A stretch of 64,000 nucleotides of DNA from Alteromonas sp. CI.11.F.A3 (GTDB lineage Bacteria; Pseudomonadota; Gammaproteobacteria; Enterobacterales; Alteromonadaceae). Made by a program: the position numbers and the translations under genes. The stretch is from positions 3,596,001-3,660,000 of the forward strand of contig NZ_CP136708.1 in NCBI RefSeq assembly GCF_032925565.1. Direction: 5' to 3'. The notes beneath the pieces were generated by a model. That model was given only the letters and a program-made list of their open reading frames with translations, was not told the origin of the DNA and did no database searches. Position 1 is the first letter of the stretch, and the number at the start of each line of letters is the position of its first letter. Below are positions 1 to 64,000 of this stretch, in pieces.

Positions 1-352
1 TAACAGGGTATGGTACTAGCCGGATGTATTCTCCAACCTTTAAGAAGCCGAAGATAATCTGAAAAATACCGGCAAGTATAACTGCGGTAAAGATCAAGCT
101 TGCATCACCAGATAGGCTAGCAAACAAACCGGCTAATACCACCACCATAGGCCCAGTTGGCCCAGAAATTTGTGACGGCGTACCACCAAACAATGCGGCG
201 AAGAACCCTACCGCAATGGCGCCATAAAGACCGGCCATCGGGCCAAGTCCTGAGGCTACCCCTAGCGCCAAGGCTAGCGGTAAAGCAACAATACCGGCGG
301 TTAAACCACCGGTAATGTCACCCCGTAAATTACTTACATTTAACTTAAACAT
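1..352 (-). CDS. SulP-family anion transporter, N-terminal part (truncated by window edge)
   Basis: Starts at the ATG at 352 (MFKLNVSNLRGDITGG) and stays open to base 1, giving the first 117 residues of an inner-membrane anion permease. The N-terminal SulP signature is visible: a G-D-x-x-G-G-L start, a small-residue-rich first membrane helix (ALPLALALGVASGLGP) and the GTPSQISGPTGPM loop that lines the substrate site in this family. The gene begins 35 bp after the carbonic anhydrase stop, so the two are probably co-transcribed. SulP proteins carry sulfate, bicarbonate or other anions; pairing with a carbonic anhydrase argues for bicarbonate, but that is inference. The STAS domain, if present, lies outside the window. 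Confidence 0.9.
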   Translation of the reverse strand, partial: MFKLNVSNLRGDITGGLTAGIVALPLALALGVASGLGPMAGLYGAIAVGFFAALFGGTPSQISGPTGPMVVVLAGLFASLSGDASLIFTAVILAGIFQIIFGFLKVGEYIRLVPYPV

Positions 353-387
353 GGAATGTTTCCTAAGTTCTTAACGCGCAAAAGTGC

Positions 388-1035
388 TTAGCGTGCAAGC
401 TGCGCTTCTGCGTGAGATTGATCCATTACCTCAAACTCACCAGACTCGCTGTTGTAGCACAACACTTCGCCACTACCTATATTATAAACCCAACCATGAA
501 GAGTAACTTGTTTGTTCGCAATTTTTGCGGCAACAGCAGGATGTGTACGTAAATGCTGAATTTGCTGTACCACGTTTTCTTTTGTTACATCTTCTAAATG
601 ATCGTGGGTTAGTTCAGAACAACCACTACGCTCTTTAACAACTTCAGTCGCAGCGCGACAATGGCCTAGCCACTCTTTAACATGAGGCAATGAAGCGAGC
701 CCTTCAGGCTTTAACGCACCTTTCATTGCGCCACAATCTGTGTGCCCGCAAACAACGATATGCGTAACGCCCAGTGCTGCAACAGCAAATTCGATTGAGG
801 CGGTCATACCACCTGTTTGGTTGCTATGCGGAGGCACGATGTTGCCTGCGTTACGACAGATAAACAGTTCGCCTGGTTCGGTTTGCGTCACCAAATTAGG
901 ATCGATACGAGAGTCTGAACACGTGATGAAAAGCACTTCTGGGTTCTGACCATTCGCCAGCTTTTGGAAGGCCGCTTTTTTCCCCGGATAAACTTCCTTC
1001 TGGAATTTAGCAACACCCGAAATTACGTGATCCAT
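388..1035 (-). CDS. can: beta-carbonic anhydrase
   Basis: Interconverts CO2 and bicarbonate in the cytoplasm. The 215-residue protein has the zinc and catalytic motifs of the beta class: the CSDSRID segment, and HTDCGAMKG supplying the second Cys and the His ligand. I place the start at the ATG at 1035 (MDHVISGVAKFQKEV) because GGAG sits six bases upstream. Longer in-frame starts (GTG at 1080, ATG at 1047) have no Shine-Dalgarno sequence and add a poorly conserved leader. It is upstream of and probably in an operon with the SulP transporter gene, and divergent from an OxyR-like regulator whose candidate operator lies about 85-105 bp upstream of the start. The likely job is supplying or scavenging bicarbonate together with the transporter. 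Confidence 0.95.
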   Translation of the reverse strand: MDHVISGVAKFQKEVYPGKKAAFQKLANGQNPEVLFITCSDSRIDPNLVTQTEPGELFICRNAGNIVPPHSNQTGGMTASIEFAVAALGVTHIVVCGHTDCGAMKGALKPEGLASLPHVKEWLGHCRAATEVVKERSGCSELTHDHLEDVTKENVVQQIQHLRTHPAVAAKIANKQVTLHGWVYNIGSGEVLCYNSESGEFEVMDQSHAEAQLAR

Positions 1036-1119
1036 AAATTTCTCCATTAAATAATAATTATTGTCTTTTACTGTCGACACCAGTGTCGCCTGATAGATTA
1101 ATAGTTTAATATACTAGTT

Positions 1120-1142
1120 CGTGATAGCTCTTAACTATCACG
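1120..1142. promoter_or_regulatory. OxyR-type / LysR-box palindrome in the divergent promoter region
   Basis: Perfect 8-bp inverted repeat (CGTGATAG / CTATCACG) around a 7-bp centre. The core at 1124-1138 fits the OxyR consensus ATAGnTnnnAnCTAT at every specified base and also fits the general LysR T-N11-A pattern. A degraded second element beginning ATAG lies 23 bp away at 1101. Its place between carbonic anhydrase and the OxyR-like gene suggests that it is the operator for both. Binding is inferred. Confidence 0.75.
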
Positions 1143-1178
1143 CTATTTGAATTATAAAATTAAGGCGACGTAATCACC

Positions 1179-2123
1179 ATGTTACTGAACGGTAAAACTC
1201 CATCGATTAACCAAATTCGTTATTTTGTTGCGGTAGCTAAATACCTAAGCTTTCGGCAAGCGGCCACGAGCCTAGGTATTAGCCAGCCTACTTTAACGAG
1301 TCAAATTAATACCCTTGAAACGAGTTTGGACTTAGTGTTATTTGAACGTTCAAGAACTGGCACCTTATTATCGCCCCAAGGCAAAGCACTTTTCGAAGCG
1401 GCCGAAGAAGTACTTCAAGCAAATCACCGTTTCAATGAAATTGCGCGGGACCTGGCTGAAGGTGAAGTGGTTACCTTCCGCCTTGGTATTCCCCCTACTC
1501 TTGGCCCTTATTTGTTGCCCCATATTTTGCCTGAGTTACATCAGCGCAAGCCGGGACTACGTTTCTACGTGCGAGAAGCTGCACCGCAGGCGCTACAACA
1601 TGGATTGCTGCATGGCGAGTACGATTTAATTATCTCACCACTTTCCAGTGAATATTCGCAGCTAATAACCGAGCCGTTATTTAACGAACCCCTTAAATTT
1701 GTTGTGCCCTCCGATCACCATCTTGCTGGTAATGCCTTTGTGCGCCCTGAACAAATAGCTGGAGAAAAAGTACTTACCTTAGAAGATAGACACCATTTTC
1801 ATCATCAAGTGCAACATATTTGCGACGAAATTGGCGCAAACCTGCAACGGGACTACGAAGGAACAAGCTTAGATACACTGCGACAAATGGTAGTAATGGG
1901 TATGGGGGTAGCATTTTTGCCGGGGCTATATATACATTCAGAGTTGCATCACCCCGAGGCACTTCATGTTTGTGAAATAGAAGGTATGCCCATTGAAAGA
2001 CAGCACTCCTTAGCGTGGAGAAATACCGCACCAGGACGCAAAACCTTTAGAGAAATTACTTCTGTGATCAGGGATATTATCGGTAACCGACTTTCAACCG
2101 CGGTAGATGTCATTCACGGTTAA
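1179..2123 (+). CDS. LysR-family, OxyR-like transcriptional regulator lacking the peroxidatic Cys
   Basis: A 314-residue LysR-type regulator: winged HTH at about residues 8-67 (FRQAATSLGISQPTLTSQIN) and an effector domain after residue 95. The effector domain follows E. coli OxyR closely in phrasing (LGIPPTLGPYLLPHILPEL; TSLDTLRQMVVMGMGVAFLP). At the OxyR redox loop, LEDGHC with Cys199 is replaced here by LEDRHH, so the peroxidatic Cys becomes His206, while the resolving Cys208 position is kept as Cys215. A classic disulfide switch is therefore unlikely. It is divergent from the carbonic anhydrase and SulP genes with an OxyR-type palindrome between them, so local control is the simplest hypothesis. 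The signal is unknown. Confidence 0.9.
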   Translation: MLLNGKTPSINQIRYFVAVAKYLSFRQAATSLGISQPTLTSQINTLETSLDLVLFERSRTGTLLSPQGKALFEAAEEVLQANHRFNEIARDLAEGEVVTFRLGIPPTLGPYLLPHILPELHQRKPGLRFYVREAAPQALQHGLLHGEYDLIISPLSSEYSQLITEPLFNEPLKFVVPSDHHLAGNAFVRPEQIAGEKVLTLEDRHHFHHQVQHICDEIGANLQRDYEGTSLDTLRQMVVMGMGVAFLPGLYIHSELHHPEALHVCEIEGMPIERQHSLAWRNTAPGRKTFREITSVIRDIIGNRLSTAVDVIHG

Positions 2124-2212
2124 TCACGTGTTTACGTTTCTACACTTATCGCAATTTACCTAATTAGCATGGCAAAACTGATTAAAAATAATGGTATATT
2201 TACGTTAATACA

Positions 2213-2225
2213 TGAGCAACATTCA
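2213..2225. promoter_or_regulatory. candidate MetR-box upstream of metR
   Basis: TGAG-N5-TTCA, one base off the MetR consensus TGAA-N5-TTCA, ending six bases before the metR start codon. Such a position would suit autorepression. It is a short motif, so chance occurrence is possible. Confidence 0.35.
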
Positions 2226-2231
2226 TAAATT

Positions 2232-3125
2232 ATGATTGAACGTCAGCATCTTAAGATTATTAACGCTATCCATAAACACGGCACCATGACGGAAGCAGCC
2301 AAGTCCTTGTTTGTTACTCAGTCTGCACTTAGTCATTCGATGAAAAAACTAGAAGCGAGCTTTTCGTTGCCGCTTTGGCAAAAAGAAGGTCGAACATTAG
2401 TGCTGACTCAAGCAGGTAAAAGCTTGGTGGGTTTATCTCAACGTGTACTGCCTCAATTCGAGCACACCGAAGCACAGCTTCGCCGTATGGCAGAAGGGAA
2501 GCAAGGTATATTGCGTATTGGGATGGAATGCCACCCTTGTTTCGAATGGTTGCTAAAAGTAGTTGCGCCTTTTTTAAAGGCCTTCCCCGATGTAGACGTT
2601 GATGTAAGACGAGCATTTTCATTCGGTGGCTTACAAGCCTTACACGGCTACGACATTGATTTATTACTCACACCCGATCCATTACATGTAGATGCGATTA
2701 ATTACACCGGCGTATTAGATTACGAACAAGTATTAGTAATGCACAAAGAACATCCTTTGGCTAAATGTGCCTATATCAAGCCTTCGCAATTGGCCAATGA
2801 AGTGGTGATCACCTATCCGGTAGAAACCAATAGACTGGATATTTTTTCAGGGTTTCTTACTCCTGCTGGTGCAAGCGTAAAACAACACAGAACCATTGAA
2901 ACCACAGAAATTATTTTGCAAATGGTGGCAGCTGGGCGCGGTGTTACCGCATTACCGAAATGGCTAGTTGAAGAAGCGAAAGAATCTGATGTGTTAACGT
3001 ATAAGCCCTTAGGTGAAAAGGGCTTACAAAAAACCTTATATTTGGGCCACCGAAAAGAGGTTGACCCAATTGGGTTTGTTGACGAATTTATCTCGTTGGC
3101 CAAGGCAACCGTGTTGCCTAAATGA
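2232..3125 (+). CDS. metR: LysR-family activator of methionine biosynthesis, MetR
   Basis: A 297-residue LysR regulator with N-terminal HTH (MTEAAKSLFVTQSALSHSMK, residues about 18-37) and a ligand domain. The opening MIERQHLKIINAIHKHGTM and the IGMECHPCFEWLL segment are characteristic of MetR, which uses homocysteine as co-effector to activate met genes. The start has no strong Shine-Dalgarno sequence, but the opening matches the family's usual N terminus. The methionine synthase genes and metA lie next to it on the opposite strand, which supports the assignment. It is convergent with the DUF938 gene, with a structured spacer between. Confidence 0.93.
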   Translation: MIERQHLKIINAIHKHGTMTEAAKSLFVTQSALSHSMKKLEASFSLPLWQKEGRTLVLTQAGKSLVGLSQRVLPQFEHTEAQLRRMAEGKQGILRIGMECHPCFEWLLKVVAPFLKAFPDVDVDVRRAFSFGGLQALHGYDIDLLLTPDPLHVDAINYTGVLDYEQVLVMHKEHPLAKCAYIKPSQLANEVVITYPVETNRLDIFSGFLTPAGASVKQHRTIETTEIILQMVAAGRGVTALPKWLVEEAKESDVLTYKPLGEKGLQKTLYLGHRKEVDPIGFVDEFISLAKATVLPK

Positions 3126-3193
3126 ACAGATAGCCGCGTTTACATTTTAAACTGCCCTCCCCATCCATTTAACCCTATAGATACGCCTCTAAG

Positions 3194-3243
3194 CTGAGTG
3201 GCCTCAACGGCCATGGAGACCCATATACACCATGGCTACTCAG
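3194..3243. repeat. structured inverted repeat between convergent genes
   Basis: CTGAGTGGCC at 3194-3203 pairs with GGCTACTCAG at 3234-3243 (10 bp with one G-T wobble). Inside lie a GGCC/GGCC pair and two CCATGG copies that can form alternative stems. It lies between the convergent ends of metR and the DUF938 gene. It may act as a bidirectional terminator, but there is no U-tract on either strand, so it could equally be an intergenic repeat element. Confidence 0.55.
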
Positions 3244-3258
3244 TTTACTAAAAGGCCG

Positions 3259-3855
3259 CTAGGGTTTATGCCATTCCAGCAATAAATTATTTGCGGGCAT
3301 CTTATGAATTTCCCGTAACACTAAGTCTCGGCTCCACTCAGTCAGTTCACTAATATCACGGTAGCCACCATATCCACGCTCGATAAGTGACTCATGGAAT
3401 GCCTTATTACTTTCAGAGGAAAACTCTCCGCCGATAGTAAAAGGGCCATATTGACAGAAAATCCCACCTGAAGGTAAGTATTCACTTACTGATTTCATCA
3501 GCTGTTCTGCTTCATGACGTTGCATAATGTGAGCGGTATTAGCACTGTAAATACCTTGTATCGATAACGCTGGAAAGGCGTCTTTACCTATTGTGAGCGA
3601 TACAGGCTTTGAAACGTTAGGTAATGCAGCTTCTTCTAGCCACGCCGTAATACCCTCATGGTAATCAGGCTGATCACTACAGTACCATTGTAAATGTGGC
3701 AAGTTTTCAGCAAAGTAAACGGCATGCTGCCCTGTACCACTGCCAATTTCTAACACACCTTTACAATTAGCAAACGTACGATTAAGTACAGCTAAAATAG
3801 GCGCTTTATTATTTTCGCTCGCTTGGCTAAACGGCTTCGTAGATGATTCTGTCAT
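3259..3855 (-). CDS. DUF938 family class I SAM-dependent methyltransferase
   Basis: A 198-residue protein with a class I SAM-binding motif early in the chain (VLEIGSGTGQHAVYFAE, about residues 35-51) and further Rossmann features (CSDQPDYHEGI; NTAHIMQRHEAEQLM). The opening (KPFSQASENNKAPIL) and the overall pattern match the uncharacterised DUF938 group, which is about 200 residues long. It follows the C-terminal metH gene by 18 bp and is the last gene of the met operon. The substrate is unknown. Operon membership may only reflect dependence on the methionine/SAM supply. Confidence 0.85.
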   Translation of the reverse strand: MTESSTKPFSQASENNKAPILAVLNRTFANCKGVLEIGSGTGQHAVYFAENLPHLQWYCSDQPDYHEGITAWLEEAALPNVSKPVSLTIGKDAFPALSIQGIYSANTAHIMQRHEAEQLMKSVSEYLPSGGIFCQYGPFTIGGEFSSESNKAFHESLIERGYGGYRDISELTEWSRDLVLREIHKMPANNLLLEWHKP

Positions 3856-3873
3856 ATTAGTAAGCCTTCAGCG

Positions 3874-6498
3874 TTAGTCATGTAAATTAGGCCCCAACCA
3901 TTTCTCAGCTTCTTCCAATGTCCATCCTTTGCGGGTGGCATAGTCTTCTACTTGGTCTTTTTGAATTTTTGCCACGGCGAAATACTTGGCTTGAGGGTGG
4001 GAGAAATACCAACCGGACACTGCGGCACCTGGCCACATAGCAAAGCTTTCAGTCAATTTCATGCCCGTATGTTGCTCTGCCGATAATAAATCCCAAATAA
4101 GCTGCTTTTCAGTGTGTTCTGGACACGCTGCATAACCTGGCGCCGGTCGAATACCTTGGTATTTTTCACGAATAAGGTCGTCATTGGTTAAGTTTTCACT
4201 TTCCGCATAGCCCCAATACACTTTACGTACTTGTTCATGCAGGTATTCAGCAAAGGCTTCGGCTAACCTATCGGCCACGGCTTTTACCATAATACCGTTG
4301 TAGTCATCCCCAGCTTTAATGAAGCTATCGGCTAGCTCATCTTCACCTATTCCGCCTGTCACCGCGAAAGCACCGATATAATCATTAATACCTGATGATT
4401 TCTCGGCAACATAATCGGCTAAGCAATAGTTAGCGAATTTATCTTTTAAGGTTTGCTGACGAAGATGATGCGCTACCCCTTGTACGTCTGAGCGAGACTC
4501 ATCGGTATACACTTCAATATCATCATCTACCCTATTAGCAGGAAATAACCCAATAACACCTTTAGCGGCCAATGAATTATTAGCGATAATGTTATCAAGC
4601 ATTTCATTTGCGTCGGCAAATAAGGACTTTGCTTCTTCCCCTACCACATCATCTTCTAGAATTCGTGGGTACTTGCCGGCCAAAGACCAAGTCAGGAAGA
4701 ACGGTGTCCAATCGATATACGGACGCAAGGTAGCGATATCTACATCCACCGGTGTTACCCCTAATTTCTTAGGTGTTACGGGCGCCTCTGTAAAATCTGG
4801 TGTGAACGCATTGGCGCGTGCTTGGGCTAGGGTAACTGGCTTGCTGCGCGGTTTTTTACGGGCGTGTTGGTCACGTACTTTGTCGTATTCTTTTGCCAGT
4901 TCTTCGGCATAAATATCTCGAGAGCCACGGTTAAGCAGCTTTTGACACACGCCAACTGCGCGACTTGCATTAGGTACATACACCACAGGGGCATGATAAT
5001 TTTGTTCTATCTTAACTGCCGTGTGTGCTTTGGAAGTAGTTGCACCGCCAATTAAAAGCGGTAAGTCGAAGCCTTGACGCTCCATCTCTTTGGCTACATG
5101 CACCATTTCATCAAGTGAAGGCGTAATAAGGCCAGAGAGCCCAATCATGTCTACGTTTTCATCTTTCGCCACTTGCAAGATAGTAGCTGCAGGTACCATC
5201 ACCCCGAGATCAATCACTTCGAAGTTATTACATTGCAATACAACGCCTACAATGTTTTTACCAATGTCGTGAACGTCGCCTTTCACGGTGGCAAGCAATA
5301 TTTTGCCATTGCTCTTAGTGCCATCGGATTTTTCGGCTTCAATGTAAGGCTGTAAGTGGGCCACGGCCTTTTTCATTACCCGCGCCGACTTTACAACCTG
5401 AGGCAAGAACATTTTGCCTTCACCAAACAAGTCGCCAACAATGTTCATGCCGTCCATTAACGGCCCTTCAATTACATGTAGCGGGCGCTCGGCCTGCAAA
5501 CGAGCTTCTTCAGTATCATCAATAATGTAATCAGTAATACCTTTTACCAGCGCATGAGCCAAACGCTTATTAACGTCTTGCTCTCGCCAGCTTAAATCTT
5601 CTTTTGCCGCCGCTTTACCGTCGCCTTGATAGTTAGGGGCGATATCAAGCAAGCGTTCAGTAGAGTCGCTACGACGATTTAGAATGACATCTTCTACCGC
5701 TTCACGAAGTTCTTTTGGTATTTCATCATAAACTTCAAGCTGCCCCGCATTCACGATAGCCATGTCCATACCGGCACGAATGGCGTGGTATAAAAACACC
5801 GAATGCATCGCTTCGCGTACGGGGTTATTGCCCCTAAACGAGAACGAAATATTAGAAAGGCCACCGGAAATATGTGCATAAGGGCAAAGCTCACGAATTT
5901 TCGCTGTGGCTTCAATAAAATCTACGGCGTAGTTATCGTGCTCTTCTATACCCGTTGCTACCGCAAAAATATTCGGGTCGAAGATAATATCTTCAGGTGG
6001 AAAACCGATAGATTCTGTCAGCAGTTTATAACTGCGCTGGCATATCTCAACTTTACGCGCTTGGGTATCTGCCTGCCCCGTTTCATCAAACGCCATCACT
6101 ACCGTGGCAGCACCATAAAGTTTGATTTTCTTGGCTTGGGTAAGAAAGCTTTCTTCACCCTCTTTAAGGCTGATTGAGTTTACAATCGCCTTGCCTTGCA
6201 CACATTTTAGCCCGGCTTCAATCACTTCCCATTTTGATGAGTCAATCATAATAGGCACCCGACTGATATCAGGCTCAGAAGCAATCAAGTTCAAAAAGGT
6301 AACCATGGCCTGCTTGGAATCAAGCATGGCCTCGTCCATATTGATATCGATGATTTGCGCGCCGCTTTCAACTTGCTGGCGGGCAACATCAAGGGCAGTT
6401 TCATAATCGCCTTCAAGAATAAGACGTTTGAAGCGTGCTGAACCGGTAACGTTAGTACGTTCACCAATATTAATAAATGTAGAAAATTGTGCGCTCAC
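3874..6498 (-). CDS. metH: methionine synthase, pterin/cobalamin/activation part (split MetH)
   Basis: An 874-residue protein equal to E. coli MetH from the methyltetrahydrofolate domain onward. It begins at the pterin-binding domain ([13 protein letters not shown], residues 8-20; DINMDE at 51-56), then the cobalamin cap and Rossmann domains with the cobalt-ligand motif GDVHDIGKN (His410), and ends with the SAM-binding activation domain ([12 protein letters not shown] from about residue 784). It lacks the homocysteine domain, which the preceding gene encodes. The start is GTG with AGGAGG five bases upstream, and that motif overlaps the stop codon of the previous gene, so the two are probably translationally coupled. 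Together they total 1,229 residues, the size of one-piece MetH. The product transfers methyl from methyltetrahydrofolate through B12 to homocysteine. Confidence 0.95.
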
Positions 6499-6502
6499 GC
6501 TG

Positions 6503-6508
6503 CCTCCT
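6503..6508 (-). promoter_or_regulatory. ribosome-binding site at the metH split
   Basis: A perfect AGGAGG on the minus strand, overlapping the TAG stop (6507-6509) of the homocysteine-domain gene and five bases before the GTG (6498) of the pterin-domain gene. Its presence shows that the second half is meant to be translated separately, rather than being the remnant of a recent frameshift. Confidence 0.85.
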
Positions 6509-7574
6509 AATGTACAAACGGCTCAAGGCCAGACAAACGCATTTTAGGTTCGAACTTAGGCACCGTTCTTGGTGCTATGCTGCTTACCGCATCGGCAATA
6601 GCACGAATATGTTCTGGCGTACTGCCACAGCAACCGCCAACAATATTCACTAAACCCGACTCTGCCCATTCTTTGATATGTTCGGCCATTTCAGGCGCTT
6701 CTAAATCGTATTCGCCAAATTCGTTAGGTAAACCTGCATTGGGGTGAGCAGATACAAGGCACTCGCTAATCGTTGAGACTTCTTCAACATATTGGCGTAA
6801 TAAGTCAGGCCCTAATGCGCAATTTAGGCCAAACGAAAATGGGCTAATGTGGCGCATTGAATAATAAAAGGCTTCTGAGGTTTGTCCTGAGAGCGTTCTG
6901 CCTGATGCGTCGGTAATGGTGCCTGAAATCATCACAGGCAAATACTTACCTAGTTTTTCGAATACGGTTTCCACGGCAAAAGCCGCCGCTTTAGCATTTA
7001 GCGTATCGAAAATGGTTTCAAGCATAATCAAATCTACGCCGCCTTCAATTAACGCTTCGGTAGACTCTGTGTACGCTTCTACTAAGGCATCGAAAGTCAC
7101 GTTGCGCTTACCTGGGTCGTTAACATCAGGAGAGATAGACGCTGTACGATTAGTTGGGCCTAATACACCTGCGACAAACCTTGGTTTATCTGGCGTTTTT
7201 GCCGTGAACTCATCGGCTGCTTTTTTGGCTAATTTGGCTGCGGCAATGTTGATGTCTCTTGATTGCGCTTCCATGTCGTAATCGGCCATGGCGATGGTAG
7301 TGGCGTTGAAGGTATTGGTTTCAACAATATCAGCGCCTGCTTCAAAATAATCGCAGTGAATTTGATAAATAATATCTGGCTGTGTAATGGCTAAAAGGTC
7401 GTTATTACCCTTCACGTCACAATGCCAGTCCGCAAACTGAGTGCCACGGTAATCTTCTTCTTCCAGCTTGTGTTGCTGGATCATGGTGCCCATTGCACCA
7501 TCTAATACGAGAATACGTTGTTGTGCAGCGCTTAGCAGTGTTGCTTGCGCGCTAGAAACTGGATGTTGACTCAC
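6507..7574 (-). CDS. metH: methionine synthase, homocysteine-binding part (split MetH)
   Basis: A 355-residue betaine-homocysteine/MetH-type methyltransferase domain. Motifs: [10 protein letters not shown] near residue 24, ETNTFNATT at 85-93, and the three zinc ligands Cys252 (GLNCALG) and Cys315/Cys316 ([10 protein letters not shown]). It ends at [10 protein letters not shown], the point where E. coli MetH runs on through a short linker into the pterin domain. The downstream gene starts in another frame after eight bases. This half carries the zinc-bound homocysteine and must associate with the other half for B12-dependent turnover. It follows metA by three bases. Confidence 0.95.
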
Positions 7575-7577
7575 GCG

Positions 7578-8516
7578 TTACCTCTTTGGCTGTGATTTTT
7601 CAGCTAACTGATTTAAGTCATACGGCGTTGTTTGGTAAACATAGTAGTTTAACCAGTTTGTGAAGAACAGACTCCCGTGGGAGCGCCATCTAACGATAGG
7701 CGATTTGTTCGGGTCGTTATCCGTAAAATAATTTTTTGGTATGGCGGGGGTTTGCCCAGCTTTGACGTCCCTAAAATACTCATCTTTAAGGGTATCAGCA
7801 TCATATTCTGGATGCCCTGTAACGAAAACCATGCGTTTGTCTTCCGAGGCAACAATATAGGCGCCTACTTCTTCAGATTCCGCCACCACATGCAGTCCAT
7901 CTACACTATTATAATTCGCGGTATCGATATGCCCATAACGAGAATGAGGCGCATAGAATACAGGGTCGAAGCCACGTAATAATTCATTATGTGGGTCGTT
8001 TACTTTGTGCTCGAACACACCTGAGAATTTTTCTTTGCGAAGCGTGCGAGTAAAGTTATAAAAGTGATACATGGCAGCATGTGCAGCCCAGCATAAATAC
8101 AGCGTGGAGTTAACGTGACGCTGTGCCCATTCCAAAATGGTGGTCATGGTATCCCAGTACTTTACGTCTTCGTATTTTAGTAAAGCGAGAGGTGCGCCAG
8201 TCACGATAAGGCCATCGTACTTTTTGTCTGCCACTTGCGAAAAGTCGTGGTAGAAAGCATCCATGTGAGACTGAGGGGTATTTTTGGGCGCCTGACTATC
8301 AATGCGAATAAAATCCACATCAATTTGTAGTGGCGTGTTGGAGAGTAACCTCAACAGCTGTACTTCAGTCTCAATTTTATTAGGCATCAAGTTTAAGATA
8401 CCAACTTTAAGAGGACGTATATCCTGATTCGCCGCCCTATTGCTCTCCATGGTGAAGATATTTTCGCCCAACAACACATTCTGCGCAGGCAGTTGTTCTG
8501 GTATACGAATTGGCAT
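7578..8516 (-). CDS. metA: homoserine O-acyltransferase MetA (probably succinyl-CoA type)
   Basis: A 312-residue homolog of E. coli MetA that acylates the hydroxyl of L-homoserine, the first committed step to methionine. The catalytic residues align exactly: Cys142 (LYLCWAAHA), His235 and Glu237 (VTGHPEYD). Position 111, which sets the acyl donor (Gly in the succinyl-CoA enzyme of E. coli, Glu in acetyl-CoA enzymes), is Ala here (TGAPLALL). A small residue favours succinyl-CoA, but the residue is unusual. A Shine-Dalgarno GGAG precedes the ATG by seven bases. It is the first gene of the met operon, behind a promoter overlapped by MetJ-type boxes. Confidence 0.95.
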   Translation of the reverse strand: MPIRIPEQLPAQNVLLGENIFTMESNRAANQDIRPLKVGILNLMPNKIETEVQLLRLLSNTPLQIDVDFIRIDSQAPKNTPQSHMDAFYHDFSQVADKKYDGLIVTGAPLALLKYEDVKYWDTMTTILEWAQRHVNSTLYLCWAAHAAMYHFYNFTRTLRKEKFSGVFEHKVNDPHNELLRGFDPVFYAPHSRYGHIDTANYNSVDGLHVVAESEEVGAYIVASEDKRMVFVTGHPEYDADTLKDEYFRDVKAGQTPAIPKNYFTDNDPNKSPIVRWRSHGSLFFTNWLNYYVYQTTPYDLNQLAEKSQPKR

Positions 8517-8547
8517 AGAAGGCTCCAGTCATAATTACTATGACTGT

Positions 8548-8575
8548 ATTGTGGCAATTAACACAGAGATGTCAA
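8548..8575 (-). promoter_or_regulatory. candidate sigma-70 promoter of metA
   Basis: On the minus strand a consensus -35 TTGACA (8570-8575) and a -10 CACAAT (8548-8553, four of six) are separated by 16 bp. They lie about 32 bp upstream of the metA start. The -35 is overlapped by the MetJ-type boxes. Confidence 0.5.
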
Positions 8576-8608
8576 CATCTTTACGTCTAGACGTCTAAAC
8601 GGACGTTT
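8565..8608. promoter_or_regulatory. MetJ operator (tandem met boxes)
   Basis: One perfect met box AGACGTCT at 8589-8596, preceded in 8-bp phase by TTACGTCT (8581-8588) and weaker CAACATCT (8573-8580) and AGAGATGT (8565-8572). A further GGACGTTT lies out of phase at 8601-8608. MetJ with SAM binds such tandem 8-mers. The array covers the -35 of the metA promoter, predicting repression of the metA-metH operon when SAM is plentiful. Confidence 0.8.
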
Positions 8609-8615
8609 AACAGTG

Positions 8616-9056
8616 TTATTGAGAAGGGGATTGTTTGTGCACCATAAACAACATTTCTGCTTCGGCACGGGGAATATCACAGGCCTCCATCACTTCTTCG
8701 ATACTAGCGCCTTGCTTTACTAACTCGGCGGCACGCTGATAAAGCCGGAGTGAGGGATCTTGAAGTTTTACTTCGCGGATTTGGTTTTCGAAATCGTTTT
8801 GCTTGGCTTGAAGGGCTTGCAGATGGCGCGTCACCACTAAACTTCTCGTTTGCGCTTCATTTTGTTGATGACCAAAATCTCGGATTTGAGTATCCATGTC
8901 ATCGGTTCTGCGCGTTACAAGCTCTTGCAGTTCAACTAACGCCGCATGTGTTTTTCGCTCTTTAAACGTCAACCATATTGCAAAAATAACCAGTGCTATA
9001 ACAAACACAAGCAATATAAGTTCGTTAATTGTTGGAGCAATAAACTGCAGATCCAT
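8616..9056 (-). CDS. DUF2802 membrane-anchored protein of the chemotaxis locus
   Basis: A 146-residue protein with one N-terminal membrane helix (about residues 12-30), a Gln/Arg-rich coiled-coil stretch (about 35-95) and a C-terminal helix-turn-helix-like segment (LVKQGASIEEVMEACDIPRA). This architecture matches the DUF2802 proteins that follow cheW in Vibrio, Pseudomonas and Shewanella. A strong terminator separates it from cheW here, so it may depend on read-through or on its own promoter. Function is unknown. Conserved position suggests a role in polar flagellar or chemotaxis assembly. Confidence 0.8.
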   Translation of the reverse strand: MDLQFIAPTINELILLVFVIALVIFAIWLTFKERKTHAALVELQELVTRRTDDMDTQIRDFGHQQNEAQTRSLVVTRHLQALQAKQNDFENQIREVKLQDPSLRLYQRAAELVKQGASIEEVMEACDIPRAEAEMLFMVHKQSPSQ

Positions 9057-9093
9057 ATGCGAAGAAGCCTTAATTCGTACCTATATAAAACGG

Positions 9094-9126
9094 AAATAAA
9101 AAAGGCAGATAACCCAGTTACCTGCC
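9094..9126 (-). terminator. Rho-independent terminator after cheW
   Basis: On the minus strand a 10-bp stem (GGCAGGTAAC / GTTATCTGCC, one G-T pair) with a 3-nt loop is followed by TTTTTTATTT. It lies 20 bp after the cheW stop and probably ends the long fla/che operon. Confidence 0.9.
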
Positions 9127-9145
9127 CTTTAGACGTGTAGGCTGA

Positions 9146-9637
9146 CTAAATTGAACTTAGTTCATCCCACTCTTCGTCACTTAAAAGTTTGTTTAAATCC
9201 ACTAGGATAAGAAGCTCACCGTCTCGGTTGCTAACACCCTGGATAAACTTAGCACTTTCTTCAGTACCCACGTTTGGCGCACTGTCAATTTCAGACGAGC
9301 GAAGGTAAACCACTTCAGCCACGCTATCAACAAGTATACCCACGACTTGCTCATCAGATTCGATGATCACAATACGGGTATTATCCGTTATTTCTGTTGG
9401 TGGTAATCCAAAACGCGCACGTGTATCAATGACCGTAACAACATTACCACGTAGGTTAATGATACCTAATACGTAGTCAGGTGCGCCGGGTACAGGTGCA
9501 ATTTCAGTGTAACGCAATACTTCTTGCACTTGCATTACGTTAATACCGTATGTTTCTTCACCTAAGCGGTATGTCACCCATTGAAGGACTTCATCGTTAC
9601 TATCGGTGGTATTACTGTTCGTTCTTTCGTCGCTCAT
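9146..9637 (-). CDS. cheW: chemotaxis coupling protein CheW
   Basis: A 163-residue CheW-domain protein that links CheA to chemoreceptors in polar arrays. It shows the typical SH3-like barrel signature: VTYRLGEETYGINVMQVQEVLRY, then GIINLRGNVVTVIDTR with the receptor-contact Arg region, and ILVDSVAEV. The start is the ATG at 9637 (MSDERTN); an in-frame TTG at 9652 is possible but weaker. The start lies within the end of parP (26-bp overlap), pointing to translational coupling. It is the last gene before the terminator. Confidence 0.95.
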   Translation of the reverse strand: MSDERTNSNTTDSNDEVLQWVTYRLGEETYGINVMQVQEVLRYTEIAPVPGAPDYVLGIINLRGNVVTVIDTRARFGLPPTEITDNTRIVIIESDEQVVGILVDSVAEVVYLRSSEIDSAPNVGTEESAKFIQGVSNRDGELLILVDLNKLLSDEEWDELSSI

Positions 9638-10463
9638 GAACCTGGCTCCCAATACTCGGCGTCTGGTCGTTACTGCCTAAGCCTTTGTTAAGCATAGATA
9701 TTAATTCGTTAACGTCAATTAACGCGCACATTTTCTCTTTAACCATCCCCGCTAACCAGGGACGCTTACCGGTAGACTCACGCCATTTGACGTCAGCTTT
9801 TGCCAAGGTGACCGTGTTAACCAGTTTCTCACTGGCCAATCCCCACGAACTATCCCCTAACATAATAAGATATCGGTAGTTCAATGACTCTGCGAGACTC
9901 TCATCATACTTTTCTGGCATGACCCACCTTGCAGAATCTACAACGCTAAGCTTCTCTTCGCGATGTATCATTACCCCCATAAACCAATCTGGTTTACCAA
10001 ATAAAGGGCCTATCTTTTCAATCTGATGAATACCACCTAGGGTGGTTAATGGCACCGCTAATGTTAACCCTGCCACTTCAAAAAATAATGCCTGAAAATT
10101 ATTTTCGAGGCTGTCGACCAACAATCCTTTTTCAACTGATTGCCCCTCTTCTGAAGAGGCCTCGACTGACTCAGCAGTCTCATTATCTATTTCATTGTAG
10201 TCGCTTTTTTCGTATTGCGTAGTTTCTTCGACATCTTTGCCTGTGCTAGATGACACCGCTTCAATGATGGCTTCTTCAACCACGATTTGTTCAGTGGCAG
10301 GTGCTTCATCAATTGTGGCTTCTTCGGCTAACGTTTGTACTGCCTGCTCAAGCAATTTTGCCGTTCGCGCAGTGACGTCTGCCGGATCATCTGGCTCTTT
10401 TAATAGGCTATCGAGATAAGCCTCTACAACGTCTTCCCGTGCAAAAGGTCCTTGATTGCTCAT
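9612..10463 (-). CDS. parP: ParP-like polar chemotaxis protein with C-terminal CheW-like domain
   Basis: A 283-residue protein with a short N-terminal segment (AYLDSLLKEP), an acidic Glu/Ala/Ser/Thr-rich linker (about residues 35-115) and a C-terminal CheW-like domain (about 125-265: FFEVAGLTLAVPLTTLGGI; WFMGVMIHREEKLSVVD; ALIDVNEL). Order parC-parP-cheW is the same as in Vibrio, where ParP's C-terminal domain integrates into chemoreceptor arrays and binds CheA, and its N-terminal part binds ParC. It starts six bases after parC ends. Assignment rests on architecture and gene order. Confidence 0.85.
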   Translation of the reverse strand: MSNQGPFAREDVVEAYLDSLLKEPDDPADVTARTAKLLEQAVQTLAEEATIDEAPATEQIVVEEAIIEAVSSSTGKDVEETTQYEKSDYNEIDNETAESVEASSEEGQSVEKGLLVDSLENNFQALFFEVAGLTLAVPLTTLGGIHQIEKIGPLFGKPDWFMGVMIHREEKLSVVDSARWVMPEKYDESLAESLNYRYLIMLGDSSWGLASEKLVNTVTLAKADVKWRESTGKRPWLAGMVKEKMCALIDVNELISMLNKGLGSNDQTPSIGSQVHERRKNEQ

Positions 10464-10469
10464 CTAACT

Positions 10470-11234
10470 TTACTTCTCCAAAACCTCAAGTAACTTGCTA
10501 TAAGCCGTTACCCCTCGGGTTTTCGGGTATGCTGCGGAAATTGGCAACTGTACTAAACTCGCATCTCTAAAATGCGTATCTACGGGAATTACACCTTGCC
10601 AAACCCGCTCTCCATAATCGCTCATTAAACGCTTTCTTGATTCAAGTGCCGCGTTCGTGCGTTTGTCGAACATAGTAGGAATAATCACAGTGTCAAAAGA
10701 CTTTTGAAGAGAGCGCCCCATTATTTCCATGGTGCGTATCATTCTGTCTAAGCCTTTCAGTGCCAAATACTCTGTTTGTGTCGGCACTATCACTTTATTA
10801 CATGCTGCCAATGCGTTGACCATAAGTACACCAAGTACTGGCGGACAATCAATAATGACAACATCAAATTCATGCTCTACTTTGGCCAGCGCTTTTTTTA
10901 GCACTAAGCCCATTCCTTGCTCACTACCCATCGTTCTGTCTAATGTGGCTAACGCCATGGTAGCGGGCAAAACGTACAAATTATCTAGCTTAGTTGGACA
11001 CAAACAGTCCATGACCATATCGGCAGTGATATCAGAAGACTTAATAAAAATGTCGTAGACAGATTGACTGAGTAACTCTGCGTCTATGCCGAAATAGTAA
11101 CTAAGTGAGGCGTGGGGGTCGGTATCAACCATCAATACCCGCTTCCCGCGCTGAGCTAACAAACCACCTAAGGTTACTGTCGTTGTTGTTTTACCAACTC
11201 CGCCTTTCTGGTTTGCAACTGTCCACACCTTCAT
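10470..11234 (-). CDS. parC: ParC, ParA/Soj-family ATPase for polar chemotaxis arrays
   Basis: A 254-residue ParA-like ATPase. Deviant Walker A KGGVGKTTT is at residues 10-18, followed by VDTDPHAS and the Walker B-like VVIIDCPPVLG. I choose the ATG at 11234 (MKVWTVANQKGG) because the Walker motif usually lies close to the start and GGGA precedes it at about nine bases; a longer start at 11276 is possible. In Vibrio the ortholog in the same cheB-parC-parP-cheW order places and segregates chemoreceptor arrays at the old pole. The same function is inferred here. Confidence 0.9.
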   Translation of the reverse strand: MKVWTVANQKGGVGKTTTTVTLGGLLAQRGKRVLMVDTDPHASLSYYFGIDAELLSQSVYDIFIKSSDITADMVMDCLCPTKLDNLYVLPATMALATLDRTMGSEQGMGLVLKKALAKVEHEFDVVIIDCPPVLGVLMVNALAACNKVIVPTQTEYLALKGLDRMIRTMEIMGRSLQKSFDTVIIPTMFDKRTNAALESRKRLMSDYGERVWQGVIPVDTHFRDASLVQLPISAAYPKTRGVTAYSKLLEVLEK

Positions 11235-11305
11235 CGTTTTAATTCCCAGCTTATATTTACTTGGGTTGTTGTTCATTTACAGACAACACTGCCGCTGCGC
11301 TTAGG

Positions 11306-12436
11306 CTATTTCATTTCGGTTAAGATACAGCTGCTCATGTCATCTATATCAATACTGTTAACCGATATGTTTGCAACAGCTACCGCTTGAGGCATGCCAT
11401 AAACAACACATGAATCCTGATCTTGCGCCCAAATGGTAGCACCATTGTCTTTCATCAAACGGCAGCCTTCTCGCCCATCTGCGCCCATACCAGTTAATAT
11501 AATACCCAATAAATCGCCACCATAAGCTTTGGCCAGCGAACCGAAGGTTAAATCAACACTCGGCTTATAATTTATTTTATCAGACGGGTTAGCGTCGGTA
11601 ATTACTACTTTCTTATGAGAGCCTGCACCCTCTATCAACATTTGTTTGCCACCGGGGGCTAAATAAGCGCACCCTGGTTTCAATATGTCTCCATGTTCAG
11701 CTTCTTTCACCGCAATATTGCAATGAGAATTTAGTCGCTGTGCAAACGCGTTAGTAAAAGTGCCAGGCATATGTTGCACCAACACAATTGGATAAGGAAA
11801 ATCTGTCGGCAGTGCTACCAATATCTTCTGCAATGCCACGGGGCCACCCGTAGAGGCACCAATTGCTAAACACTTATACCTTTTACCAGAAGCCTTAATC
11901 GAGGAAACGGTAGGCTGCCTCGTGGCATCTTTCCTTCCGGTCAGTAGATTAGAGCTCTTGAAAAACGCTGGTTTCGGCGCGTTATCAGGAAACTTCCTAC
12001 TTTCAATTCGCTTTAATACAGGGCGTTTGATACCAACACCACGCCGTGCAATTAATCTTACTTTTGTACAGAGCAGTCGTGCTGCATCTTTACGGTCTTG
12101 GGCGATATCTTCGAATTTCTTTGGCAAAAAATCTAATGCACCGGCTTCTAACGCATCTAGTGTCGCTTGTGCACCATGGTGCGTAAGAGACGAAAACATC
12201 AAAATAGGCACAGGCCGCTTTTCCATAATGGCCTTTACCGCTGAAATGCCATCCATTACCGGCATTTCCACATCCATTGTGACTACATCGGGTAGCAGTG
12301 TATCTATTTTATCTAGTGCATCTTGCCCGTTACGAGCTTCGCCAATAACTTCAAGTTCTCTATCTTCGTCGAGAATTTCACGAACTCGACGACGATAAAA
12401 AGTAGAATCGTCCACGACCAGGACTTTAAAGACCAT
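11306..12436 (-). CDS. cheB: chemotaxis methylesterase/deamidase CheB
   Basis: A 376-residue response regulator with effector domain. The receiver domain at residues 1-120 has phospho-acceptor Asp55 (VTMDVEMP) and acidic pocket VVDDS. After a linker, the methylesterase domain shows the catalytic triad Ser195 (IGASTGGP), His222 (VQHMP) and Asp320 (GMGADGREG). It removes methyl groups from chemoreceptor glutamates when phosphorylated by CheA, giving adaptation. The cheR methyltransferase gene is not in the window. It lies between cheA and parC. Confidence 0.96.
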   Translation of the reverse strand: MVFKVLVVDDSTFYRRRVREILDEDRELEVIGEARNGQDALDKIDTLLPDVVTMDVEMPVMDGISAVKAIMEKRPVPILMFSSLTHHGAQATLDALEAGALDFLPKKFEDIAQDRKDAARLLCTKVRLIARRGVGIKRPVLKRIESRKFPDNAPKPAFFKSSNLLTGRKDATRQPTVSSIKASGKRYKCLAIGASTGGPVALQKILVALPTDFPYPIVLVQHMPGTFTNAFAQRLNSHCNIAVKEAEHGDILKPGCAYLAPGGKQMLIEGAGSHKKVVITDANPSDKINYKPSVDLTFGSLAKAYGGDLLGIILTGMGADGREGCRLMKDNGATIWAQDQDSCVVYGMPQAVAVANISVNSIDIDDMSSCILTEMK

Positions 12437-12466
12437 GGATGTAAATTTCCTATGTGTTCCGCCGTA

Positions 12467-14695
12467 TTACTTTAAAGGCTTCCGAGCATAACGCTTCAAT
12501 AAGCTAGGAACATCTAAGATGAGTGCAATTCCACCGTCGGATGTGATAGTGGCTCCCGCCATACCTGGCGTTCCCTGTAATAAGGCATCTAATGGTTTTA
12601 TCACCACTTCTTCTTGGCCTATTAGCGCATCAACAACAAAACCAACTTGCTGAGTGCCTATTTGAACCACGACGACGTGACCTTTTTCTTTGATTATATT
12701 TTTAGGTCCGCGGATCAACCATTCTCCAAGGAAGAACAGTGGTATCGCTTTAGAACGAACTATCATGGTTAATTGGCCATCAACCGTATTGGTTTTCTTG
12801 ATGTCCATATTGATAATTTCGTTGACCGCACCTAACGGTAACGCGAACGTTTGTTTGCCAACCACAATCATTAGGGTAGGTAATATCGCAAGCGTAAGTG
12901 GAACTTTAATATCGAGTCGCGTGCCTTTCCCAAGGTGAGAATCAATACTAATGGTACCGTTAAGCTGGTTAATTTTTGTTTTAACCACATCCATGCCTAC
13001 ACCACGGCCCGAGATATCACTTATCTCAGTTTTCGTAGAGAAACCTGGTGCAAAAATAAGATTAAACGCTTCAACATCAGACATACGCGCAGCCGCATCG
13101 GCGTCTAAAACACCTCGACTTATCGCAATCTCTTTCAGTTTTTCCGCATCCATGCCCTTACCGTCATCTTCAATGGTAAGTAGGATATGATCACCTTCTT
13201 GAGAAGCCGCTAATCTCACGGTCCCCATTCGGGATTTACCTGTAGCAGCACGGTCATCTGGCATTTCAATACCATGATCCACTGAGTTTCTCACTAAGTG
13301 AACCAACGGATCGGCCAATGCTTCTACCAGGTTTTTATCTAAATCTGTCTCTTCACCTTCCAACTCTAAGGTGATTTCTTTTTTCAAACTACGTGCTAAG
13401 TCTCGAACAACGCGAGGGAAGCGGCCAAACACTTTCTTAATTGGCTGCATGCGGGTTTTCATAACCGCACCCTGCAAATCGCCCGTTACCACATCAAGGT
13501 TAGCAATTGCCTTAGACATACTTTCGTCTGCATTGTTTATTCCTAAACTCAGCAAACGATTTCGTACTAATACTAACTCACCGACCATATTCATAATTTG
13601 GTCTAGGCGCTTGGTATCAACACGTACTGTGGTTTCTGCTTGAGGAGGTGCTGGGGTTGCTTTTTTGTCGTCTTTCTTAGCCGCGGCTTTAGCAGGCTCT
13701 GGCGCCTTTTTAGCTGCTGGACTAGGCGCTGGCGCTTTTGCGGCAGGCGTTGATTTAGCTGGCGTACTAGCGGCAGATTGCTCTGCTTTAGCCTTCTGAA
13801 TTGCTTCTGTCGCCTTTTTATCTACAGGCGGAGTATTTGCTGCTGGTTCAGCGCCTTGCGCTGTAGGCCCTTGGCCTGAACCATGTAACTGGTCAAGTAG
13901 TGCTTCAAACTCATCGTCGGTAATTTCTTCACCGCTAGGCGCTGACGCTTTTGGCGCAGCTACAGGCGCGGATTCTTCTTCTTTGAATTTACCTTTGCCA
14001 TGCAATTCGTCTAACAGCGCTTCAAATTCGTCGTCGGTAATATCATCACCTGAACCAGCGGTAGCGGGTGCAGCCGCTTTTTGTTCTGCTTTAGGCGCAG
14101 ATTTACCTGGGGCGTTTGAACCATGAAGTTCATCAAGTAAAGCTTCAAATTCATCTTCAGAAATTTCATCGATGCCGCCATCGCTGCTGGCAGCAGGCGC
14201 TTCAGGTACGGGCGCTTCTTCCAACGCAAATTCTTCCTCGACAACTTCGGCAGCGGGGGCTTCAGCCGCATCACTACTGTCACCAAAGATATTTTCGTCT
14301 GGGGTTTCTGGGGTGCTTAACTTATGCAGCAAATCAACTAACTTTGCGTCTGCAGGTACTAGCGGCTCTTGCGCTTTAACACGCTCAAACATATCTACTA
14401 CTACATCGGTGGCCTGAAGAATGGTGTCCATCAATTCAGGCGTTAGAGTACGTTGTCCGTTTCGCATTACATCGAAAACGTTTTCTGCACCGTGGCAAAT
14501 TTCAACTAATTCAGTAAGCGACAAAAAGCCGGCGCCACCTTTTACGGTATGGTAACCCCGGAAGATAGCATTAAGTAAATCTCCATCTTCAGGATTATTT
14601 TCCAGATCAACGAGCTGTTCTTGTAATTGTTCAAGGATCTCCCCAGCTTCAACTAGAAAGTCCTGTAATATATCCTCGTCAACATCAAACGCCAT
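12467..14695 (-). CDS. cheA: chemotaxis histidine kinase CheA
   Basis: A 742-residue kinase. P1 phosphotransfer domain has His49 (FRGYHTVKGGAGF). A long Ala/Pro/Lys-rich linker (about residues 130-355) replaces a clear P2 domain. P3 dimerisation starts near VDTKRLDQIMNMVGEL, P4 ATPase has the N box (LVRNSVDHGIE), G1 (DDGKGMD) and G2 (GRGVGMDVVK), and P5, CheW-like, closes the protein. The linker holds three copies of a D-E-F-E-A-L-L-D-x-L-H-G motif. It lies between cheZ and cheB and would phosphorylate the adjacent CheY and CheB. Confidence 0.97.
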   Translation of the reverse strand: MAFDVDEDILQDFLVEAGEILEQLQEQLVDLENNPEDGDLLNAIFRGYHTVKGGAGFLSLTELVEICHGAENVFDVMRNGQRTLTPELMDTILQATDVVVDMFERVKAQEPLVPADAKLVDLLHKLSTPETPDENIFGDSSDAAEAPAAEVVEEEFALEEAPVPEAPAASSDGGIDEISEDEFEALLDELHGSNAPGKSAPKAEQKAAAPATAGSGDDITDDEFEALLDELHGKGKFKEEESAPVAAPKASAPSGEEITDDEFEALLDQLHGSGQGPTAQGAEPAANTPPVDKKATEAIQKAKAEQSAASTPAKSTPAAKAPAPSPAAKKAPEPAKAAAKKDDKKATPAPPQAETTVRVDTKRLDQIMNMVGELVLVRNRLLSLGINNADESMSKAIANLDVVTGDLQGAVMKTRMQPIKKVFGRFPRVVRDLARSLKKEITLELEGEETDLDKNLVEALADPLVHLVRNSVDHGIEMPDDRAATGKSRMGTVRLAASQEGDHILLTIEDDGKGMDAEKLKEIAISRGVLDADAAARMSDVEAFNLIFAPGFSTKTEISDISGRGVGMDVVKTKINQLNGTISIDSHLGKGTRLDIKVPLTLAILPTLMIVVGKQTFALPLGAVNEIINMDIKKTNTVDGQLTMIVRSKAIPLFFLGEWLIRGPKNIIKEKGHVVVVQIGTQQVGFVVDALIGQEEVVIKPLDALLQGTPGMAGATITSDGGIALILDVPSLLKRYARKPLK
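13880..14164 (-). repeat. three 15-residue motif repeats in the CheA linker
   Basis: Coding for I-[ST]-[ED]-DEFEALLD-[EQ]-LHG at 14120-14164 (residues 178-192), 13997-14041 (219-233) and 13880-13924 (258-272), separated by Ala/Pro/Lys-rich spacers of about 25 residues. Near-identity within a degenerate linker shows selection for a short amphipathic acidic helix, probably a docking motif for CheY, ParP or another array protein. Confidence 0.9.
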
Positions 14696-14707
14696 GCGCC
14701 CGCTCCC

Positions 14708-15472
14708 CTAAAAACCTAAGCTAGACAAAAGATCATCTACGTCATCTTGGCCAGATACCACATCATCGCGTTGGTCTGCATCAATAATTGGACCTTCGGC
14801 TTCGACACCATCAATCTTGTTAACTTTTTCGACTTTCGCTTCAGATGGCTTGTCTTGCTCTGACTGTTCGGGTTCACCGAACATCGTCAGCATATTAACT
14901 AAGCTATCTTCCACTTCTTTTACGAGTTCAATCACTCTGCGAATAACTTGACCGGTAAGATCTTGATAACCTTGTGCCATTAACACTTCGGTAAGCAATG
15001 ATGTAAGCTTAGACGATTGTTTCGATCCGTCTTCTAGCAATTCGTCTAAATCTGCGCATAAAACTTTGAATTCACCCAACTCAAGTTGACGATTCATCAG
15101 TTTTTTCCATTCCGGCATAATTTTTTCGATGCGTGTAGAAAGCACTTCCGCAATTGGCATGCACTCTTCAACAGCATCCATAGTGGTATTGGCCGCTTTT
15201 TCCGTCTCTTCGATAACGTACATCAGTCGCGTCTGCGCATCAGGAATGTCATCAACGGTTAAATTTTTAATACGTTCATCGATTTGGAAATTATTTAACG
15301 AATCATGAAGTTGACGCGTTAATTTACCAACTTCAGCAAAGAGCTCAATGGACTCTTTCATCGAAACGGCTTCTAAGACGGCGTTCGCTGATGCGTTATC
15401 GCCCTCTTCAAGATACGCTACCAATTTTTTGGCTTCTTCGAGCGTTATAGAGACACTTTCATTTGTCGACAT
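14708..15472 (-). CDS. cheZ: chemotaxis protein phosphatase CheZ
   Basis: A 254-residue, almost wholly helical protein that dephosphorylates CheY-P. The conserved catalytic helix is LMAQGYQDLTGQVIRRV, where Asp171 and Gln175 match E. coli Asp143 and Gln147. The C-terminal DDLLSSLGF is the CheY-binding amphipathic tail, joined by an acidic flexible linker (about residues 205-245). It is located between cheY and cheA, as in other polarly flagellated gammaproteobacteria. Confidence 0.95.
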   Translation of the reverse strand: MSTNESVSITLEEAKKLVAYLEEGDNASANAVLEAVSMKESIELFAEVGKLTRQLHDSLNNFQIDERIKNLTVDDIPDAQTRLMYVIEETEKAANTTMDAVEECMPIAEVLSTRIEKIMPEWKKLMNRQLELGEFKVLCADLDELLEDGSKQSSKLTSLLTEVLMAQGYQDLTGQVIRRVIELVKEVEDSLVNMLTMFGEPEQSEQDKPSEAKVEKVNKIDGVEAEGPIIDADQRDDVVSGQDDVDDLLSSLGF

Positions 15473-15506
15473 CCAGTAAACCTCATTTCTCTGGTGAGCG
15501 TCTGGA

Positions 15507-15902
15507 TCAACCTAAACGTTCGAAGATTTTGTCTAATTTCTCTTTCAACGTAGCGGCAGTGAAAGGTTTTACAACATAACCGTTTACACCAGCTTGCGCT
15601 GCGGCAACGATTTGTTCTTTCTTCGCTTCTGCTGTCACCATAAGAACCGGTAGGTGCTTCAACTTATCGTCGGCACGTATAGCGCGTAATAAGTCGATAC
15701 CTTGCATACCTGGCATATTCCAATCTGTTACAACAAAGTCAAAATCACCTTGTTGTAGCATAGGCAGCGCGGTGTTACCGTCGTCCGCTTCCTGGATATT
15801 GGCAAAACCCAAATCTTTTAGCAGGTTCTTTATGATACGTCTCATGGTAGAAAAATCGTCAACCACGAGAATTTTCATACTTTTATCCAAAATAGCCTCC
15901 AA
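15507..15902 (-). CDS. cheY: chemotaxis response regulator CheY
   Basis: A 131-residue single receiver domain that binds FliM at the motor when phosphorylated. Acidic pocket Asp15/Asp16 ([10 protein letters not shown]), phospho-acceptor Asp60 (VTDWNMPGM), the Thr of MVTAEAKK and the Lys of VVKPF are all present. The start [12 protein letters not shown] is the usual form in Vibrio-type CheY; the inner Met9 is an alternative. It lies 24 bp after fliA and 34 bp before cheZ. Confidence 0.97.
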
Positions 15903-15926
15903 TGAGGGGTTAATTGTTATTAATTT

Positions 15927-16658
15927 CTATTCTTCGTCAACTTGCCACGATTTCATTCGTGATTTGAGTTTTAACATGGCCTGACTATGAATCTGACTCA
16001 CTCGCGATTCACTAACATCAAGAACTTCCCCTATTTCTCTAAGGTTCAGTTCTTCATCATAGTATAAAGAAAGTACAATCGCTTCCCGTTCGGGTAATGT
16101 AGTAATAGCATGTGCTAGCGCTTTTTGGAAAGCCCCTTGCATCAAATCTTCTAACGGTGCGTCGCTGCCTCGGTTTTTTTCTGTAGAAATAACATCTTCA
16201 GAAACACCTAGGTCCTCAATACCCACCAATTTCCCAGCATTCACTTCGTTAAGCATTTGATGATAATCTTGCATACTGACATTCATTTTAGCTGCAATAT
16301 CAACATCTCGCGCGTCTCGGCCTGTTTCACCTTCAACTTGAGAGATTGCTTCGGTGATTGCTCTTCCGTTTTTATGAACAGAGCGAGGCGTCCAATCACC
16401 TTTTCTTATTTCATCAAGCATGGCGCCGCGAATACGAATACCTGCAAAGGTTTCGAAACTTGCACCTTTGGAACCGTCAAAATTTCGTGCAGCTTCTAGC
16501 AGTCCAATCATACCTGACTGGATTAAATCATCGACAAGAACACTGGCTGGTAATCTCGCCATTAAGTGGTGTGCTATTCGCTTCACCAGCGAAGCGTGAC
16601 GCTCAACTAATTGTGACTTGTCCGTTTGCTGTTGATAAGCGGCTGCTTTGCTATTCAA
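15927..16658 (-). CDS. fliA: flagellar sigma factor FliA (sigma-28)
   Basis: A 243-residue sigma factor for late flagellar genes. Region 2 (LVERHASLVKRIAHHLMARLP; DDLIQSGMIGLLEAARNFD; FAGIRIRGAMLDEIR), region 3 and region 4 (REAIVLSLYYDEELNLREIGEVLDVSESRVSQIHSQA) are all readable. The start overlaps the flhG stop by four bases (ATGA), so the two are coupled. The gene for its anti-sigma factor FlgM is not in the window. Confidence 0.96.
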   Translation of the reverse strand: MNSKAAAYQQQTDKSQLVERHASLVKRIAHHLMARLPASVLVDDLIQSGMIGLLEAARNFDGSKGASFETFAGIRIRGAMLDEIRKGDWTPRSVHKNGRAITEAISQVEGETGRDARDVDIAAKMNVSMQDYHQMLNEVNAGKLVGIEDLGVSEDVISTEKNRGSDAPLEDLMQGAFQKALAHAITTLPEREAIVLSLYYDEELNLREIGEVLDVSESRVSQIHSQAMLKLKSRMKSWQVDEE

Positions 16659-17521
16659 CGCTGACTTCCTACTGCTTTATCTGCTACTAGTTGTTCAATA
16701 AAAAATTCTAAATGACCACCTGGTTGCGCAGGAATAGGCCATGATGCTGCTTTGGCTGCTAGCTGGCTAATTGCCAAGGCTGCCGGCGAACTTGGGTAAG
16801 CATCTACAATTGACGTTTGTTTACGTACTGCTTTGCGTATGTTCTCGTCAAAAGGAACTGTTGCTACCAATTCTAGCGCAACATCTAAGAATCGCCCTGT
16901 TACTTTAGATAATTTACTGAAAAGCTCCTGACCTTCTCTAACATCGCGGACCATGTTGGCGACCACTTTGAAGCGAAAAACACCGTGCTCTCGGTTAAGA
17001 ATTTTAATTAACGCATAGGCATCAGTGAGTGAAGTGGGCTCATCGCACACTACCACCATAATATCTTGAGAGGCTTTGGAGAAACTTAGCACCATATCGG
17101 AAATACCTGCTGCGGTATCCACAATAAGTACATCAATGGGCGAGCGCAATTCGCTAAAAGCTCTAATGAGCCCTGCATGCTGCGTTGGTGATAGCTCTGC
17201 CATTGATTGAGAGCCTGATGTGGCTGGTGCTATTTTTATACCGTGAGGGCCCGTAACGAGTACATCGTCCAAGGTACACTCACCAGATAATACGTGAGAG
17301 AGGTTTTTCTCTACGCGCAATCCTAGCATTACATCCACATTGGCCAGACCTAAGTCTGCATCCAATACCATTACCCGCTTTCCCTGCTTTGCCATAGCAA
17401 TAGCTGTGTTTAGCGTAATATTTGTCTTACCAACGCCACCTTTACCTCCGGTGACGGCGATAACTTTGATTAATCGTGATTGCTTCATTTTTCGTAAGCT
17501 ACTCGCTTGATCATCAATCAT
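16655..17521 (-). CDS. flhG: flagellar number regulator FlhG (FleN), MinD-like ATPase
   Basis: A 288-residue MinD/ParA-type ATPase with a deviant Walker A (GGKGGVGKTNIT, about residues 25-36) and the Walker B-like DVLIVDTAAGISD. FlhG limits the number of polar flagella by acting on FlhF and, in Pseudomonas and Vibrio, by antagonising FleQ/FlrA. Its ATG overlaps the flhF stop (ATGA) and its stop overlaps the fliA start, giving strict coupling across flhF-flhG-fliA. Confidence 0.95.
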   Translation of the reverse strand: MIDDQASSLRKMKQSRLIKVIAVTGGKGGVGKTNITLNTAIAMAKQGKRVMVLDADLGLANVDVMLGLRVEKNLSHVLSGECTLDDVLVTGPHGIKIAPATSGSQSMAELSPTQHAGLIRAFSELRSPIDVLIVDTAAGISDMVLSFSKASQDIMVVVCDEPTSLTDAYALIKILNREHGVFRFKVVANMVRDVREGQELFSKLSKVTGRFLDVALELVATVPFDENIRKAVRKQTSIVDAYPSSPAALAISQLAAKAASWPIPAQPGGHLEFFIEQLVADKAVGSQR

Positions 17522-18915
17522 ACTGCTCGTGCTGTTTTAACCACATTGTTACTAGTAGTATGATTCAAACCGTACTTTTTATAAAGCTTTGCAGCAGCAG
17601 ATACTAAAGATTTTGCTTCTGCAATCTTAATGTCTTCAGGAACTTTCTGTCCATCTGTTACATAACTGACAGGTAACTGGTACTCCACCGCAGCGCTAAG
17701 CACTTCGCCTAGAGAGTAGCACTCATCAAGCTTTGTAAAGATACAACCGCTAAGTTCCACCCCTTCGTACGCATCTATAATACGTTGCAACGCAGCATAT
17801 TGGGTATTCGCTTGCGCTACTAGGTATTTTTTTACTGGCTGCATTTGGCCGTTATCAAATTGATTTATCTGTTTAATTAATCGACTATCTCGCTGACTAA
17901 AGCCTGCCGTATCAATTAACACTAGTCTCTTATGGCGTAATTGAAACAATAAATCTGATAATTCTTCACTACTTTGCGCTTTACGCACCGTGCAACCAAT
18001 AATTTTTCCATATGTGGCTAATTGCTCAAACGCTGCAATACGGTAGGTATCTATCGTAATCATGGCAACGGAGTCAGCACCGTATTTCTGTGCATAGCGG
18101 GCAGCCAATTTCGCTACTGTGGTAGTTTTACCTGTTCCGGTAGGACCCACTAACGCTACTGCGCCCTTTTGCGTAAGTATATCGTTACCTGTCACATTAA
18201 TGCGATTAGCCAATAGGTTTAGAAGATACACCCAGGCGTCACGTTCGTTGTAATGCGACGGCGTATAACTAATCAGTTGCTCTGCCAGTGATTGGCTTAA
18301 CCCCATATCGGTTAAACGCTGAATTAAGTAATGGTGTACAGGCTGCTGACGACGACTTTTTGCTTCCATCAAATCGGCAACTTGGTATTGAAGTACATTT
18401 CGTAGTGACGCCAATTCCTCTTTAATCTGCGATAACTCGTCAGATTTAGCAGCACTACTATTATCAAGGCTTTCATTTAGGCTAGACGCCTGATGGCTTG
18501 GGAATTCTGAGGTGTGCTGGCTTGCTTCTACATCGTCGATAAAGGCTTCTGAAAAGTCTAAGTGCGAAGCAATTTGATTAGCATGCTGAGCATTGGCACT
18601 GGGGGCTGGCGCTGAAGTTGGGCTTTGAATACTGCCACCATGTTGTTTTTCCAACAGTGCTTTTAAGCTGTCTGGACCATCATCACCGATGATTTCACTA
18701 AGACTAGGAACCGCTGCTTTCGCTTGTCCTTGTGCACTAGGTGCAGGCTTTTTAATCGACAGTTTAGCTTCTGGCTCTTTATCGTAAGCGGCTACCAGTT
18801 CGATACCGTCAGCAAGCTTTCGGTTTGACATGATAACGGCATCACTGCCTAATTCCGCTTTAACTTGGCTTAAAGCTTCTCGCATATCTTTGCCAAAGAA
18901 ACGTCTGATTTTCAT
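17518..18915 (-). CDS. flhF: flagellar pole-selecting GTPase FlhF
   Basis: A 465-residue SRP-type GTPase that sets the polar site of flagellar assembly. The N-terminal basic segment (MKIRRFFGKDMREALSQVK), a low-complexity Ser/Ala/Gln-rich middle (about 60-170), and the NG domain with P-loop GPTGTGKTTT, TIDTYRIAAFEQL, DTAGFSQRD and FTKLDECYSLG are clear. I use the ATG at 18915, preceded by GGAGAG; a GTG 18 bases upstream lies ahead of that ribosome site. It follows flhA by 29 bp. Confidence 0.95.
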   Translation of the reverse strand: MKIRRFFGKDMREALSQVKAELGSDAVIMSNRKLADGIELVAAYDKEPEAKLSIKKPAPSAQGQAKAAVPSLSEIIGDDGPDSLKALLEKQHGGSIQSPTSAPAPSANAQHANQIASHLDFSEAFIDDVEASQHTSEFPSHQASSLNESLDNSSAAKSDELSQIKEELASLRNVLQYQVADLMEAKSRRQQPVHHYLIQRLTDMGLSQSLAEQLISYTPSHYNERDAWVYLLNLLANRINVTGNDILTQKGAVALVGPTGTGKTTTVAKLAARYAQKYGADSVAMITIDTYRIAAFEQLATYGKIIGCTVRKAQSSEELSDLLFQLRHKRLVLIDTAGFSQRDSRLIKQINQFDNGQMQPVKKYLVAQANTQYAALQRIIDAYEGVELSGCIFTKLDECYSLGEVLSAAVEYQLPVSYVTDGQKVPEDIKIAEAKSLVSAAAKLYKKYGLNHTTSNNVVKTARAV

Positions 18916-18944
18916 TGAAAACTCTCCAATCACCCAGTGTCAGA

Positions 18945-21044
18945 TTATTGACCGACCGAACTGACTATTTTTATCTGCTTATCGTCGGGTACTTCCTGAT
19001 AGGAAAGTACATGTAAACCCGCGACCGAATACTTTAAGAAGCGAGATAGTACGGGGCGCAACATACCGGAAGTGAGAAGTACCGCAGGCTCACCTTCTAA
19101 TTCTTGTTGCTGACTAGCTTGCTGCAATGATTTTTGCAGCTTATCGGCCAGTCCTGGTTCAATACCAGCGCCATCTTCGCCACCTGCTTGTAATGACTGG
19201 TGCAACATCTGTTCCAACTCTGGCGCCAAGGTTATGACGGGTATCTCTTTAGCCCCTTGGGTAATTTCTTGAGTGATGAGACGTTTAAGCGCAATACGTA
19301 CCGCAGACACCAGTACATCTGGGTCTTGGCTACGTGGGCCATACTCACTCAAGGTTTGTACAATAGTACGCATGTCGCGAATAGGCACCCCTTCAAATAA
19401 CAAGGTTTGCAGCACTTTAACGATGGTGCTTAGCGGCAGAATATCAGGCACTAATCCTTCAACTAATTTAGGATGCTGCTTAGCTAGCATGTCTAATAGC
19501 TGCTGAGCTTCTTCATGCCCAAGTAGTTGGTAGGCGTTGTTTGTCAGCAATTGACTTAAGTGAGTAGCAACCACAGTAGCTGCATCAACCACGGTATAAC
19601 CTAGGGTTTGCGCGTGCTCACGCTTATTCGGTTTGATCCATACCGCGTCTAAGCCAAAGGCAGGGTCTTTGGTAGCACGGCCTTCCAATTTTCCAAATAC
19701 TTGACCCGGATTAATCGCAAGTTCTTCATCATGACTTATCTGTGCATCACCAATGGTTACGCCCAACATGGCAATAGTATAAAGGTTAGGCTCTAAATCT
19801 AGATTATCGCGAATGTGTACGGGGGGAATAAGAAAGCCCAGTTCTTGAGACAGCTTCTTACGCACTCCTTTAATACGAGTGAGCAGTTCTCCGCCCTGGG
19901 ACTTATCTACCAAGGGTATTAATCTATACCCTACTTCTAAGCCTATGGTGTCTACATGCTGTACATCGTCCCATCCAAGCTCTTTTATTTCAGGCGCTAC
20001 CGTGTCATCTTTCACTATATTCGCTGGGGTTTTAGGCTTTTCTGCTTCGCGTTTAGCGGCAACACCCTGCCAGTAAGCGTAACCGGCTATAAGCACTGAA
20101 AAACCAATAAAGGCCAAATGAGGCATGCCGGGAATTATCCCCATTACGAACAGCACACCAGAAGCAATATAAAGGGCTTGGCTATTACCCAATTGACTAC
20201 GAATTTCTTTACCCATTTCTTGGGTTTCGTTTTCTCGGGTAACAATAATTGCGGTAGCAACAGACAGTAACAGCGATGGAATTTGTGCCACTAAACCGTC
20301 ACCAATGGTTAATATGGTGTACACCTCAATAGCATTTCCAAAGCTTAGCCCGTGTTGAATCATGCCGATAAAAAGGCCGCCCACAATATTAATCAGCATG
20401 ATGAATAGGCCCGCGACCGCATCACCTTTCACAAATTTTGACGCACCGTCCATCGAACCGTAGAAATCTGCTTCGGCGGTTATTTCTTCACGGCGAGCAC
20501 GCGCCTGATCTTGGTCGATATAGCCCGCATTCAAGTCGGCATCAATCGCCATTTGCTTACCTGGCATAGCATCAAGCGTAAAGCGTGCACTTACTTCTGA
20601 AATACGCCCTGCACCGGCGGTGACCACTTTAAAGTTGATAATGAGCAAGATAGCAAAGACCACCACACCCACCGCATAGTTACCGCCAATGACCACAGCA
20701 CCAAAGGCTTCGATAACCTTACCCGCAGCATCGCCCCCTTCATGCCCGTACAGTAATACCACACGGGTAGAGGCCACATTTAGGGCTAATCGCAGTACAG
20801 TAGCAATCAATAATACGAGGGGGAAAATACCGAAATCAACCGGCTTTTGGGTGAGTACTGCCACCAAAATAATGACTAAAGACAGCGCAATATTAAAGCT
20901 GAACAATACGTCGAGTAGGAATGGCGGCATGGGAAGAATAACCATGCCCATAATGGCAAGAAGAACAATGGGAGCGCCTAAGCCACTGGTAATGTTCTGC
21001 AGCTGACTTTTATCGAATCGCTGAAGGTAACCGGATAACTGCAT
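18945..21044 (-). CDS. flhA: flagellar export gate protein FlhA
   Basis: A 699-residue inner-membrane protein of the type III export gate. About eight membrane helices fill residues 25-320, including the FHIPEP-type loop (RISEVSARFTLDAMPGKQMAID). The soluble C-terminal domain (after about residue 360) forms the substrate and chaperone docking ring. It is first in the flhA-flhF-flhG-fliA-che run, with a sigma-54-like site 57 bp upstream. Confidence 0.97.
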   Translation of the reverse strand: MQLSGYLQRFDKSQLQNITSGLGAPIVLLAIMGMVILPMPPFLLDVLFSFNIALSLVIILVAVLTQKPVDFGIFPLVLLIATVLRLALNVASTRVVLLYGHEGGDAAGKVIEAFGAVVIGGNYAVGVVVFAILLIINFKVVTAGAGRISEVSARFTLDAMPGKQMAIDADLNAGYIDQDQARARREEITAEADFYGSMDGASKFVKGDAVAGLFIMLINIVGGLFIGMIQHGLSFGNAIEVYTILTIGDGLVAQIPSLLLSVATAIIVTRENETQEMGKEIRSQLGNSQALYIASGVLFVMGIIPGMPHLAFIGFSVLIAGYAYWQGVAAKREAEKPKTPANIVKDDTVAPEIKELGWDDVQHVDTIGLEVGYRLIPLVDKSQGGELLTRIKGVRKKLSQELGFLIPPVHIRDNLDLEPNLYTIAMLGVTIGDAQISHDEELAINPGQVFGKLEGRATKDPAFGLDAVWIKPNKREHAQTLGYTVVDAATVVATHLSQLLTNNAYQLLGHEEAQQLLDMLAKQHPKLVEGLVPDILPLSTIVKVLQTLLFEGVPIRDMRTIVQTLSEYGPRSQDPDVLVSAVRIALKRLITQEITQGAKEIPVITLAPELEQMLHQSLQAGGEDGAGIEPGLADKLQKSLQQASQQQELEGEPAVLLTSGMLRPVLSRFLKYSVAGLHVLSYQEVPDDKQIKIVSSVGQ

Positions 21045-21100
21045 TGCAGGGAGTCTCTCTATCGGAAAATTGACGCTTAACGCTATCTTTCAATGAGTAT

Positions 21101-21116
21101 TACAACTACCGTGCCA
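21101..21116 (-). promoter_or_regulatory. candidate sigma-54 promoter of flhA
   Basis: On the minus strand TGGCACGGTAGTTGTA: a perfect -24 element (TGGCACG), correct spacing, and -12 TTGTA instead of TTGCA. It lies 57 bp upstream of flhA. The -12 mismatch lowers certainty, but RpoN control of flhA is usual in polarly flagellated gammaproteobacteria. Confidence 0.6.
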
Positions 21117-21231
21117 GCTTTATACAAAACCGATTAAACATAAGTGGGAGGGCTGCAATTCTCAGCACTACAATAAAGATTGTCTCGTTATAAGCCTTTG
21201 CTCAAGCTCCGATTCAGACACATATTTGAGG

Positions 21232-21276
21232 GCTGCTCTCTGCTTGAGTTAGGCTCTAATTCAAGCAGAGAGCAGC
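21232..21276. repeat. perfect 16-bp inverted repeat right after flhB
   Basis: GCTGCTCTCTGCTTGA and its exact complement flank a 13-base loop, starting three bases after the flhB stop. No T-run follows on either strand. It may be a stabilising 3' hairpin, an RNA processing site or a Rho-assisted terminator separating flhB from the flhA promoter. Confidence 0.85.
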
Positions 21277-21279
21277 GCG

Positions 21280-22410
21280 CTAGCGGCGCAGCTCTGGTGG
21301 TATGGGTAAGTCACGTTTAAGCGGCTTGGGACGTTTTCCTTTGCCTGCCCTGTGTGCTTTCAATTGATAAACGTGAGCTAATACTTGTGCTACTGCCATA
21401 AACAAGGCGTTAGGGACTTCACCGTCAATTTCAGTCGAGTAGTAAACGGCGCGGGCTAGCATGGGTGATGGAATAAGCGGCACATCGTTGGCGGTGGCTA
21501 TTTTACGAATATGCATGGCTAATTCATCGGTGCCTTTTGCCACAACTACAGGGGCGCGGTTACCACTGTCATCATACTTTATAGCGACAGAATAATGGGT
21601 TGGGTTGGTCACCACCACATCAGCCTGAGGGACTTCTTGCATCATCCGCTTTGTGGCAGCTTGATACTGCAAGCGACGAATGCGCCCTTTTACTAAAGGA
21701 TCACCTTCAGAGTTTTTACGCTCGTCTTTCACCTCTTGTTTAGTCATCTTTATTTCTTTGTTGTGCTTATACATTTGATAAGGCACATCAATAAGCGCAA
21801 TAGGTATCATGCCGCAAACCAACATGATAAAAGCCCATTTCAGCATATCTAACGCGTGAAAAATATTGCCCGGGTAAAGCTCTAAATCCAGATGCAGTGC
21901 TTCGTCTTCAAAAAACAGCAATGCACCTAACGCCATCCCAACGATGACAACCACTTTGGCGATAGATTTGATTAACTCAACCAAGCCATTCATACCAAAC
22001 ATGCGCTTAAACCCACTAAGCGGGCTCATTTTAGAGCCTTTAAATTTGGCACCTTCCCAAGTGAAGTTGTAGCCGCCTAACGCAATAGAGCCGTATATTC
22101 CGGCTAGCATGGCCACCGTCATATACAGTAGAACCGGTACACTTACCGTAGAAATGGCTTCGCCCCATGCACCAAACATATGCGTGGTATCGTAAGTTTC
22201 ATCTCGTGATAAAACGAACATGCGCTGAGTAAGCTTAAATACCGATTCGGCAATCCAGCCCCCAACGAACAAAAACATAAAAGCGCTGACCACCAACACT
22301 AAGGTTGTCGATAATTCGCGAGATCGGGCTATCTGCCCTTTTTTTCGGGTGTCTTCGAGTTTTTTCCCCGTGGGGTCTTCTGTTTTTTCGCTAGAATCTG
22401 AATCAGCCAT
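21280..22410 (-). CDS. flhB: flagellar export switch protein FlhB
   Basis: A 376-residue inner-membrane export protein. Four membrane helices lie within about residues 35-210, followed by a cytosolic domain with the autocleavage motif NPTH at residues 269-272, which cuts itself to switch export from hook to filament substrates after FliK measures the hook. The N-terminal EKTEDPTGKKLEDTRKKGQ is typical. It follows fliR by 18 bp. A long perfect hairpin lies just past its stop. Confidence 0.97.
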   Translation of the reverse strand: MADSDSSEKTEDPTGKKLEDTRKKGQIARSRELSTTLVLVVSAFMFLFVGGWIAESVFKLTQRMFVLSRDETYDTTHMFGAWGEAISTVSVPVLLYMTVAMLAGIYGSIALGGYNFTWEGAKFKGSKMSPLSGFKRMFGMNGLVELIKSIAKVVVIVGMALGALLFFEDEALHLDLELYPGNIFHALDMLKWAFIMLVCGMIPIALIDVPYQMYKHNKEIKMTKQEVKDERKNSEGDPLVKGRIRRLQYQAATKRMMQEVPQADVVVTNPTHYSVAIKYDDSGNRAPVVVAKGTDELAMHIRKIATANDVPLIPSPMLARAVYYSTEIDGEVPNALFMAVAQVLAHVYQLKAHRAGKGKRPKPLKRDLPIPPELRR

Positions 22411-22428
22411 GTATCACCTGACTTATCT

Positions 22429-23208
22429 TCATGGGCAAATCCTAAGAAGTTGACACATAAACTGCTCTGCTCGCAGCCACTGGGTTTCAAAATGCGCGGT
22501 AAAGTTATCTAGGGTTATCCAGATGATGAGCAAGCCCATCACCTGTGCAATAGAAAAGCCAATACTGAAAATATTAAGCTGAGGCGCCGCTTTGGTCATA
22601 ACGCCAAACGCTAAATTTACAATAAGCAGAGAAACAATGGGCGCCAACGATAGCGTAATAGCAGAGATAAACATCCAACCGCCCCAATGAGCGATTTCCC
22701 TAAACTGCTCCCCTGTCCACCATGCCTCCCCGATTGGGAACGCATGAAAGCTTAATACAATCATGTGGATCATAGCTAGATGCCCGTCTAACGTCCAAAA
22801 CAGCAAGGTAGCCAGAATTAAGTAAAACTGACCTACGGCCGGAACATTAATACCATTGACGGGGTCTACAATTGAAGCGAACCCTAAACCCGTTTGCATA
22901 GCAATAATTTGCCCTGCCAGCACAAAAGTATTTAGCACCATCATGGAAATAAACCCGATAGCTACGCCTATTAACAGCTGCTGAATACCAAGAATAAAGG
23001 TGCCTAGATTCACTAAATCATCAACAGGAGCAGGCGGCACTACTGGCATAATAATAAGGGTCAGCATAATGCCTAGCAGAGCACGAACTTGCGGGGGTAT
23101 AGATTGTGCACTTAAGCCAATCATTGCCACAAACAGGCCACTGATACGCATAAAAGGCAGCATTAAATCAGCAAGAAACTGATTGATGGTAGCCAATTCG
23201 ACAACCAT
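22429..23208 (-). CDS. fliR: flagellar export gate protein FliR
   Basis: A 259-residue integral membrane protein with about six hydrophobic segments; GLGFASIVDPVNGINVPAVGQFY is the conserved family segment. The ATG at 23208 is preferred over a TTG at 23220, which lies inside the end of fliQ; one base separates it from the fliQ stop. It assembles with FliP and FliQ into the export channel. Confidence 0.95.
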   Translation of the reverse strand: MVVELATINQFLADLMLPFMRISGLFVAMIGLSAQSIPPQVRALLGIMLTLIIMPVVPPAPVDDLVNLGTFILGIQQLLIGVAIGFISMMVLNTFVLAGQIIAMQTGLGFASIVDPVNGINVPAVGQFYLILATLLFWTLDGHLAMIHMIVLSFHAFPIGEAWWTGEQFREIAHWGGWMFISAITLSLAPIVSLLIVNLAFGVMTKAAPQLNIFSIGFSIAQVMGLLIIWITLDNFTAHFETQWLRAEQFMCQLLRICP

Positions 23209-23209
23209 G

Positions 23210-23479
23210 TTAACCGACAACCTGAGGAATCATTTCTACCATGTGGAAAGTGAAATCCATTAACTTTTGCACCAACCAGTTGCCTCCCCAACTAAGGGCT
23301 AACAAGGTAACAAGTAATCGCGGCAAGAAACTCATGGTCTGTTCATTAATTGAGGTTGCAGCCTGAAACACAGCAACCACCAGCCCGACTATAAGGCTTG
23401 GAACAATAACCGCAGACACCAGAACGATAACCATAAACATGGCTTCGCGGAGTATTTCAACAAAGACTTCTGGTGACAT
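23210..23479 (-). CDS. fliQ: flagellar export gate protein FliQ
   Basis: Starting at the ATG at 23479 (MSPEVFVEILREAMF) gives 89 residues, the standard FliQ length with two membrane helices (about 12-38 and 50-75). A longer reading from 23539 would only add a tail overlapping fliP. It is located between fliP (8-bp gap) and fliR. Confidence 0.95.
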   Translation of the reverse strand: MSPEVFVEILREAMFMVIVLVSAVIVPSLIVGLVVAVFQAATSINEQTMSFLPRLLVTLLALSWGGNWLVQKLMDFTFHMVEMIPQVVG

Positions 23480-23487
23480 AAGCCCTC

Positions 23488-24246
23488 CTACACACCCATA
23501 CCGAAACTGGTAGCCAGTGTGCCAAATATGAGATTCCAACCATCAACTAACACAAATAACATGAGCTTAAATGGCAAAGAAACAATCATGGGTGACAGCA
23601 TCATCATACCCATAGCCATCAATATTGACGCCACAACAAGGTCGATAATAAGAAAGGGAATAAACAGCATAAACCCAATTTGAAATGCAGTTTTAAGCTC
23701 GCTGGTGACAAAGGCAGGAATGAGAATCGTCATTGGCACTTCTTCCGTGTCAGCATACTTTCCTTCATCGCCAGCAATCCGCACAAAGGTTTCTAAGTCT
23801 TTCACCCGAGTTTGCGACAGCATAAAGGCACGCATTGGGCCTTTAGCTTGCTCGATGGCATCCAAACTTGTCATTTGCTCTGACAAATACGGCTGCAAGG
23901 CGCGCTCGTTAATTTCTTCAAACACCGGCGCCATAATAAACATAGAGAGAAACAAACTTACCCCAACCAAAATTTGGTTAGAAGGAGATTGCTGCAAACC
24001 AATCGCTTGGCGCAAAATCGATAACACCACGATGATACGGGTGAACGAAGTCATCATCATGATGAATGCAGGAATAAGACTGAGCGCTGTCATAATAAAC
24101 AGCGCTTGTAACGTCATGGTGTAATCTTGCGAGCCGTCGTCGTTAGTCACCACAGTTACTGCTGAAATACCTTGTTGGGCCAATGCAGGCTCAGCAATCA
24201 CCCAAGAAGCTAACACTACAAAAAATGCGGTCCAAAACTTACGCAT
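23488..24246 (-). CDS. fliP: flagellar export gate protein FliP
   Basis: A 252-residue protein with a cleavable signal peptide ([24 protein letters not shown]) and four membrane segments. Family signatures are [20 protein letters not shown] and the C-terminal [22 protein letters not shown]. It forms the core of the export gate with FliQ and FliR. Its start overlaps the fliO stop by eight bases. Confidence 0.97.
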
Positions 24247-24661
24247 CGTTTTTATCTTCCTTTATTGAGGGGTTCAGCTTTCCTGCCATGGCGGCAACCA
24301 GCTTTTGTTTAAATGCGTCACCGCTACCTTGCTGCCCATTTGCTACTGGCGTTTCTAAGTGCTTCTCAAGTTTACTTAAATGGGAAATATTATGGCTGGT
24401 CACGCCCACAAGGTGCTGTTCGTCGCCCACCTGAATAACCATAATTTTTTCTTTAGTGCCTGCCACCATACTGGCGACTACCTTCATTTGGCCACCACCC
24501 ATGGTACCGACATTAAATCGACGCATAAGGTAAGCAAGCGCAAAAATAATTCCAACCACTAAAAGAAGTGATAGAAAAATTGACACTACAGAGGTGGGGT
24601 TAGTGATTGATTGGGTAGATTGCGCATTCACTACTTGCGAAAATATAAGGGGCAGCATTGC
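24239..24661 (-). CDS. fliO: flagellar protein FliO
   Basis: A 140-residue single-pass membrane protein that helps to assemble the FliP ring. A short N-terminal signal-like helix ([13 protein letters not shown]) is followed by a membrane helix ([20 protein letters not shown]) and a cytosolic FliO domain with the GEQHLVGV-like segment ([19 protein letters not shown]). The ATG at 24661 has AGGGG seven bases upstream and lies after fliN ends; an earlier start would run into fliN. Confidence 0.9.
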
Positions 24662-24686
24662 GCAACCCCTTGCTATGTAAGAAGAT

Positions 24687-25088
24687 TTATCGAAGCTTCT
24701 TGATTCTCTCGATTTGACTAATAACATCCGTTAACCGAATACCGAATTTATCGTTGACCACTACTACTTCACCATGAGCAATCAACGTGCCATTTACCAA
24801 TACATCTAATGGTTCACCAGCAACTCGGTCCAGCTCCACCACAGATCCCTGATTCAACTGTAGCAGATTTCGGATACTTATTTGACTACGCCCTACTTCC
24901 ATCGAGATAGTAACTGGAATATCCAAAATGGTATCCAGCTTCTTTTTCTCTTCTTGGGTTATGGGTGTGTCGTCGGTTAATTCGTCGAGTTCTGCAACCT
25001 GAACATCATCGTTTTCCTGATCGTCAGCTTCAGAATCGGCTTGCTCCGCCATGGCGGCAGCCCAATCGTCCATACCGTCTTCACTCAT
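24687..25088 (-). CDS. fliN: flagellar motor switch protein FliN
   Basis: A 133-residue C-ring protein. An acidic N-terminal stretch (about residues 1-45) precedes the conserved SpoA domain (LDIPVTISMEVGRSQISIRNLLQLNQGSVVEL; GTLIAHGEVVVVNDKFGIRLTD). It pairs with FliM in the switch complex and is 17 bp downstream of fliM. Confidence 0.97.
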   Translation of the reverse strand: MSEDGMDDWAAAMAEQADSEADDQENDDVQVAELDELTDDTPITQEEKKKLDTILDIPVTISMEVGRSQISIRNLLQLNQGSVVELDRVAGEPLDVLVNGTLIAHGEVVVVNDKFGIRLTDVISQIERIKKLR

Positions 25089-25105
25089 GGGATATTCCCC
25101 TCACC

Positions 25106-26164
25106 TTACAGGTCTTCTTCGAGTACTTGCAGCTCGGCATCATTATCTATAATGCGCCCGCCGCGGGTTAATAATTGTAGCTCAGACTTCACAGAAGTCG
25201 GTCTTGCAATCTTTTCTACTATCTTCAGAGCTAAGTTATCGCGCGAACGACCTAGTTTAGCTCTGAACGTCGGTAAATCTTCAATTAGCACCGTAATGGT
25301 TTCTGGCATTTCCACAGGAATAATTTCACCTGGTTTAAATTCCATGACTTGGCGTAACGACACATCTACATCGAGCATGTGAGTAGTTAGTGCCACTTTT
25401 ACGTCCATGATTTCATCGCGAAGTGCTTTACTCCAACGTAAATCAGTGTCTTCTTTATCGCTTTGCACACCCGCATCTAGCAATTCGCGGATAGGCTCAA
25501 GCATTGAGTATGGAAGTGACACGTGGAAATCGCCACCACCACCATCAAGCTCTATATGAAACGAGCTTATCACCACTACTTCAGTGGGGCTCACAATGTT
25601 CGCCATCGCAGGGTTTACTTCTGAGTCTAAATACTCAAAAGACACGTCCATGACTGGCGCCCACGCTTCCTTGTAATCTTCAAAAATAATCTTGAGCAGC
25701 ATTTGAATAATACGCCGCTCTGTTGGCGTAAATTCGCGCCCTTCAATTTTTGCATGGTAGCGGCCATCACCCCCAAAGAAGTTATCTACCAGAATGAAAA
25801 CCAAACGGGCTTCCATGGTGATAAGGCCAGTACCTTTAAGTGGGCGAAACCGCACCATGTTCAAGCTAGTGGGTACAAACAAGGTATGAATGTATTCACC
25901 AAACTTAATCATTTGAATACCGTTAATTGACACTTCCGCAGAGCGGCGCATCATATTGAACAAACTCACCCGCATATGACGGGCAAAGCGTTCATTAACG
26001 ATTTCAAGTGTAGGCATACGCCCACGAACAATCCTATCCTGTGAGGAGAAGTCGTACTCTAGCGTAGAAGCATCGGAATCAGCATCGCTAACCTCGTCTT
26101 CTTCTACATCGTCTACCCCGTGTAGGAGGGCATCGATTTCATCTTGAGATAATAAATCACTCAC
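25106..26164 (-). CDS. fliM: flagellar motor switch protein FliM
   Basis: A 352-residue switch protein. The extreme N terminus carries the CheY-P binding motif (LLSQDEIDALLHG), followed by the CheC-like middle domain (about 50-230; the GGDGRYH segment sits here) and a C-terminal SpoA domain that joins FliN. It follows fliL by 13 bp. Confidence 0.97.
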   Translation of the reverse strand: MSDLLSQDEIDALLHGVDDVEEDEVSDADSDASTLEYDFSSQDRIVRGRMPTLEIVNERFARHMRVSLFNMMRRSAEVSINGIQMIKFGEYIHTLFVPTSLNMVRFRPLKGTGLITMEARLVFILVDNFFGGDGRYHAKIEGREFTPTERRIIQMLLKIIFEDYKEAWAPVMDVSFEYLDSEVNPAMANIVSPTEVVVISSFHIELDGGGGDFHVSLPYSMLEPIRELLDAGVQSDKEDTDLRWSKALRDEIMDVKVALTTHMLDVDVSLRQVMEFKPGEIIPVEMPETITVLIEDLPTFRAKLGRSRDNLALKIVEKIARPTSVKSELQLLTRGGRIIDNDAELQVLEEDL

Positions 26165-26177
26165 AGTTATCTACCTG

Positions 26178-26714
26178 TTATTGCATCACAAAACCAGTGA
26201 AGAGCACACGCTCAACCACATCACTTCCCGCGATGTCTTTAAGCACTTTTTGTACTTCAGTCACCGCTTGTTCACGCAGTTCAATTTTTCCTGCTTCAGT
26301 CACCAAATCATCGGCATTTGATGTACTAAAGACTTGCAGTAAAGTGCCTTCAATAAGCGGTATGTGGGTTTTAGCCAACTCTTCGTTGTCTGAGCCCCGC
26401 ACTAGAAGCTGCACTTTAATTTGTACTAATCGGTCTCGACCTGTGCCCGGAACGTTAAAAACGAAAGGGCGTGGCATAGCAACGTACAAGGCGGTACCTA
26501 CTTCAGCGCTTCCACCTGGAGCCGCTGCTTCAGTGGCTGCTTGCTCGTCGGTTTCGGCAAGTTGCTCTGCAGCAACAGGCTCATCACCACCAGCGAATAA
26601 AAGAAAATAGGCTGCTGCACCACCGCCAACTAACACCACGGCGATAATAATAATCAGCATCATTTTGCCTTTCTTTTTACCACCTTCTTCAATCTGTAAC
26701 TCTTCTTCAGCCAT
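26178..26714 (-). CDS. fliL: flagellar basal-body protein FliL
   Basis: From the ATG at 26714 a 178-residue protein: short cytosolic N terminus, one membrane helix (MLIIIIAVVLVGGGAAAYFLLF), then a periplasmic stomatin-like FliL domain ending in a conserved hydrophobic tail (VLFTGFVMQ). It associates with the stator around the motor. A TTG start at 26768 would add 18 residues but runs into a hairpin and lacks a ribosome site. Confidence 0.93.
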   Translation of the reverse strand: MAEEELQIEEGGKKKGKMMLIIIIAVVLVGGGAAAYFLLFAGGDEPVAAEQLAETDEQAATEAAAPGGSAEVGTALYVAMPRPFVFNVPGTGRDRLVQIKVQLLVRGSDNEELAKTHIPLIEGTLLQVFSTSNADDLVTEAGKIELREQAVTEVQKVLKDIAGSDVVERVLFTGFVMQ

Positions 26715-26752
26715 GTCTAATCCGTCAATATCCCACGAGGAACTCGTATTAT

Positions 26753-26785
26753 CAGGCTTACGACGCAAATGGCAACGTAAGCCTG
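26753..26785. repeat. perfect 10-bp inverted repeat upstream of fliL
   Basis: CAGGCTTACG (26753-26762) and CGTAAGCCTG (26776-26785) around a 13-base loop, 38 bp before the fliL start, in the 150-bp fliK-fliL spacer. No U-tract follows. It could be an mRNA processing or stability element. A weaker 8-bp pair (AGATAGCA 26809-26816 / TGCTATCT 26852-26859) sits next to it. Confidence 0.75.
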
Positions 26786-26864
26786 CATAAATTTGCAGTT
26801 CTTATAGCAGATAGCACAATTGTACATCAACCCTACTTAAGTCTTTGCCTTTGCTATCTACCTA

Positions 26865-29144
26865 CTAAGCGTAATAGTCTATACCGCCTTTCGCTTCCCT
26901 CGTGACAGATTGCTCTATCACCGTGGAGCCCTCGTCGAACTCACCGTCGGTATCTTGGCTAGCTACACCGTTACCTGCAAGTTGCTGGCCACTTCCATCA
27001 CCATTTTGTGACGAATTATCTTTACGAACTTCTGATTCGCCTAAATTAATGCCTTGCTCTGCTAGCATATCTTTTAGCCTTGGCATGGCATCGGCTAGTG
27101 CATCTTTAGCATATTGCGACTGCACAATGAAACTTACACTGGCTGCATCGCCAGATACATTCACACGCACCTGCATGCTGCCTAGTTCAGGCGGGTCGAG
27201 CCTAATTTCTGCCATACTGTTTCGCGCATTCACCATCCAGCGAATTTTCTCATGCAGCTGCTGCTGGCCTTCGGGCTTCAAAATATTAACCGGTTTGTCA
27301 GCACCATCAAATTGAAGCTGAGTTTTGGTTGACTCTGCTCGAACTTGGTTATTTTCATTCATGTGAGAATCGATACTGACTAGCTCACTTTGCAATACTT
27401 GATGCGCGCTTTGTTGGGTACCGTTTACCAATTGCATAAACTGCCCAGCTAGCACATCAGTTTGCCCCGCAACATTCTGCATTTGAGTTTGTGTTAACCC
27501 TGCTTCAGAGGCTGCATCGGCTACAAGTGCCGAAAGATCTATTCCTGGCTCACGCCCTTGAGCGACTTGTTGCTGAAACTCGTTAATGCCAGCAATTAGA
27601 TTCGATTTAACCGCTTGTTGCTGGGCTGCGGTGGTCGCGGTAGGCAAAGATGCTGCTACCCGCTCGGCAAATGCTTCCGTCGCCTTTTGTGCACTTTCTG
27701 GTGACATCATCGCGAGTGACTGCAGCAAAGATTCACCCTGACTATCGGTAAGTATATCGCTAGCTTCGGTAGAGACTGTATCGATAGCTTTATTATTCGT
27801 TTGCGTTGATGCAGAAGATTGGCTTGAAACACCATTGGCTAGCGCTGCATTTAGCGCCTCTTTCGTGTCAGTTTGCCCAGCTATTTGCATTTGCTCTTGA
27901 AGAAGACTTAACACTAACGCTTCATCGGCACTTAAAGCTTGTTTATCTACTGCTTCTTGTTCAGCTAAGAATGCTTGCTCTGCATTTTGCGCCAGAGCAT
28001 CAGAGCTTTCTTCACCATTCTCGCTAGCATTACCTAAAAACTGCGCAAGCAGGTTAGCTAAGGGATCAGCATTTTCCGACTGCCCTGCATCGACGTCGCT
28101 TGTTGCAGCGTTGTCATTTGCTTTAGCCAATAGCGCAGCGGTGAGTGCTTTTACTGCTTCTAAGGTTTCATTACTAAGCCCTTCGCCCGCACCTTGACCA
28201 AGTTCGTCACCGGTTTGTCCCTCAAGCAAGCTCATTAGATAGGCCGTTACTTCCGTTGCTGAACTAGCATCAACATCGTCCGGAAGACTCGTTGCGCTTA
28301 AAGCACCGTTTGTCTCTGCATCGCTTTCGTTGCTACCGTTATTTGATGCCAGTGCACTTAGTACGTCATCGCTCACTAACTCATCACCCGCTAGCAAAGC
28401 TTGTGCTAATTGCTTCGCGGCTAATTCGGCATCTTCTATCTCGCCAGCGTCTGATAAATCATCAATACTGGTATCGGCCGTAGCCTCGGCATCTGAAGAA
28501 ACCTCAGCATCACTAGAAGCGCCCATCATAGAGGTGACATACTCAACCCAGTCTGTGGAGACTTCGCTATCCCCGTTTCCAATACTCGATAACTCTTCGG
28601 GTGGTAAGTCGATATGGCCGCCAAAGAAGTCCTTTTTAGTTTCACCGTTATTTAGGCCATCGTCTTTGCCGTCTTTCTTCGCATCAGCGTCGATTCGTCG
28701 TGCCTGCGCATCAGCAATGTCTGTCATTGCCGATTCATCAGTGCCTTCGTCAGGTGAGGTTACATCCCCCACTTCGCCTTTACTGCCTGTTTGCTCTGCT
28801 TGATCGCCATTTTGCGCTTGCGCTTCATCATCTTTCACCGGCGGTAAATCAACATTTCCGGCCTCTGGGTCAACCGAGCGGTTATTAGCTGACTTCTTTT
28901 CGATTGCAGGGTTCGCACTGTCGTTTACCGAGGCACTTGCGTGTCGCGATGAATGAGTTCTATTTTGGGCGTCGAGTGACTTTGCACTCGCTTCTTTTGC
29001 CTGAATATAAGCAGCTTCAAACGCTTTGTTATTCTGCGATGAATCTTCTGTACCCATGCCAGCTTCTACGGCTTTTGCCGTTGATGAGGCCGAGAAAGGC
29101 AATGCGGCAATGTCTGTTTTTTGTGCGGCAACTTGTTGCATCAT
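26865..29144 (-). CDS. fliK: flagellar hook-length control protein FliK
   Basis: A 759-residue secreted ruler. Almost all of it is a low-complexity Asp/Ser/Ala/Glu/Gln-rich region. The conserved C-terminal substrate-specificity switch domain (about residues 610-715) shows RLDPPELGSMQVRVNVSGD and AMPRLKDMLAEQGINLGESEV. It is longer than the about 400-residue enteric FliK, mainly through the acidic repeats. It has its own sigma-54-type promoter and precedes fliL. Confidence 0.93.
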   Translation of the reverse strand: MMQQVAAQKTDIAALPFSASSTAKAVEAGMGTEDSSQNNKAFEAAYIQAKEASAKSLDAQNRTHSSRHASASVNDSANPAIEKKSANNRSVDPEAGNVDLPPVKDDEAQAQNGDQAEQTGSKGEVGDVTSPDEGTDESAMTDIADAQARRIDADAKKDGKDDGLNNGETKKDFFGGHIDLPPEELSSIGNGDSEVSTDWVEYVTSMMGASSDAEVSSDAEATADTSIDDLSDAGEIEDAELAAKQLAQALLAGDELVSDDVLSALASNNGSNESDAETNGALSATSLPDDVDASSATEVTAYLMSLLEGQTGDELGQGAGEGLSNETLEAVKALTAALLAKANDNAATSDVDAGQSENADPLANLLAQFLGNASENGEESSDALAQNAEQAFLAEQEAVDKQALSADEALVLSLLQEQMQIAGQTDTKEALNAALANGVSSQSSASTQTNNKAIDTVSTEASDILTDSQGESLLQSLAMMSPESAQKATEAFAERVAASLPTATTAAQQQAVKSNLIAGINEFQQQVAQGREPGIDLSALVADAASEAGLTQTQMQNVAGQTDVLAGQFMQLVNGTQQSAHQVLQSELVSIDSHMNENNQVRAESTKTQLQFDGADKPVNILKPEGQQQLHEKIRWMVNARNSMAEIRLDPPELGSMQVRVNVSGDAASVSFIVQSQYAKDALADAMPRLKDMLAEQGINLGESEVRKDNSSQNGDGSGQQLAGNGVASQDTDGEFDEGSTVIEQSVTREAKGGIDYYA

Positions 29145-29206
29145 ATTTTTACCGTCCTGCTATGACTTTGTAAGTCAGAACTATGAAAACCCAGATTGAA
29201 TCGTTT

Positions 29207-29242
29207 GGCCTCTACAACCCCAGTGTCCGTGGGCTGTAGGCC
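29207..29242. repeat. imperfect hairpin in the fliK leader
   Basis: GGCCT..ACA.CCC pairs with GGG.TGT-AGGCC across a short loop, with two small mismatches or bulges. It lies between the sigma-54 site and the fliK start, in the 268-bp fliJ-fliK spacer. It may affect fliK translation or be spurious. Confidence 0.35.
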
Positions 29243-29315
29243 GACATTCAGCTTAGGAAAGCTGCCATATCGTTATTCAAATTAGGCGTATAAACACATT
29301 AATGATTAACGAATT

Positions 29316-29331
29316 TGCAAAGAGTGTTCCA
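29316..29331 (-). promoter_or_regulatory. sigma-54 promoter upstream of fliK
   Basis: On the minus strand TGGAACACTCTTTGCA: GG and GC separated by exactly 10 bases and a consensus TTGCA at -12. It lies about 170 bp upstream of fliK in the fliJ-fliK spacer and would start a fliK-fliLMNOPQR-flhB transcript. Confidence 0.7.
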
Positions 29332-29412
29332 CTGTGGAGGTTAAACGACGAGGTATTTAAAAAATCGAAAGGATTGAAAGACTTGGGGTGAATGAAAAAT
29401 TAGAGAAACTGA

Positions 29413-29859
29413 CTAGAAAAAGGTTTTTCCACTTCTAAAAAATTTCTGCATGGCAAATTCGTCCATCATAGCTTGTTCTGCCCTCGCTTCTTTTGCCACT
29501 TTAGCTAAATGACGTTTATTAAGTAACAACTCTACTGCTTTTACTTTTTGCTGCTGCTTTAGCCAAAGCTGTTTACGCTGATCGGCGGCCATATTCGCTT
29601 GTGCAATGACATTCATTTGCTGCTCGCAGGCCTTATCTAATTTGCCTACAAACGACAAATGCTGTTGATAATGGGTAGCAGTTACACCCGCTTTGCCGGT
29701 TTGCTGAATGCCCTTTAAGTAATCAATTCTATATTGCTCAAGGCTGGTGAGCTTTTGTTTCTGTTGCATCACATTCTGCTGTGCTTGTTGGAACATTTGC
29801 GCAATGCGTTGCTCTCTTTCTCGTTCAAATTCAGCGAGGCGTTCTAATTGTTTAGACAT
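29413..29859 (-). CDS. fliJ: flagellar export chaperone FliJ
   Basis: A 148-residue protein that is nearly all coiled coil and rich in Gln, Lys, Arg and Glu, typical of FliJ, the stalk-like partner of the FliI ATPase and FlhA. The segment LTSLEQYRIDYL is characteristic. It follows fliI by six bases and is the last gene of the fliE-fliJ run. Confidence 0.92.
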   Translation of the reverse strand: MSKQLERLAEFEREREQRIAQMFQQAQQNVMQQKQKLTSLEQYRIDYLKGIQQTGKAGVTATHYQQHLSFVGKLDKACEQQMNVIAQANMAADQRKQLWLKQQQKVKAVELLLNKRHLAKVAKEARAEQAMMDEFAMQKFFRSGKTFF

Positions 29860-29865
29860 AATTGA

Positions 29866-31200
29866 TTACCCTTGCCCTAGGCCTTTCGCTAATGCCGCCA
29901 TGCCTTCTAGACATTCATCGTAAGGCAATACGTTCTTCATGCCTTGTTGCAGGAATGCATTAATTGCAGGCTCTGCACGAATGGCTAAATCGATACGAGG
30001 ATCTGAACCTTTGGCATAAGCACCAATGGATATAAGATCTTGGTTTTGTTTATAGTTTGAATAAACTTGTCTTACTCTTCGTGCCATCTGTTGATGTTCA
30101 TCGCTGACCACCATCGGCATAACACGGCTGATAGAGGCTTCAATATCGATGGCGGGGTAATGACCACTGTCGGCGAGAGTCCGTGATAGCACAACGTGAC
30201 CATCTAAAATAGCCCGTGCGGCATCGGCAATGGGATCTTGTAAATCGTCACCTTCGGTAAGTACCGTGTAAAAGGCAGTAATAGACCCTTGCTTCTCACT
30301 ACCGTTACCCGCCCTTTCTACCAATGCAGGTAATCGGGCAAATACCGAAGGCGGATACCCTTTTGTGGCGGGAGGCTCTCCCACCGCTAATGCAATTTCA
30401 CGTTGCGCCATGGCATAGCGAGTTAAAGAATCGATAAGCAGTAAAACTTTTAAGCCCTGATCACGAAAGTATTCAGCAATGGTGACTGCCGTTTCGCAGC
30501 CCTTTAAGCGCATTAATGGTGAAGTATCAGCCGGTGCTGCTACCACTACCGCACGTGCGCGCTCTTCTTCGGTTAAGATATCGTGGATGAACTCTTTTAC
30601 TTCTCGGCCCCGTTCTCCCACCAAGCCAACCACAACCACATCGGCTTCGCAGCCACGGGTCATCATACCGAGTAAAACACTTTTCCCCACGCCACTACCT
30701 GCAAAAAGCCCCATGCGTTGACCTACGCCAACGGTATTTAGTGCATTAATAGCGCGAACACCCACATCCATAGGCTGAGTAATGGCACGGCGAATTAACG
30801 GGTTAATAGGGGGGCGCGTAGTAGGTACGCGGGTTTCAGTTTGAATTTCGCCAAGCCCATCTAGCGGGTTGCCATTACCGTCAACCACACGACCCAACAG
30901 CCCCATGCCAACGGCAAGGCCACTTTGTCGGTTGAGCGGCATTACCCGACTTCCGGGTACTATGCCCCGCACTGCTTCGGTGGGCATGAGATAAGTAATA
31001 TCGGCGCCAAACCCCACCACTTCGGCCTCAATTTCGCCTTCAATGGTTTGCACAAGGCACTGACTACCGACTGGTAGTTGGCACCCAACAGCTTCTAGGG
31101 TAAGGCCTATGCCTCTGACAAGTTTACCTGCCGCCACAATAGGCGGTGATGACACTTGTTTCTGCAAGCTGTCAAAATGGGCATGCCAAGGGCTAGTCAT
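29866..31200 (-). CDS. fliI: flagellar export ATPase FliI
   Basis: A 444-residue F1-beta-like ATPase. Walker A AGSGVGKS is near residues 167-174, the Walker B region is [18 protein letters not shown], and the DGHVVLSR segment is conserved. The ATG at 31200 overlaps the fliH stop by eight bases; a longer start at 31239 would add a non-conserved tail. It works with FliH and FliJ to feed the export gate. Confidence 0.96.
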
Positions 31201-31978
31201 CTGATAACCCCTGATTAACCATAAATTTGTCGATGACATCGCGACAGCGGCGTTCTATTGAAACATCTACAGCGTTTTGTTCAGTCGCAATATCACAGCC
31301 ACCTCGCTCCATAGTAGGCGCTTCAATGAACTGCCAATCTTTCTCTTTTAACGTAGCTTCGGAATAATGTTCGGTAACTAGCGCTATATCATCCGGATGC
31401 ATATGAATTTGATACCGAGTTTGATTAACCGGCAGAGCTTTCATTCCTTCGCTAAGCGCTTGTAAAATCACTTGCTCGTTTGACGTAATTTCGGTTTTGA
31501 TTACAGATTTAGCAAGAGTAACTGCAAGCTTAACCAGCTGATCGCGGGTTTCGTCGTTAGCTTGTGATAATGGCGTATGAAGTTTTTCAATAAGTTGCTG
31601 CCAAACTTCAACTTGCGAGGAAATTAAGCCCTTACCTTCTTCTAATCCTTGCTCAAGCCCCTCAGCATGTCCAGACTCACGACCTTCATTAAGTCCTAGC
31701 GCTAGGCCTTCGGCTTTCCCTTCTTCAAAACCTTGCGCTTTGCCTTGTCCGTAGCCTTCATCGTGAGCAGCTTGTCTAATAGCTTCGATTTCTTGTGCAG
31801 TAGGAGGAAGGATTTCAGCCTCTTCCTCTTCTGGTGGCTCGTATTTCCAATCTGAACGGAAATTTAGCGCGTTGGTTTTATCTTTATCTTGTGGCTTTTC
31901 GGGCTGTTCAACGAAGGGCAAATCCCAAGGTTTTGCATCGCTTAATTCGTCGTCGCTGAAGCCTTTATTTGATGACAT
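31193..31978 (-). CDS. fliH: flagellar assembly protein FliH
   Basis: A 261-residue regulator of FliI. The N-terminal region is acidic; residues about 75-118 form the glycine-repeat helix typical of FliH (GxxxG units: [17 protein letters not shown]), then a V-ATPase E-subunit-like C-terminal domain follows. The ATG at 31978 is chosen over the TTG immediately before it. It starts 87 bp after fliG. Confidence 0.94.
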
Positions 31979-32065
31979 CAATCTACCCAGGTAACGTTCA
32001 TGAGGCCTTTAGCAAACTAGCGCAAAGGCCTATTTTAACCACAATAGCGAATAAATAATGAAGGG

Positions 32066-33106
32066 TTATAAGAACTCTTCACCGCCTCCGCCGCCCAGCA
32101 TAATTTCACCTGAATCGGAAAGTCTTCTGGCAACAGAGAGAATTTCTTTCTGTGCAGTTTCAACTTCAGATATACGTACAGGTCCCAAGGCTTCAAGGTC
32201 GTCGTTAAGCATTTCTGCCGCACGCTTCGACATGTTTTTCATAATCTTGTTCTTAAGCTCTTCGTCCGCACCTTTAATCGACTTAAGCAGCGCATCTTGT
32301 TGCACTTCGCGCAAGATAGCTTGAATACCTTTGTCGTCTACATCGACTAAGTTGTCGAATACGAACATGAGATCTTGAATTTGCTGACTCATTTCTTCGT
32401 CTTGTTCACGGATAGCATCCATCAACTGACCTTCAATAGCGGTATCAAGGTAGTTCATGATGTTCGCAGCAGATTTCAGGCCGCCCATTTTAGCCGCTTG
32501 CGTACCCGCTTGACCGGCGAACTGTTTCTCCATGATTTCGTTAAGCTCTTGCAGTGCAGCAGGCTGAACTTCTTCAAGGTTCGCAATACGCATAAGTAAG
32601 TCTAAGCGTACTTTTTCTGGGAACTGTGCCAATATTTCGGCACTCTGTTCTGGCTCTAAGTACGACAATACAATAGTTTGAATCTGAGGGTGTTCGTTTC
32701 GGATGATACTGGCTACTTGCTTCGAGTCCATCCACTTCAACGAATCGAGACCTTTCGCCCCACTTCCCATCAGAATTTGGTCAATTAAGTTAGCCGCTTT
32801 ATCTTCACCTAATGCAGCGGTAAGGGCTCGCTTAACAAAGTCTTGGCTTTGGAAGCCGATAGTACTGTAGTTTTGAATCTCTTCAATAAAGTGTTTATGC
32901 ACAGACGTAATTTTTGTCTGTGTCATATCATCTACTTTTGCCATCTCAGAGCCCAGCTTTTGAACTTGCTTTGGCTCAAGATGTTTTAAAATTTGTGCAG
33001 CGTCTTCTTCAGACAAACTCAGAAGCAAGATAGCGGCTTTTTCAACCCCTTCTAACTTACTGACGTCATAGGACGCTTCTTCAGTAGTGGCAAGTTCTTC
33101 AGCCAT
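32066..33106 (-). CDS. fliG: flagellar motor switch protein FliG
   Basis: A 346-residue C-ring protein with FliGN, FliGM and FliGC domains. EHPQIQTIVLSYLEP is the conserved EHPQ motif of the middle domain. The C-terminal domain carries the charged torque helix (LLKSIKGADEELKNKIMKNMSKRAAEML). It follows fliF by 13 bp. Confidence 0.97.
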   Translation of the reverse strand: MAEELATTEEASYDVSKLEGVEKAAILLLSLSEEDAAQILKHLEPKQVQKLGSEMAKVDDMTQTKITSVHKHFIEEIQNYSTIGFQSQDFVKRALTAALGEDKAANLIDQILMGSGAKGLDSLKWMDSKQVASIIRNEHPQIQTIVLSYLEPEQSAEILAQFPEKVRLDLLMRIANLEEVQPAALQELNEIMEKQFAGQAGTQAAKMGGLKSAANIMNYLDTAIEGQLMDAIREQDEEMSQQIQDLMFVFDNLVDVDDKGIQAILREVQQDALLKSIKGADEELKNKIMKNMSKRAAEMLNDDLEALGPVRISEVETAQKEILSVARRLSDSGEIMLGGGGGEEFL

Positions 33107-33119
33107 AATACGCTCTCAC

Positions 33120-34814
33120 TTACTCATCTTGCATCAGCCAGCCCTTAACAACCTGGGCTGACAATTCAGGTTCGTTCGCAACCAGTGCACGAACCGCTTT
33201 TAATACGTCTTCATCTTTATGTAAATCTGGCAGCATTAGTGAGCCATCTGCCGCAAAGCCCACTTGACCTTCATCGAAATCAGTAGATAGCATACTAATG
33301 GTTTCGTCACCAAGATCCAGGCCTTCGTCTGCATCAAAGTCATCCGCTTCTTTCGACTCATCTGGGTTAATCAAGCGACGTAGCATTGGTCTTATCACAA
33401 AGATGATAAGCACGATAATAACCAAACCACCAATAACTAGCTTAAGTATAGGCAAAAATGCAGGCTGTTCCCATATTGGCGCATCTTCAACAATACCATC
33501 ATCCATACGGGTGAAAGGCACACTCACGACTTCTAACGAATCGCCACGGGTCACGTCAAACCCAACACCACCTTGTAGCAGACGGCGAATGTTTAGCAAG
33601 GCTTCTTGATTACGAGGCTCTGCCGAGGTAGTGCCATCTTCACCAGTAACTTGAAGATAGTCTACCGCCACCGATACGCTTAACCTGCGGATTACGCCAC
33701 TTTGTTTTTTGGTATGACTAATGGTGGTGTCCAGCTCGTAGTTTCGAGTAGAGACTTTCGATGTGCTGCCTGGCAACGTAGCTTGTGCACCTGCTTCTGG
33801 ATTTTCAGGAATATTTGAGTCTAACGGAGGTTGGTTAGTTAGCGCACCAGGAATACCCATGGCACCACCACCCACGCTATTTTGTTCGTTGATCATTTCG
33901 CTACGAACAGCAGGTAAATCAGGGTTATAACTGCGCTGAGTTTGCTCAAGCGCAGTAAAATCCATACTGACATCCGCTTGCGCGGTGTAATTACCGATGC
34001 CTAGAACTGGAATAAGAATAGCATCAATTTTTTCAAGGTATTCTTGTTCACGCTGCCTTTCAATTTCATATTCTTTTCTTGCTCGAGCGCTTAGTGAGTC
34101 TTGTGAACCCGAATTTAGTAACCGGCCATTGCTATCGGTAACCGTTACCGCAGAAGGCTCCATGTTTTGTACCGCTGACGCCACGATATCGATAACTGAG
34201 TCAACTTCCTCTCCTGCAATCACTTTGCCGCGCTTGGCGGTTAGTACTACAGTAGCCGAGGCTTTTTTCTCACGGCGAGCAAACACATTTTCTTTTGGCA
34301 TCGCCAATAGAACCCGAGCTTTTTGTATACTTGAGATATCTTCAATAGTCGCAGCGATTTGTTGCTCACGGGCGTGTTTCAAGCGTTCCATCTCTACCCG
34401 CTGACTTACACCGAATCCCATGTCCTGCATGATAATATCGGTTCCAGCATCAGAAGAGCCGGTTAAGCCCTGACGCGTCATGCCTAAACGTATAGTTTGA
34501 AATTCGTCGCTTCGAACGTATACCGTATTTCCCTCTAAACGATATTCAATTTGGTTAGCGTCCATGTAATCCAAGGTTTCAATAAGCTCTTGGGTTTCCA
34601 TTTTTGCTAACGGACGAAAATCAGGCTCTTGCGCCCAAATTAGTATGAAGACTGCAATGGCGACACAAATGACAAGCACTACCACTAACGCCATTTGGCG
34701 CATCATGTCTGCACTGCCTAAGGTATCCATGAATCCTGATTTATTCTCAGGCTCGCTATCGTTCCCCATGGAAGGGTCGTTAACGGTTAAATTTGTGCCT
34801 GTTGCTTCAGCCAT
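33120..34814 (-). CDS. fliF: flagellar MS-ring protein FliF
   Basis: A 564-residue protein that forms the MS ring. There are two membrane helices (about residues 38-60, MALVVVLVICVAIAVFILIW, and 448-470), a periplasmic region with YscJ-type ring-building motifs between them, and a C-terminal cytosolic tail that binds FliG. It is located between fliE and fliG. Confidence 0.97.
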   Translation of the reverse strand: MAEATGTNLTVNDPSMGNDSEPENKSGFMDTLGSADMMRQMALVVVLVICVAIAVFILIWAQEPDFRPLAKMETQELIETLDYMDANQIEYRLEGNTVYVRSDEFQTIRLGMTRQGLTGSSDAGTDIIMQDMGFGVSQRVEMERLKHAREQQIAATIEDISSIQKARVLLAMPKENVFARREKKASATVVLTAKRGKVIAGEEVDSVIDIVASAVQNMEPSAVTVTDSNGRLLNSGSQDSLSARARKEYEIERQREQEYLEKIDAILIPVLGIGNYTAQADVSMDFTALEQTQRSYNPDLPAVRSEMINEQNSVGGGAMGIPGALTNQPPLDSNIPENPEAGAQATLPGSTSKVSTRNYELDTTISHTKKQSGVIRRLSVSVAVDYLQVTGEDGTTSAEPRNQEALLNIRRLLQGGVGFDVTRGDSLEVVSVPFTRMDDGIVEDAPIWEQPAFLPILKLVIGGLVIIVLIIFVIRPMLRRLINPDESKEADDFDADEGLDLGDETISMLSTDFDEGQVGFAADGSLMLPDLHKDEDVLKAVRALVANEPELSAQVVKGWLMQDE

Positions 34815-34826
34815 GACTTACTCCAA

Positions 34827-35156
34827 CTACACCGGCATGTTCATAATGGTTTTATAAGCTTCAAGTACCTTGTTACGTACTTGCACTGTGGCCTCAAAAG
34901 CTATGCCTGCTTTTTCTTTAGTTAGCATAACTTCGGCAAGGCTTAGTGACTTATCACCCATTTCAAACCGCTGCTGTAAATCTTTAGATTCTAATTGCAT
35001 ACCATTAACCCCATCTACCGCTTGCTTAAGCATGGTAGAGAACTCGTTGGCCGAGGGATTAATCTCGTTTGATGGTTGAAGTTCGTTTGCAGGCATACGA
35101 GTTTGCCCAATCATGCTTTGCATTTCTTGGTACAAACTATTGGCTTTAACGTCCAT
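34827..35156 (-). CDS. fliE: flagellar hook-basal body protein FliE
   Basis: A 109-residue rod-MS ring junction protein, the first gene of the fliEFGHIJ run. The ATG at 35156 has AAGGAG five bases upstream; an earlier in-frame start at 35201 has no ribosome site. The C-terminal part (MLTKEKAGIAFEATVQVRNKVLEAYKTIMNMPV) is the conserved D0-like helix. Confidence 0.95.
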   Translation of the reverse strand: MDVKANSLYQEMQSMIGQTRMPANELQPSNEINPSANEFSTMLKQAVDGVNGMQLESKDLQQRFEMGDKSLSLAEVMLTKEKAGIAFEATVQVRNKVLEAYKTIMNMPV

Positions 35157-35230
35157 AACCACTCCTTCGAATGTCGGTGGGGAATTGCCGCTTAACGACA
35201 ATGCGCTTTAATTACTTATGTTTAACTATA

Positions 35231-35246
35231 AGCAAGCGGCAAGCCA
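35231..35246 (-). promoter_or_regulatory. sigma-54 promoter of fliE operon
   Basis: On the minus strand TGGCTTGCCGCTTGCT: GG-N10-GC with a consensus TTGC at -12, about 75 bp before fliE. This is the expected RpoN/FlrC-dependent class III promoter. It shares the 383-bp flrC-fliE spacer with the flrC terminator; I see no gene in the rest of that spacer. Confidence 0.8.
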
Positions 35247-35487
35247 ACTTTAAAAACCATTTAAAAGCAATAGGTTATAGCGTTTTTTAAGGGAGTTGCC
35301 AATTTTATGACAGAGAGGAAAAAATAGCGTCAAGAAAGTGAATAGACGTAAGATTATGTAAATACGCGATGCAAAATGCTTAATGGCAGCGCAGAAGGTA
35401 TACCGCGTTTCCGTGACGCCCGGTCCAAGCAAGTATAAATACAAGCGCAACTGCAAGCACAATACGAAAAGCACCGCAGCTAAAGCA

Positions 35488-35514
35488 TTAAAAATAAGGG
35501 GCTAACCGCCCCTC
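35488..35514 (-). terminator. Rho-independent terminator after flrC
   Basis: On the minus strand AGGGGC-GGTTA-GCCCCT forms a 6-bp GC-rich stem followed by TATTTTTA. It starts about 27 bp past the flrC stop and separates flrBC from the fliE promoter. Confidence 0.85.
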
Positions 35515-35539
35515 TTTATTACCAAGCTAGTTTAAGATG

Positions 35540-36880
35540 TTAGGCCGGTAATTCAATCCCATCTTCACGCATTCTGGCTAACTTATAGCGTAAGGTTCGA
35601 GGGCTAATACCTAGCTTTTCAGCTACATCTTTACGCTTACCGTTGCACAGGGTAAGTGTATCAAGAATAATTTGATGCTCCTGCTGGCGAAGCTCCGAGC
35701 CTAAGCGACTATTGTCTTCTGGCTCATCCTGCTTTACTTCCATCTCCTCATGCACGGCCATATCAATCATCAAGTCACCAGACTCTATACTGCCGTCTTC
35801 ACACAGTATAAGCGCCCGCTGAATAACGTTTTCAAGCTCTCGCACGTTACCTGGCCATGTGTATTGCGCCAACTTATTTCGTGCCGCTGCACTGAGACGT
35901 ACATTACCTAAACCTTGCACACTCGTGTGACGATTAATAAGGTGTTCAGCGAGCGGTACAATATCACCTGGACGTTCCGCGAGCGGACGCCATGTAATAG
36001 GAAACACATTTAAACGGTAATATAAATCTTCTCGGAAGTTTCCAAGCTCTACCGCTTTACGTAAATCTCGGTTACTGGTTGCAATAACCCGCACATCTAA
36101 TTTAATTGTTTTACGACCACCAAGCCGCTCTACTTCACGCTCTTGAATAACACGAAGTAGTTTCGCCTGAAGCGCTAAATCCATTTCGGTAATTTCATCT
36201 AATAATAGCGTTCCGCCCTGGGCTTGTTCAAACTTACCTGGGCAAGCTTGAACAGCGCCAGTAAACGCGCCTTTTTCATAACCAAATAAGGTAGCTTCAA
36301 GCATGTTTTCAGGAATAGCTGCGCAGTTAATGGCCACAAAAGGTGCATCTGCGCGAGAAGACTGGTCGTGTATATAGCGAGAAAGTACTTCCTTACCAGA
36401 ACCACTTGGCCCAAGCACCATTACGGTCGCTTCTGACTTCGCCACTTTTCTTGATAATTCGAGTAATTTTAAACTTGAAGGGTCAGCTACTATAGGCGTG
36501 CAAGATTCTACTTTTTGAGCAGGCGCATAGCGTCCAACAAGATTAAGTAGCACTTCAGGGGCGAATGGTTTGGACAAATAATCAGTAGCCCCATCTCGCA
36601 TGGCCTGCACGGCGTCATCAATGGTGGCATACGCTGTCATTAATAACACCGGAAGTTGAGGGTATTTCGTCTTGATGCTTTTTAGTAAAGCAAGCCCACT
36701 CATTTCACCCATTTGGATATCACTTACCACAAGATCTATCTTTCTCCCCGCTAATACCATTAGCGCAGCCTCGGCACAGTCGGCATCCACAACATCGTAA
36801 TCGCCTAGTAATAAGGTGTCGTACAACGCTTCGCGTAATCCAGCATCGTCTTCCACGATAAGAATAGTTGTTTTAGACAT
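35540..36880 (-). CDS. flrC: sigma-54 response regulator FlrC (FleR)
   Basis: A 446-residue NtrC-type activator. The receiver domain has phospho-acceptor Asp54 (VVSDIQMGEM); the AAA+ domain has Walker A LGPSGSGKEV, the sigma-54-contact loop GAFTGA and Walker B LLLDEI; a Fis-type HTH (RKDVAEKLGISPRTLRYKLARM) ends the protein. The ATG at 36880 is preceded by AGGAG; a TTG at 36898 is in frame but precedes that site. It pairs with flrB, from which it is separated by 18 bp, and activates middle flagellar promoters such as those before fliE and fliK. Confidence 0.96.
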   Translation of the reverse strand: MSKTTILIVEDDAGLREALYDTLLLGDYDVVDADCAEAALMVLAGRKIDLVVSDIQMGEMSGLALLKSIKTKYPQLPVLLMTAYATIDDAVQAMRDGATDYLSKPFAPEVLLNLVGRYAPAQKVESCTPIVADPSSLKLLELSRKVAKSEATVMVLGPSGSGKEVLSRYIHDQSSRADAPFVAINCAAIPENMLEATLFGYEKGAFTGAVQACPGKFEQAQGGTLLLDEITEMDLALQAKLLRVIQEREVERLGGRKTIKLDVRVIATSNRDLRKAVELGNFREDLYYRLNVFPITWRPLAERPGDIVPLAEHLINRHTSVQGLGNVRLSAAARNKLAQYTWPGNVRELENVIQRALILCEDGSIESGDLMIDMAVHEEMEVKQDEPEDNSRLGSELRQQEHQIILDTLTLCNGKRKDVAEKLGISPRTLRYKLARMREDGIELPA

Positions 36881-36898
36881 TTCTAATTCTCCTAGCAA

Positions 36899-38062
36899 TT
36901 AAGCGACATTTGAGTGAGGCTTATTGTGTTGCCCGATAGCATGAGTATTACAAGGTAATGAAAGCGTAAAGCAGGCACCACCTTCATTAAGATTTACCAC
37001 GCTAAGCGAGCCGTTATGTGCTTTAGCTACCGATTTCACCACGGCTAACCCCAGCCCTGTGCCATGGGTTTTGGTGGTAAAAAACGGCTCGAATATTTTA
37101 TTGATTAAGGTATTTGGTACACCAGGCCCCTTATCATTAACGCAAAGCAGTACGCTATCTTCATGTACTACCGCATTAATCGACACCGTGTAACCCTTGG
37201 GCGTAACCTGACTCGCATTTTGGATAAGGTTCAACACAGCACCTTGTAGCGCAGTGAGGTTGCCCGTGATAAGTGCATCGGTTGAATCGAAGCCATTAAA
37301 AGTAATTTTTTGTGCATGCTGCGCGGTGATAGTTTGCGCGTTGGGCTCAATAGCTTCTCGCAAACTGGCAAGCGATAAGGTATTCACCACTTGTTGCTCG
37401 CCGGATTTGGCAAACAGCAGCATGTCATTAACTTGGCTTTCTAACTCTTTAAGCCTGTCTGTCATCTTTCGAGCAAATTGCTCAGATGCATGTTGCGGTA
37501 AATCTTTTCGCGTTAAATTAGCGGCATAGAGCATAGCTGCTGATAAAGGCGTGCGAATCTGATGCGCAAGCGATGCCACCATTTTGCCTAATGAAGATAA
37601 ACGCTGCATATGACTGACACTGGCTTGAAGCCGACGGGTTTCCGTCAAGTCTGTAATTACAATAAGCTGCCCTGGCTCGTCTTCTAGTGGCGTTATAGAA
37701 AGTTTAACGCGACGACCATCTACCAATGACACTTCATGACCATCGTCTGCACGCGGGTTAAATGAGCGAGAAATGATGCTACGCCATACTTGTTCTTCTA
37801 GCGGCTCGCCCAGTAATGCTTTAGCTAAATCATTGGCTTGACGTACAACCCCTTTGCCGTCAATAACGATGACGCCTGCAGGCATGACTTGAAGCAAGTT
37901 CTCCAAACGACTGGCTTGGCGACGAAGTGAACTGACTTCTGCTTCACTCACATACGACGGTGTTGCAGCCTCAAGCGCATGCTCGACACTAGGCACATCG
38001 TAAGATGATGTGAATTGTTCAGAAGATGAAGTACTGCTGTCGTGTGTGCTATCAAAAATCAT
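36899..38062 (-). CDS. flrB: flagellar sensor kinase FlrB (FleS)
   Basis: A 387-residue cytoplasmic histidine kinase without membrane helices. A PAS domain (about residues 50-140: LLQVMPAGVIVIDGKGVV), the HisKA H box (SLAHQIRTPLSAAML) and an ATPase domain with N box (LIQNASQVT), G1 (DKGPGVP) and G2 (GTGLGLAVV) are visible. It phosphorylates FlrC. The start is 132 bp after flrA, with a sigma-54 promoter in that spacer. Confidence 0.95.
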   Translation of the reverse strand: MIFDSTHDSSTSSSEQFTSSYDVPSVEHALEAATPSYVSEAEVSSLRRQASRLENLLQVMPAGVIVIDGKGVVRQANDLAKALLGEPLEEQVWRSIISRSFNPRADDGHEVSLVDGRRVKLSITPLEDEPGQLIVITDLTETRRLQASVSHMQRLSSLGKMVASLAHQIRTPLSAAMLYAANLTRKDLPQHASEQFARKMTDRLKELESQVNDMLLFAKSGEQQVVNTLSLASLREAIEPNAQTITAQHAQKITFNGFDSTDALITGNLTALQGAVLNLIQNASQVTPKGYTVSINAVVHEDSVLLCVNDKGPGVPNTLINKIFEPFFTTKTHGTGLGLAVVKSVAKAHNGSLSVVNLNEGGACFTLSLPCNTHAIGQHNKPHSNVA

Positions 38063-38108
38063 ATGGCTCTCGTCAATTTAAAGACGGTTTGTGTATATGA
38101 TTTTACAT

Positions 38109-38124
38109 TGCAGAAGGCATGCCA
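38109..38124 (-). promoter_or_regulatory. sigma-54 promoter of flrBC
   Basis: On the minus strand TGGCATGCCTTCTGCA: GG-N10-GC with TGGCA at -24 and TGCA at -12, 46 bp upstream of flrB. It fits FlrA/RpoN-dependent expression of flrBC, as in Vibrio. Confidence 0.8.
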
Positions 38125-38164
38125 GTTTTTTAGATTATACTTATCAGGTAGTTACAGTAAATTC

Positions 38165-38199
38165 AGAAAGAAATTTAACGTCAATTACCTGACGTTAAA
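38165..38199 (-). terminator. hairpin terminator overlapping the flrA stop
   Basis: A perfect 10-bp inverted repeat (TTTAACGTCA / TGACGTTAAA, 38174-38183 and 38190-38199) with a 6-base loop; on the minus strand it is followed by TTTCTTTCT. The stop codon of flrA lies in the stem. It is AT-rich and therefore weak, but it may limit read-through into flrBC. Confidence 0.6.
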
Positions 38200-39646
38200 C
38201 TTCTTCCATACGCTGAATATCGTACTTACGCATTTTCTCAACAAGGGTGGTTCTGCGCATTCCTAGCTTATCTGCAGCGCGAGCGACAACCCATTCTTGT
38301 TGTTCTAAGGCTTGGCGAATGAGGGTAATTTCAAGTTCAGATAAGTATTCTTTTAGATTAACCCCTTCCTCAGGCAACGCAGAGGAAAGCGGCAAACTGC
38401 TTTCTTCCTCAGGTTCATCAAAGTGTTCTTGAGAGGCTGATTCAGCAAAAAGTGCATTAAAGGCATCTCGCTCTAGCAATTCTTCAGGGTAATCTGGTTC
38501 GTACGCTTGAATTTCACCGTACTGGTATTTCTCTGGAAGGTCGGCCACATCAACGATTTGACCTGGATATAAAATACTTAAACGCTCAACAAGGTTTGAT
38601 AGCTCTCGTACGTTACCTGCCCAGTTATGCTCCATCAACGATGCAATGGCGCGCTCAGTGAAACGTACGCTTTCTACACCATCACCTTGAATACGACTAT
38701 TGAGTTCTTGCAATAGCAAAGGAATGTCATCTTTGCGTTGACGCAGTGCAGGGCTATCGATAGGGAACACATTTAAGCGGTAATAGAGATCTTCACGAAA
38801 CTTATCTTCTTTGATCATAGTTTCTAGATGACGATGGGTAGCCGCAATAATACGAACATTGCACTGTAGAGGCTTACTGCCACCTACTCGCTCATAAATA
38901 CGCTCTTGCAGCACCCGAAGCAGTTTGACTTGCATCTGCAACGGCATGTCGCCAATTTCATCTAGAAATAATGTTCCGCCTTCGGCTAACTCAAAACGGC
39001 CTTTACGAGCACTTATCGCACCGGTAAACGCGCCTTTTTCGTGACCAAACAATTCACTTTCAAGAAGCTCGCCGGGAATAGCACCGCAGTTAACCGGGAT
39101 AAAAGGGCCATCTTTACGTTCTGACAAGAAATGTACATTACGTGCCACCACTTCTTTACCTGTACCAGATTCACCCAAAATTAGCACTGTAGCCTCTGTT
39201 GGAGCTACTTGCTCTACTAAACGGCGTACTATCTGAATCTCGTCGCTTTTACCCACCAAACTTCTAAACAGCCGAGTTTTAGAACCACCAGCGCGTGTTT
39301 TACCCGGCTTTCTGCGGCTATATTCTTGGCATCGGTGAATTGATTGCGTAAGTACTGGGTAAGTAAGCGGTAAAGTGATCACGCTGACTAAATTGCACGA
39401 CGCGGCCACTTCGCCATTTGAATGTAAAATGGCAACGAATGGTATGTGTGGAAAACGAGCAACCAGTGAATTTATCACTGACGGCGACGCGTACTCAATA
39501 AGCACCGCATCTGCGCCCTTTTCTTTCAGGTAACTTTCACAGTCAGAAAGCCCTCGTGACTGACACGACTCTCCCAAAAAGGTGACTATGGTTTCTAAGC
39601 TATGAATTAGTTCCTGGCTATCACTAACCAGCAAAATATCCTTCAT
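38195..39646 (-). CDS. flrA: master flagellar regulator FlrA (FleQ), sigma-54 activator
   Basis: A 483-residue activator. The N-terminal FleQ receiver-like domain (residues 1-115) lacks a usable phospho-acceptor. The AAA+ domain has Walker [10 protein letters not shown] (about 157-165), GAFTGA and [10 protein letters not shown], and a C-terminal Fis-type HTH ([20 protein letters not shown]). Residues that bind c-di-GMP in Pseudomonas FleQ are kept: LFRSLVG (Arg128) and VARN (Arg169, Asn170). The ATG at 39646 follows GGGGA. It sits at the top of the flagellar hierarchy and would drive flrBC. Confidence 0.95.
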
Positions 39647-39747
39647 CAAATCCCCGAGAACGCTTTGTTATTATTTACAGTTTAGCGCATTTGTAAATTG
39701 TAACGACAAAAGATCGCAGCGCAACTGGTGTTTTCGGAAATGTAGCA

Positions 39748-39772
39748 ATAAAAAAAGCAGGTTTCCCTGCTT
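39748..39772 (-). terminator. Rho-independent terminator of the flagellin gene
   Basis: On the minus strand AGCAGG-GAAA-CCTGCT (GNRA-type tetraloop) followed by seven T's, about 30 bp after the flagellin stop. Confidence 0.93.
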
Positions 39773-39801
39773 CTTTCGAATAACTCACTCAAATTTAATG
39801 T

Positions 39802-40602
39802 TTAACTGAGCAACGCCAAAACCTGCCCTTGCTGCTGATTAGCTTGGGCTTGAACCGTTAAAGCCGCTTGTCCTTGCACATCATTTGCCGCTTGTTGAGA
39901 GCTTGCTTGAGCGTAATCTAAATCTTGAATTCGGCTACGCGCTTCTGCCGTGTTTACATTGGATTGGGTTAAATTTCGAGCAGTACTAGCCAAACTATTT
40001 TGCGTAGCGCCTAAATCGCCACGTGCACCACCTAAAATTTCAATCGCTTCGTCGGTAGCGTTTAACGCATCATCAACACTGCTACCAGAGGTTAAATCGA
40101 TAGAAAGAACGTCTGATAGCTGGCTGCCAATATCTTGGGTTTTAACGTCAACTGAATTGCCAGCATTCGCCCCAACTTGAAAACTCAACGCGCCATTGTC
40201 AGACAACAAGGGTTTACCTGCAAAATTGGTTTGCTCAATGGTAAAGCTAATATTTTCTTGAAGCTGTGATATTTCAGATTGCAGCGCTTGACGGTCGCCG
40301 TCGCTTAAAATGCCATTACCTGACTGAATAGTAAGTTCGCGTATACGATTCACATCATCGTTGATGTTACTCAACCCGCCTTCAGCGACTTGAGCTAACG
40401 ATATGCCGTCATAAACGTTGTTCACAGCCTGACGATTGCCTTCAACCTCAGAGGTTAAACGGTCAATAATTTGCTGGGCAGCGGCGCCGTCTGATGCGCT
40501 ATTAATTTCTTTTCCGGACGCAAGTTTTTCCAAAAGCGTATTTTGCTTTTCTTGTACTTGCTGAAGAAGCGAACTGCCGATGTCAGAATCAACTTTCAAC
40601 AT
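39802..40602 (-). CDS. divergent flagellin
   Basis: A 266-residue flagellin consisting of D0/D1 only. The N-terminal helix (LLEKLASGKEINSASDGAAAQQIIDRL) and C-terminal helix (RSRIQDLDYAQASSQQAANDVQGQAALTVQAQANQQQGQVLALLS) are recognisable. The first residues (MLKVDSDIGSSLLQQVQ) lack the usual MA-x-x-V-N-T-N start, and the usual DDAAG-L-QI is DGAAAQQI, so this is not a standard major filament protein. GGAGG lies five bases before the ATG. A TATAAT-like box sits at 40646-40651; no clear sigma-28 site was found. It is divergent from pseB and ends in a strong terminator, so it is monocistronic. It may be a minor or alternative flagellin. Confidence 0.85.
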   Translation of the reverse strand: MLKVDSDIGSSLLQQVQEKQNTLLEKLASGKEINSASDGAAAQQIIDRLTSEVEGNRQAVNNVYDGISLAQVAEGGLSNINDDVNRIRELTIQSGNGILSDGDRQALQSEISQLQENISFTIEQTNFAGKPLLSDNGALSFQVGANAGNSVDVKTQDIGSQLSDVLSIDLTSGSSVDDALNATDEAIEILGGARGDLGATQNSLASTARNLTQSNVNTAEARSRIQDLDYAQASSQQAANDVQGQAALTVQAQANQQQGQVLALLS

Positions 40603-40780
40603 TTTAACCTCCGGTTAAGTGTTAATTGTGGTAATTAGTTCAGTAATTATACAGCATTTTCGTAAACCCAAGTACCCCACTACATTATTAATAAGTATAC
40701 ATTGCCATACTCATATATGGATTAGCGTGCTAAATTTGTGTTTAAAAGCGAAAAATAGCGAATAGGAACTGTTAAAAACT

Positions 40781-40807
40781 AATGGTTTATGGCATTCGCG
40801 CCGACAC
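40781..40807 (+). promoter_or_regulatory. possible sigma-28 promoter of pseB
   Basis: AATGGTTT-N11-GCCGACAC resembles the FliA consensus TAAAGTTT-N11-GCCGATAA (five of eight and six of eight matches), 43 bp upstream of pseB. If real it would tie pseudaminate synthesis to late flagellar expression. The match is modest. Confidence 0.35.
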
Positions 40808-40811
40808 ATGA

Positions 40812-43039
<2,228 letters not shown>

Positions 43040-43100
43040 AAAATGCTGCGAGTAAAAACTACCAAGCCATAATGCAAGCAAAGGTATAGAGCACGTATCA

Positions 43101-43802
43101 ATGAATATAGCCATTATTCCAGCCCGAGGCGGAAGTAAGCGCATTCCTCGAAAGAATATCAAGTTATTTCGGGGCAAGCCTATTATTGCCTATTCGATAG
43201 AAGCTGCCCTTAGCAGTATTGCTATAGATAAAGTCGTGGTCTCCACTGACGACGAAGAAATTGCCGACATTGCTATGCAATATGGTGCAGAAGTGCCTTT
43301 CTTAAGAGAAGTTTCACTGGCAGACGATAAAACAGGCACTACGCCGGTAATTCGCAGTGCGCTTGAATCGTTAGTCGCGCTCGGATGGAATGTTGATGTA
43401 TGTGCGTGTTTGTATGCCACTGCTCCTTTTTTAACAGGTACGTTGATTAACGATGCAGTTCACCGGCTCCAGCAAGACAATGCTGAGTTTGTTTTTACGG
43501 TAAATCAATTTTCTTTTCCCATTCAACGGGCACTTTTGCAATCTGAGCTTGGTGAAGTGATGCCATTCAACCCTGAAACTATTGGTAAGCGATCACAAGA
43601 CTTACCAGACACCTTTCATGATGCTGGACAGCTATACGTTGCTAATGCCAACACATGGTTGGATAAAACCAAGCGCGTATTTTCACCTCAATCTCGCATG
43701 ATTAAACTCCCATCACACCTTGTTCAAGACATCGATACTCCCGAAGACTGGAAGCGTGCAGAAGTCTTGTATAAAGTACTTAAAGAGATGGGTGAATGCT
43801 AA
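43101..43802 (+). CDS. pseF: CMP-pseudaminate cytidylyltransferase PseF
   Basis: A 233-residue CMP-sugar synthase activating pseudaminic acid for transfer. The family motif IIPARGGSKRIPRKNIK opens the protein; RSQDLPDTFHDAGQLYVAN and VQDIDTPEDW follow in the usual places. Its place in the pse operon, directly before pseG, supports Pse rather than sialic or legionaminic acid as substrate. It overlaps pseG by seven bases. Confidence 0.93.
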   Translation: MNIAIIPARGGSKRIPRKNIKLFRGKPIIAYSIEAALSSIAIDKVVVSTDDEEIADIAMQYGAEVPFLREVSLADDKTGTTPVIRSALESLVALGWNVDVCACLYATAPFLTGTLINDAVHRLQQDNAEFVFTVNQFSFPIQRALLQSELGEVMPFNPETIGKRSQDLPDTFHDAGQLYVANANTWLDKTKRVFSPQSRMIKLPSHLVQDIDTPEDWKRAEVLYKVLKEMGEC

Positions 43803-44920
43803 AAGTCGTTTTTCGAGTTGATGCTTCAATTGCTATTGGAGCCGGCCACGTTATGCGTTGCCTTACTTTAGCGCACGCACTTCGTGGCAAGGCCTATTGC
43901 GAATTTGTTGTCAGTAAAAGCGGGGCTGCACTTTCATTTAAGATAGAAAATGCTGGGTATAATATTCATGTTATTGATGACATTAACAATGACCCAGCGC
44001 AACACGCGACAAATACGTTAGCAGTAATATCGCCTGAAACCGACTTGATCATTATCGACCACTATAGCTTGGACAAGCGCTACGAAACGCTTTTATACAA
44101 CCACGATTTGAATGTAATGGTTATTGATGATCTTGCCGATAGAAAACACCATTGCGACCTTTTGTTAGATGGGAATTTATTGCCCGACTATCGTTCACGA
44201 TACGATGGCCTTGTATCGAATAACTGCACTATGCTTTTAGGGCCACAGTTCGCGTTATTAAGAGAAGAGTTTTACGCGCCTGTACAAACAAAAAGACCCA
44301 AACACCTACCCAATATCGCACTTAAAACCAACGAGAAACAAAAAAGAAAGCGTATTCTGGTTTGCTTTGGGGGTACAGATCCGCAAAATGTAACCGATAA
44401 AACCCTATCAGCGATAAGTAAGATAGACGCGACCTTTGTTGACGTTGATGTTGTTATTGGTAGCCAGCATGAGAATTATGCTCAGATTGTTTCAAAAGTG
44501 GCGCAATTTTCTACTATGACATTGCACGTAGATACCACGCGAATGGCTATCTTGATGCAGCAAGCGACAATAATGATTGGTGCGGGTGGCAGTATGCACT
44601 GGGAACGCTGTGTATCTGCCCTACCAGGCATAATCATCACTCTCGCTGCTAACCAGGTTGCGACGACAAAATACCTATCAGAGCTGGGGGCGTGTGAATG
44701 GCTAGGGGAAAGCGACTCAGTAACAGAAGAAACAATTAAGCGTTCCGTAATAGCATTGTTAAATGATTCATCAACTCAGCAATGCATGTCTCAAATAGCA
44801 TCGCAGCTTGTACCTAAAGATGGCGGGGTTGATGCAGTGGTTGATGCGATAATAGCAAAAATGATTCAAATAAAAGGCGAGTCGTTGTTAAACAGTAGAA
44901 CATTAAGAGAGGAAGGCTAA
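43796..44920 (+). CDS. pseG: UDP-sugar hydrolase PseG
   Basis: A 374-residue GT-B-fold hydrolase that removes UDP from UDP-2,4-diacetamido-2,4,6-trideoxy-beta-L-altropyranose to give the free sugar for PseI. Catalytic His18 is in GAGHVMRC near the start, and the C-terminal MIGAGGSMHWERCV resembles the donor-nucleotide site of MurG-type enzymes. The ATG lies in the end of pseF. A GTG-started pseI follows one base later. Confidence 0.93.
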   Translation: MLKVVFRVDASIAIGAGHVMRCLTLAHALRGKAYCEFVVSKSGAALSFKIENAGYNIHVIDDINNDPAQHATNTLAVISPETDLIIIDHYSLDKRYETLLYNHDLNVMVIDDLADRKHHCDLLLDGNLLPDYRSRYDGLVSNNCTMLLGPQFALLREEFYAPVQTKRPKHLPNIALKTNEKQKRKRILVCFGGTDPQNVTDKTLSAISKIDATFVDVDVVIGSQHENYAQIVSKVAQFSTMTLHVDTTRMAILMQQATIMIGAGGSMHWERCVSALPGIIITLAANQVATTKYLSELGACEWLGESDSVTEETIKRSVIALLNDSSTQQCMSQIASQLVPKDGGVDAVVDAIIAKMIQIKGESLLNSRTLREEG

Positions 44921-44921
44921 C

Positions 44922-45971
44922 GTGGATACATTTTCAATTGGTCACCATACCATTGGTGACACACAGCCCCCTTTTATTATTGCGGAATTATCCGGTAATC
45001 ATAACCAAGATCTTGATGTTGCATTGGCCATGGTAGACGCCGCTGCAGAAGCTGGTGTACATGCATTAAAGTTGCAGACTTACACTGCGGATACCATGAC
45101 ATTAGATATTGCTACTGGCGAGTTCTATATTGATGATGAGAATAGCCTGTGGCACGGTTCGTCGTTGTATCAGCTATATGAAAAAGCGTTTACGCCATGG
45201 GAGTGGCATAACGCTATTTTTGAACGAGCGAAAGAAAAAGGGATGGTTGCCTTTAGCACGCCGTTCGATCTTACTTCAGTCGCATTTCTAGAAAGTCTAG
45301 AAGTACCTTGTTATAAAATAGCCTCATTTGAAAATACTGACCACGCGCTCATTGCTGCTGTGGCTAGAACGGGCAAACCCGTTATTGTCTCTACGGGTAT
45401 GGCGAGTTTGACAGAAATTTCAGAAGCGGTAGATGTATTACGTAACAATGGCTGCGAGAATTACGTGCTACTTAAATGTACTAGTCAATACCCTGCCGAC
45501 CCAGTAAACGCTAACTTAATGACCTTGCCCCATTTAAAAGCCATGTTCGGATGCCACGTGGGACTATCTGATCACACCACTGGTATAGGGGTAGCCATTG
45601 CAGCTGCCGCACTAGGCGCGAGTGTAATTGAAAAACATTTCGTTATTGATAGAAATGCCGGCGGCGTGGACGCGGCATTTTCTTTAGAACCTAAAGAATT
45701 TAAACAGCTAGTAGAAGAAAGTCAGCGCGCGCGCATTGCAGTAGGGGAAGTTAATTACGGCTGTACCGAGGCAGAGGTGAATTCACGGGTACACAGGCGT
45801 TCGCTTTATATCGCTAACGATTTGAAGGCCGGTGATGTTTTAACCCCCACAAACTTGCGTTCAATTAGACCAGGCCTTGGTTTGCCAGTTAAAAACTTGC
45901 CCATGTTGTTAGGGAAGCCTGTCAAACAAGACGTGGCAAAGGGTACCCCAATGAGCTGGGACCTTATTTAA
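44922..45971 (+). CDS. pseI: pseudaminic acid synthase PseI
   Basis: A 349-residue NeuB-family synthase condensing the PseG product with phosphoenolpyruvate. The TIM barrel (PFIIAELSGNHNQDLDVAL; SDHTTGIGVAIAAAALGA; EKHFVIDR) is followed by a C-terminal SAF antifreeze-like domain (RRSLYIANDLKAGDVL). AELSGNHN is typical of PseI, where NeuB/LegI enzymes read AE-x-G-x-NHNG. It starts with GTG and is preceded by GAGGAAGG-like bases at the pseG end. Confidence 0.93.
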   Translation: MDTFSIGHHTIGDTQPPFIIAELSGNHNQDLDVALAMVDAAAEAGVHALKLQTYTADTMTLDIATGEFYIDDENSLWHGSSLYQLYEKAFTPWEWHNAIFERAKEKGMVAFSTPFDLTSVAFLESLEVPCYKIASFENTDHALIAAVARTGKPVIVSTGMASLTEISEAVDVLRNNGCENYVLLKCTSQYPADPVNANLMTLPHLKAMFGCHVGLSDHTTGIGVAIAAAALGASVIEKHFVIDRNAGGVDAAFSLEPKEFKQLVEESQRARIAVGEVNYGCTEAEVNSRVHRRSLYIANDLKAGDVLTPTNLRSIRPGLGLPVKNLPMLLGKPVKQDVAKGTPMSWDLI

Positions 45972-45975
45972 TCCC

Positions 45976-46671
45976 ATGACGCATATTCCCGAAACACCTA
46001 AACAAGCAGCATCTAAACCAGCAGCGCCTCTTTCAAAAGCAACTAGCGCAAAAACTAAAACTTCGCCTAGTAGTCAGTTTATACCATTGAACGAGACACA
46101 CCTTGAAACGGTGCTTGGGTGGCGTAACTTACCGCACATACGCGAAAACATGCACTCTACTGATGAGATAAGCTGGCAACAGCACCTTAGTTGGTTTGAA
46201 ACACTTAAAAACAACGCGGAAAAGCAGTTCTTCGTCTTTATGCAAAACGAGCGCCCTATTGGTGTATTAAATTTCACTTCAATGGGCGCTATTGAGAATA
46301 ACCCTGAACTAACAACGCCCTGCATAGAATGGGGATGTTATATTGGTGAGGACAATGTGTGGCCGGGGTCAGGGTTGCTATTAGAAATTGCCGCACTCGA
46401 TTATGCATTGATTAATAAAAATGCAGCGGCCTTATATGCCGAGGTGCTGTCGTCCAACCAATCCGTGCTTAAAATGCACAAGTTGTTTCAATACGAAGCA
46501 CTTGAAGATCGAATAGACGAAAAACCAAAGAAAAAAGACGGCACTACTGTTACGGTTAAACGCTTTTTATACCAACAAAAGCAGTGGCTTACCAAACGGG
46601 AAAAAGTGCTTTCAATGTTACCAAAGCAAATTGGCGCAGCGGCACAGCATATACACTTTGCTAAACCTTAA
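45976..46671 (+). CDS. pseH: GNAT N-acetyltransferase, PseH-like
   Basis: A 231-residue protein with an Ala/Lys/Ser/Thr-rich first 35 residues, then a GNAT domain (about 36-190) with the acetyl-CoA region IEWGCYIGEDNVWPGSGLLLE. In the pathway PseH acetylates C4-N after PseC. Position four bases after pseI and the presence of all other Pse enzymes support that role. The low-complexity N terminus and a Lys-rich C terminus are extra; a further acyl specificity is possible. Confidence 0.8.
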   Translation: MTHIPETPKQAASKPAAPLSKATSAKTKTSPSSQFIPLNETHLETVLGWRNLPHIRENMHSTDEISWQQHLSWFETLKNNAEKQFFVFMQNERPIGVLNFTSMGAIENNPELTTPCIEWGCYIGEDNVWPGSGLLLEIAALDYALINKNAAALYAEVLSSNQSVLKMHKLFQYEALEDRIDEKPKKKDGTTVTVKRFLYQQKQWLTKREKVLSMLPKQIGAAAQHIHFAKP

Positions 46672-46694
46672 ACCATTAATAATGAACGAGACCA

Positions 46695-46964
46695 ATGAGC
46701 GATTTAAACAGAACTGAGTTAGCGCAAACTATTTTAGATACCATGTCCAATGTAGCGGTTATTGCAGATTGTACGCTCATCGATACCATTACTGATGAAA
46801 CCGTACTGCTTCAAAGCGGTTTAGATTCACTAGGATTTGCCATGTTAGTGGCGCAGCTTGAAGAAGACTTAGGTATAGATCCATTTAGTGAAATGCAGCT
46901 AGCGGTGTACCCGCGCACCTTTGGCGAGTTTACCGCGCTTTATGCAAGTGCATTAGAAGGCTAA
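46695..46964 (+). CDS. acyl carrier protein
   Basis: An 89-residue ACP with phosphopantetheine attachment at Ser45 in LQSGLDSLGFAM. It is not the fatty-acid ACP by sequence, and it is embedded in a sugar operon with an AMP-forming ligase (4 bp downstream) and an SDR reductase. The trio probably loads and edits an acyl group carried on this ACP for transfer to the glycan. Confidence 0.93.
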   Translation: MSDLNRTELAQTILDTMSNVAVIADCTLIDTITDETVLLQSGLDSLGFAMLVAQLEEDLGIDPFSEMQLAVYPRTFGEFTALYASALEG

Positions 46965-46968
46965 CAGG

Positions 46969-48315
46969 GTGTTATCGCTGCTTGAGCAGGTCTCAAATTT
47001 TACCGGTGTTGCACTGGTTCACAATACCAAAGCAGATAGCAGCGGTAATGATGACGCTCAAGCTATTCAATGCACCACTTACGAAACCCTAATTGTCGAA
47101 GCCAAAGCATTACGCGCTAAGGGAAACTTGCCTTGCCAGGCGGTACTTTCTTTTGAAAATCTAACCACCTTTGTAACCTACTTATTAGCCTATGAAAGCG
47201 TGGTGGCAAATTTATATCTACAACCTGAAGTTCCGCTTGCCCTCCCTAATAAAAGCAACGCTAATAAGAGTAGCGCTAGCACGCCAGATAGCGCAGATAA
47301 AAACACAGCTGCAACCGTGTGGCATTTACCAACGTCGGGCACAACAGGCACGCCGAAATGGATTGCTCATACTAGCGCAAGTTTATGCCGCGCGATTAAA
47401 CAAGGACAGCAGCATCAGCAAACCCGCTGGGCATTATGCTACCAACCTTTTCGCTACGCGGGCTTGCAAGTACTCTTACAAAGTCTGCTTAATGGTGCCA
47501 CGTTAGTAGATTGCACCACCGCCGATACCACAAAAAAAGTAGACATTATTAGGCGCGAAAAAGTAAATGCGATTTCCGCCACGCCCACCCTTTGGCGTCA
47601 ATTTTTATTAAGCAGTGCTTTTTCAGATAGCTCGCCTCCTTTCACTATTGAGAAGATAACTCTTGGGGGAGAAATTACCGATGCCCCCTTGTTGGCCCTA
47701 TTAGCCAGCCAATTTCCGAACGCGAAAATTATGCATGTATATGCTTCAACCGAAGCTGGTGTAGGGTTTGCGGTTACTGATAGTCAGCCTGGTTTCCCAA
47801 AACAATGGTTAACTACCGGCGTGAATGAGAATAGCTTAAAAGTGGATAGCGAAGATGTGCTTTGGATCAAGGCTAATGCAGCGCAAAATACTGAATTAAA
47901 AAAGATAAATAACACCATTGTAGAGGTTGATTCAGAAGGCTACGTAAACACAAATGATGTAGTTATGATTAAAGACAATCGAGTTTACTTTAAAGGCAGA
48001 GCAAATGGTGCCATTAACGTCGGTGGGCAAAAAGTGCACCCCGAGCATGTAGAACAAGTGCTTTTACAATCGCCATTAGTGTCACAAGCTCGAGTCTACG
48101 CGAAGAAAAGCAGTATCATGGGGCAACTTGTTGTGGCCGATGTTGTGCTTTCTGCTAGCAAAGACATTGAGACAAAACCCACGATAGCGTTACTGCTACA
48201 TTGTAAAAAGCATCTTGCCCGATTCGAAATGCCTACAAAAATTAACGTTACTGATAGCATAGCCATCAACGCATCAGGCAAGATAGGCAGAACACAGCAA
48301 GCGTCAGCAGAGTAA
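46969..48315 (+). CDS. AMP-forming acyl-activating (ANL superfamily) enzyme
   Basis: A 448-residue adenylating enzyme: A3 loop TSGTTGTPK (residues 122-130), A5 YASTEAG, A8 hinge (FKGRANGAINVGGQKVHPEH) and C-terminal catalytic Lys438 (NASGKIGR). The usual TGD of A7 reads TND, so the family signature is slightly atypical. It is shorter than the 500-550 residues of free-standing acyl-CoA ligases, with a reduced N-terminal part. It starts with GTG four bases after the ACP. The likely role is to activate an acyl group and load it on the ACP; substrate unknown. Confidence 0.88.
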   Translation: MLSLLEQVSNFTGVALVHNTKADSSGNDDAQAIQCTTYETLIVEAKALRAKGNLPCQAVLSFENLTTFVTYLLAYESVVANLYLQPEVPLALPNKSNANKSSASTPDSADKNTAATVWHLPTSGTTGTPKWIAHTSASLCRAIKQGQQHQQTRWALCYQPFRYAGLQVLLQSLLNGATLVDCTTADTTKKVDIIRREKVNAISATPTLWRQFLLSSAFSDSSPPFTIEKITLGGEITDAPLLALLASQFPNAKIMHVYASTEAGVGFAVTDSQPGFPKQWLTTGVNENSLKVDSEDVLWIKANAAQNTELKKINNTIVEVDSEGYVNTNDVVMIKDNRVYFKGRANGAINVGGQKVHPEHVEQVLLQSPLVSQARVYAKKSSIMGQLVVADVVLSASKDIETKPTIALLLHCKKHLARFEMPTKINVTDSIAINASGKIGRTQQASAE

Positions 48316-48319
48316 ATTT

Positions 48320-49057
48320 ATGCCACAACCAACATCAAATAAGAAACTAGTGATTGTAACCGGCGCGAGTCGAGGATTAGGCCTTGCAATATGCCACTTA
48401 TTGGAAGCAGATAACTACCAAGTGGTGGCGATTTCACGGGCAAGCAGTCCCGCCCTTGATGCATTGTGCAGTCGCAATGATGTTACCCATATTCCGTTTG
48501 ATTTAGGGAACCTTGATTCACTTCACGAACTGACTAAATCAATAGTGAAAACACATGGTAGACCTTATGCGCTTATTAATAATGCCGCCGTAGGTTTTGA
48601 TGGTGTGTTGGCCACTATGCATAACAGCGAGATAAATACACTGCTGAATGTGAATGTTCAGGCGCCCATTTTACTGACCAAATATTTGTCTCGCGCCATG
48701 CTACTAAACCGCACGGGGCGAATTATCAATATTTCTTCAATTATTGCTAACACCGGATTTAATGGTTTGAGCGTCTACGCTGCCAGTAAATCGGCGCTTG
48801 AAGGATTTACTCGCTCCCTTGCACGGGAAGTTGGAAAAGCTGGCATAACAGTGAATTGCGTAGCCCCTGGCTACATGCAAACGGATATGACAGATAGCCT
48901 TACTGGCGATAAGCTTGAAGCAGTGAAACGCCGTAGCCCTTTAGGCACGCTTGCCACGCCTGAAGATGCGGCGGGCGCGGTATTGTATTTATTAAGTGAT
49001 AGCGCAAAATCAATTACCGGTACAACCATAACCGTTGACGCTGGCAGCACGGCTTAA
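48320..49057 (+). CDS. SDR oxidoreductase, FabG-like
   Basis: A 245-residue classical SDR with TGASRGLG (14-21), NNAA (87-90), catalytic Ser140 region, and YxxxK at Tyr153/Lys157 (YAASKSALEG). It is a 3-oxoacyl-ACP reductase by type. It follows the ligase by five bases, so it may reduce an ACP-bound 3-oxo group, for instance to a 3-hydroxyacyl chain. It could equally act on the sugar. Confidence 0.88.
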   Translation: MPQPTSNKKLVIVTGASRGLGLAICHLLEADNYQVVAISRASSPALDALCSRNDVTHIPFDLGNLDSLHELTKSIVKTHGRPYALINNAAVGFDGVLATMHNSEINTLLNVNVQAPILLTKYLSRAMLLNRTGRIINISSIIANTGFNGLSVYAASKSALEGFTRSLAREVGKAGITVNCVAPGYMQTDMTDSLTGDKLEAVKRRSPLGTLATPEDAAGAVLYLLSDSAKSITGTTITVDAGSTA

Positions 49058-49156
49058 TTAAATAGCTTAGCTAGTTGGCTTAACACAATATGCCTTAAGT
49101 ATTACGCTTATCTATTAGGCTTAAACATCTGGCTTAAATATTTGGCTTAGCAGGCA
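49051..49156 (+). repeat. degenerate 13-bp repeats after the SDR gene
   Basis: GGCTTA(A/G) recurs at 49051 (inside the stop region), 49077, 49118, 49131 and 49144. The last three are spaced exactly 13 bp (GGCTTAAACATCT, GGCTTAAATATTT, GGCTTAGCAGGCA). No clear terminator was seen in this 212-bp spacer. Confidence 0.6.
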
Positions 49157-49201
49157 ACGTCATAAGAGCGTTTTATTATCTATTAATGTTAGTCACGTAC
49201 T

Positions 49202-49225
49202 CGATACGGATAGCGATACGGATAG
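49202..49225. repeat. 12-bp tandem duplication before the polymer transferase gene
   Basis: CGATACGGATAG occurs twice in direct tandem, 45 bp upstream of the next start codon. Recent slippage or a binding site could explain it. Confidence 0.8.
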
Positions 49226-49269
49226 GACACCCATTGGCATTGGCGAGAGCTTAGCGAGAACGCATTACT

Positions 49270-50766
49270 ATGCAGAGCAATATTAATACCTCACAACCAG
49301 TATACGTAGCACCAGCCAACCCAGCAGGAAGGGCACTTGCGAGTGCGCTAACGGCTGAGGGGTACAACGTATGCGGGCTAGCTGATAACTTAAAGCAAGC
49401 CGATGGAATAATAAACTCACACGCTCAATCAAAACCTGATGCTATCGTTATTATTTGCAACGGCCCCTACACGCATAATGTTGCCAAAGGGCTTATGGCA
49501 AGAGGGTTTGCCCCCCACCAGCTTTACACTTCGTTTAAAGAAGATGTCGACACCACAGCGCCAACGTCAAGCTCTGGCGCAAACAGTCACTCGAACACTC
49601 ATTCGAACATTCACCCGTATAAAACGCCGATAAGCGAAAAATTTAAGTCATTTCGATTTAGGTTATTATCGTCCACCATTAAGGTATTAAGAAGCATAGT
49701 GCCGCAACGGGGCTATGTGTATTACGCGGAGCAGTTTTTTGATACCAATATGCTGTTAGCGTACCGACAACACCGCAGACAATACCCTGATGAACCTTGG
49801 TTGATAGGCAGAAATATCAAGCAAGATTTAACCATGCTGGATGCCGATAATCATCTACTACGCTTATTTTCGCTTCTCGGGCTTTGGAAAATGGTACGTG
49901 CTAAAAAGATGGTGGTAGATCATGAGTTCACCGGGAATACCTTCACCCTTTTTAGAGAATTTATTCCTGTTGTACAGCTATGGCATGGGTTACCTTATAA
50001 AGCGTTGAGCGGGAATATTCATTACCCTGATATTTGCGATGATGCCTTCATCTCTAGTTCATCATGGTTTAATGAACACATCTTTCCCACTATTTTTAGG
50101 GCCAAACGCTATTTAGATTTCGGATACCCTCGAAATGATGTGTTTAGTCAATCACCTGAAGCGCGAGACTGGATAAACGCTGAGCCTCTTAGCACATTGA
50201 CTCATATTCAAAATACCACAGGTAGTATTGTTGTTTACGCCCCCACCTACCGCGACTGGGGGGATAACGATTACCCGTTAGATTTAGATAAGATAAACGC
50301 GTGGTGTGAGAATAATAAACGCTCTTTTGTTTTAAAATTTCACCCGTTTATTTCACGTCAATTTGGGGATGCCATGGCACTGCCTGATAGTGAAAATGTT
50401 CAAGCGCTTCCTTCCCATCCTCATATTTATTTATACCCTAGTGGAAAGAATATCTACCCTTGGCTGGCCGATGCAGAAACCTTGGTTACTGACTATTCCT
50501 CAATCGCGTATGACTTTTTATTAGCGGATAAACCGATTATTTATTTTCAATATGACAAGCAGGATTATCTGAAATTACGTGGAAATACATTGGTGAGCGA
50601 CAGTGATTTTATTGCGGGGGAAGTGGCAGAAGATGTGGATAGTATGCTCGTCTGCCTTAGTAGGCAAACCTCGGCAACATTAACCCTACAAAAAGCGCTT
50701 AAGCACAAGTTCAACATCCAGTCTCAACAATCTGCATCAATGATTGTATCTTACATACGTGAATGA
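49270..50766 (+). CDS. CDP-glycerol glycerophosphotransferase-family protein (TagF/TagB-like)
   Basis: A 498-residue protein. A 100-residue N-terminal region of unclear fold, a Ser/His/Asn-rich linker, and a C-terminal glycerophosphotransferase domain with the family marks WHGLPYKA (238-245), GYPRNDVF (286-293), YAPTYRD, KFHPF (357-361) and TDYSSIAYDFLLA (408-420). Such enzymes transfer polyol phosphate or sugar phosphate to a growing glycan, typical of teichoic acids and of some Gram-negative surface polymers. It stands apart from the pse genes by 212 bp and converges on the leg operon. The substrate is unknown. Confidence 0.85.
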   Translation: MQSNINTSQPVYVAPANPAGRALASALTAEGYNVCGLADNLKQADGIINSHAQSKPDAIVIICNGPYTHNVAKGLMARGFAPHQLYTSFKEDVDTTAPTSSSGANSHSNTHSNIHPYKTPISEKFKSFRFRLLSSTIKVLRSIVPQRGYVYYAEQFFDTNMLLAYRQHRRQYPDEPWLIGRNIKQDLTMLDADNHLLRLFSLLGLWKMVRAKKMVVDHEFTGNTFTLFREFIPVVQLWHGLPYKALSGNIHYPDICDDAFISSSSWFNEHIFPTIFRAKRYLDFGYPRNDVFSQSPEARDWINAEPLSTLTHIQNTTGSIVVYAPTYRDWGDNDYPLDLDKINAWCENNKRSFVLKFHPFISRQFGDAMALPDSENVQALPSHPHIYLYPSGKNIYPWLADAETLVTDYSSIAYDFLLADKPIIYFQYDKQDYLKLRGNTLVSDSDFIAGEVAEDVDSMLVCLSRQTSATLTLQKALKHKFNIQSQQSASMIVSYIRE

Positions 50767-50786
50767 AGGTAGGCTATAACCCAGTA

Positions 50787-51842
50787 TCACATGATAGGGT
50801 CGGCAAGCTTTATCGTTCTAATACGTGGTTCTTTATCGATGTACTTATAAACTGTCTCCAACCCTTGAAGGTTATTACACGCAGTAAAATTCCAAACATG
50901 TGAGTCTGCTGCATCTTTCCATGTGCTCATTAATGGCTGAACGCACACGACGTCTATATTGGGAAACATACGAGCGCATGTGAATAGAGCCGTTGTATGA
51001 TAGCTAATTATAGTCGCAGGCACTTCTTCTCTCTTTGAAAGCTCATTCTCTATTGGCTTATCGAAGCGTTTAACAGTAATCCCCAACGCTTTAATCTTAC
51101 TTAAAAGCAGCTCACTCTCTATCCGGTGAGGAACATAGACTATCGCTTTTCCTATAAATTCCAGTGCGGTCTTTGCAATCAAATCTACGTACTTTTCAAG
51201 TGTAATGTAACCTACAGTCACCGCTCCGACGCCTAGGATAAAAGCCTGCTCTTGGTTTAATTTTTTATCGGTTCTTTTAAGATGTAAAAGAGGATTTTTA
51301 ACGACAGAAAGCCATGGCAGCGACGCTAAATTAAACATCGTAAATAGCGATAGAGTTGATAATTCTTTTGTCTTTATTCCTAATTTTTCCCGAGTTTGTT
51401 CGGCTAATTTTCGCCTCTCGTCGTCGCTATCAAAGGGAAAATCAAAAAATTTCTGATGCGTAAAGAGATACTCATAAAATATCACGGTAGCATTACCATC
51501 ATCCATGAGAACCGTATTTTCAGCTTGTAAAGTACAGACAATATCGCGCTGCCATTGTTGGCGTATCGCACTAAAAAAAACGTTTGTATAGCCAGTTTGG
51601 ATAAAGGACTGTATGAACCTACCATAAGCTTCTATACGTTCAGATATATTACCGTCAACCCGGGGCACTTCGAAAAGCTGTGTTGGGTTAAGCTCAACTA
51701 GCCTAGCTTGTAACTGTTGATAAGTATCAACACGATTGCAGTCGTTTATTATTACATCGTAACTGTCTATCTTATAAACCGCGATAGCATCCATGATGTT
51801 GTAAACTTGAGAAGGTGTATCTACGATAAAAAGTGTTCGCAT
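50787..51842 (-). CDS. sialyltransferase-like glycosyltransferase
   Basis: A 351-residue GT-B-type protein that I cannot assign to a named enzyme. Motifs in the order of bacterial sialyltransferases are visible: acidic DDG at residues 114-116 (VLMDDGNAT), PHR at 238-240 (in place of the HP motif) and a Ser/Thr pair near 280-284 (SYHTTALF). It is the last gene of the leg operon, nine bases after the CMP-sugar synthase. The natural role is transfer of legionaminic acid, or a derivative, onto a surface acceptor. A family 52-type or polysialyltransferase-type assignment is plausible but unproven. Confidence 0.7.
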   Translation of the reverse strand: MRTLFIVDTPSQVYNIMDAIAVYKIDSYDVIINDCNRVDTYQQLQARLVELNPTQLFEVPRVDGNISERIEAYGRFIQSFIQTGYTNVFFSAIRQQWQRDIVCTLQAENTVLMDDGNATVIFYEYLFTHQKFFDFPFDSDDERRKLAEQTREKLGIKTKELSTLSLFTMFNLASLPWLSVVKNPLLHLKRTDKKLNQEQAFILGVGAVTVGYITLEKYVDLIAKTALEFIGKAIVYVPHRIESELLLSKIKALGITVKRFDKPIENELSKREEVPATIISYHTTALFTCARMFPNIDVVCVQPLMSTWKDAADSHVWNFTACNNLQGLETVYKYIDKEPRIRTIKLADPIM

Positions 51843-51850
51843 TAATTACC

Positions 51851-52558
51851 CTAAGCGCGTTTGCTAAACAAAAATTCGGCGAACTCAAAATCAAGCTTGT
51901 CATCAATATCAACCGAATGAGATGGCTCCATAACATAAGCGTAGCTATCTGGAAGATTAAAGAAGCTTTTATCAGTTTCAATGGTCGACATTTTAGCAAT
52001 ATAAATTGCACCATTTAAACGGAAATATGAAGGTAAATCCTGGCTTCGAATACCTACAACGTCATCTCGAATGAACGAACTCATACTCTTGTCTTCATTC
52101 AATGTGTTCGACCAAAGAGGGGAATGCTCACATTCAGTAACCGATACCACCGAGGTCGCGTTCTTTTCTTCAAACAAACGAAATGCTCCCTCAATATCTT
52201 CTTTTGTTCTCAAAGGCGAGGTAGGTTGAAGTAAAATCACACCCTCATATGGTTTGTCAGATATTTTTGCTTCTGCAATAGCATGGAATAATACATCCAT
52301 TGAACTGGCTGTGTCCGATGCTAGCGCTAGAGGCCGGTCAATTATTGTTACATATTCACTGTATTGCTTAGCAACGTTTTTAACTTTGGTATCATCAGTA
52401 GTAACAACTATATCTATGTCGATACCAGCAGTAATAGCAGACTCTATTGTCCAAGCTATTAGTGGTTTCCCATTGATGACACGATGATTTTTACCTGGTA
52501 ATCGCTTACTCCCGGCCCTTGCAGGGATAACAGCTAGGTAGCATGGTTTACAATTCAC
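51851..52558 (-). CDS. legF: CMP-nonulosonate cytidylyltransferase (LegF/NeuA type)
   Basis: A 235-residue CMP-sugar synthase with AVIPARAGSKRLPGKN, LLQPTSPLRTKEDI and HSVDIDDKLDFEFAE. Its place in the leg operon makes legionaminic acid the probable substrate, while the pse operon has its own pseF. It overlaps the preceding ptmE-like gene by 11 bases. Confidence 0.88.
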   Translation of the reverse strand: MNCKPCYLAVIPARAGSKRLPGKNHRVINGKPLIAWTIESAITAGIDIDIVVTTDDTKVKNVAKQYSEYVTIIDRPLALASDTASSMDVLFHAIAEAKISDKPYEGVILLQPTSPLRTKEDIEGAFRLFEEKNATSVVSVTECEHSPLWSNTLNEDKSMSSFIRDDVVGIRSQDLPSYFRLNGAIYIAKMSTIETDKSFFNLPDSYAYVMEPSHSVDIDDKLDFEFAEFLFSKRA

Positions 52559-53615
52559 TGAATGCTTCCATCACAAACTGTTGCGCTTTTTTAAAATCAC
52601 CTAGGCGACCTATATCTAACCAGTCTTCACTTATTTCATAATAGGTTACTTGGGAATTAGCCTCAATTAACCGGGTAACAATTGTAGGTACATCCACCCT
52701 TACCCCTTTATCAAGTGCACCAATAACATTAGGTTCCATCACGTATATTCCGGCGTTAACCAAGTATTGATTCGTAGGCTTCTCGATAATGTTAGTTACG
52801 GCACCATCACTGGTATTTACCACACCGAAGGGGACTTGCTGCTCGTACCCTCTTAAACACATGGTCATACTTGCTTCTGAAGTTTCATGGTGTGCTAGCA
52901 ATGATAAAAAATCTAAATTGGTTAATAGATCACCGTTCATCAATATGAGCGGCAAATTGATTTCTTCTTCTGGTAGTAGAGATAAGGCCCCACCTGTGCC
53001 TAAAGGCTCTTTCTCATCGATATAACTAATTTGAATATCCCGTTCATGCCCATCGCCAAAATAATCTTTTATGGTATCGGCCATGTAATGAGTAGAAATA
53101 TAGAATCGCCAGAAACCAGCCTCAACAAAACGCTCTAGAATGATTTCTAATATCGGTTTATCACCTACATTTAGCATAGGTTTAGGGCAAGTATCGGTAA
53201 GCGGCTTAAGTCGTGTTCCAAAGCCTCCCGCCATGAGACAAACAGGATTATCGATACGAGGTTTTTTTAACAGTTCATATAGAAATGAGATACCCACTAC
53301 TTGCTGATTTTCATCAACAATTGGTAGTTGAAGTAAATCAGTCCTTTCCATAAAAGACAGCAGTCTTAATCGGCTCCACGCTTTAGTTGCGTAACGTGGT
53401 TTTGTATTCATTACACTTGATACACGAGAATTAAGATCTATTTGTCTAATTAACGCTCGACGTATATCACCATCGGTCAACGTGCCTAAGAGTATATTGT
53501 TTTCATCTACCACGACAAGGATGCGCTTTGCACCGTGGTCTAACTTTTTAACTGCATCCACCAGCGATATACTGGGCTGGACTAGCAAGTCTCTCCAATT
53601 AAACTTCTTATTCAT
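52548..53615 (-). CDS. ptmE: CBS-domain nucleotidyltransferase, PtmE-like
   Basis: A 355-residue protein with two CBS domains (about 12-65 and 70-120) and a nucleotidyltransferase domain opening LMAGGFGTRLKPLTDTCPKPM. This CBS-plus-transferase architecture is that of Campylobacter PtmE, which makes GDP-glucosamine for the GDP-based legionaminate route. It is located between the acyltransferase and the CMP-sugar synthase. Nucleotide preference cannot be read from sequence alone. Confidence 0.85.
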   Translation of the reverse strand: MNKKFNWRDLLVQPSISLVDAVKKLDHGAKRILVVVDENNILLGTLTDGDIRRALIRQIDLNSRVSSVMNTKPRYATKAWSRLRLLSFMERTDLLQLPIVDENQQVVGISFLYELLKKPRIDNPVCLMAGGFGTRLKPLTDTCPKPMLNVGDKPILEIILERFVEAGFWRFYISTHYMADTIKDYFGDGHERDIQISYIDEKEPLGTGGALSLLPEEEINLPLILMNGDLLTNLDFLSLLAHHETSEASMTMCLRGYEQQVPFGVVNTSDGAVTNIIEKPTNQYLVNAGIYVMEPNVIGALDKGVRVDVPTIVTRLIEANSQVTYYEISEDWLDIGRLGDFKKAQQFVMEAFSEL

Positions 53616-53630
53616 CTCATCACCGCTGTG

Positions 53631-54266
53631 TTACTTACCAGGTTTAGCAGGGCACCCTTTTACACACGAAAAAGGCTGAATGTTATTAACGACTACCGCA
53701 CCCGCAGCGATTATCGAATCGTGGCCAATGCTCACACCTTGAATTAAGGTAGAAGAAGCGCCGACATACACATGTTCGCCAACTTTCACGTCACCGCACA
53801 ACGTCGCATTAGGGGCAATATGGCTGTGTGCCGACACATGAGTATCATGATCTACACTAGCGCACGTATTGATAATAACGTTATCGGCACATACTGCATT
53901 TGCTTGAACTATTGCTCCGGCCATTACCTGGGCTCCTTCACCGAGACAGGCTGAGGGCGAAACACTGGAAAATGGATGGATAAGTGTTTTAAACTGAAAC
54001 CCTCTTTTTTTAAAAAACATATAAAGTGATTTTCGGGTGTCGCTATTAGGTATACTTCCTAAGCCTAGGACTAAATCTACTTCATTAGATGAAAAACGGG
54101 TTAAAAAGTCGCTTTCACAGATCAATGGTAATCCGCTCCATACCGTTTGGTTCGGTGCTTTATCTACGACCGCAATACAGGTGAAATTCCGCTGCAAAAG
54201 TATATCAAGCAAAACCCCTGCATGCCCACCGGCACCAATAAGTGCTATTGGCTTTTGAACTGACAT
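53631..54266 (-). CDS. legH: NeuD/LegH-type sugar O- or N-acyltransferase
   Basis: A 211-residue acyltransferase: N-terminal Rossmann-like domain (ALIGAGGHAGVLLDI) and a left-handed beta-helix of hexapeptides (AGAIVQANAVCADNVIINTCASVDH). In the leg pathway this position acetylates C4-N of the LegC product. The start is the ATG at 54266, with GGAA nearby, overlapping the end of legI by 22 bases. O-acetylation of the finished acid is an alternative. Confidence 0.82.
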   Translation of the reverse strand: MSVQKPIALIGAGGHAGVLLDILLQRNFTCIAVVDKAPNQTVWSGLPLICESDFLTRFSSNEVDLVLGLGSIPNSDTRKSLYMFFKKRGFQFKTLIHPFSSVSPSACLGEGAQVMAGAIVQANAVCADNVIINTCASVDHDTHVSAHSHIAPNATLCGDVKVGEHVYVGASSTLIQGVSIGHDSIIAAGAVVVNNIQPFSCVKGCPAKPGK

Positions 54267-55339
54267 ACCGGTTCCATAGCATCGTAGTTTCGAGACGCAG
54301 TTTGTCCAATAAAGCTCCAATATTCGCTGGCACAAATGCCTATTGGACTTCTAGCAGTGGTGAGGTTTTCTTGAGTAAATAAAGCCCCTTCACTAATTTC
54401 TTGCTTAGCTACAATTCTCTGCCTTGCAATTTTTTTTGTTTCAAACTCGTTAGGCTGAGGGAATTTAACAGTGCGCCCCAATGACACCTCGGTCTCTCTG
54501 ATCATTGAAACCATGTCACAGAGCTCTTTTGGCTCTAGAGAACATAAATGATCAGGCCCCTCCATCTCGCGCGACAGTGTAAAGTGTTTTTCGATACAAA
54601 CAGCGCCTAAAGCTACAGCAGTAGATGGTGTAACGACGGACAACGTGTGGTCACTAAACCCAACACTGACATCAAATGTTGTCGCAAGCTGAGCCATACT
54701 TTTCAGATTTGCCTGATATAACGGCGTTGGGTATTCGCTTGTACAGTGGAGTAAGGTTACATCAGAAAGCTTTTCATTAGCATTCAAAGCTGTAGCACGA
54801 TAATGCATAATTTCTTGTTCAGATGAAGGCGGAGTCGCATTGCCACGGCTATATTGGATAAACGCTAGCGCAAAATCAATATCCCCTAAAGTCGCCATAC
54901 CAGAGGATATTATCATTGGTTTACCCACTTTCGCTGCGTGCCACAACAGCAGTGCATTTCGTATCTCACCTGAAGGTATTTTAATAAACGGCATATCAAA
55001 CTGCGAAAGAAATGCTAGGCTTTGTACGTCGAAGGCCGTTGACATGAAAGCAATTTCTTTTTGTTTACAATATTCATAAAGCGCTAAATGCGCTTCTTTG
55101 GAAAGCTCAAGTTTAGCTAACATGGCGTGCTGACCGTCATCTACTCCGGTATTTCTAACTTGATATTTGGCTTTTGGCGTTGCTTTAGTTACCAACGCAC
55201 TCGCATCAAATGTTTGAAATTTGACTGCATCTGCTTGAGCTTCTACCGCAACATCAATCAATTGCTTTGCCAATGCAATATCACCATTATGATTCACTCC
55301 TGCTTCAGCAATAACATACGTCTTACCTGTTTTCATCAT
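54245..55339 (-). CDS. legI: legionaminic acid synthase LegI (NeuB family)
   Basis: A 364-residue PEP-condensing synthase with IAEAGVNHNGDIALAK, KFQTFDASALV, SDHTLSVVTPSTAVALGA and EKHFTLSR, followed by a C-terminal SAF domain. AEAGVNHNG is the NeuB/LegI form rather than PseI. It is downstream of the sulfotransferase gene with two bases between. Co-occurrence with LegB, LegC and LegG fixes the leg route over sialic acid. Confidence 0.9.
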   Translation of the reverse strand: MMKTGKTYVIAEAGVNHNGDIALAKQLIDVAVEAQADAVKFQTFDASALVTKATPKAKYQVRNTGVDDGQHAMLAKLELSKEAHLALYEYCKQKEIAFMSTAFDVQSLAFLSQFDMPFIKIPSGEIRNALLLWHAAKVGKPMIISSGMATLGDIDFALAFIQYSRGNATPPSSEQEIMHYRATALNANEKLSDVTLLHCTSEYPTPLYQANLKSMAQLATTFDVSVGFSDHTLSVVTPSTAVALGAVCIEKHFTLSREMEGPDHLCSLEPKELCDMVSMIRETEVSLGRTVKFPQPNEFETKKIARQRIVAKQEISEGALFTQENLTTARSPIGICASEYWSFIGQTASRNYDAMEPVCQFKSQ

Positions 55340-55341
55340 AT

Positions 55342-56301
55342 CTAAATCTCTTTGTGTAAAGGGTAGCCCTGCTGCGCAAGTGATAAATTAAAGTGGCTTT
55401 GCATTAACGCATTCGATTTTGCGAACTGGGCGTGTATTACACGCTGCCTTTCACTTTCTATGTGTAAGTTCGACGAAGTAAAAATACGCCTGATAATATA
55501 GGGATCAATATATTCTTGAAGGTACTTTCGAATATAAAACCTTGAGCGTGGTTGACGGGTAAACCGCTTTGGACCTAGTGAATTGAACCGGCTTGGAATG
55601 ATATAATTTAACAGTCGCAAAAGTGAAAGTGTTTGGCGAGATAAACTCACATTTTCATGTTCAGAAGATATAGTAGAGAGTGGTCTGTCTGTGTCTAATT
55701 GCATCCATTGAAATAACCTCTCAATTTCATTTTCCGGAGCCTGCTTTAGTAATTCGTACGTCTGAATATATACGTTGCTTTGACCAAACAACTCGCAATA
55801 TAACGAAGCCACCTTAAAATAATCGAGATAAACTAGATTAAGCCCAACACGATAAGGGTAATCTAAAGACAGAAAATCTTCTAATTTCCACGTTCCACCT
55901 TCTTGAATGTATTGGGCGTAAAGCGACTTAATAAGTGATAACTGCTCTCTAATATAGAAAATAACTTTCGCGTTCGGGAAGCATTGCTTTAAACGGTTTG
56001 CAATTCTAACTAATCCATCTGAATTGAAAGCGGAATCGCCTAGTAAATGCTCCCAAGAGATAACCACTTTCCTCTGATTGGATTGGGACACAATTTTTAA
56101 AACCTGCTGAACAACAAATTCAGGGTCAAAATCTAAATCATGGGCAGCCACCAAATGTAGCCCCCAATCACTCAGCTTATAGCTATTCCCTATCTGTAAT
56201 AAAGAAGGCTCATCTTTATATACGTGAGTTTGCATCCACGTGGTTGCTGTTTTCGGATACCCCACGTGAATGAATAACTCAATGTCATCTATAGTTAGCA
56301 T
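55342..56301 (-). CDS. PAPS-dependent sulfotransferase family protein
   Basis: A 319-residue protein. The 5'-phosphosulfate loop GYPKTATTWMQ is at residues 14-24 and the 3'-phosphate-binding segment has Arg118 and Ser122/126 (YIREQLSLIKSLY), both typical of sulfotransferases. There is no membrane segment. The start shares one base with the PIG-L stop (TAATG), so it is tightly coupled to that gene. It lies inside the leg operon, upstream of legI, suggesting sulfation of the sugar or glycan. The acceptor is unknown. Confidence 0.83.
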   Translation of the reverse strand: MLTIDDIELFIHVGYPKTATTWMQTHVYKDEPSLLQIGNSYKLSDWGLHLVAAHDLDFDPEFVVQQVLKIVSQSNQRKVVISWEHLLGDSAFNSDGLVRIANRLKQCFPNAKVIFYIREQLSLIKSLYAQYIQEGGTWKLEDFLSLDYPYRVGLNLVYLDYFKVASLYCELFGQSNVYIQTYELLKQAPENEIERLFQWMQLDTDRPLSTISSEHENVSLSRQTLSLLRLLNYIIPSRFNSLGPKRFTRQPRSRFYIRKYLQEYIDPYIIRRIFTSSNLHIESERQRVIHAQFAKSNALMQSHFNLSLAQQGYPLHKEI

Positions 56302-56972
56302 TACCAGCGCTGCCGAAGGATTACAAAAGCCTCTGCTGCATCAACAAACGCTTGTGAACCTCTTAATATTTCAAGCGCTTCTACAGCCTTAAAGCTTCTA
56401 GGGAAAGGGTGGGCATGCATTTCAGACCCATAGCATTTTAAAATTTGGTGCTTTTGCTCAATAAACTCAGATGTGTCCACATACATATTGGGTTGAAACT
56501 GCGTATTTAGCGGACTCAGTCCGTAATCGGTTTCAGATAATGTTTCATAACAGATTATTGATGAAACGTAAGGCGCTCTGAATGTTTTCGTTACTGAAAT
56601 AATGGCCTGATATACAACTTTATGATCACTATGAACATCAAACGCATAGGGTAAATATATTGTATCTGGCTTAATAGACTCTAACGTATCTTTTAACGCA
56701 TTAAGTAACTGCCCCATTGGAACATTATCTAGGCCAGCAGGCTGAAAGCCTAAGTTGATAACAGAGTTAAAGTCATACAATTGAGCAACTTGCTTTATTG
56801 TATCCTCCCTCTGTTTTTTTTGTTCCGACGTATACGAGTCGCTGACGCTCATATCGGTAACAATACACCAATGCACTTCATGCCCTAATGCCTTGTGCTT
56901 TAAGAGTGTTCCGCCACACCCTAAACTTTCATCATCAGGGTGAGGAGCGAAAACCATCACTTTTTTGTTCAT
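56301..56972 (-). CDS. PIG-L (LmbE) family deacetylase
   Basis: A 223-residue zinc deacetylase. The metal motif HPDDE starts at His11 and the second motif HSDH supplies His114/His117. The family removes N-acetyl from sugars such as GlcNAc. It overlaps both neighbours (ATGA with the aminotransferase, TAATG with the sulfotransferase). It could deacetylate a sugar so that it can be re-acylated or sulfated; inferred from neighbours only. Confidence 0.87.
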   Translation of the reverse strand: MNKKVMVFAPHPDDESLGCGGTLLKHKALGHEVHWCIVTDMSVSDSYTSEQKKQREDTIKQVAQLYDFNSVINLGFQPAGLDNVPMGQLLNALKDTLESIKPDTIYLPYAFDVHSDHKVVYQAIISVTKTFRAPYVSSIICYETLSETDYGLSPLNTQFQPNMYVDTSEFIEQKHQILKCYGSEMHAHPFPRSFKAVEALEILRGSQAFVDAAEAFVILRQRW

Positions 56973-58000
56973 TTATAAATGCCTCTATCAAACTGCTGTT
57001 GCACTAAACTGATAACAACGTCTTGAGATGCATTAGATAAACAAGGGTATAATGGGATGGATACGTTTTTATTGAAAGCCGATTGTGCGTTAGGATAAAT
57101 CGACAGGTCGTTAACCCAACTCGTTACCGGTTTGACCATTTCTACTTGCGATCCTAGTGACATTATCAATTCATCTGCTTTATTCACTGAAATTACGTAA
57201 CGATACCACACCCTATTTTCAAGGTTACCCACACAGTATTTTGCCAGCGGGTTATTGCCAAGGTAACGACTAGCTAAATGCTTTCGGCTTTTTAATAACT
57301 CGTTCGCACCATTCACCTTACTTAACGCTAAAACAGCATTAAATTCATCAGGCTTAACGTTTAGACAAAACCCATCAGGCTTCTCAGAATACCCTACTCT
57401 ACGCGCCTTTAGTTGCTCGTGAGCCTCTTCATCATTAAGCAACAGTACGCCCATCTCTACAGCACCAAATAGCTTGGTGGCATAGAATGATTGAATCGCT
57501 ACGTCACCTTGAATATCAGGGTGATTATCATCATTTAGCGCAAAGCCATGGGAACAATCTTCTATAACAAATAGCCCGTTGGCTCTTAATTCAGTAATAG
57601 CAGCGGGGATCCCAAAGGTATTTACAGCAATGACAACATGCGCCTTGTGGCTATTTGCTAAAGAAACGGCGTGTGAAACATCAATATTACAAGTATTAGA
57701 TTCTATCTCACAAGGGAGCACATTCGCGCCAAGAGATAATACGGTATTGCAAATTGCGCTGCAGGAGTAAACGGGAACAATTATGTTATCGCCATGCTTA
57801 ACGCCCGCGGCGATTAACGCTAAACGCAGTGCCATTGAGCCGGAGGATACGGCTAGCGCATAGGGTTTGTCATAATATTGCACACAAGCGTCTTCAAAAG
57901 AAGCCACTGCTTTGCCCATCGTATAAAACTCAGTATCAACAACCTCGTGCAAAGCACGCTTATCCGAGTGGGAAAAATTGATCACATTATGAAGGATCAC
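56969..58000 (-). CDS. DegT/DnrJ/EryC1-family aminotransferase
   Basis: A 343-residue PLP enzyme; PLP Lys176 is in SFYATKLFGA, with SSGSMALRLALI and VIEDCSHGFAL for cofactor binding. It is a second DegT enzyme beside legC and shares low similarity with it by eye. It starts with GTG overlapping the FAD enzyme stop (GTGA). A coupled FAD oxidoreductase and aminotransferase suggest oxidation of a sugar carbon followed by amination, but that is inferred from coupling. Confidence 0.85.
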   Translation of the reverse strand: MILHNVINFSHSDKRALHEVVDTEFYTMGKAVASFEDACVQYYDKPYALAVSSGSMALRLALIAAGVKHGDNIIVPVYSCSAICNTVLSLGANVLPCEIESNTCNIDVSHAVSLANSHKAHVVIAVNTFGIPAAITELRANGLFVIEDCSHGFALNDDNHPDIQGDVAIQSFYATKLFGAVEMGVLLLNDEEAHEQLKARRVGYSEKPDGFCLNVKPDEFNAVLALSKVNGANELLKSRKHLASRYLGNNPLAKYCVGNLENRVWYRYVISVNKADELIMSLGSQVEMVKPVTSWVNDLSIYPNAQSAFNKNVSIPLYPCLSNASQDVVISLVQQQFDRGIYK

Positions 58001-59328
58001 GTTATTTTCTCTTCTTCTATTTTTGTTTTTAATGAATTAAAGGTTCTGATCATCACATCGTTAGAGAAAAAAGTACTCGGCTCAGCTGAACCCACCAGAT
58101 GTATATTGTTAAACGTATCTGTAATTTCATCACATAATTTGCGGGCGTTGGATAGAGCTCCTACCCGCTTAATTGGAAAACCATTAAGTACCTGTGTTTC
58201 ATGGCTACCAATCACTTTCGTATCTGCTGATACTATTCTCATCTCTACAAGTTGACGAAAAATTTCAGCTTCATTAAGACTAGGGTTCTGTGCTCGTTCG
58301 CCAATCACTTCAACGGTACATCTGTACAATTTTTTCTTATCTATTCTTCCAGCGAAATTTTCGTAGAGGGTTACTCGATAGGGGTCAACGTGGGTATCAA
58401 AACAATTCACGTAGTGACAAGGCGTTAAATAAGGAGTGTCGAACACAAAATGGAAAAGCTTAATTTTAGTTCGTTGATAGTAGCTGGAAAATTTTTCACT
58501 ACTTTGATGTGAAACCAAAGGAAGTAGTGTTTCAATCGGCGCAGACCAAATCACCTGATTACAGATAAAAGTTGAGCCATTATCGAAAATTAATTTTTTA
58601 ATTTTATGGTTATCAACTTCAAATCCAACGGTCTTTTTCCCATGAAGAAATTTAACCCCTAGTTGGTCTAACTGCCTTTTTAAAAGTGCTATCCAATCGC
58701 TTACTCCCTTTCCGTTTGACGTGTAGAACGCAGTTGGAATTTTTTTTCCCTGAGGGTGTATTCGTGAATCAGCTAAGCGGGTATTTGGGGAAGCACTGCC
58801 ACCATGTTGGGATAAACGGTCTAAAGCAAAATATCGCTGAACTTCTGGTTCAAGCTTTTCAGCCTCGCATGGAATAAATTTTTCTAGGCTAGGTAAAAAA
58901 ACATGGTTAGTAAGATACTTACCGAACCTGAAACGATAATCATCTACACAATTTACTTCTTTTTCGGGAAGTTTCACGTTGTCATCGAGGTCATCATAGG
59001 TAGAACGGCTTAAAATATTATGATGGTTTTCGTCTAACTGACCATCGTAATAATTTCCGCCATTAATCCGCGTAATTTTTTGCCAAGCATCGTTTTCATA
59101 TAGTGCGCCAAATAACCACTCATCTAATTCATCAATCATGGTTTCAGCGGGAATGTGGGTACCGATGTCAAAGCTTAAGCTGCCTATTTCATGGGAGACG
59201 CCAAGTAGACCGCCAAGATTAGGGCTAGCTTCAATAACGATGACATCATGTTTAGGGTGCGCTTTTTTTAAAGTAAATGCAGCAACGATACCACCGATAC
59301 CGCCCCCTACAATTGCAATTACAGACAT
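57997..59328 (-). CDS. FAD-dependent oxidoreductase (amine oxidase / protoporphyrinogen oxidase-like)
   Basis: A 443-residue flavoprotein. FAD dinucleotide motif GGGIGG (8-13) followed by VIEASPNLGG, and a C-terminal FAD segment ending LVGSAEPSTFFSNDVMIRTFNSL. The fold type is shared by amine oxidases, UDP-galactopyranose mutase relatives and desaturases. I cannot name the substrate. It is 26 bp after legG and coupled by a GTGA overlap to the aminotransferase. Confidence 0.8.
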   Translation of the reverse strand: MSVIAIVGGGIGGIVAAFTLKKAHPKHDVIVIEASPNLGGLLGVSHEIGSLSFDIGTHIPAETMIDELDEWLFGALYENDAWQKITRINGGNYYDGQLDENHHNILSRSTYDDLDDNVKLPEKEVNCVDDYRFRFGKYLTNHVFLPSLEKFIPCEAEKLEPEVQRYFALDRLSQHGGSASPNTRLADSRIHPQGKKIPTAFYTSNGKGVSDWIALLKRQLDQLGVKFLHGKKTVGFEVDNHKIKKLIFDNGSTFICNQVIWSAPIETLLPLVSHQSSEKFSSYYQRTKIKLFHFVFDTPYLTPCHYVNCFDTHVDPYRVTLYENFAGRIDKKKLYRCTVEVIGERAQNPSLNEAEIFRQLVEMRIVSADTKVIGSHETQVLNGFPIKRVGALSNARKLCDEITDTFNNIHLVGSAEPSTFFSNDVMIRTFNSLKTKIEEEKIT

Positions 59329-59354
59329 TATTATTCTCGACTAGAAATTCTTAA

Positions 59355-60545
59355 TTAAAAGGTAATTTGTTTGGCGAACACTTTTTTCTTTATCGGCAGT
59401 TCCATTAAAATCTTCAATACACGAGCGGCCATTAACCCATCACCATATAAGCTTTGATTCGGATTTAATTGCCCTCGAAATGTTTCATCGTACAACGCGG
59501 TTTGTATCGCTTTTTCTACAGCATCTTCGTTACTTTCACAAAATATAACGTTGCCTGAATGTTCTCGACCGCGCTGCCGCTCACCTATATTAATAGCAGG
59601 CAAGCCTAGATAATCTGCTTCATGAAACGCAAGCGATGAGTTACCCATTAATAAGTCAGCATGTCGGAGCAAATTTATAAATGCATCTCTTGATAGGTTT
59701 TTATATACCTGAACACCTTCGAGTCCATTTATAAACTTCACGATTTCAAAAGAACCAGGGTCCGAATTAGGGACACCAATAATCACCTGTAGTCCAGCTT
59801 CAATCGCTTTTTGAACACCGGCGCTAATTTCTATTTTGGCAATGGCAAAATCACCATTTAATGGGTGATGGATAAATACAGCATAGGGAGATTCAGTATT
59901 TAGTTCAGTGGCTCTTCTTAATTCATCACGAGACAGGTGAGATGTTAAACGCAACCTATCGACACCGCCGCTTCCGACAGTGTGCACTCTCCAAGCCTCT
60001 TCACCCAATTTTAAAATTCTCTCGCTATGAGAAGAGGTCATCGTTAAATGAAGATGACTTAACTTTGTTGTTGCATGCCTTGACTGCTCATCAACATTCC
60101 CCCCTTCCGGGTTGGTACTGTCACCCCCAGCGAGATGAACAATGGGCACGTTCATATAGTTGCCTACCATAGCAGCAACCAGCGGCTCTTCACGGTCTCC
60201 TAACACTAAAAGAAGATCTGGTGAGTTCTCAGCAACCGCTTCCCCGAGGCCTTTCATCAATAATGAGCATGATAAGACTCTATTTGTGACGTCGTCCTGT
60301 TCGATGGTGGTTTCAATTCGTGAGCAGATAGTAAAACCATCTTGTTCAATTTCTTTGACTGAGTAATTATGAAGTGATGTAAGGTGCGCTCCAGTGACAA
60401 CCACCGATACATCAAAATAAGCAGAATTATGCATTTCCTTTAACAGCGGGTACATGAGGTCATACTCACTGCGAATACCCGTAACTGCCATTACAGAAAT
60501 GCATTGGTTGCTCTCGTCTAGTAAACCAAGACTCTCATTTTTCAT
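59355..60545 (-). CDS. legG: hydrolysing UDP/GDP-sugar 2-epimerase LegG (NeuC family)
   Basis: A 396-residue epimerase/hydrolase producing 2,4-diacetamido-2,4,6-trideoxy-mannose. TGIRSEYDLMYPLLKEM, GDREEPLVAAM, HLAGGDS and the C-terminal MGNSSLAFHEADYLG and NIGERQRGREHSGNV are family marks. The ATG at 60545 is used; it lies inside the end of the methyltransferase gene (11-base overlap). Confidence 0.93.
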   Translation of the reverse strand: MKNESLGLLDESNQCISVMAVTGIRSEYDLMYPLLKEMHNSAYFDVSVVVTGAHLTSLHNYSVKEIEQDGFTICSRIETTIEQDDVTNRVLSCSLLMKGLGEAVAENSPDLLLVLGDREEPLVAAMVGNYMNVPIVHLAGGDSTNPEGGNVDEQSRHATTKLSHLHLTMTSSHSERILKLGEEAWRVHTVGSGGVDRLRLTSHLSRDELRRATELNTESPYAVFIHHPLNGDFAIAKIEISAGVQKAIEAGLQVIIGVPNSDPGSFEIVKFINGLEGVQVYKNLSRDAFINLLRHADLLMGNSSLAFHEADYLGLPAINIGERQRGREHSGNVIFCESNEDAVEKAIQTALYDETFRGQLNPNQSLYGDGLMAARVLKILMELPIKKKVFAKQITF

Positions 60546-61185
60546 AGTGGAAAACCCAGTGACGTGAATACGTTTCGCCAAGTAAGGGGCTTTGCATTAG
60601 GCCAATATCAATCGACTCATCTACAATATTTTTAACACTATTCTCGCAAGGGAAACAAAGAATTTTTGCGCCTTTTTGACTGGAAATTTGAGATTCAAAT
60701 TCATGTTCATTTAGGGCCTTAGCACTATTATGAGAAACATCACCATAGGCTGGAACTGTGCCTAGCATTTTACCACCGGGCTTTAATACTCGTTTGAATT
60801 CTTGAATTCGCTTATCTAACGAACGCATCGAGTTGTACCCTAGAACATGCCAAGCGTTAATAAATGAAAAACTATTATCTTTAAAGGGTAATACGTCTGA
60901 ATTTATATTGAAAAGTTCGGCTTCAAGCGACTCATCTTCTAATATCTGCTGGTTGATTTCTATCACCGCATCTGAAATTTCTATTCCCGTTACTTTATGA
61001 CCGCGTCTTAGCATAACCCGCATATTCGCCCCACCACCAAAGCCATAATCCAATACAGAAGGATGGGCCTCCACGCTGGTGTACCTATTTAATAACGTGA
61101 CAAATGTACTGTCAGGGTATTTAAGTAGAGATTGCTTTTGCTGGTAAAGTTTATCCCACACAGATTCATTCACATTATGACTCAT
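60535..61185 (-). CDS. class I SAM-dependent methyltransferase
   Basis: A 216-residue methyltransferase with motif I VLDYGFGGGANMRVM (about residues 44-58), EISDAVIEIN and RVLKPGGKMLGTVP. It overlaps the WbqC-like gene by 11 bases and legG by 11 bases, so it belongs to the same transcript. It probably methylates a sugar hydroxyl or amine of the nonulosonic acid or its glycan. The exact target cannot be read. Confidence 0.88.
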   Translation of the reverse strand: MSHNVNESVWDKLYQQKQSLLKYPDSTFVTLLNRYTSVEAHPSVLDYGFGGGANMRVMLRRGHKVTGIEISDAVIEINQQILEDESLEAELFNINSDVLPFKDNSFSFINAWHVLGYNSMRSLDKRIQEFKRVLKPGGKMLGTVPAYGDVSHNSAKALNEHEFESQISSQKGAKILCFPCENSVKNIVDESIDIGLMQSPLLGETYSRHWVFHYEK

Positions 61186-61897
61186 AATGGTACTCTCCTG
61201 GTTTATGTAGATAATCTATTATCGACTCAATTTCGTCTTGCATTAACCAGTCTAGTATTGATAAGCCTGATGCTTTCTCTCGGTGCATTTGATGATAAGT
61301 ATTAAGTTCATTGTTGAGAAAGCGTAGCGTAAGGTTATTTGCTTGAAAATCGTCATGCGCCAAATACGCTTTCGCGCCAACCCCAGACAAATAAATAGCA
61401 CATTGAGTTTGTAGACAGGTATCTACTACTAGTTGATTTTTTTTGCTACTCACATTCAACTCAGACAATAGTACTAATTTATTTTTTATTAAAAAAATAG
61501 AACGAAAATAATTAATTAGCGCAAAGTTGATATTATGCAAGCTTCCTTCTGTATCATTAATACGCTGTGCAATATCGTCAAAGTAGCGTTTAAAAAAAGG
61601 GGCTTTTCCATAACTACTTCTGATACTTTGTATATGCTTTTTTTTCCACTTACTGTCTATCGGCTGCTTTTGCTCAATAGTGTCTTTTAAGCTTCCTGAT
61701 ACTGGTACAGTAAGCCACAGCGGTCCGTTGTTAGAATTAATTTGATTTCTATTTTGCACACCATTTTTCTGGTATTGCACATTATCCATCAAGACGAAAG
61801 TATCCGCTAAAGCCATCTTCCTGAAATAGGGAGCCCAAGGTAGATATTGACTTTGGTGCATGGCAAGGACCGTATTGCTCAACGTCAAACTCTCCAC
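61175..61897 (-). CDS. WbqC-like family protein
   Basis: A 240-residue WbqC-family protein, marked by HQSQYLPWAPYFRKMALADTF near the start, DNVQYQKNG, NRNQI, and the C-terminal TYHQMH. Members occur in O-antigen and capsule loci and their reaction is not established. Here it lies between legC (3 bp) and a methyltransferase (overlap of 11 bases), hinting at a joint modification step. Confidence 0.85.
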   Translation of the reverse strand: MESLTLSNTVLAMHQSQYLPWAPYFRKMALADTFVLMDNVQYQKNGVQNRNQINSNNGPLWLTVPVSGSLKDTIEQKQPIDSKWKKKHIQSIRSSYGKAPFFKRYFDDIAQRINDTEGSLHNINFALINYFRSIFLIKNKLVLLSELNVSSKKNQLVVDTCLQTQCAIYLSGVGAKAYLAHDDFQANNLTLRFLNNELNTYHQMHREKASGLSILDWLMQDEIESIIDYLHKPGEYHYES

Positions 61898-61900
61898 AAA

Positions 61901-63040
61901 CTACCCCCTCACCGAACTAGGTAAATTCACTAACCGTTTAGCCAGCCACTCAGTGTTATCTAAGGGGCCTCGAATAGATTTAGCGTACATAGGAAGAAAG
62001 TGCATAGGCGTCCATACAGGGCGGAGCATGATGCCAGCATCATTACTCGATGACAGTAGCAAGTTTCTTTGGTTTTCGTCTTTGCAAATAACTGCATTTA
62101 ACCAATAGTTGGATACACAGCCTTCTGGCTCCTTCACAAAGGTATAAGGTCCTTCAGAAAAGAAATCTTCGTAAATTGACGCTAATTCACGTTTGTTTGT
62201 TATAAATTTTTCTAATTGTGCGAGTTGCGCGCACCCCAAAGCGGCATTCAAATTTGGCATTCGAAAATTGCAGGCAACGTCATCGTGGAAAAATTCAAAT
62301 CTATGCGGGACTTTTGCGGTAGTAGTAAAATGTTTTATCTTTTTATATGCCATTTCACTTTTACACAAGATGGCGCCACCGCCTCCTGTAGTGATAATTT
62401 TATTACCATTGAAACTCAAGGCGCCGTATTGGCCAAACGTACCCAAAGACTTGCCTTTAAATGAAGAGCCTAAACTTTCAGCCGAATCCTCTACTAGTGC
62501 AATACCCCATGTTTCGCATATTTTAGCCAATGCATCTATTTCAGCGGGGTGCCCAAAGGTATGCATTGGAACTACCGCTTTCACAACTTGTTCAGTTTTC
62601 TTGTATATACACTGCCCGTCTAGATAATCACAATGCGTACTCAAAAATGTTGAAAGTGAATTAGGGCACATTCCCAACGTCTTCATACTGACATCCACGA
62701 ACGCAGCTTCGCCTCCCAACCAGTGAATGGCATTGCAAGTCGCTACAAACGTTAAAGACTGTGTAACAACAATATCATTAGCCCGAACGCCGGCTAAATA
62801 AAGTGCGGTTTGAAGTGCAGCAGTACCGTTTACAACGGCAACACTATAAGGAGCTTGGCAAAAAGCGGCCAGTTCACTTTCGAACGCGTCAACATAAGCA
62901 CCAACACTTGAAACAAAAGTTGAATCTATTGTCTCGGTGATATTATTCTTCTCGTCGCCACCGAAAAAAGGAGCATGAAGAGGAATATTATCGTTAGTGT
63001 TGAAAACGTCTCTTATGAAATTAATAAGCGTATTGTGCAT
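61901..63040 (-). CDS. legC: UDP/GDP-4-keto-sugar aminotransferase LegC
   Basis: A 379-residue DegT-type PLP enzyme: NGTAALQTALYLAGV, VEDSAESLGSSFKGK and PLP Lys214 (ALSFNGNKIITTGGGG). The SFNGNK motif and the position eight bases after legB match LegC, which aminates the 4-keto sugar with retention. It differs from pseC and the other DegT gene. Confidence 0.93.
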   Translation of the reverse strand: MHNTLINFIRDVFNTNDNIPLHAPFFGGDEKNNITETIDSTFVSSVGAYVDAFESELAAFCQAPYSVAVVNGTAALQTALYLAGVRANDIVVTQSLTFVATCNAIHWLGGEAAFVDVSMKTLGMCPNSLSTFLSTHCDYLDGQCIYKKTEQVVKAVVPMHTFGHPAEIDALAKICETWGIALVEDSAESLGSSFKGKSLGTFGQYGALSFNGNKIITTGGGGAILCKSEMAYKKIKHFTTTAKVPHRFEFFHDDVACNFRMPNLNAALGCAQLAQLEKFITNKRELASIYEDFFSEGPYTFVKEPEGCVSNYWLNAVICKDENQRNLLLSSSNDAGIMLRPVWTPMHFLPMYAKSIRGPLDNTEWLAKRLVNLPSSVRG

Positions 63041-63048
63041 ATAAGTTT

Positions 63049-64000
63049 TTACTTGTTGTACCGGTCGGTTTTATATTGAGACAGGTTTTTGGGGTTCGAA
63101 AACCAAGATACGGTTTGCGTTAATCCCTCATCAATCGATGTAGAAGGTGCAAAGCCCGTGAGTTTTTTTAACTTCGCATTATTACCCCACAATCTAAAGA
63201 CCTCAGAGGTTTTAGGCCTTAGCCGAGCATTGTCAATCTCAAACACAACCGAACTGTTCATAATGTCACGTATTTTATTTAAGGTGGCTTCGACAGAAAT
63301 TTCGTAGTTAGTACTTATATTAACTACCTCACCTACCGCCGCTTCGCACTGACTAAGTTGCCAAAAACCTTCACAGGTATCTAATACGTAATTGAAATCA
63401 CGTGTAGGGCTAACATCCCCCAATTTAATCCTATCAACCCCAGAGGCAATCTGACTAATAATGGTAGGAATAACTGCTCGCGCTGACTGCCTTGGACCGT
63501 AGGTATTGAAAGGTCGAGCAATAATCACCGGCAGGTCAAAAGCATTAAAATAACTGGTAGCAATGGCATCTGCGCCAATTTTCGAAGCACTATAAGGTGA
63601 TTGCGCTTGAAGCGGATGATCTTCATCAATAGGAACATATTGTGCGGTTCCATATACCTCACTTGTAGAGGTTTGTATGAAGCGTTTTATACCATGGCGT
63701 TTTGCAGCCTGGCACATATTGAGTGTGCCCGTTACATTCGTGTCAACATAACTATTTGGAGCACTATAAGAATAAGGAATAGCGATTAGCGCAGCTAAAT
63801 GAAATACGATATCAATAGATTCACAAATGGTGTCACAAAAATGAGGGTCTCTTACATCTCCAAATACAATCTCGAGATTGTCTTCAGTTTTTTTTCCTTC
63901 CAACCAACCTTGAGAGTTAAAAGAGTTGTATTGACACAAGGCCCTAACTTCACAACCTTTAGACAATAATAATTCTGTAAGGTGTGACCCGATAAAACCA
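63049..64000 (-). CDS. legB: NAD-dependent 4,6-dehydratase LegB (5' end beyond window)
   Basis: An extended SDR with retaining 4,6-dehydratase character. The visible part starts in GFIGSHLTELL, the end of the Rossmann fingerprint, so only about ten residues are missing. TSTSEVYGTAQY and PYSASKIGAD hold the catalytic Tyr/Lys pair, and RPFNTYGPRQSARAVIP is typical of LegB-type enzymes. It opens the legionaminate operon, followed by legC. The in-frame TTG at 63966 is not the true start. Confidence 0.92.
   Translation of the reverse strand, partial: GFIGSHLTELLLSKGCEVRALCQYNSFNSQGWLEGKKTEDNLEIVFGDVRDPHFCDTICESIDIVFHLAALIAIPYSYSAPNSYVDTNVTGTLNMCQAAKRHGIKRFIQTSTSEVYGTAQYVPIDEDHPLQAQSPYSASKIGADAIATSYFNAFDLPVIIARPFNTYGPRQSARAVIPTIISQIASGVDRIKLGDVSPTRDFNYVLDTCEGFWQLSQCEAAVGEVVNISTNYEISVEATLNKIRDIMNSSVVFEIDNARLRPKTSEVFRLWGNNAKLKKLTGFAPSTSIDEGLTQTVSWFSNPKNLSQYKTDRYNK

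What the first reader, a model, noticed from the sequence alone, without database searches (positions are those of the whole stretch)
55342..59328. Overlapping four-gene cassette of flavoenzyme, aminotransferase, PIG-L deacetylase and sulfotransferase inside the leg operon
The four genes are joined by GTGA, ATGA and TAATG overlaps, so they are translated as a unit, and they sit between legG and legI. None belongs to the known legionaminate pathway. The order suggests oxidation, amination, deacetylation and sulfation of a sugar, which would give an unusual sulfated or amino-modified nonulosonic acid or neighbouring residue. I know of no described pathway with this combination.
Basis: partly seen in the sequence, partly recalled or inferred. 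Interest (0 to 1): 0.72.

Follow-up and report, generated by a model that had tools for sequence, protein, structure and literature searches.

The report
Extra sugar-tailoring genes in flagellin operon
Inside a marine bacterium's gene set for coating its flagella with a sialic-acid-like sugar sits a rare, conserved run of four enzyme genes that probably modify that sugar, perhaps by adding sulfate; the exact product is still unknown.

Summary
Four minus-strand genes (flavoenzyme, DegT aminotransferase, PIG-L deacetylase, sulfotransferase) lie between legG and legI with GTGA, ATGA and TAATG overlaps. The Leg-type operon stands beside a Maf glycosyltransferase, FliD and flagellin genes, so this is a flagellin-glycosylation island. 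A same-species genome carries a different operon in its place. Two revisions follow. (1) The tailoring set is six genes, not four: WbqC and a methyltransferase are extra too. (2) The flavoenzyme is not shown to be an oxidase. Of 33 fetched relatives, 31 lie near Maf or nonulosonate-synthase genes. The family keeps the histidine and two arginines of UDP-galactopyranose mutase, but the window protein hits no curated mutase model. The sulfotransferase fold is closest to 3rnl, NDST1 and 3-OST; sequence does not confirm that. Most likely a tailoring module for a sulfated, amino-modified nonulosonic acid or its neighbour on flagellin. The chemistry and order of steps are inferred. New variant of a known kind.

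The parts
57997..59328 (-). flavoenzyme, 443 aa, UDP-galactopyranose-mutase-like FAD protein
56969..58000 (-). DegT/DnrJ/EryC1-family aminotransferase, 343 aa, GTG start, Lys kept in SFYATK
   Evidence: Pfam DegT 157.5 bits; below LegC/PseC cut-offs; alignment
56301..56972 (-). PIG-L family N-deacetylase, 223 aa, motifs HPDDE and HSDH kept
   Evidence: Pfam PIG-L 87.2 bits; alignment; the one PIG-L match in its genome at E 0.001
55342..56301 (-). sulfotransferase, 319 aa, PKTATTW motif
   Evidence: Sulfotransfer_3 29.6 bits, cut-off 27; model pLDDT 82, closest to 3rnl, NDST1 and 3-OST
60535..61185 (-). SAM methyltransferase, further extra gene of the tailoring set
   Evidence: Methyltransf_25 60.3 bits; 59-61% in the three other loci
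61175..61897 (-). WbqC-like protein, further extra gene of the tailoring set
   Evidence: Pfam WbqC 201.3 bits; 54-57% in the three other loci
63049..63999 (-). legB (4,6-dehydratase), cut by window end
   Evidence: full copy L038:50-1039 LegB 490.9 bits, cut-off 475
61901..63040 (-). legC aminotransferase
   Evidence: TIGR04181 499.9 bits, cut-off 420
59355..60581 (-). legG (NeuC-type 2-epimerase)
   Evidence: TIGR03568 336.1 bits, cut-off 235.9
54245..55339 (-). legI (NeuB-type nonulosonate synthase)
   Evidence: TIGR03569 425.8 bits, cut-off 399.65
53631..54335 (-). NeuD/PglD-type acetyltransferase (probable legH); TTG start overlaps legI by 91 nt, true start probably downstream
   Evidence: TIGR03570 203.3 bits, cut-off 160.8; overlap
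52548..53615 (-). CBS-domain sugar-1-phosphate nucleotidylyltransferase (ptmE-like)
   Evidence: Pfam NTP_transferase and CBS; the name ptmE is recalled
51851..52558 (-). CMP-nonulosonate synthetase (probable legF)
   Evidence: CTP_transf_3 77.1 bits; 151.5 bits on PseF, under its cut-off 205.7
50787..51842 (-). 351-aa protein without Pfam match, last gene of the conserved operon; candidate nonulosonate transferase (inference)
   Evidence: no Pfam hit, no NCBIfam hit at 1e-10; 54-61% in the three other loci
40851..46671 (+). pseudaminate pathway pseB, pseC, pseF, pseG, pseI and a GNAT
   Evidence: PseB, PseC, PseF, PseG, PseI all over NCBIfam cut-offs; GNAT
39802..40602 (-). flagellin gene flanking the island
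   Evidence: Flagellin_N and Flagellin_C

Best explanation
The four genes are the core of a six-gene tailoring module (WbqC, methyltransferase, flavoenzyme, aminotransferase, PIG-L deacetylase, sulfotransferase) built into a legionaminate-type operon of a flagellin-glycosylation island. Shown: the operon encodes LegB-, LegC-, NeuC-, NeuB- and NeuD-type enzymes plus two nucleotidyltransferases, lies next to a Maf flagellin glycosyltransferase gene, and recurs with the cassette as one block. Inferred: the module acts in the cytoplasm on the nucleotide-activated nonulosonate or on the residue joined to it. The flavoenzyme, whose site resembles that of UDP-galactopyranose mutase, binds the activated sugar and prepares a carbon for the aminotransferase. 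PIG-L frees an amine from an N-acetyl group, and the sulfotransferase puts sulfate on that amine or on a nearby hydroxyl with PAPS. The finished sugar is transferred to flagellin, giving a negatively charged, strain-specific filament surface.
Against: No substrate is known for any of the four enzymes. The DegT aminotransferase label is present in only 14 of 33 flavoenzyme loci (16 of 33 if class-III aminotransferases count), so the flavin step does not always go with an aminotransferase of these kinds. The mutase-like residues argue against a plain oxidase. The sulfotransferase is in 3 of the 33 loci only, so it is an add-on. Controls came from one genus, most flavoenzyme loci from others, so the contrast is partly taxonomic. 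By sequence profile the sulfotransferase matches 3rnl (E 7.1e-14) and then cytosolic SULTs (3.2e-4), 3-OST-1 only at 0.47, and NDST is not listed; by Foldseek E-value a tyrosylprotein sulfotransferase ranks second. My searches showed no paper on a sulfated nonulosonate on flagellin (none, 10 of 28 listed).
Confidence: 0.6

Rival explanations
1. The flavoenzyme is a true nucleotide-sugar mutase or other redox-neutral flavin enzyme, and the cassette makes a separate activated sugar (for example a sulfated amino-furanose) that is attached next to the nonulosonate.
For: Colinear profile match to T. cruzi UGM (E 4e-15, positions 4-414) and to 13 bacterial UGMs (354 columns); His and two Arg of the UGM site invariant in 32 sequences. 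From established chemistry (recalled), a 5-amino nonulosonate has nitrogen at C5 and so cannot contract to an oxygen furanose, so a mutase would need another sugar.
Against: The window protein hits no curated UGM model at E 0.001; four relatives hit TIGR00031 weakly (G064 29.5, G286 24.4, G476 24.2, G516 24.2 bits; cut-off 303.75), as do many other FAD proteins. Two further UGM site residues (Asn201, Tyr317) align to unconserved positions. Fold scores tie with protoporphyrinogen oxidase. Carotene desaturase 4rep scores higher in sequence (E 3.4e-18, positions 2-309), and with the narrower 21-sequence profile UGM ranked sixth (E 7.3e-11), behind three protoporphyrinogen-oxidase entries' families and 4rep. 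No separate nucleotide-sugar synthase sits in the cassette.
Confidence: 0.25
2. A version of the first steps of the best explanation (the odds are not exclusive): the flavoenzyme oxidises a hydroxyl of the nonulosonate side chain (C8 is the exocyclic candidate) and the overlapping aminotransferase aminates the ketone, giving an extra amino group; deacetylation and sulfation follow.
For: Flavoenzyme and aminotransferase ORFs overlap in all four cassette loci; the aminotransferase keeps its Lys. Oxidation then amination of a ulosonate (Kdo8N) is recalled; an 8-amino-octulosonate transaminase (5k8b) is a weak hit (E 3.6e-7) among 56.
Against: DegT aminotransferase label absent in 19 of 33 flavoenzyme loci; UGM-like residues suggest no net redox.
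Confidence: 0.35
3. The genes are unrelated passengers collected in a variable glycosylation island, without a joint pathway.
For: The island is replaced between strains (L106, L107, L109 against the window); PIG-L, DegT and flavoenzyme genes recur in other combinations.
Against: Same order and similar divergence in four genomes; close homologs present in the same genomes.
Confidence: 0.1

Closest known systems
Flagellin glycosylation islands of Aeromonas (PMC7874193, passages) and Alteromonas flagellum-glycosylation replacement islands (PMC4033161 passages; PMC4119200 passage)
   Same: pse genes, Maf, carrier protein/AMP-ligase/SDR/Fgi-1 set, extra deacetylases, amino- and methyltransferases (Aeromonas); strain-variable island (Alteromonas)
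   Different: the terms sulfotransferase, flavin, FAD and mutase occur 0 times in the Aeromonas text, sulfotransferase and aminotransferase 0 times in PMC4033161, sulfotransferase 0 times in PMC4119200
Legionaminate pathway (legBCHGIF, ptm genes of Campylobacter; recalled)
   Same: legB, legC, NeuC-, NeuB- and NeuD-type genes, CBS nucleotidylyltransferase and CMP synthetase present
   Different: six additional genes, four of them the reported cassette
UDP-galactopyranose mutase (GLF; T. cruzi 4dsg)
   Same: fold, colinear profile alignment, His and two Arg of the active site
   Different: no hit to PF03275 or TIGR00031 for the window protein; about 13% structural identity; Asn201 and Tyr317 not matched
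Heparan sulfate N-deacetylase/N-sulfotransferase (NDST1) and 3-O-sulfotransferases
   Different: separate genes; deacetylase is PIG-L type; NDST not among the sequence matches

Membership tests
UDP-galactopyranose mutase | match to curated models PF03275 / TIGR00031 | tested here: not met
   no hit at E 0.001 in Pfam or NCBIfam for the window protein; four distant relatives hit TIGR00031 far below its cut-off
UDP-galactopyranose mutase | active-site His and two Arg (His62, Arg176, Arg327 of the T. cruzi enzyme, named in PMC4192007, passages) | tested here: met
   H58, R171, R318 align to H/R/R of 4dsg at chain-sequence positions 65, 179 and 330, all three at an offset of 3 from the paper's numbers (my count); invariant in 32 sequences. 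H58 and R318 also align to the bacterial H and R; R171 is shifted by a few positions there
UDP-galactopyranose mutase | Asn201 and Tyr317 of the site | tested here: inconclusive
   align to unconserved positions; the local alignment may be shifted
UDP-galactopyranose mutase | fold | tested here: inconclusive
LegC / PseC aminotransferase | score over equivalog cut-off | tested here: not met
   92.1 against 420 and 118.8 against 423.5 bits
DegT/DnrJ/EryC1 aminotransferase | Pfam model and catalytic Lys | tested here: met
   157.5 bits, cut-off 19.8; SFYATK; role of the Lys recalled
PIG-L deacetylase | Pfam model, HPDDE and HxDH metal motifs | tested here: met
   motif roles recalled
PAPS sulfotransferase | Pfam model and PKTxTTW phosphosulfate-binding motif | tested here: met
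   29.6 bits, cut-off 27; motif; motif meaning recalled
N-deacetylase/N-sulfotransferase | both activities in one polypeptide | tested here: not met
   two genes with a 1-nt overlap
N-deacetylase/N-sulfotransferase | sulfotransferase acts on an amine | not testable with these tools
   fold ties with 3-O-sulfotransferases
Legionaminate operon | LegB, LegC, NeuC-, NeuB- and NeuD-type proteins over curated cut-offs | tested here: met
   CMP synthetase only by Pfam; NeuC and NeuB models do not by themselves tell Leg from Neu
Flagellin glycosylation island | Maf and flagellin genes beside the pathway | tested here: met
   Maf L038, FliD and flagellin in L038, flagellin 39802-40602

The most novel reading that the evidence does not exclude
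The flavoenzymes form a family of mutase-like FAD enzymes dedicated to flagellin nonulosonate loci. Here such an enzyme and an aminotransferase add an amine, while the PIG-L and sulfotransferase pair works as a split bacterial N-deacetylase/N-sulfotransferase, so that flagellin carries an N-sulfated nonulosonic acid or amino sugar, a modification that my searches did not find reported.
Probability: 0.15. Interest if true: 0.8.

Novelty: new variant of a known kind. Interest (0 to 1): 0.52.

Why it matters
Nonulosonic acids on flagella bear on filament assembly, motility and surface recognition (general knowledge). A conserved sulfotransferase plus deacetylase in such an operon predicts a sulfated flagellar sugar that can be tested directly by mass spectrometry (80 Da). 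The flavoenzyme family, near Maf or synthase genes in 31 of 33 fetched loci, has a mutase-like site in a pathway whose 5-amino product cannot form an oxygen furanose, so either its reaction or its substrate should be unexpected.

Tried and rejected
Chance overlap: rejected because the block recurs in three other genomes. Plasmid origin: flavoenzyme tblastn against 72,556 plasmid records gave no match. The search against viral models gave generic flavoproteins. PDB sequence search with the sulfotransferase alone found nothing; with its alignment only 3rnl was strong, and cytosolic SULTs outscored 3-OST, so the NDST/3-OST link rests on fold alone; the idea that E84 is the catalytic Glu is recalled and untested. 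Aminotransferase PDB hits mix several regiochemistries, so none was drawn. The Shewanella sfm operon (PMC3765264, passages) was considered and dropped: its five genes are described as NeuB-type synthase, TPP enzyme, reductase, methyltransferase and ATP-grasp protein. Vibrionaceae nab clusters (PMC7371886, passages): one mention of a second aminotransferase, 'deacetylase' 0 times, the only 'sulfo' is a reagent. WbqC papers (listing of 7) gave no function. A search for 8-amino nonulosonates (20 of 75 listed) had 0 occurrences of '8-amino' in the 20 listed. The first co-occurrence count used seeds partly taken from flavoenzyme loci, which biases it; repeated with window seeds only, the aminotransferase falls to 4 of 33 against 0 of 30 because LegC seeds compete for the same proteins (LegC label 15 of 33 against 3 of 30). 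The profile comparison is not on equal footing: UGM was a 13-sequence alignment, the seven other flavoproteins single sequences.
Full report
Anatomy. The operon reads legB, legC, WbqC, methyltransferase, legG, flavoenzyme, aminotransferase, PIG-L, sulfotransferase, legI, NeuD-type acetyltransferase, CBS nucleotidylyltransferase, CMP synthetase and a 351-aa protein without Pfam match. LegB, LegC, NeuC-, NeuB- and NeuD-type proteins pass their curated cut-offs; the CMP synthetase is below the PseF cut-off. Just outside the window, beyond legB, lies a 1123-aa Maf glycosyltransferase and then FliD and flagellin genes. On the other side of the island are pseB, pseC, pseF, pseG and pseI, all over cut-off, a carrier protein (PP-binding), an AMP-ligase, an SDR and a CDP-glycerol-type transferase, resembling the set described for Aeromonas group II (PMC7874193, passages), and a flagellin gene. 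The genome is Alteromonas-like, judged from names of homologs; the record itself is unnamed.

Conservation. The flavoenzyme search over 5.8 billion proteins found 20 relatives, 13 of them at 47% identity or more; the sulfotransferase search found 19, ten of them (the window's own included) at 42% or more over at least 74% of the query. Five longest-contig lengths are shared between flavoenzyme hits and aminotransferase or sulfotransferase hits (8869, 9920, 12495, 18523, 316065), which suggests the same contigs. In the genus, own genome included: flavoenzyme 4 of 59 (three close, one at 29%; E 1e-10), aminotransferase 3 of 59 (E 1e-30), PIG-L 5 of 59 (three close; E 1e-10). In the family: sulfotransferase 6 of 395 (four at 50% or more), flavoenzyme 31 of 395. 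In the order sample the flavoenzyme was found in 8 of 394. The three other cassette loci (L028, L029, L079) have the complete operon in the same order; protein identities to the window are 47-49% flavoenzyme, 50-54% aminotransferase, 62-63% PIG-L, 50-54% sulfotransferase, and 50-77% for the other ten proteins. The same-species genome G047 and genomes G058 and G009 keep the pse half (PseI 100, 99 and 80%) but hold a different nonulosonate operon (LegI 40%) in this place. This fits the replacement islands described for Alteromonas flagellum glycosylation (PMC4033161, passages).

Neighbourhoods. I fetched up to 20 kb (13-20 kb) around the flavoenzyme loci of all 33 other genomes found in the family and order searches. 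Of these, 31 hold Maf, PseI or LegI (24 a synthase, 29 Maf); the two others are L092 and L097. Thirty control loci with a nonulosonate synthase were chosen by hand from the 54 genus genomes that had a synthase match but no flavoenzyme match. With seeds partly from flavoenzyme loci the counts are: extra DegT aminotransferase 14 of 33 against 1 of 30, PIG-L 7 against 0, WbqC 16 against 3, methyltransferase 31 against 3, sulfotransferase 3 against 0. With window seeds only: aminotransferase 4 of 33 against 0 of 30 (competing with LegC, 15 against 3), PIG-L 7 against 0, WbqC 16 against 3, methyltransferase 18 against 3, sulfotransferase 3 against 0. So the flavoenzyme belongs to a wider pool of tailoring genes, the aminotransferase and PIG-L are companions in a minority of loci, and the sulfotransferase is a rare addition. 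The taxonomic difference between the two sets is a weakness of this contrast.

Verdict. The block is real, conserved and rare, and sits in a flagellin-glycosylation island. It most likely tailors a Leg-type sugar or its neighbour. The proposed sequence oxidation, amination, deacetylation, sulfation is one of several possible and its first step is the weakest. Searches of the held library for legionaminate with PIG-L and sulfotransferase (no paper), Alteromonas flagellin legionaminate (two papers), sulfated nonulosonates or flagellin (no paper), nonulosonate with furanose or UGM (four papers) and sulfated flagellin more widely (10 of 28 listed) showed no description of it; for only the listings were read. 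Most subscription papers are not held.

Noticed in passing
window 50787-51842: 351-aa protein without Pfam or NCBIfam match, conserved 54-61% in the three other cassette loci, divergent copies (24-28%) in other nonulosonate loci (L106, L107, L109, L126, L128); candidate nonulosonate transferase.
   Followed up: partly
window 46695-50766: Carrier protein, AMP-ligase, SDR and CDP-glycerol-type transferase resemble the set of Aeromonas flagellin islands group II, here in the pse half of the island.
   Followed up: partly
L106, L107, L109: Same-species and related genomes carry a different nonulosonate operon in place of the Leg operon while PseI is 80-100% identical: a replacement island.
   Followed up: partly
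P0055, P0066, P0069 and others: Metagenomic relatives of the aminotransferase carry a GNAT acetyltransferase domain in the same chain, a hint that its amine product is N-acylated.
   Followed up: no
L034, L035, L090, L091, L093, L094, L100, L101: A different recurrent module in pse flagellin loci: flavoenzyme, PseG-like or similar protein, methyltransferase, short DegT aminotransferase, methyltransferase, WbqC, with a class-III aminotransferase in the locus.
   Followed up: partly
L104 (G011): PIG-L homolog whose ORF lacks the N-terminal metal motif, in a locus with flagellin genes.
   Followed up: no
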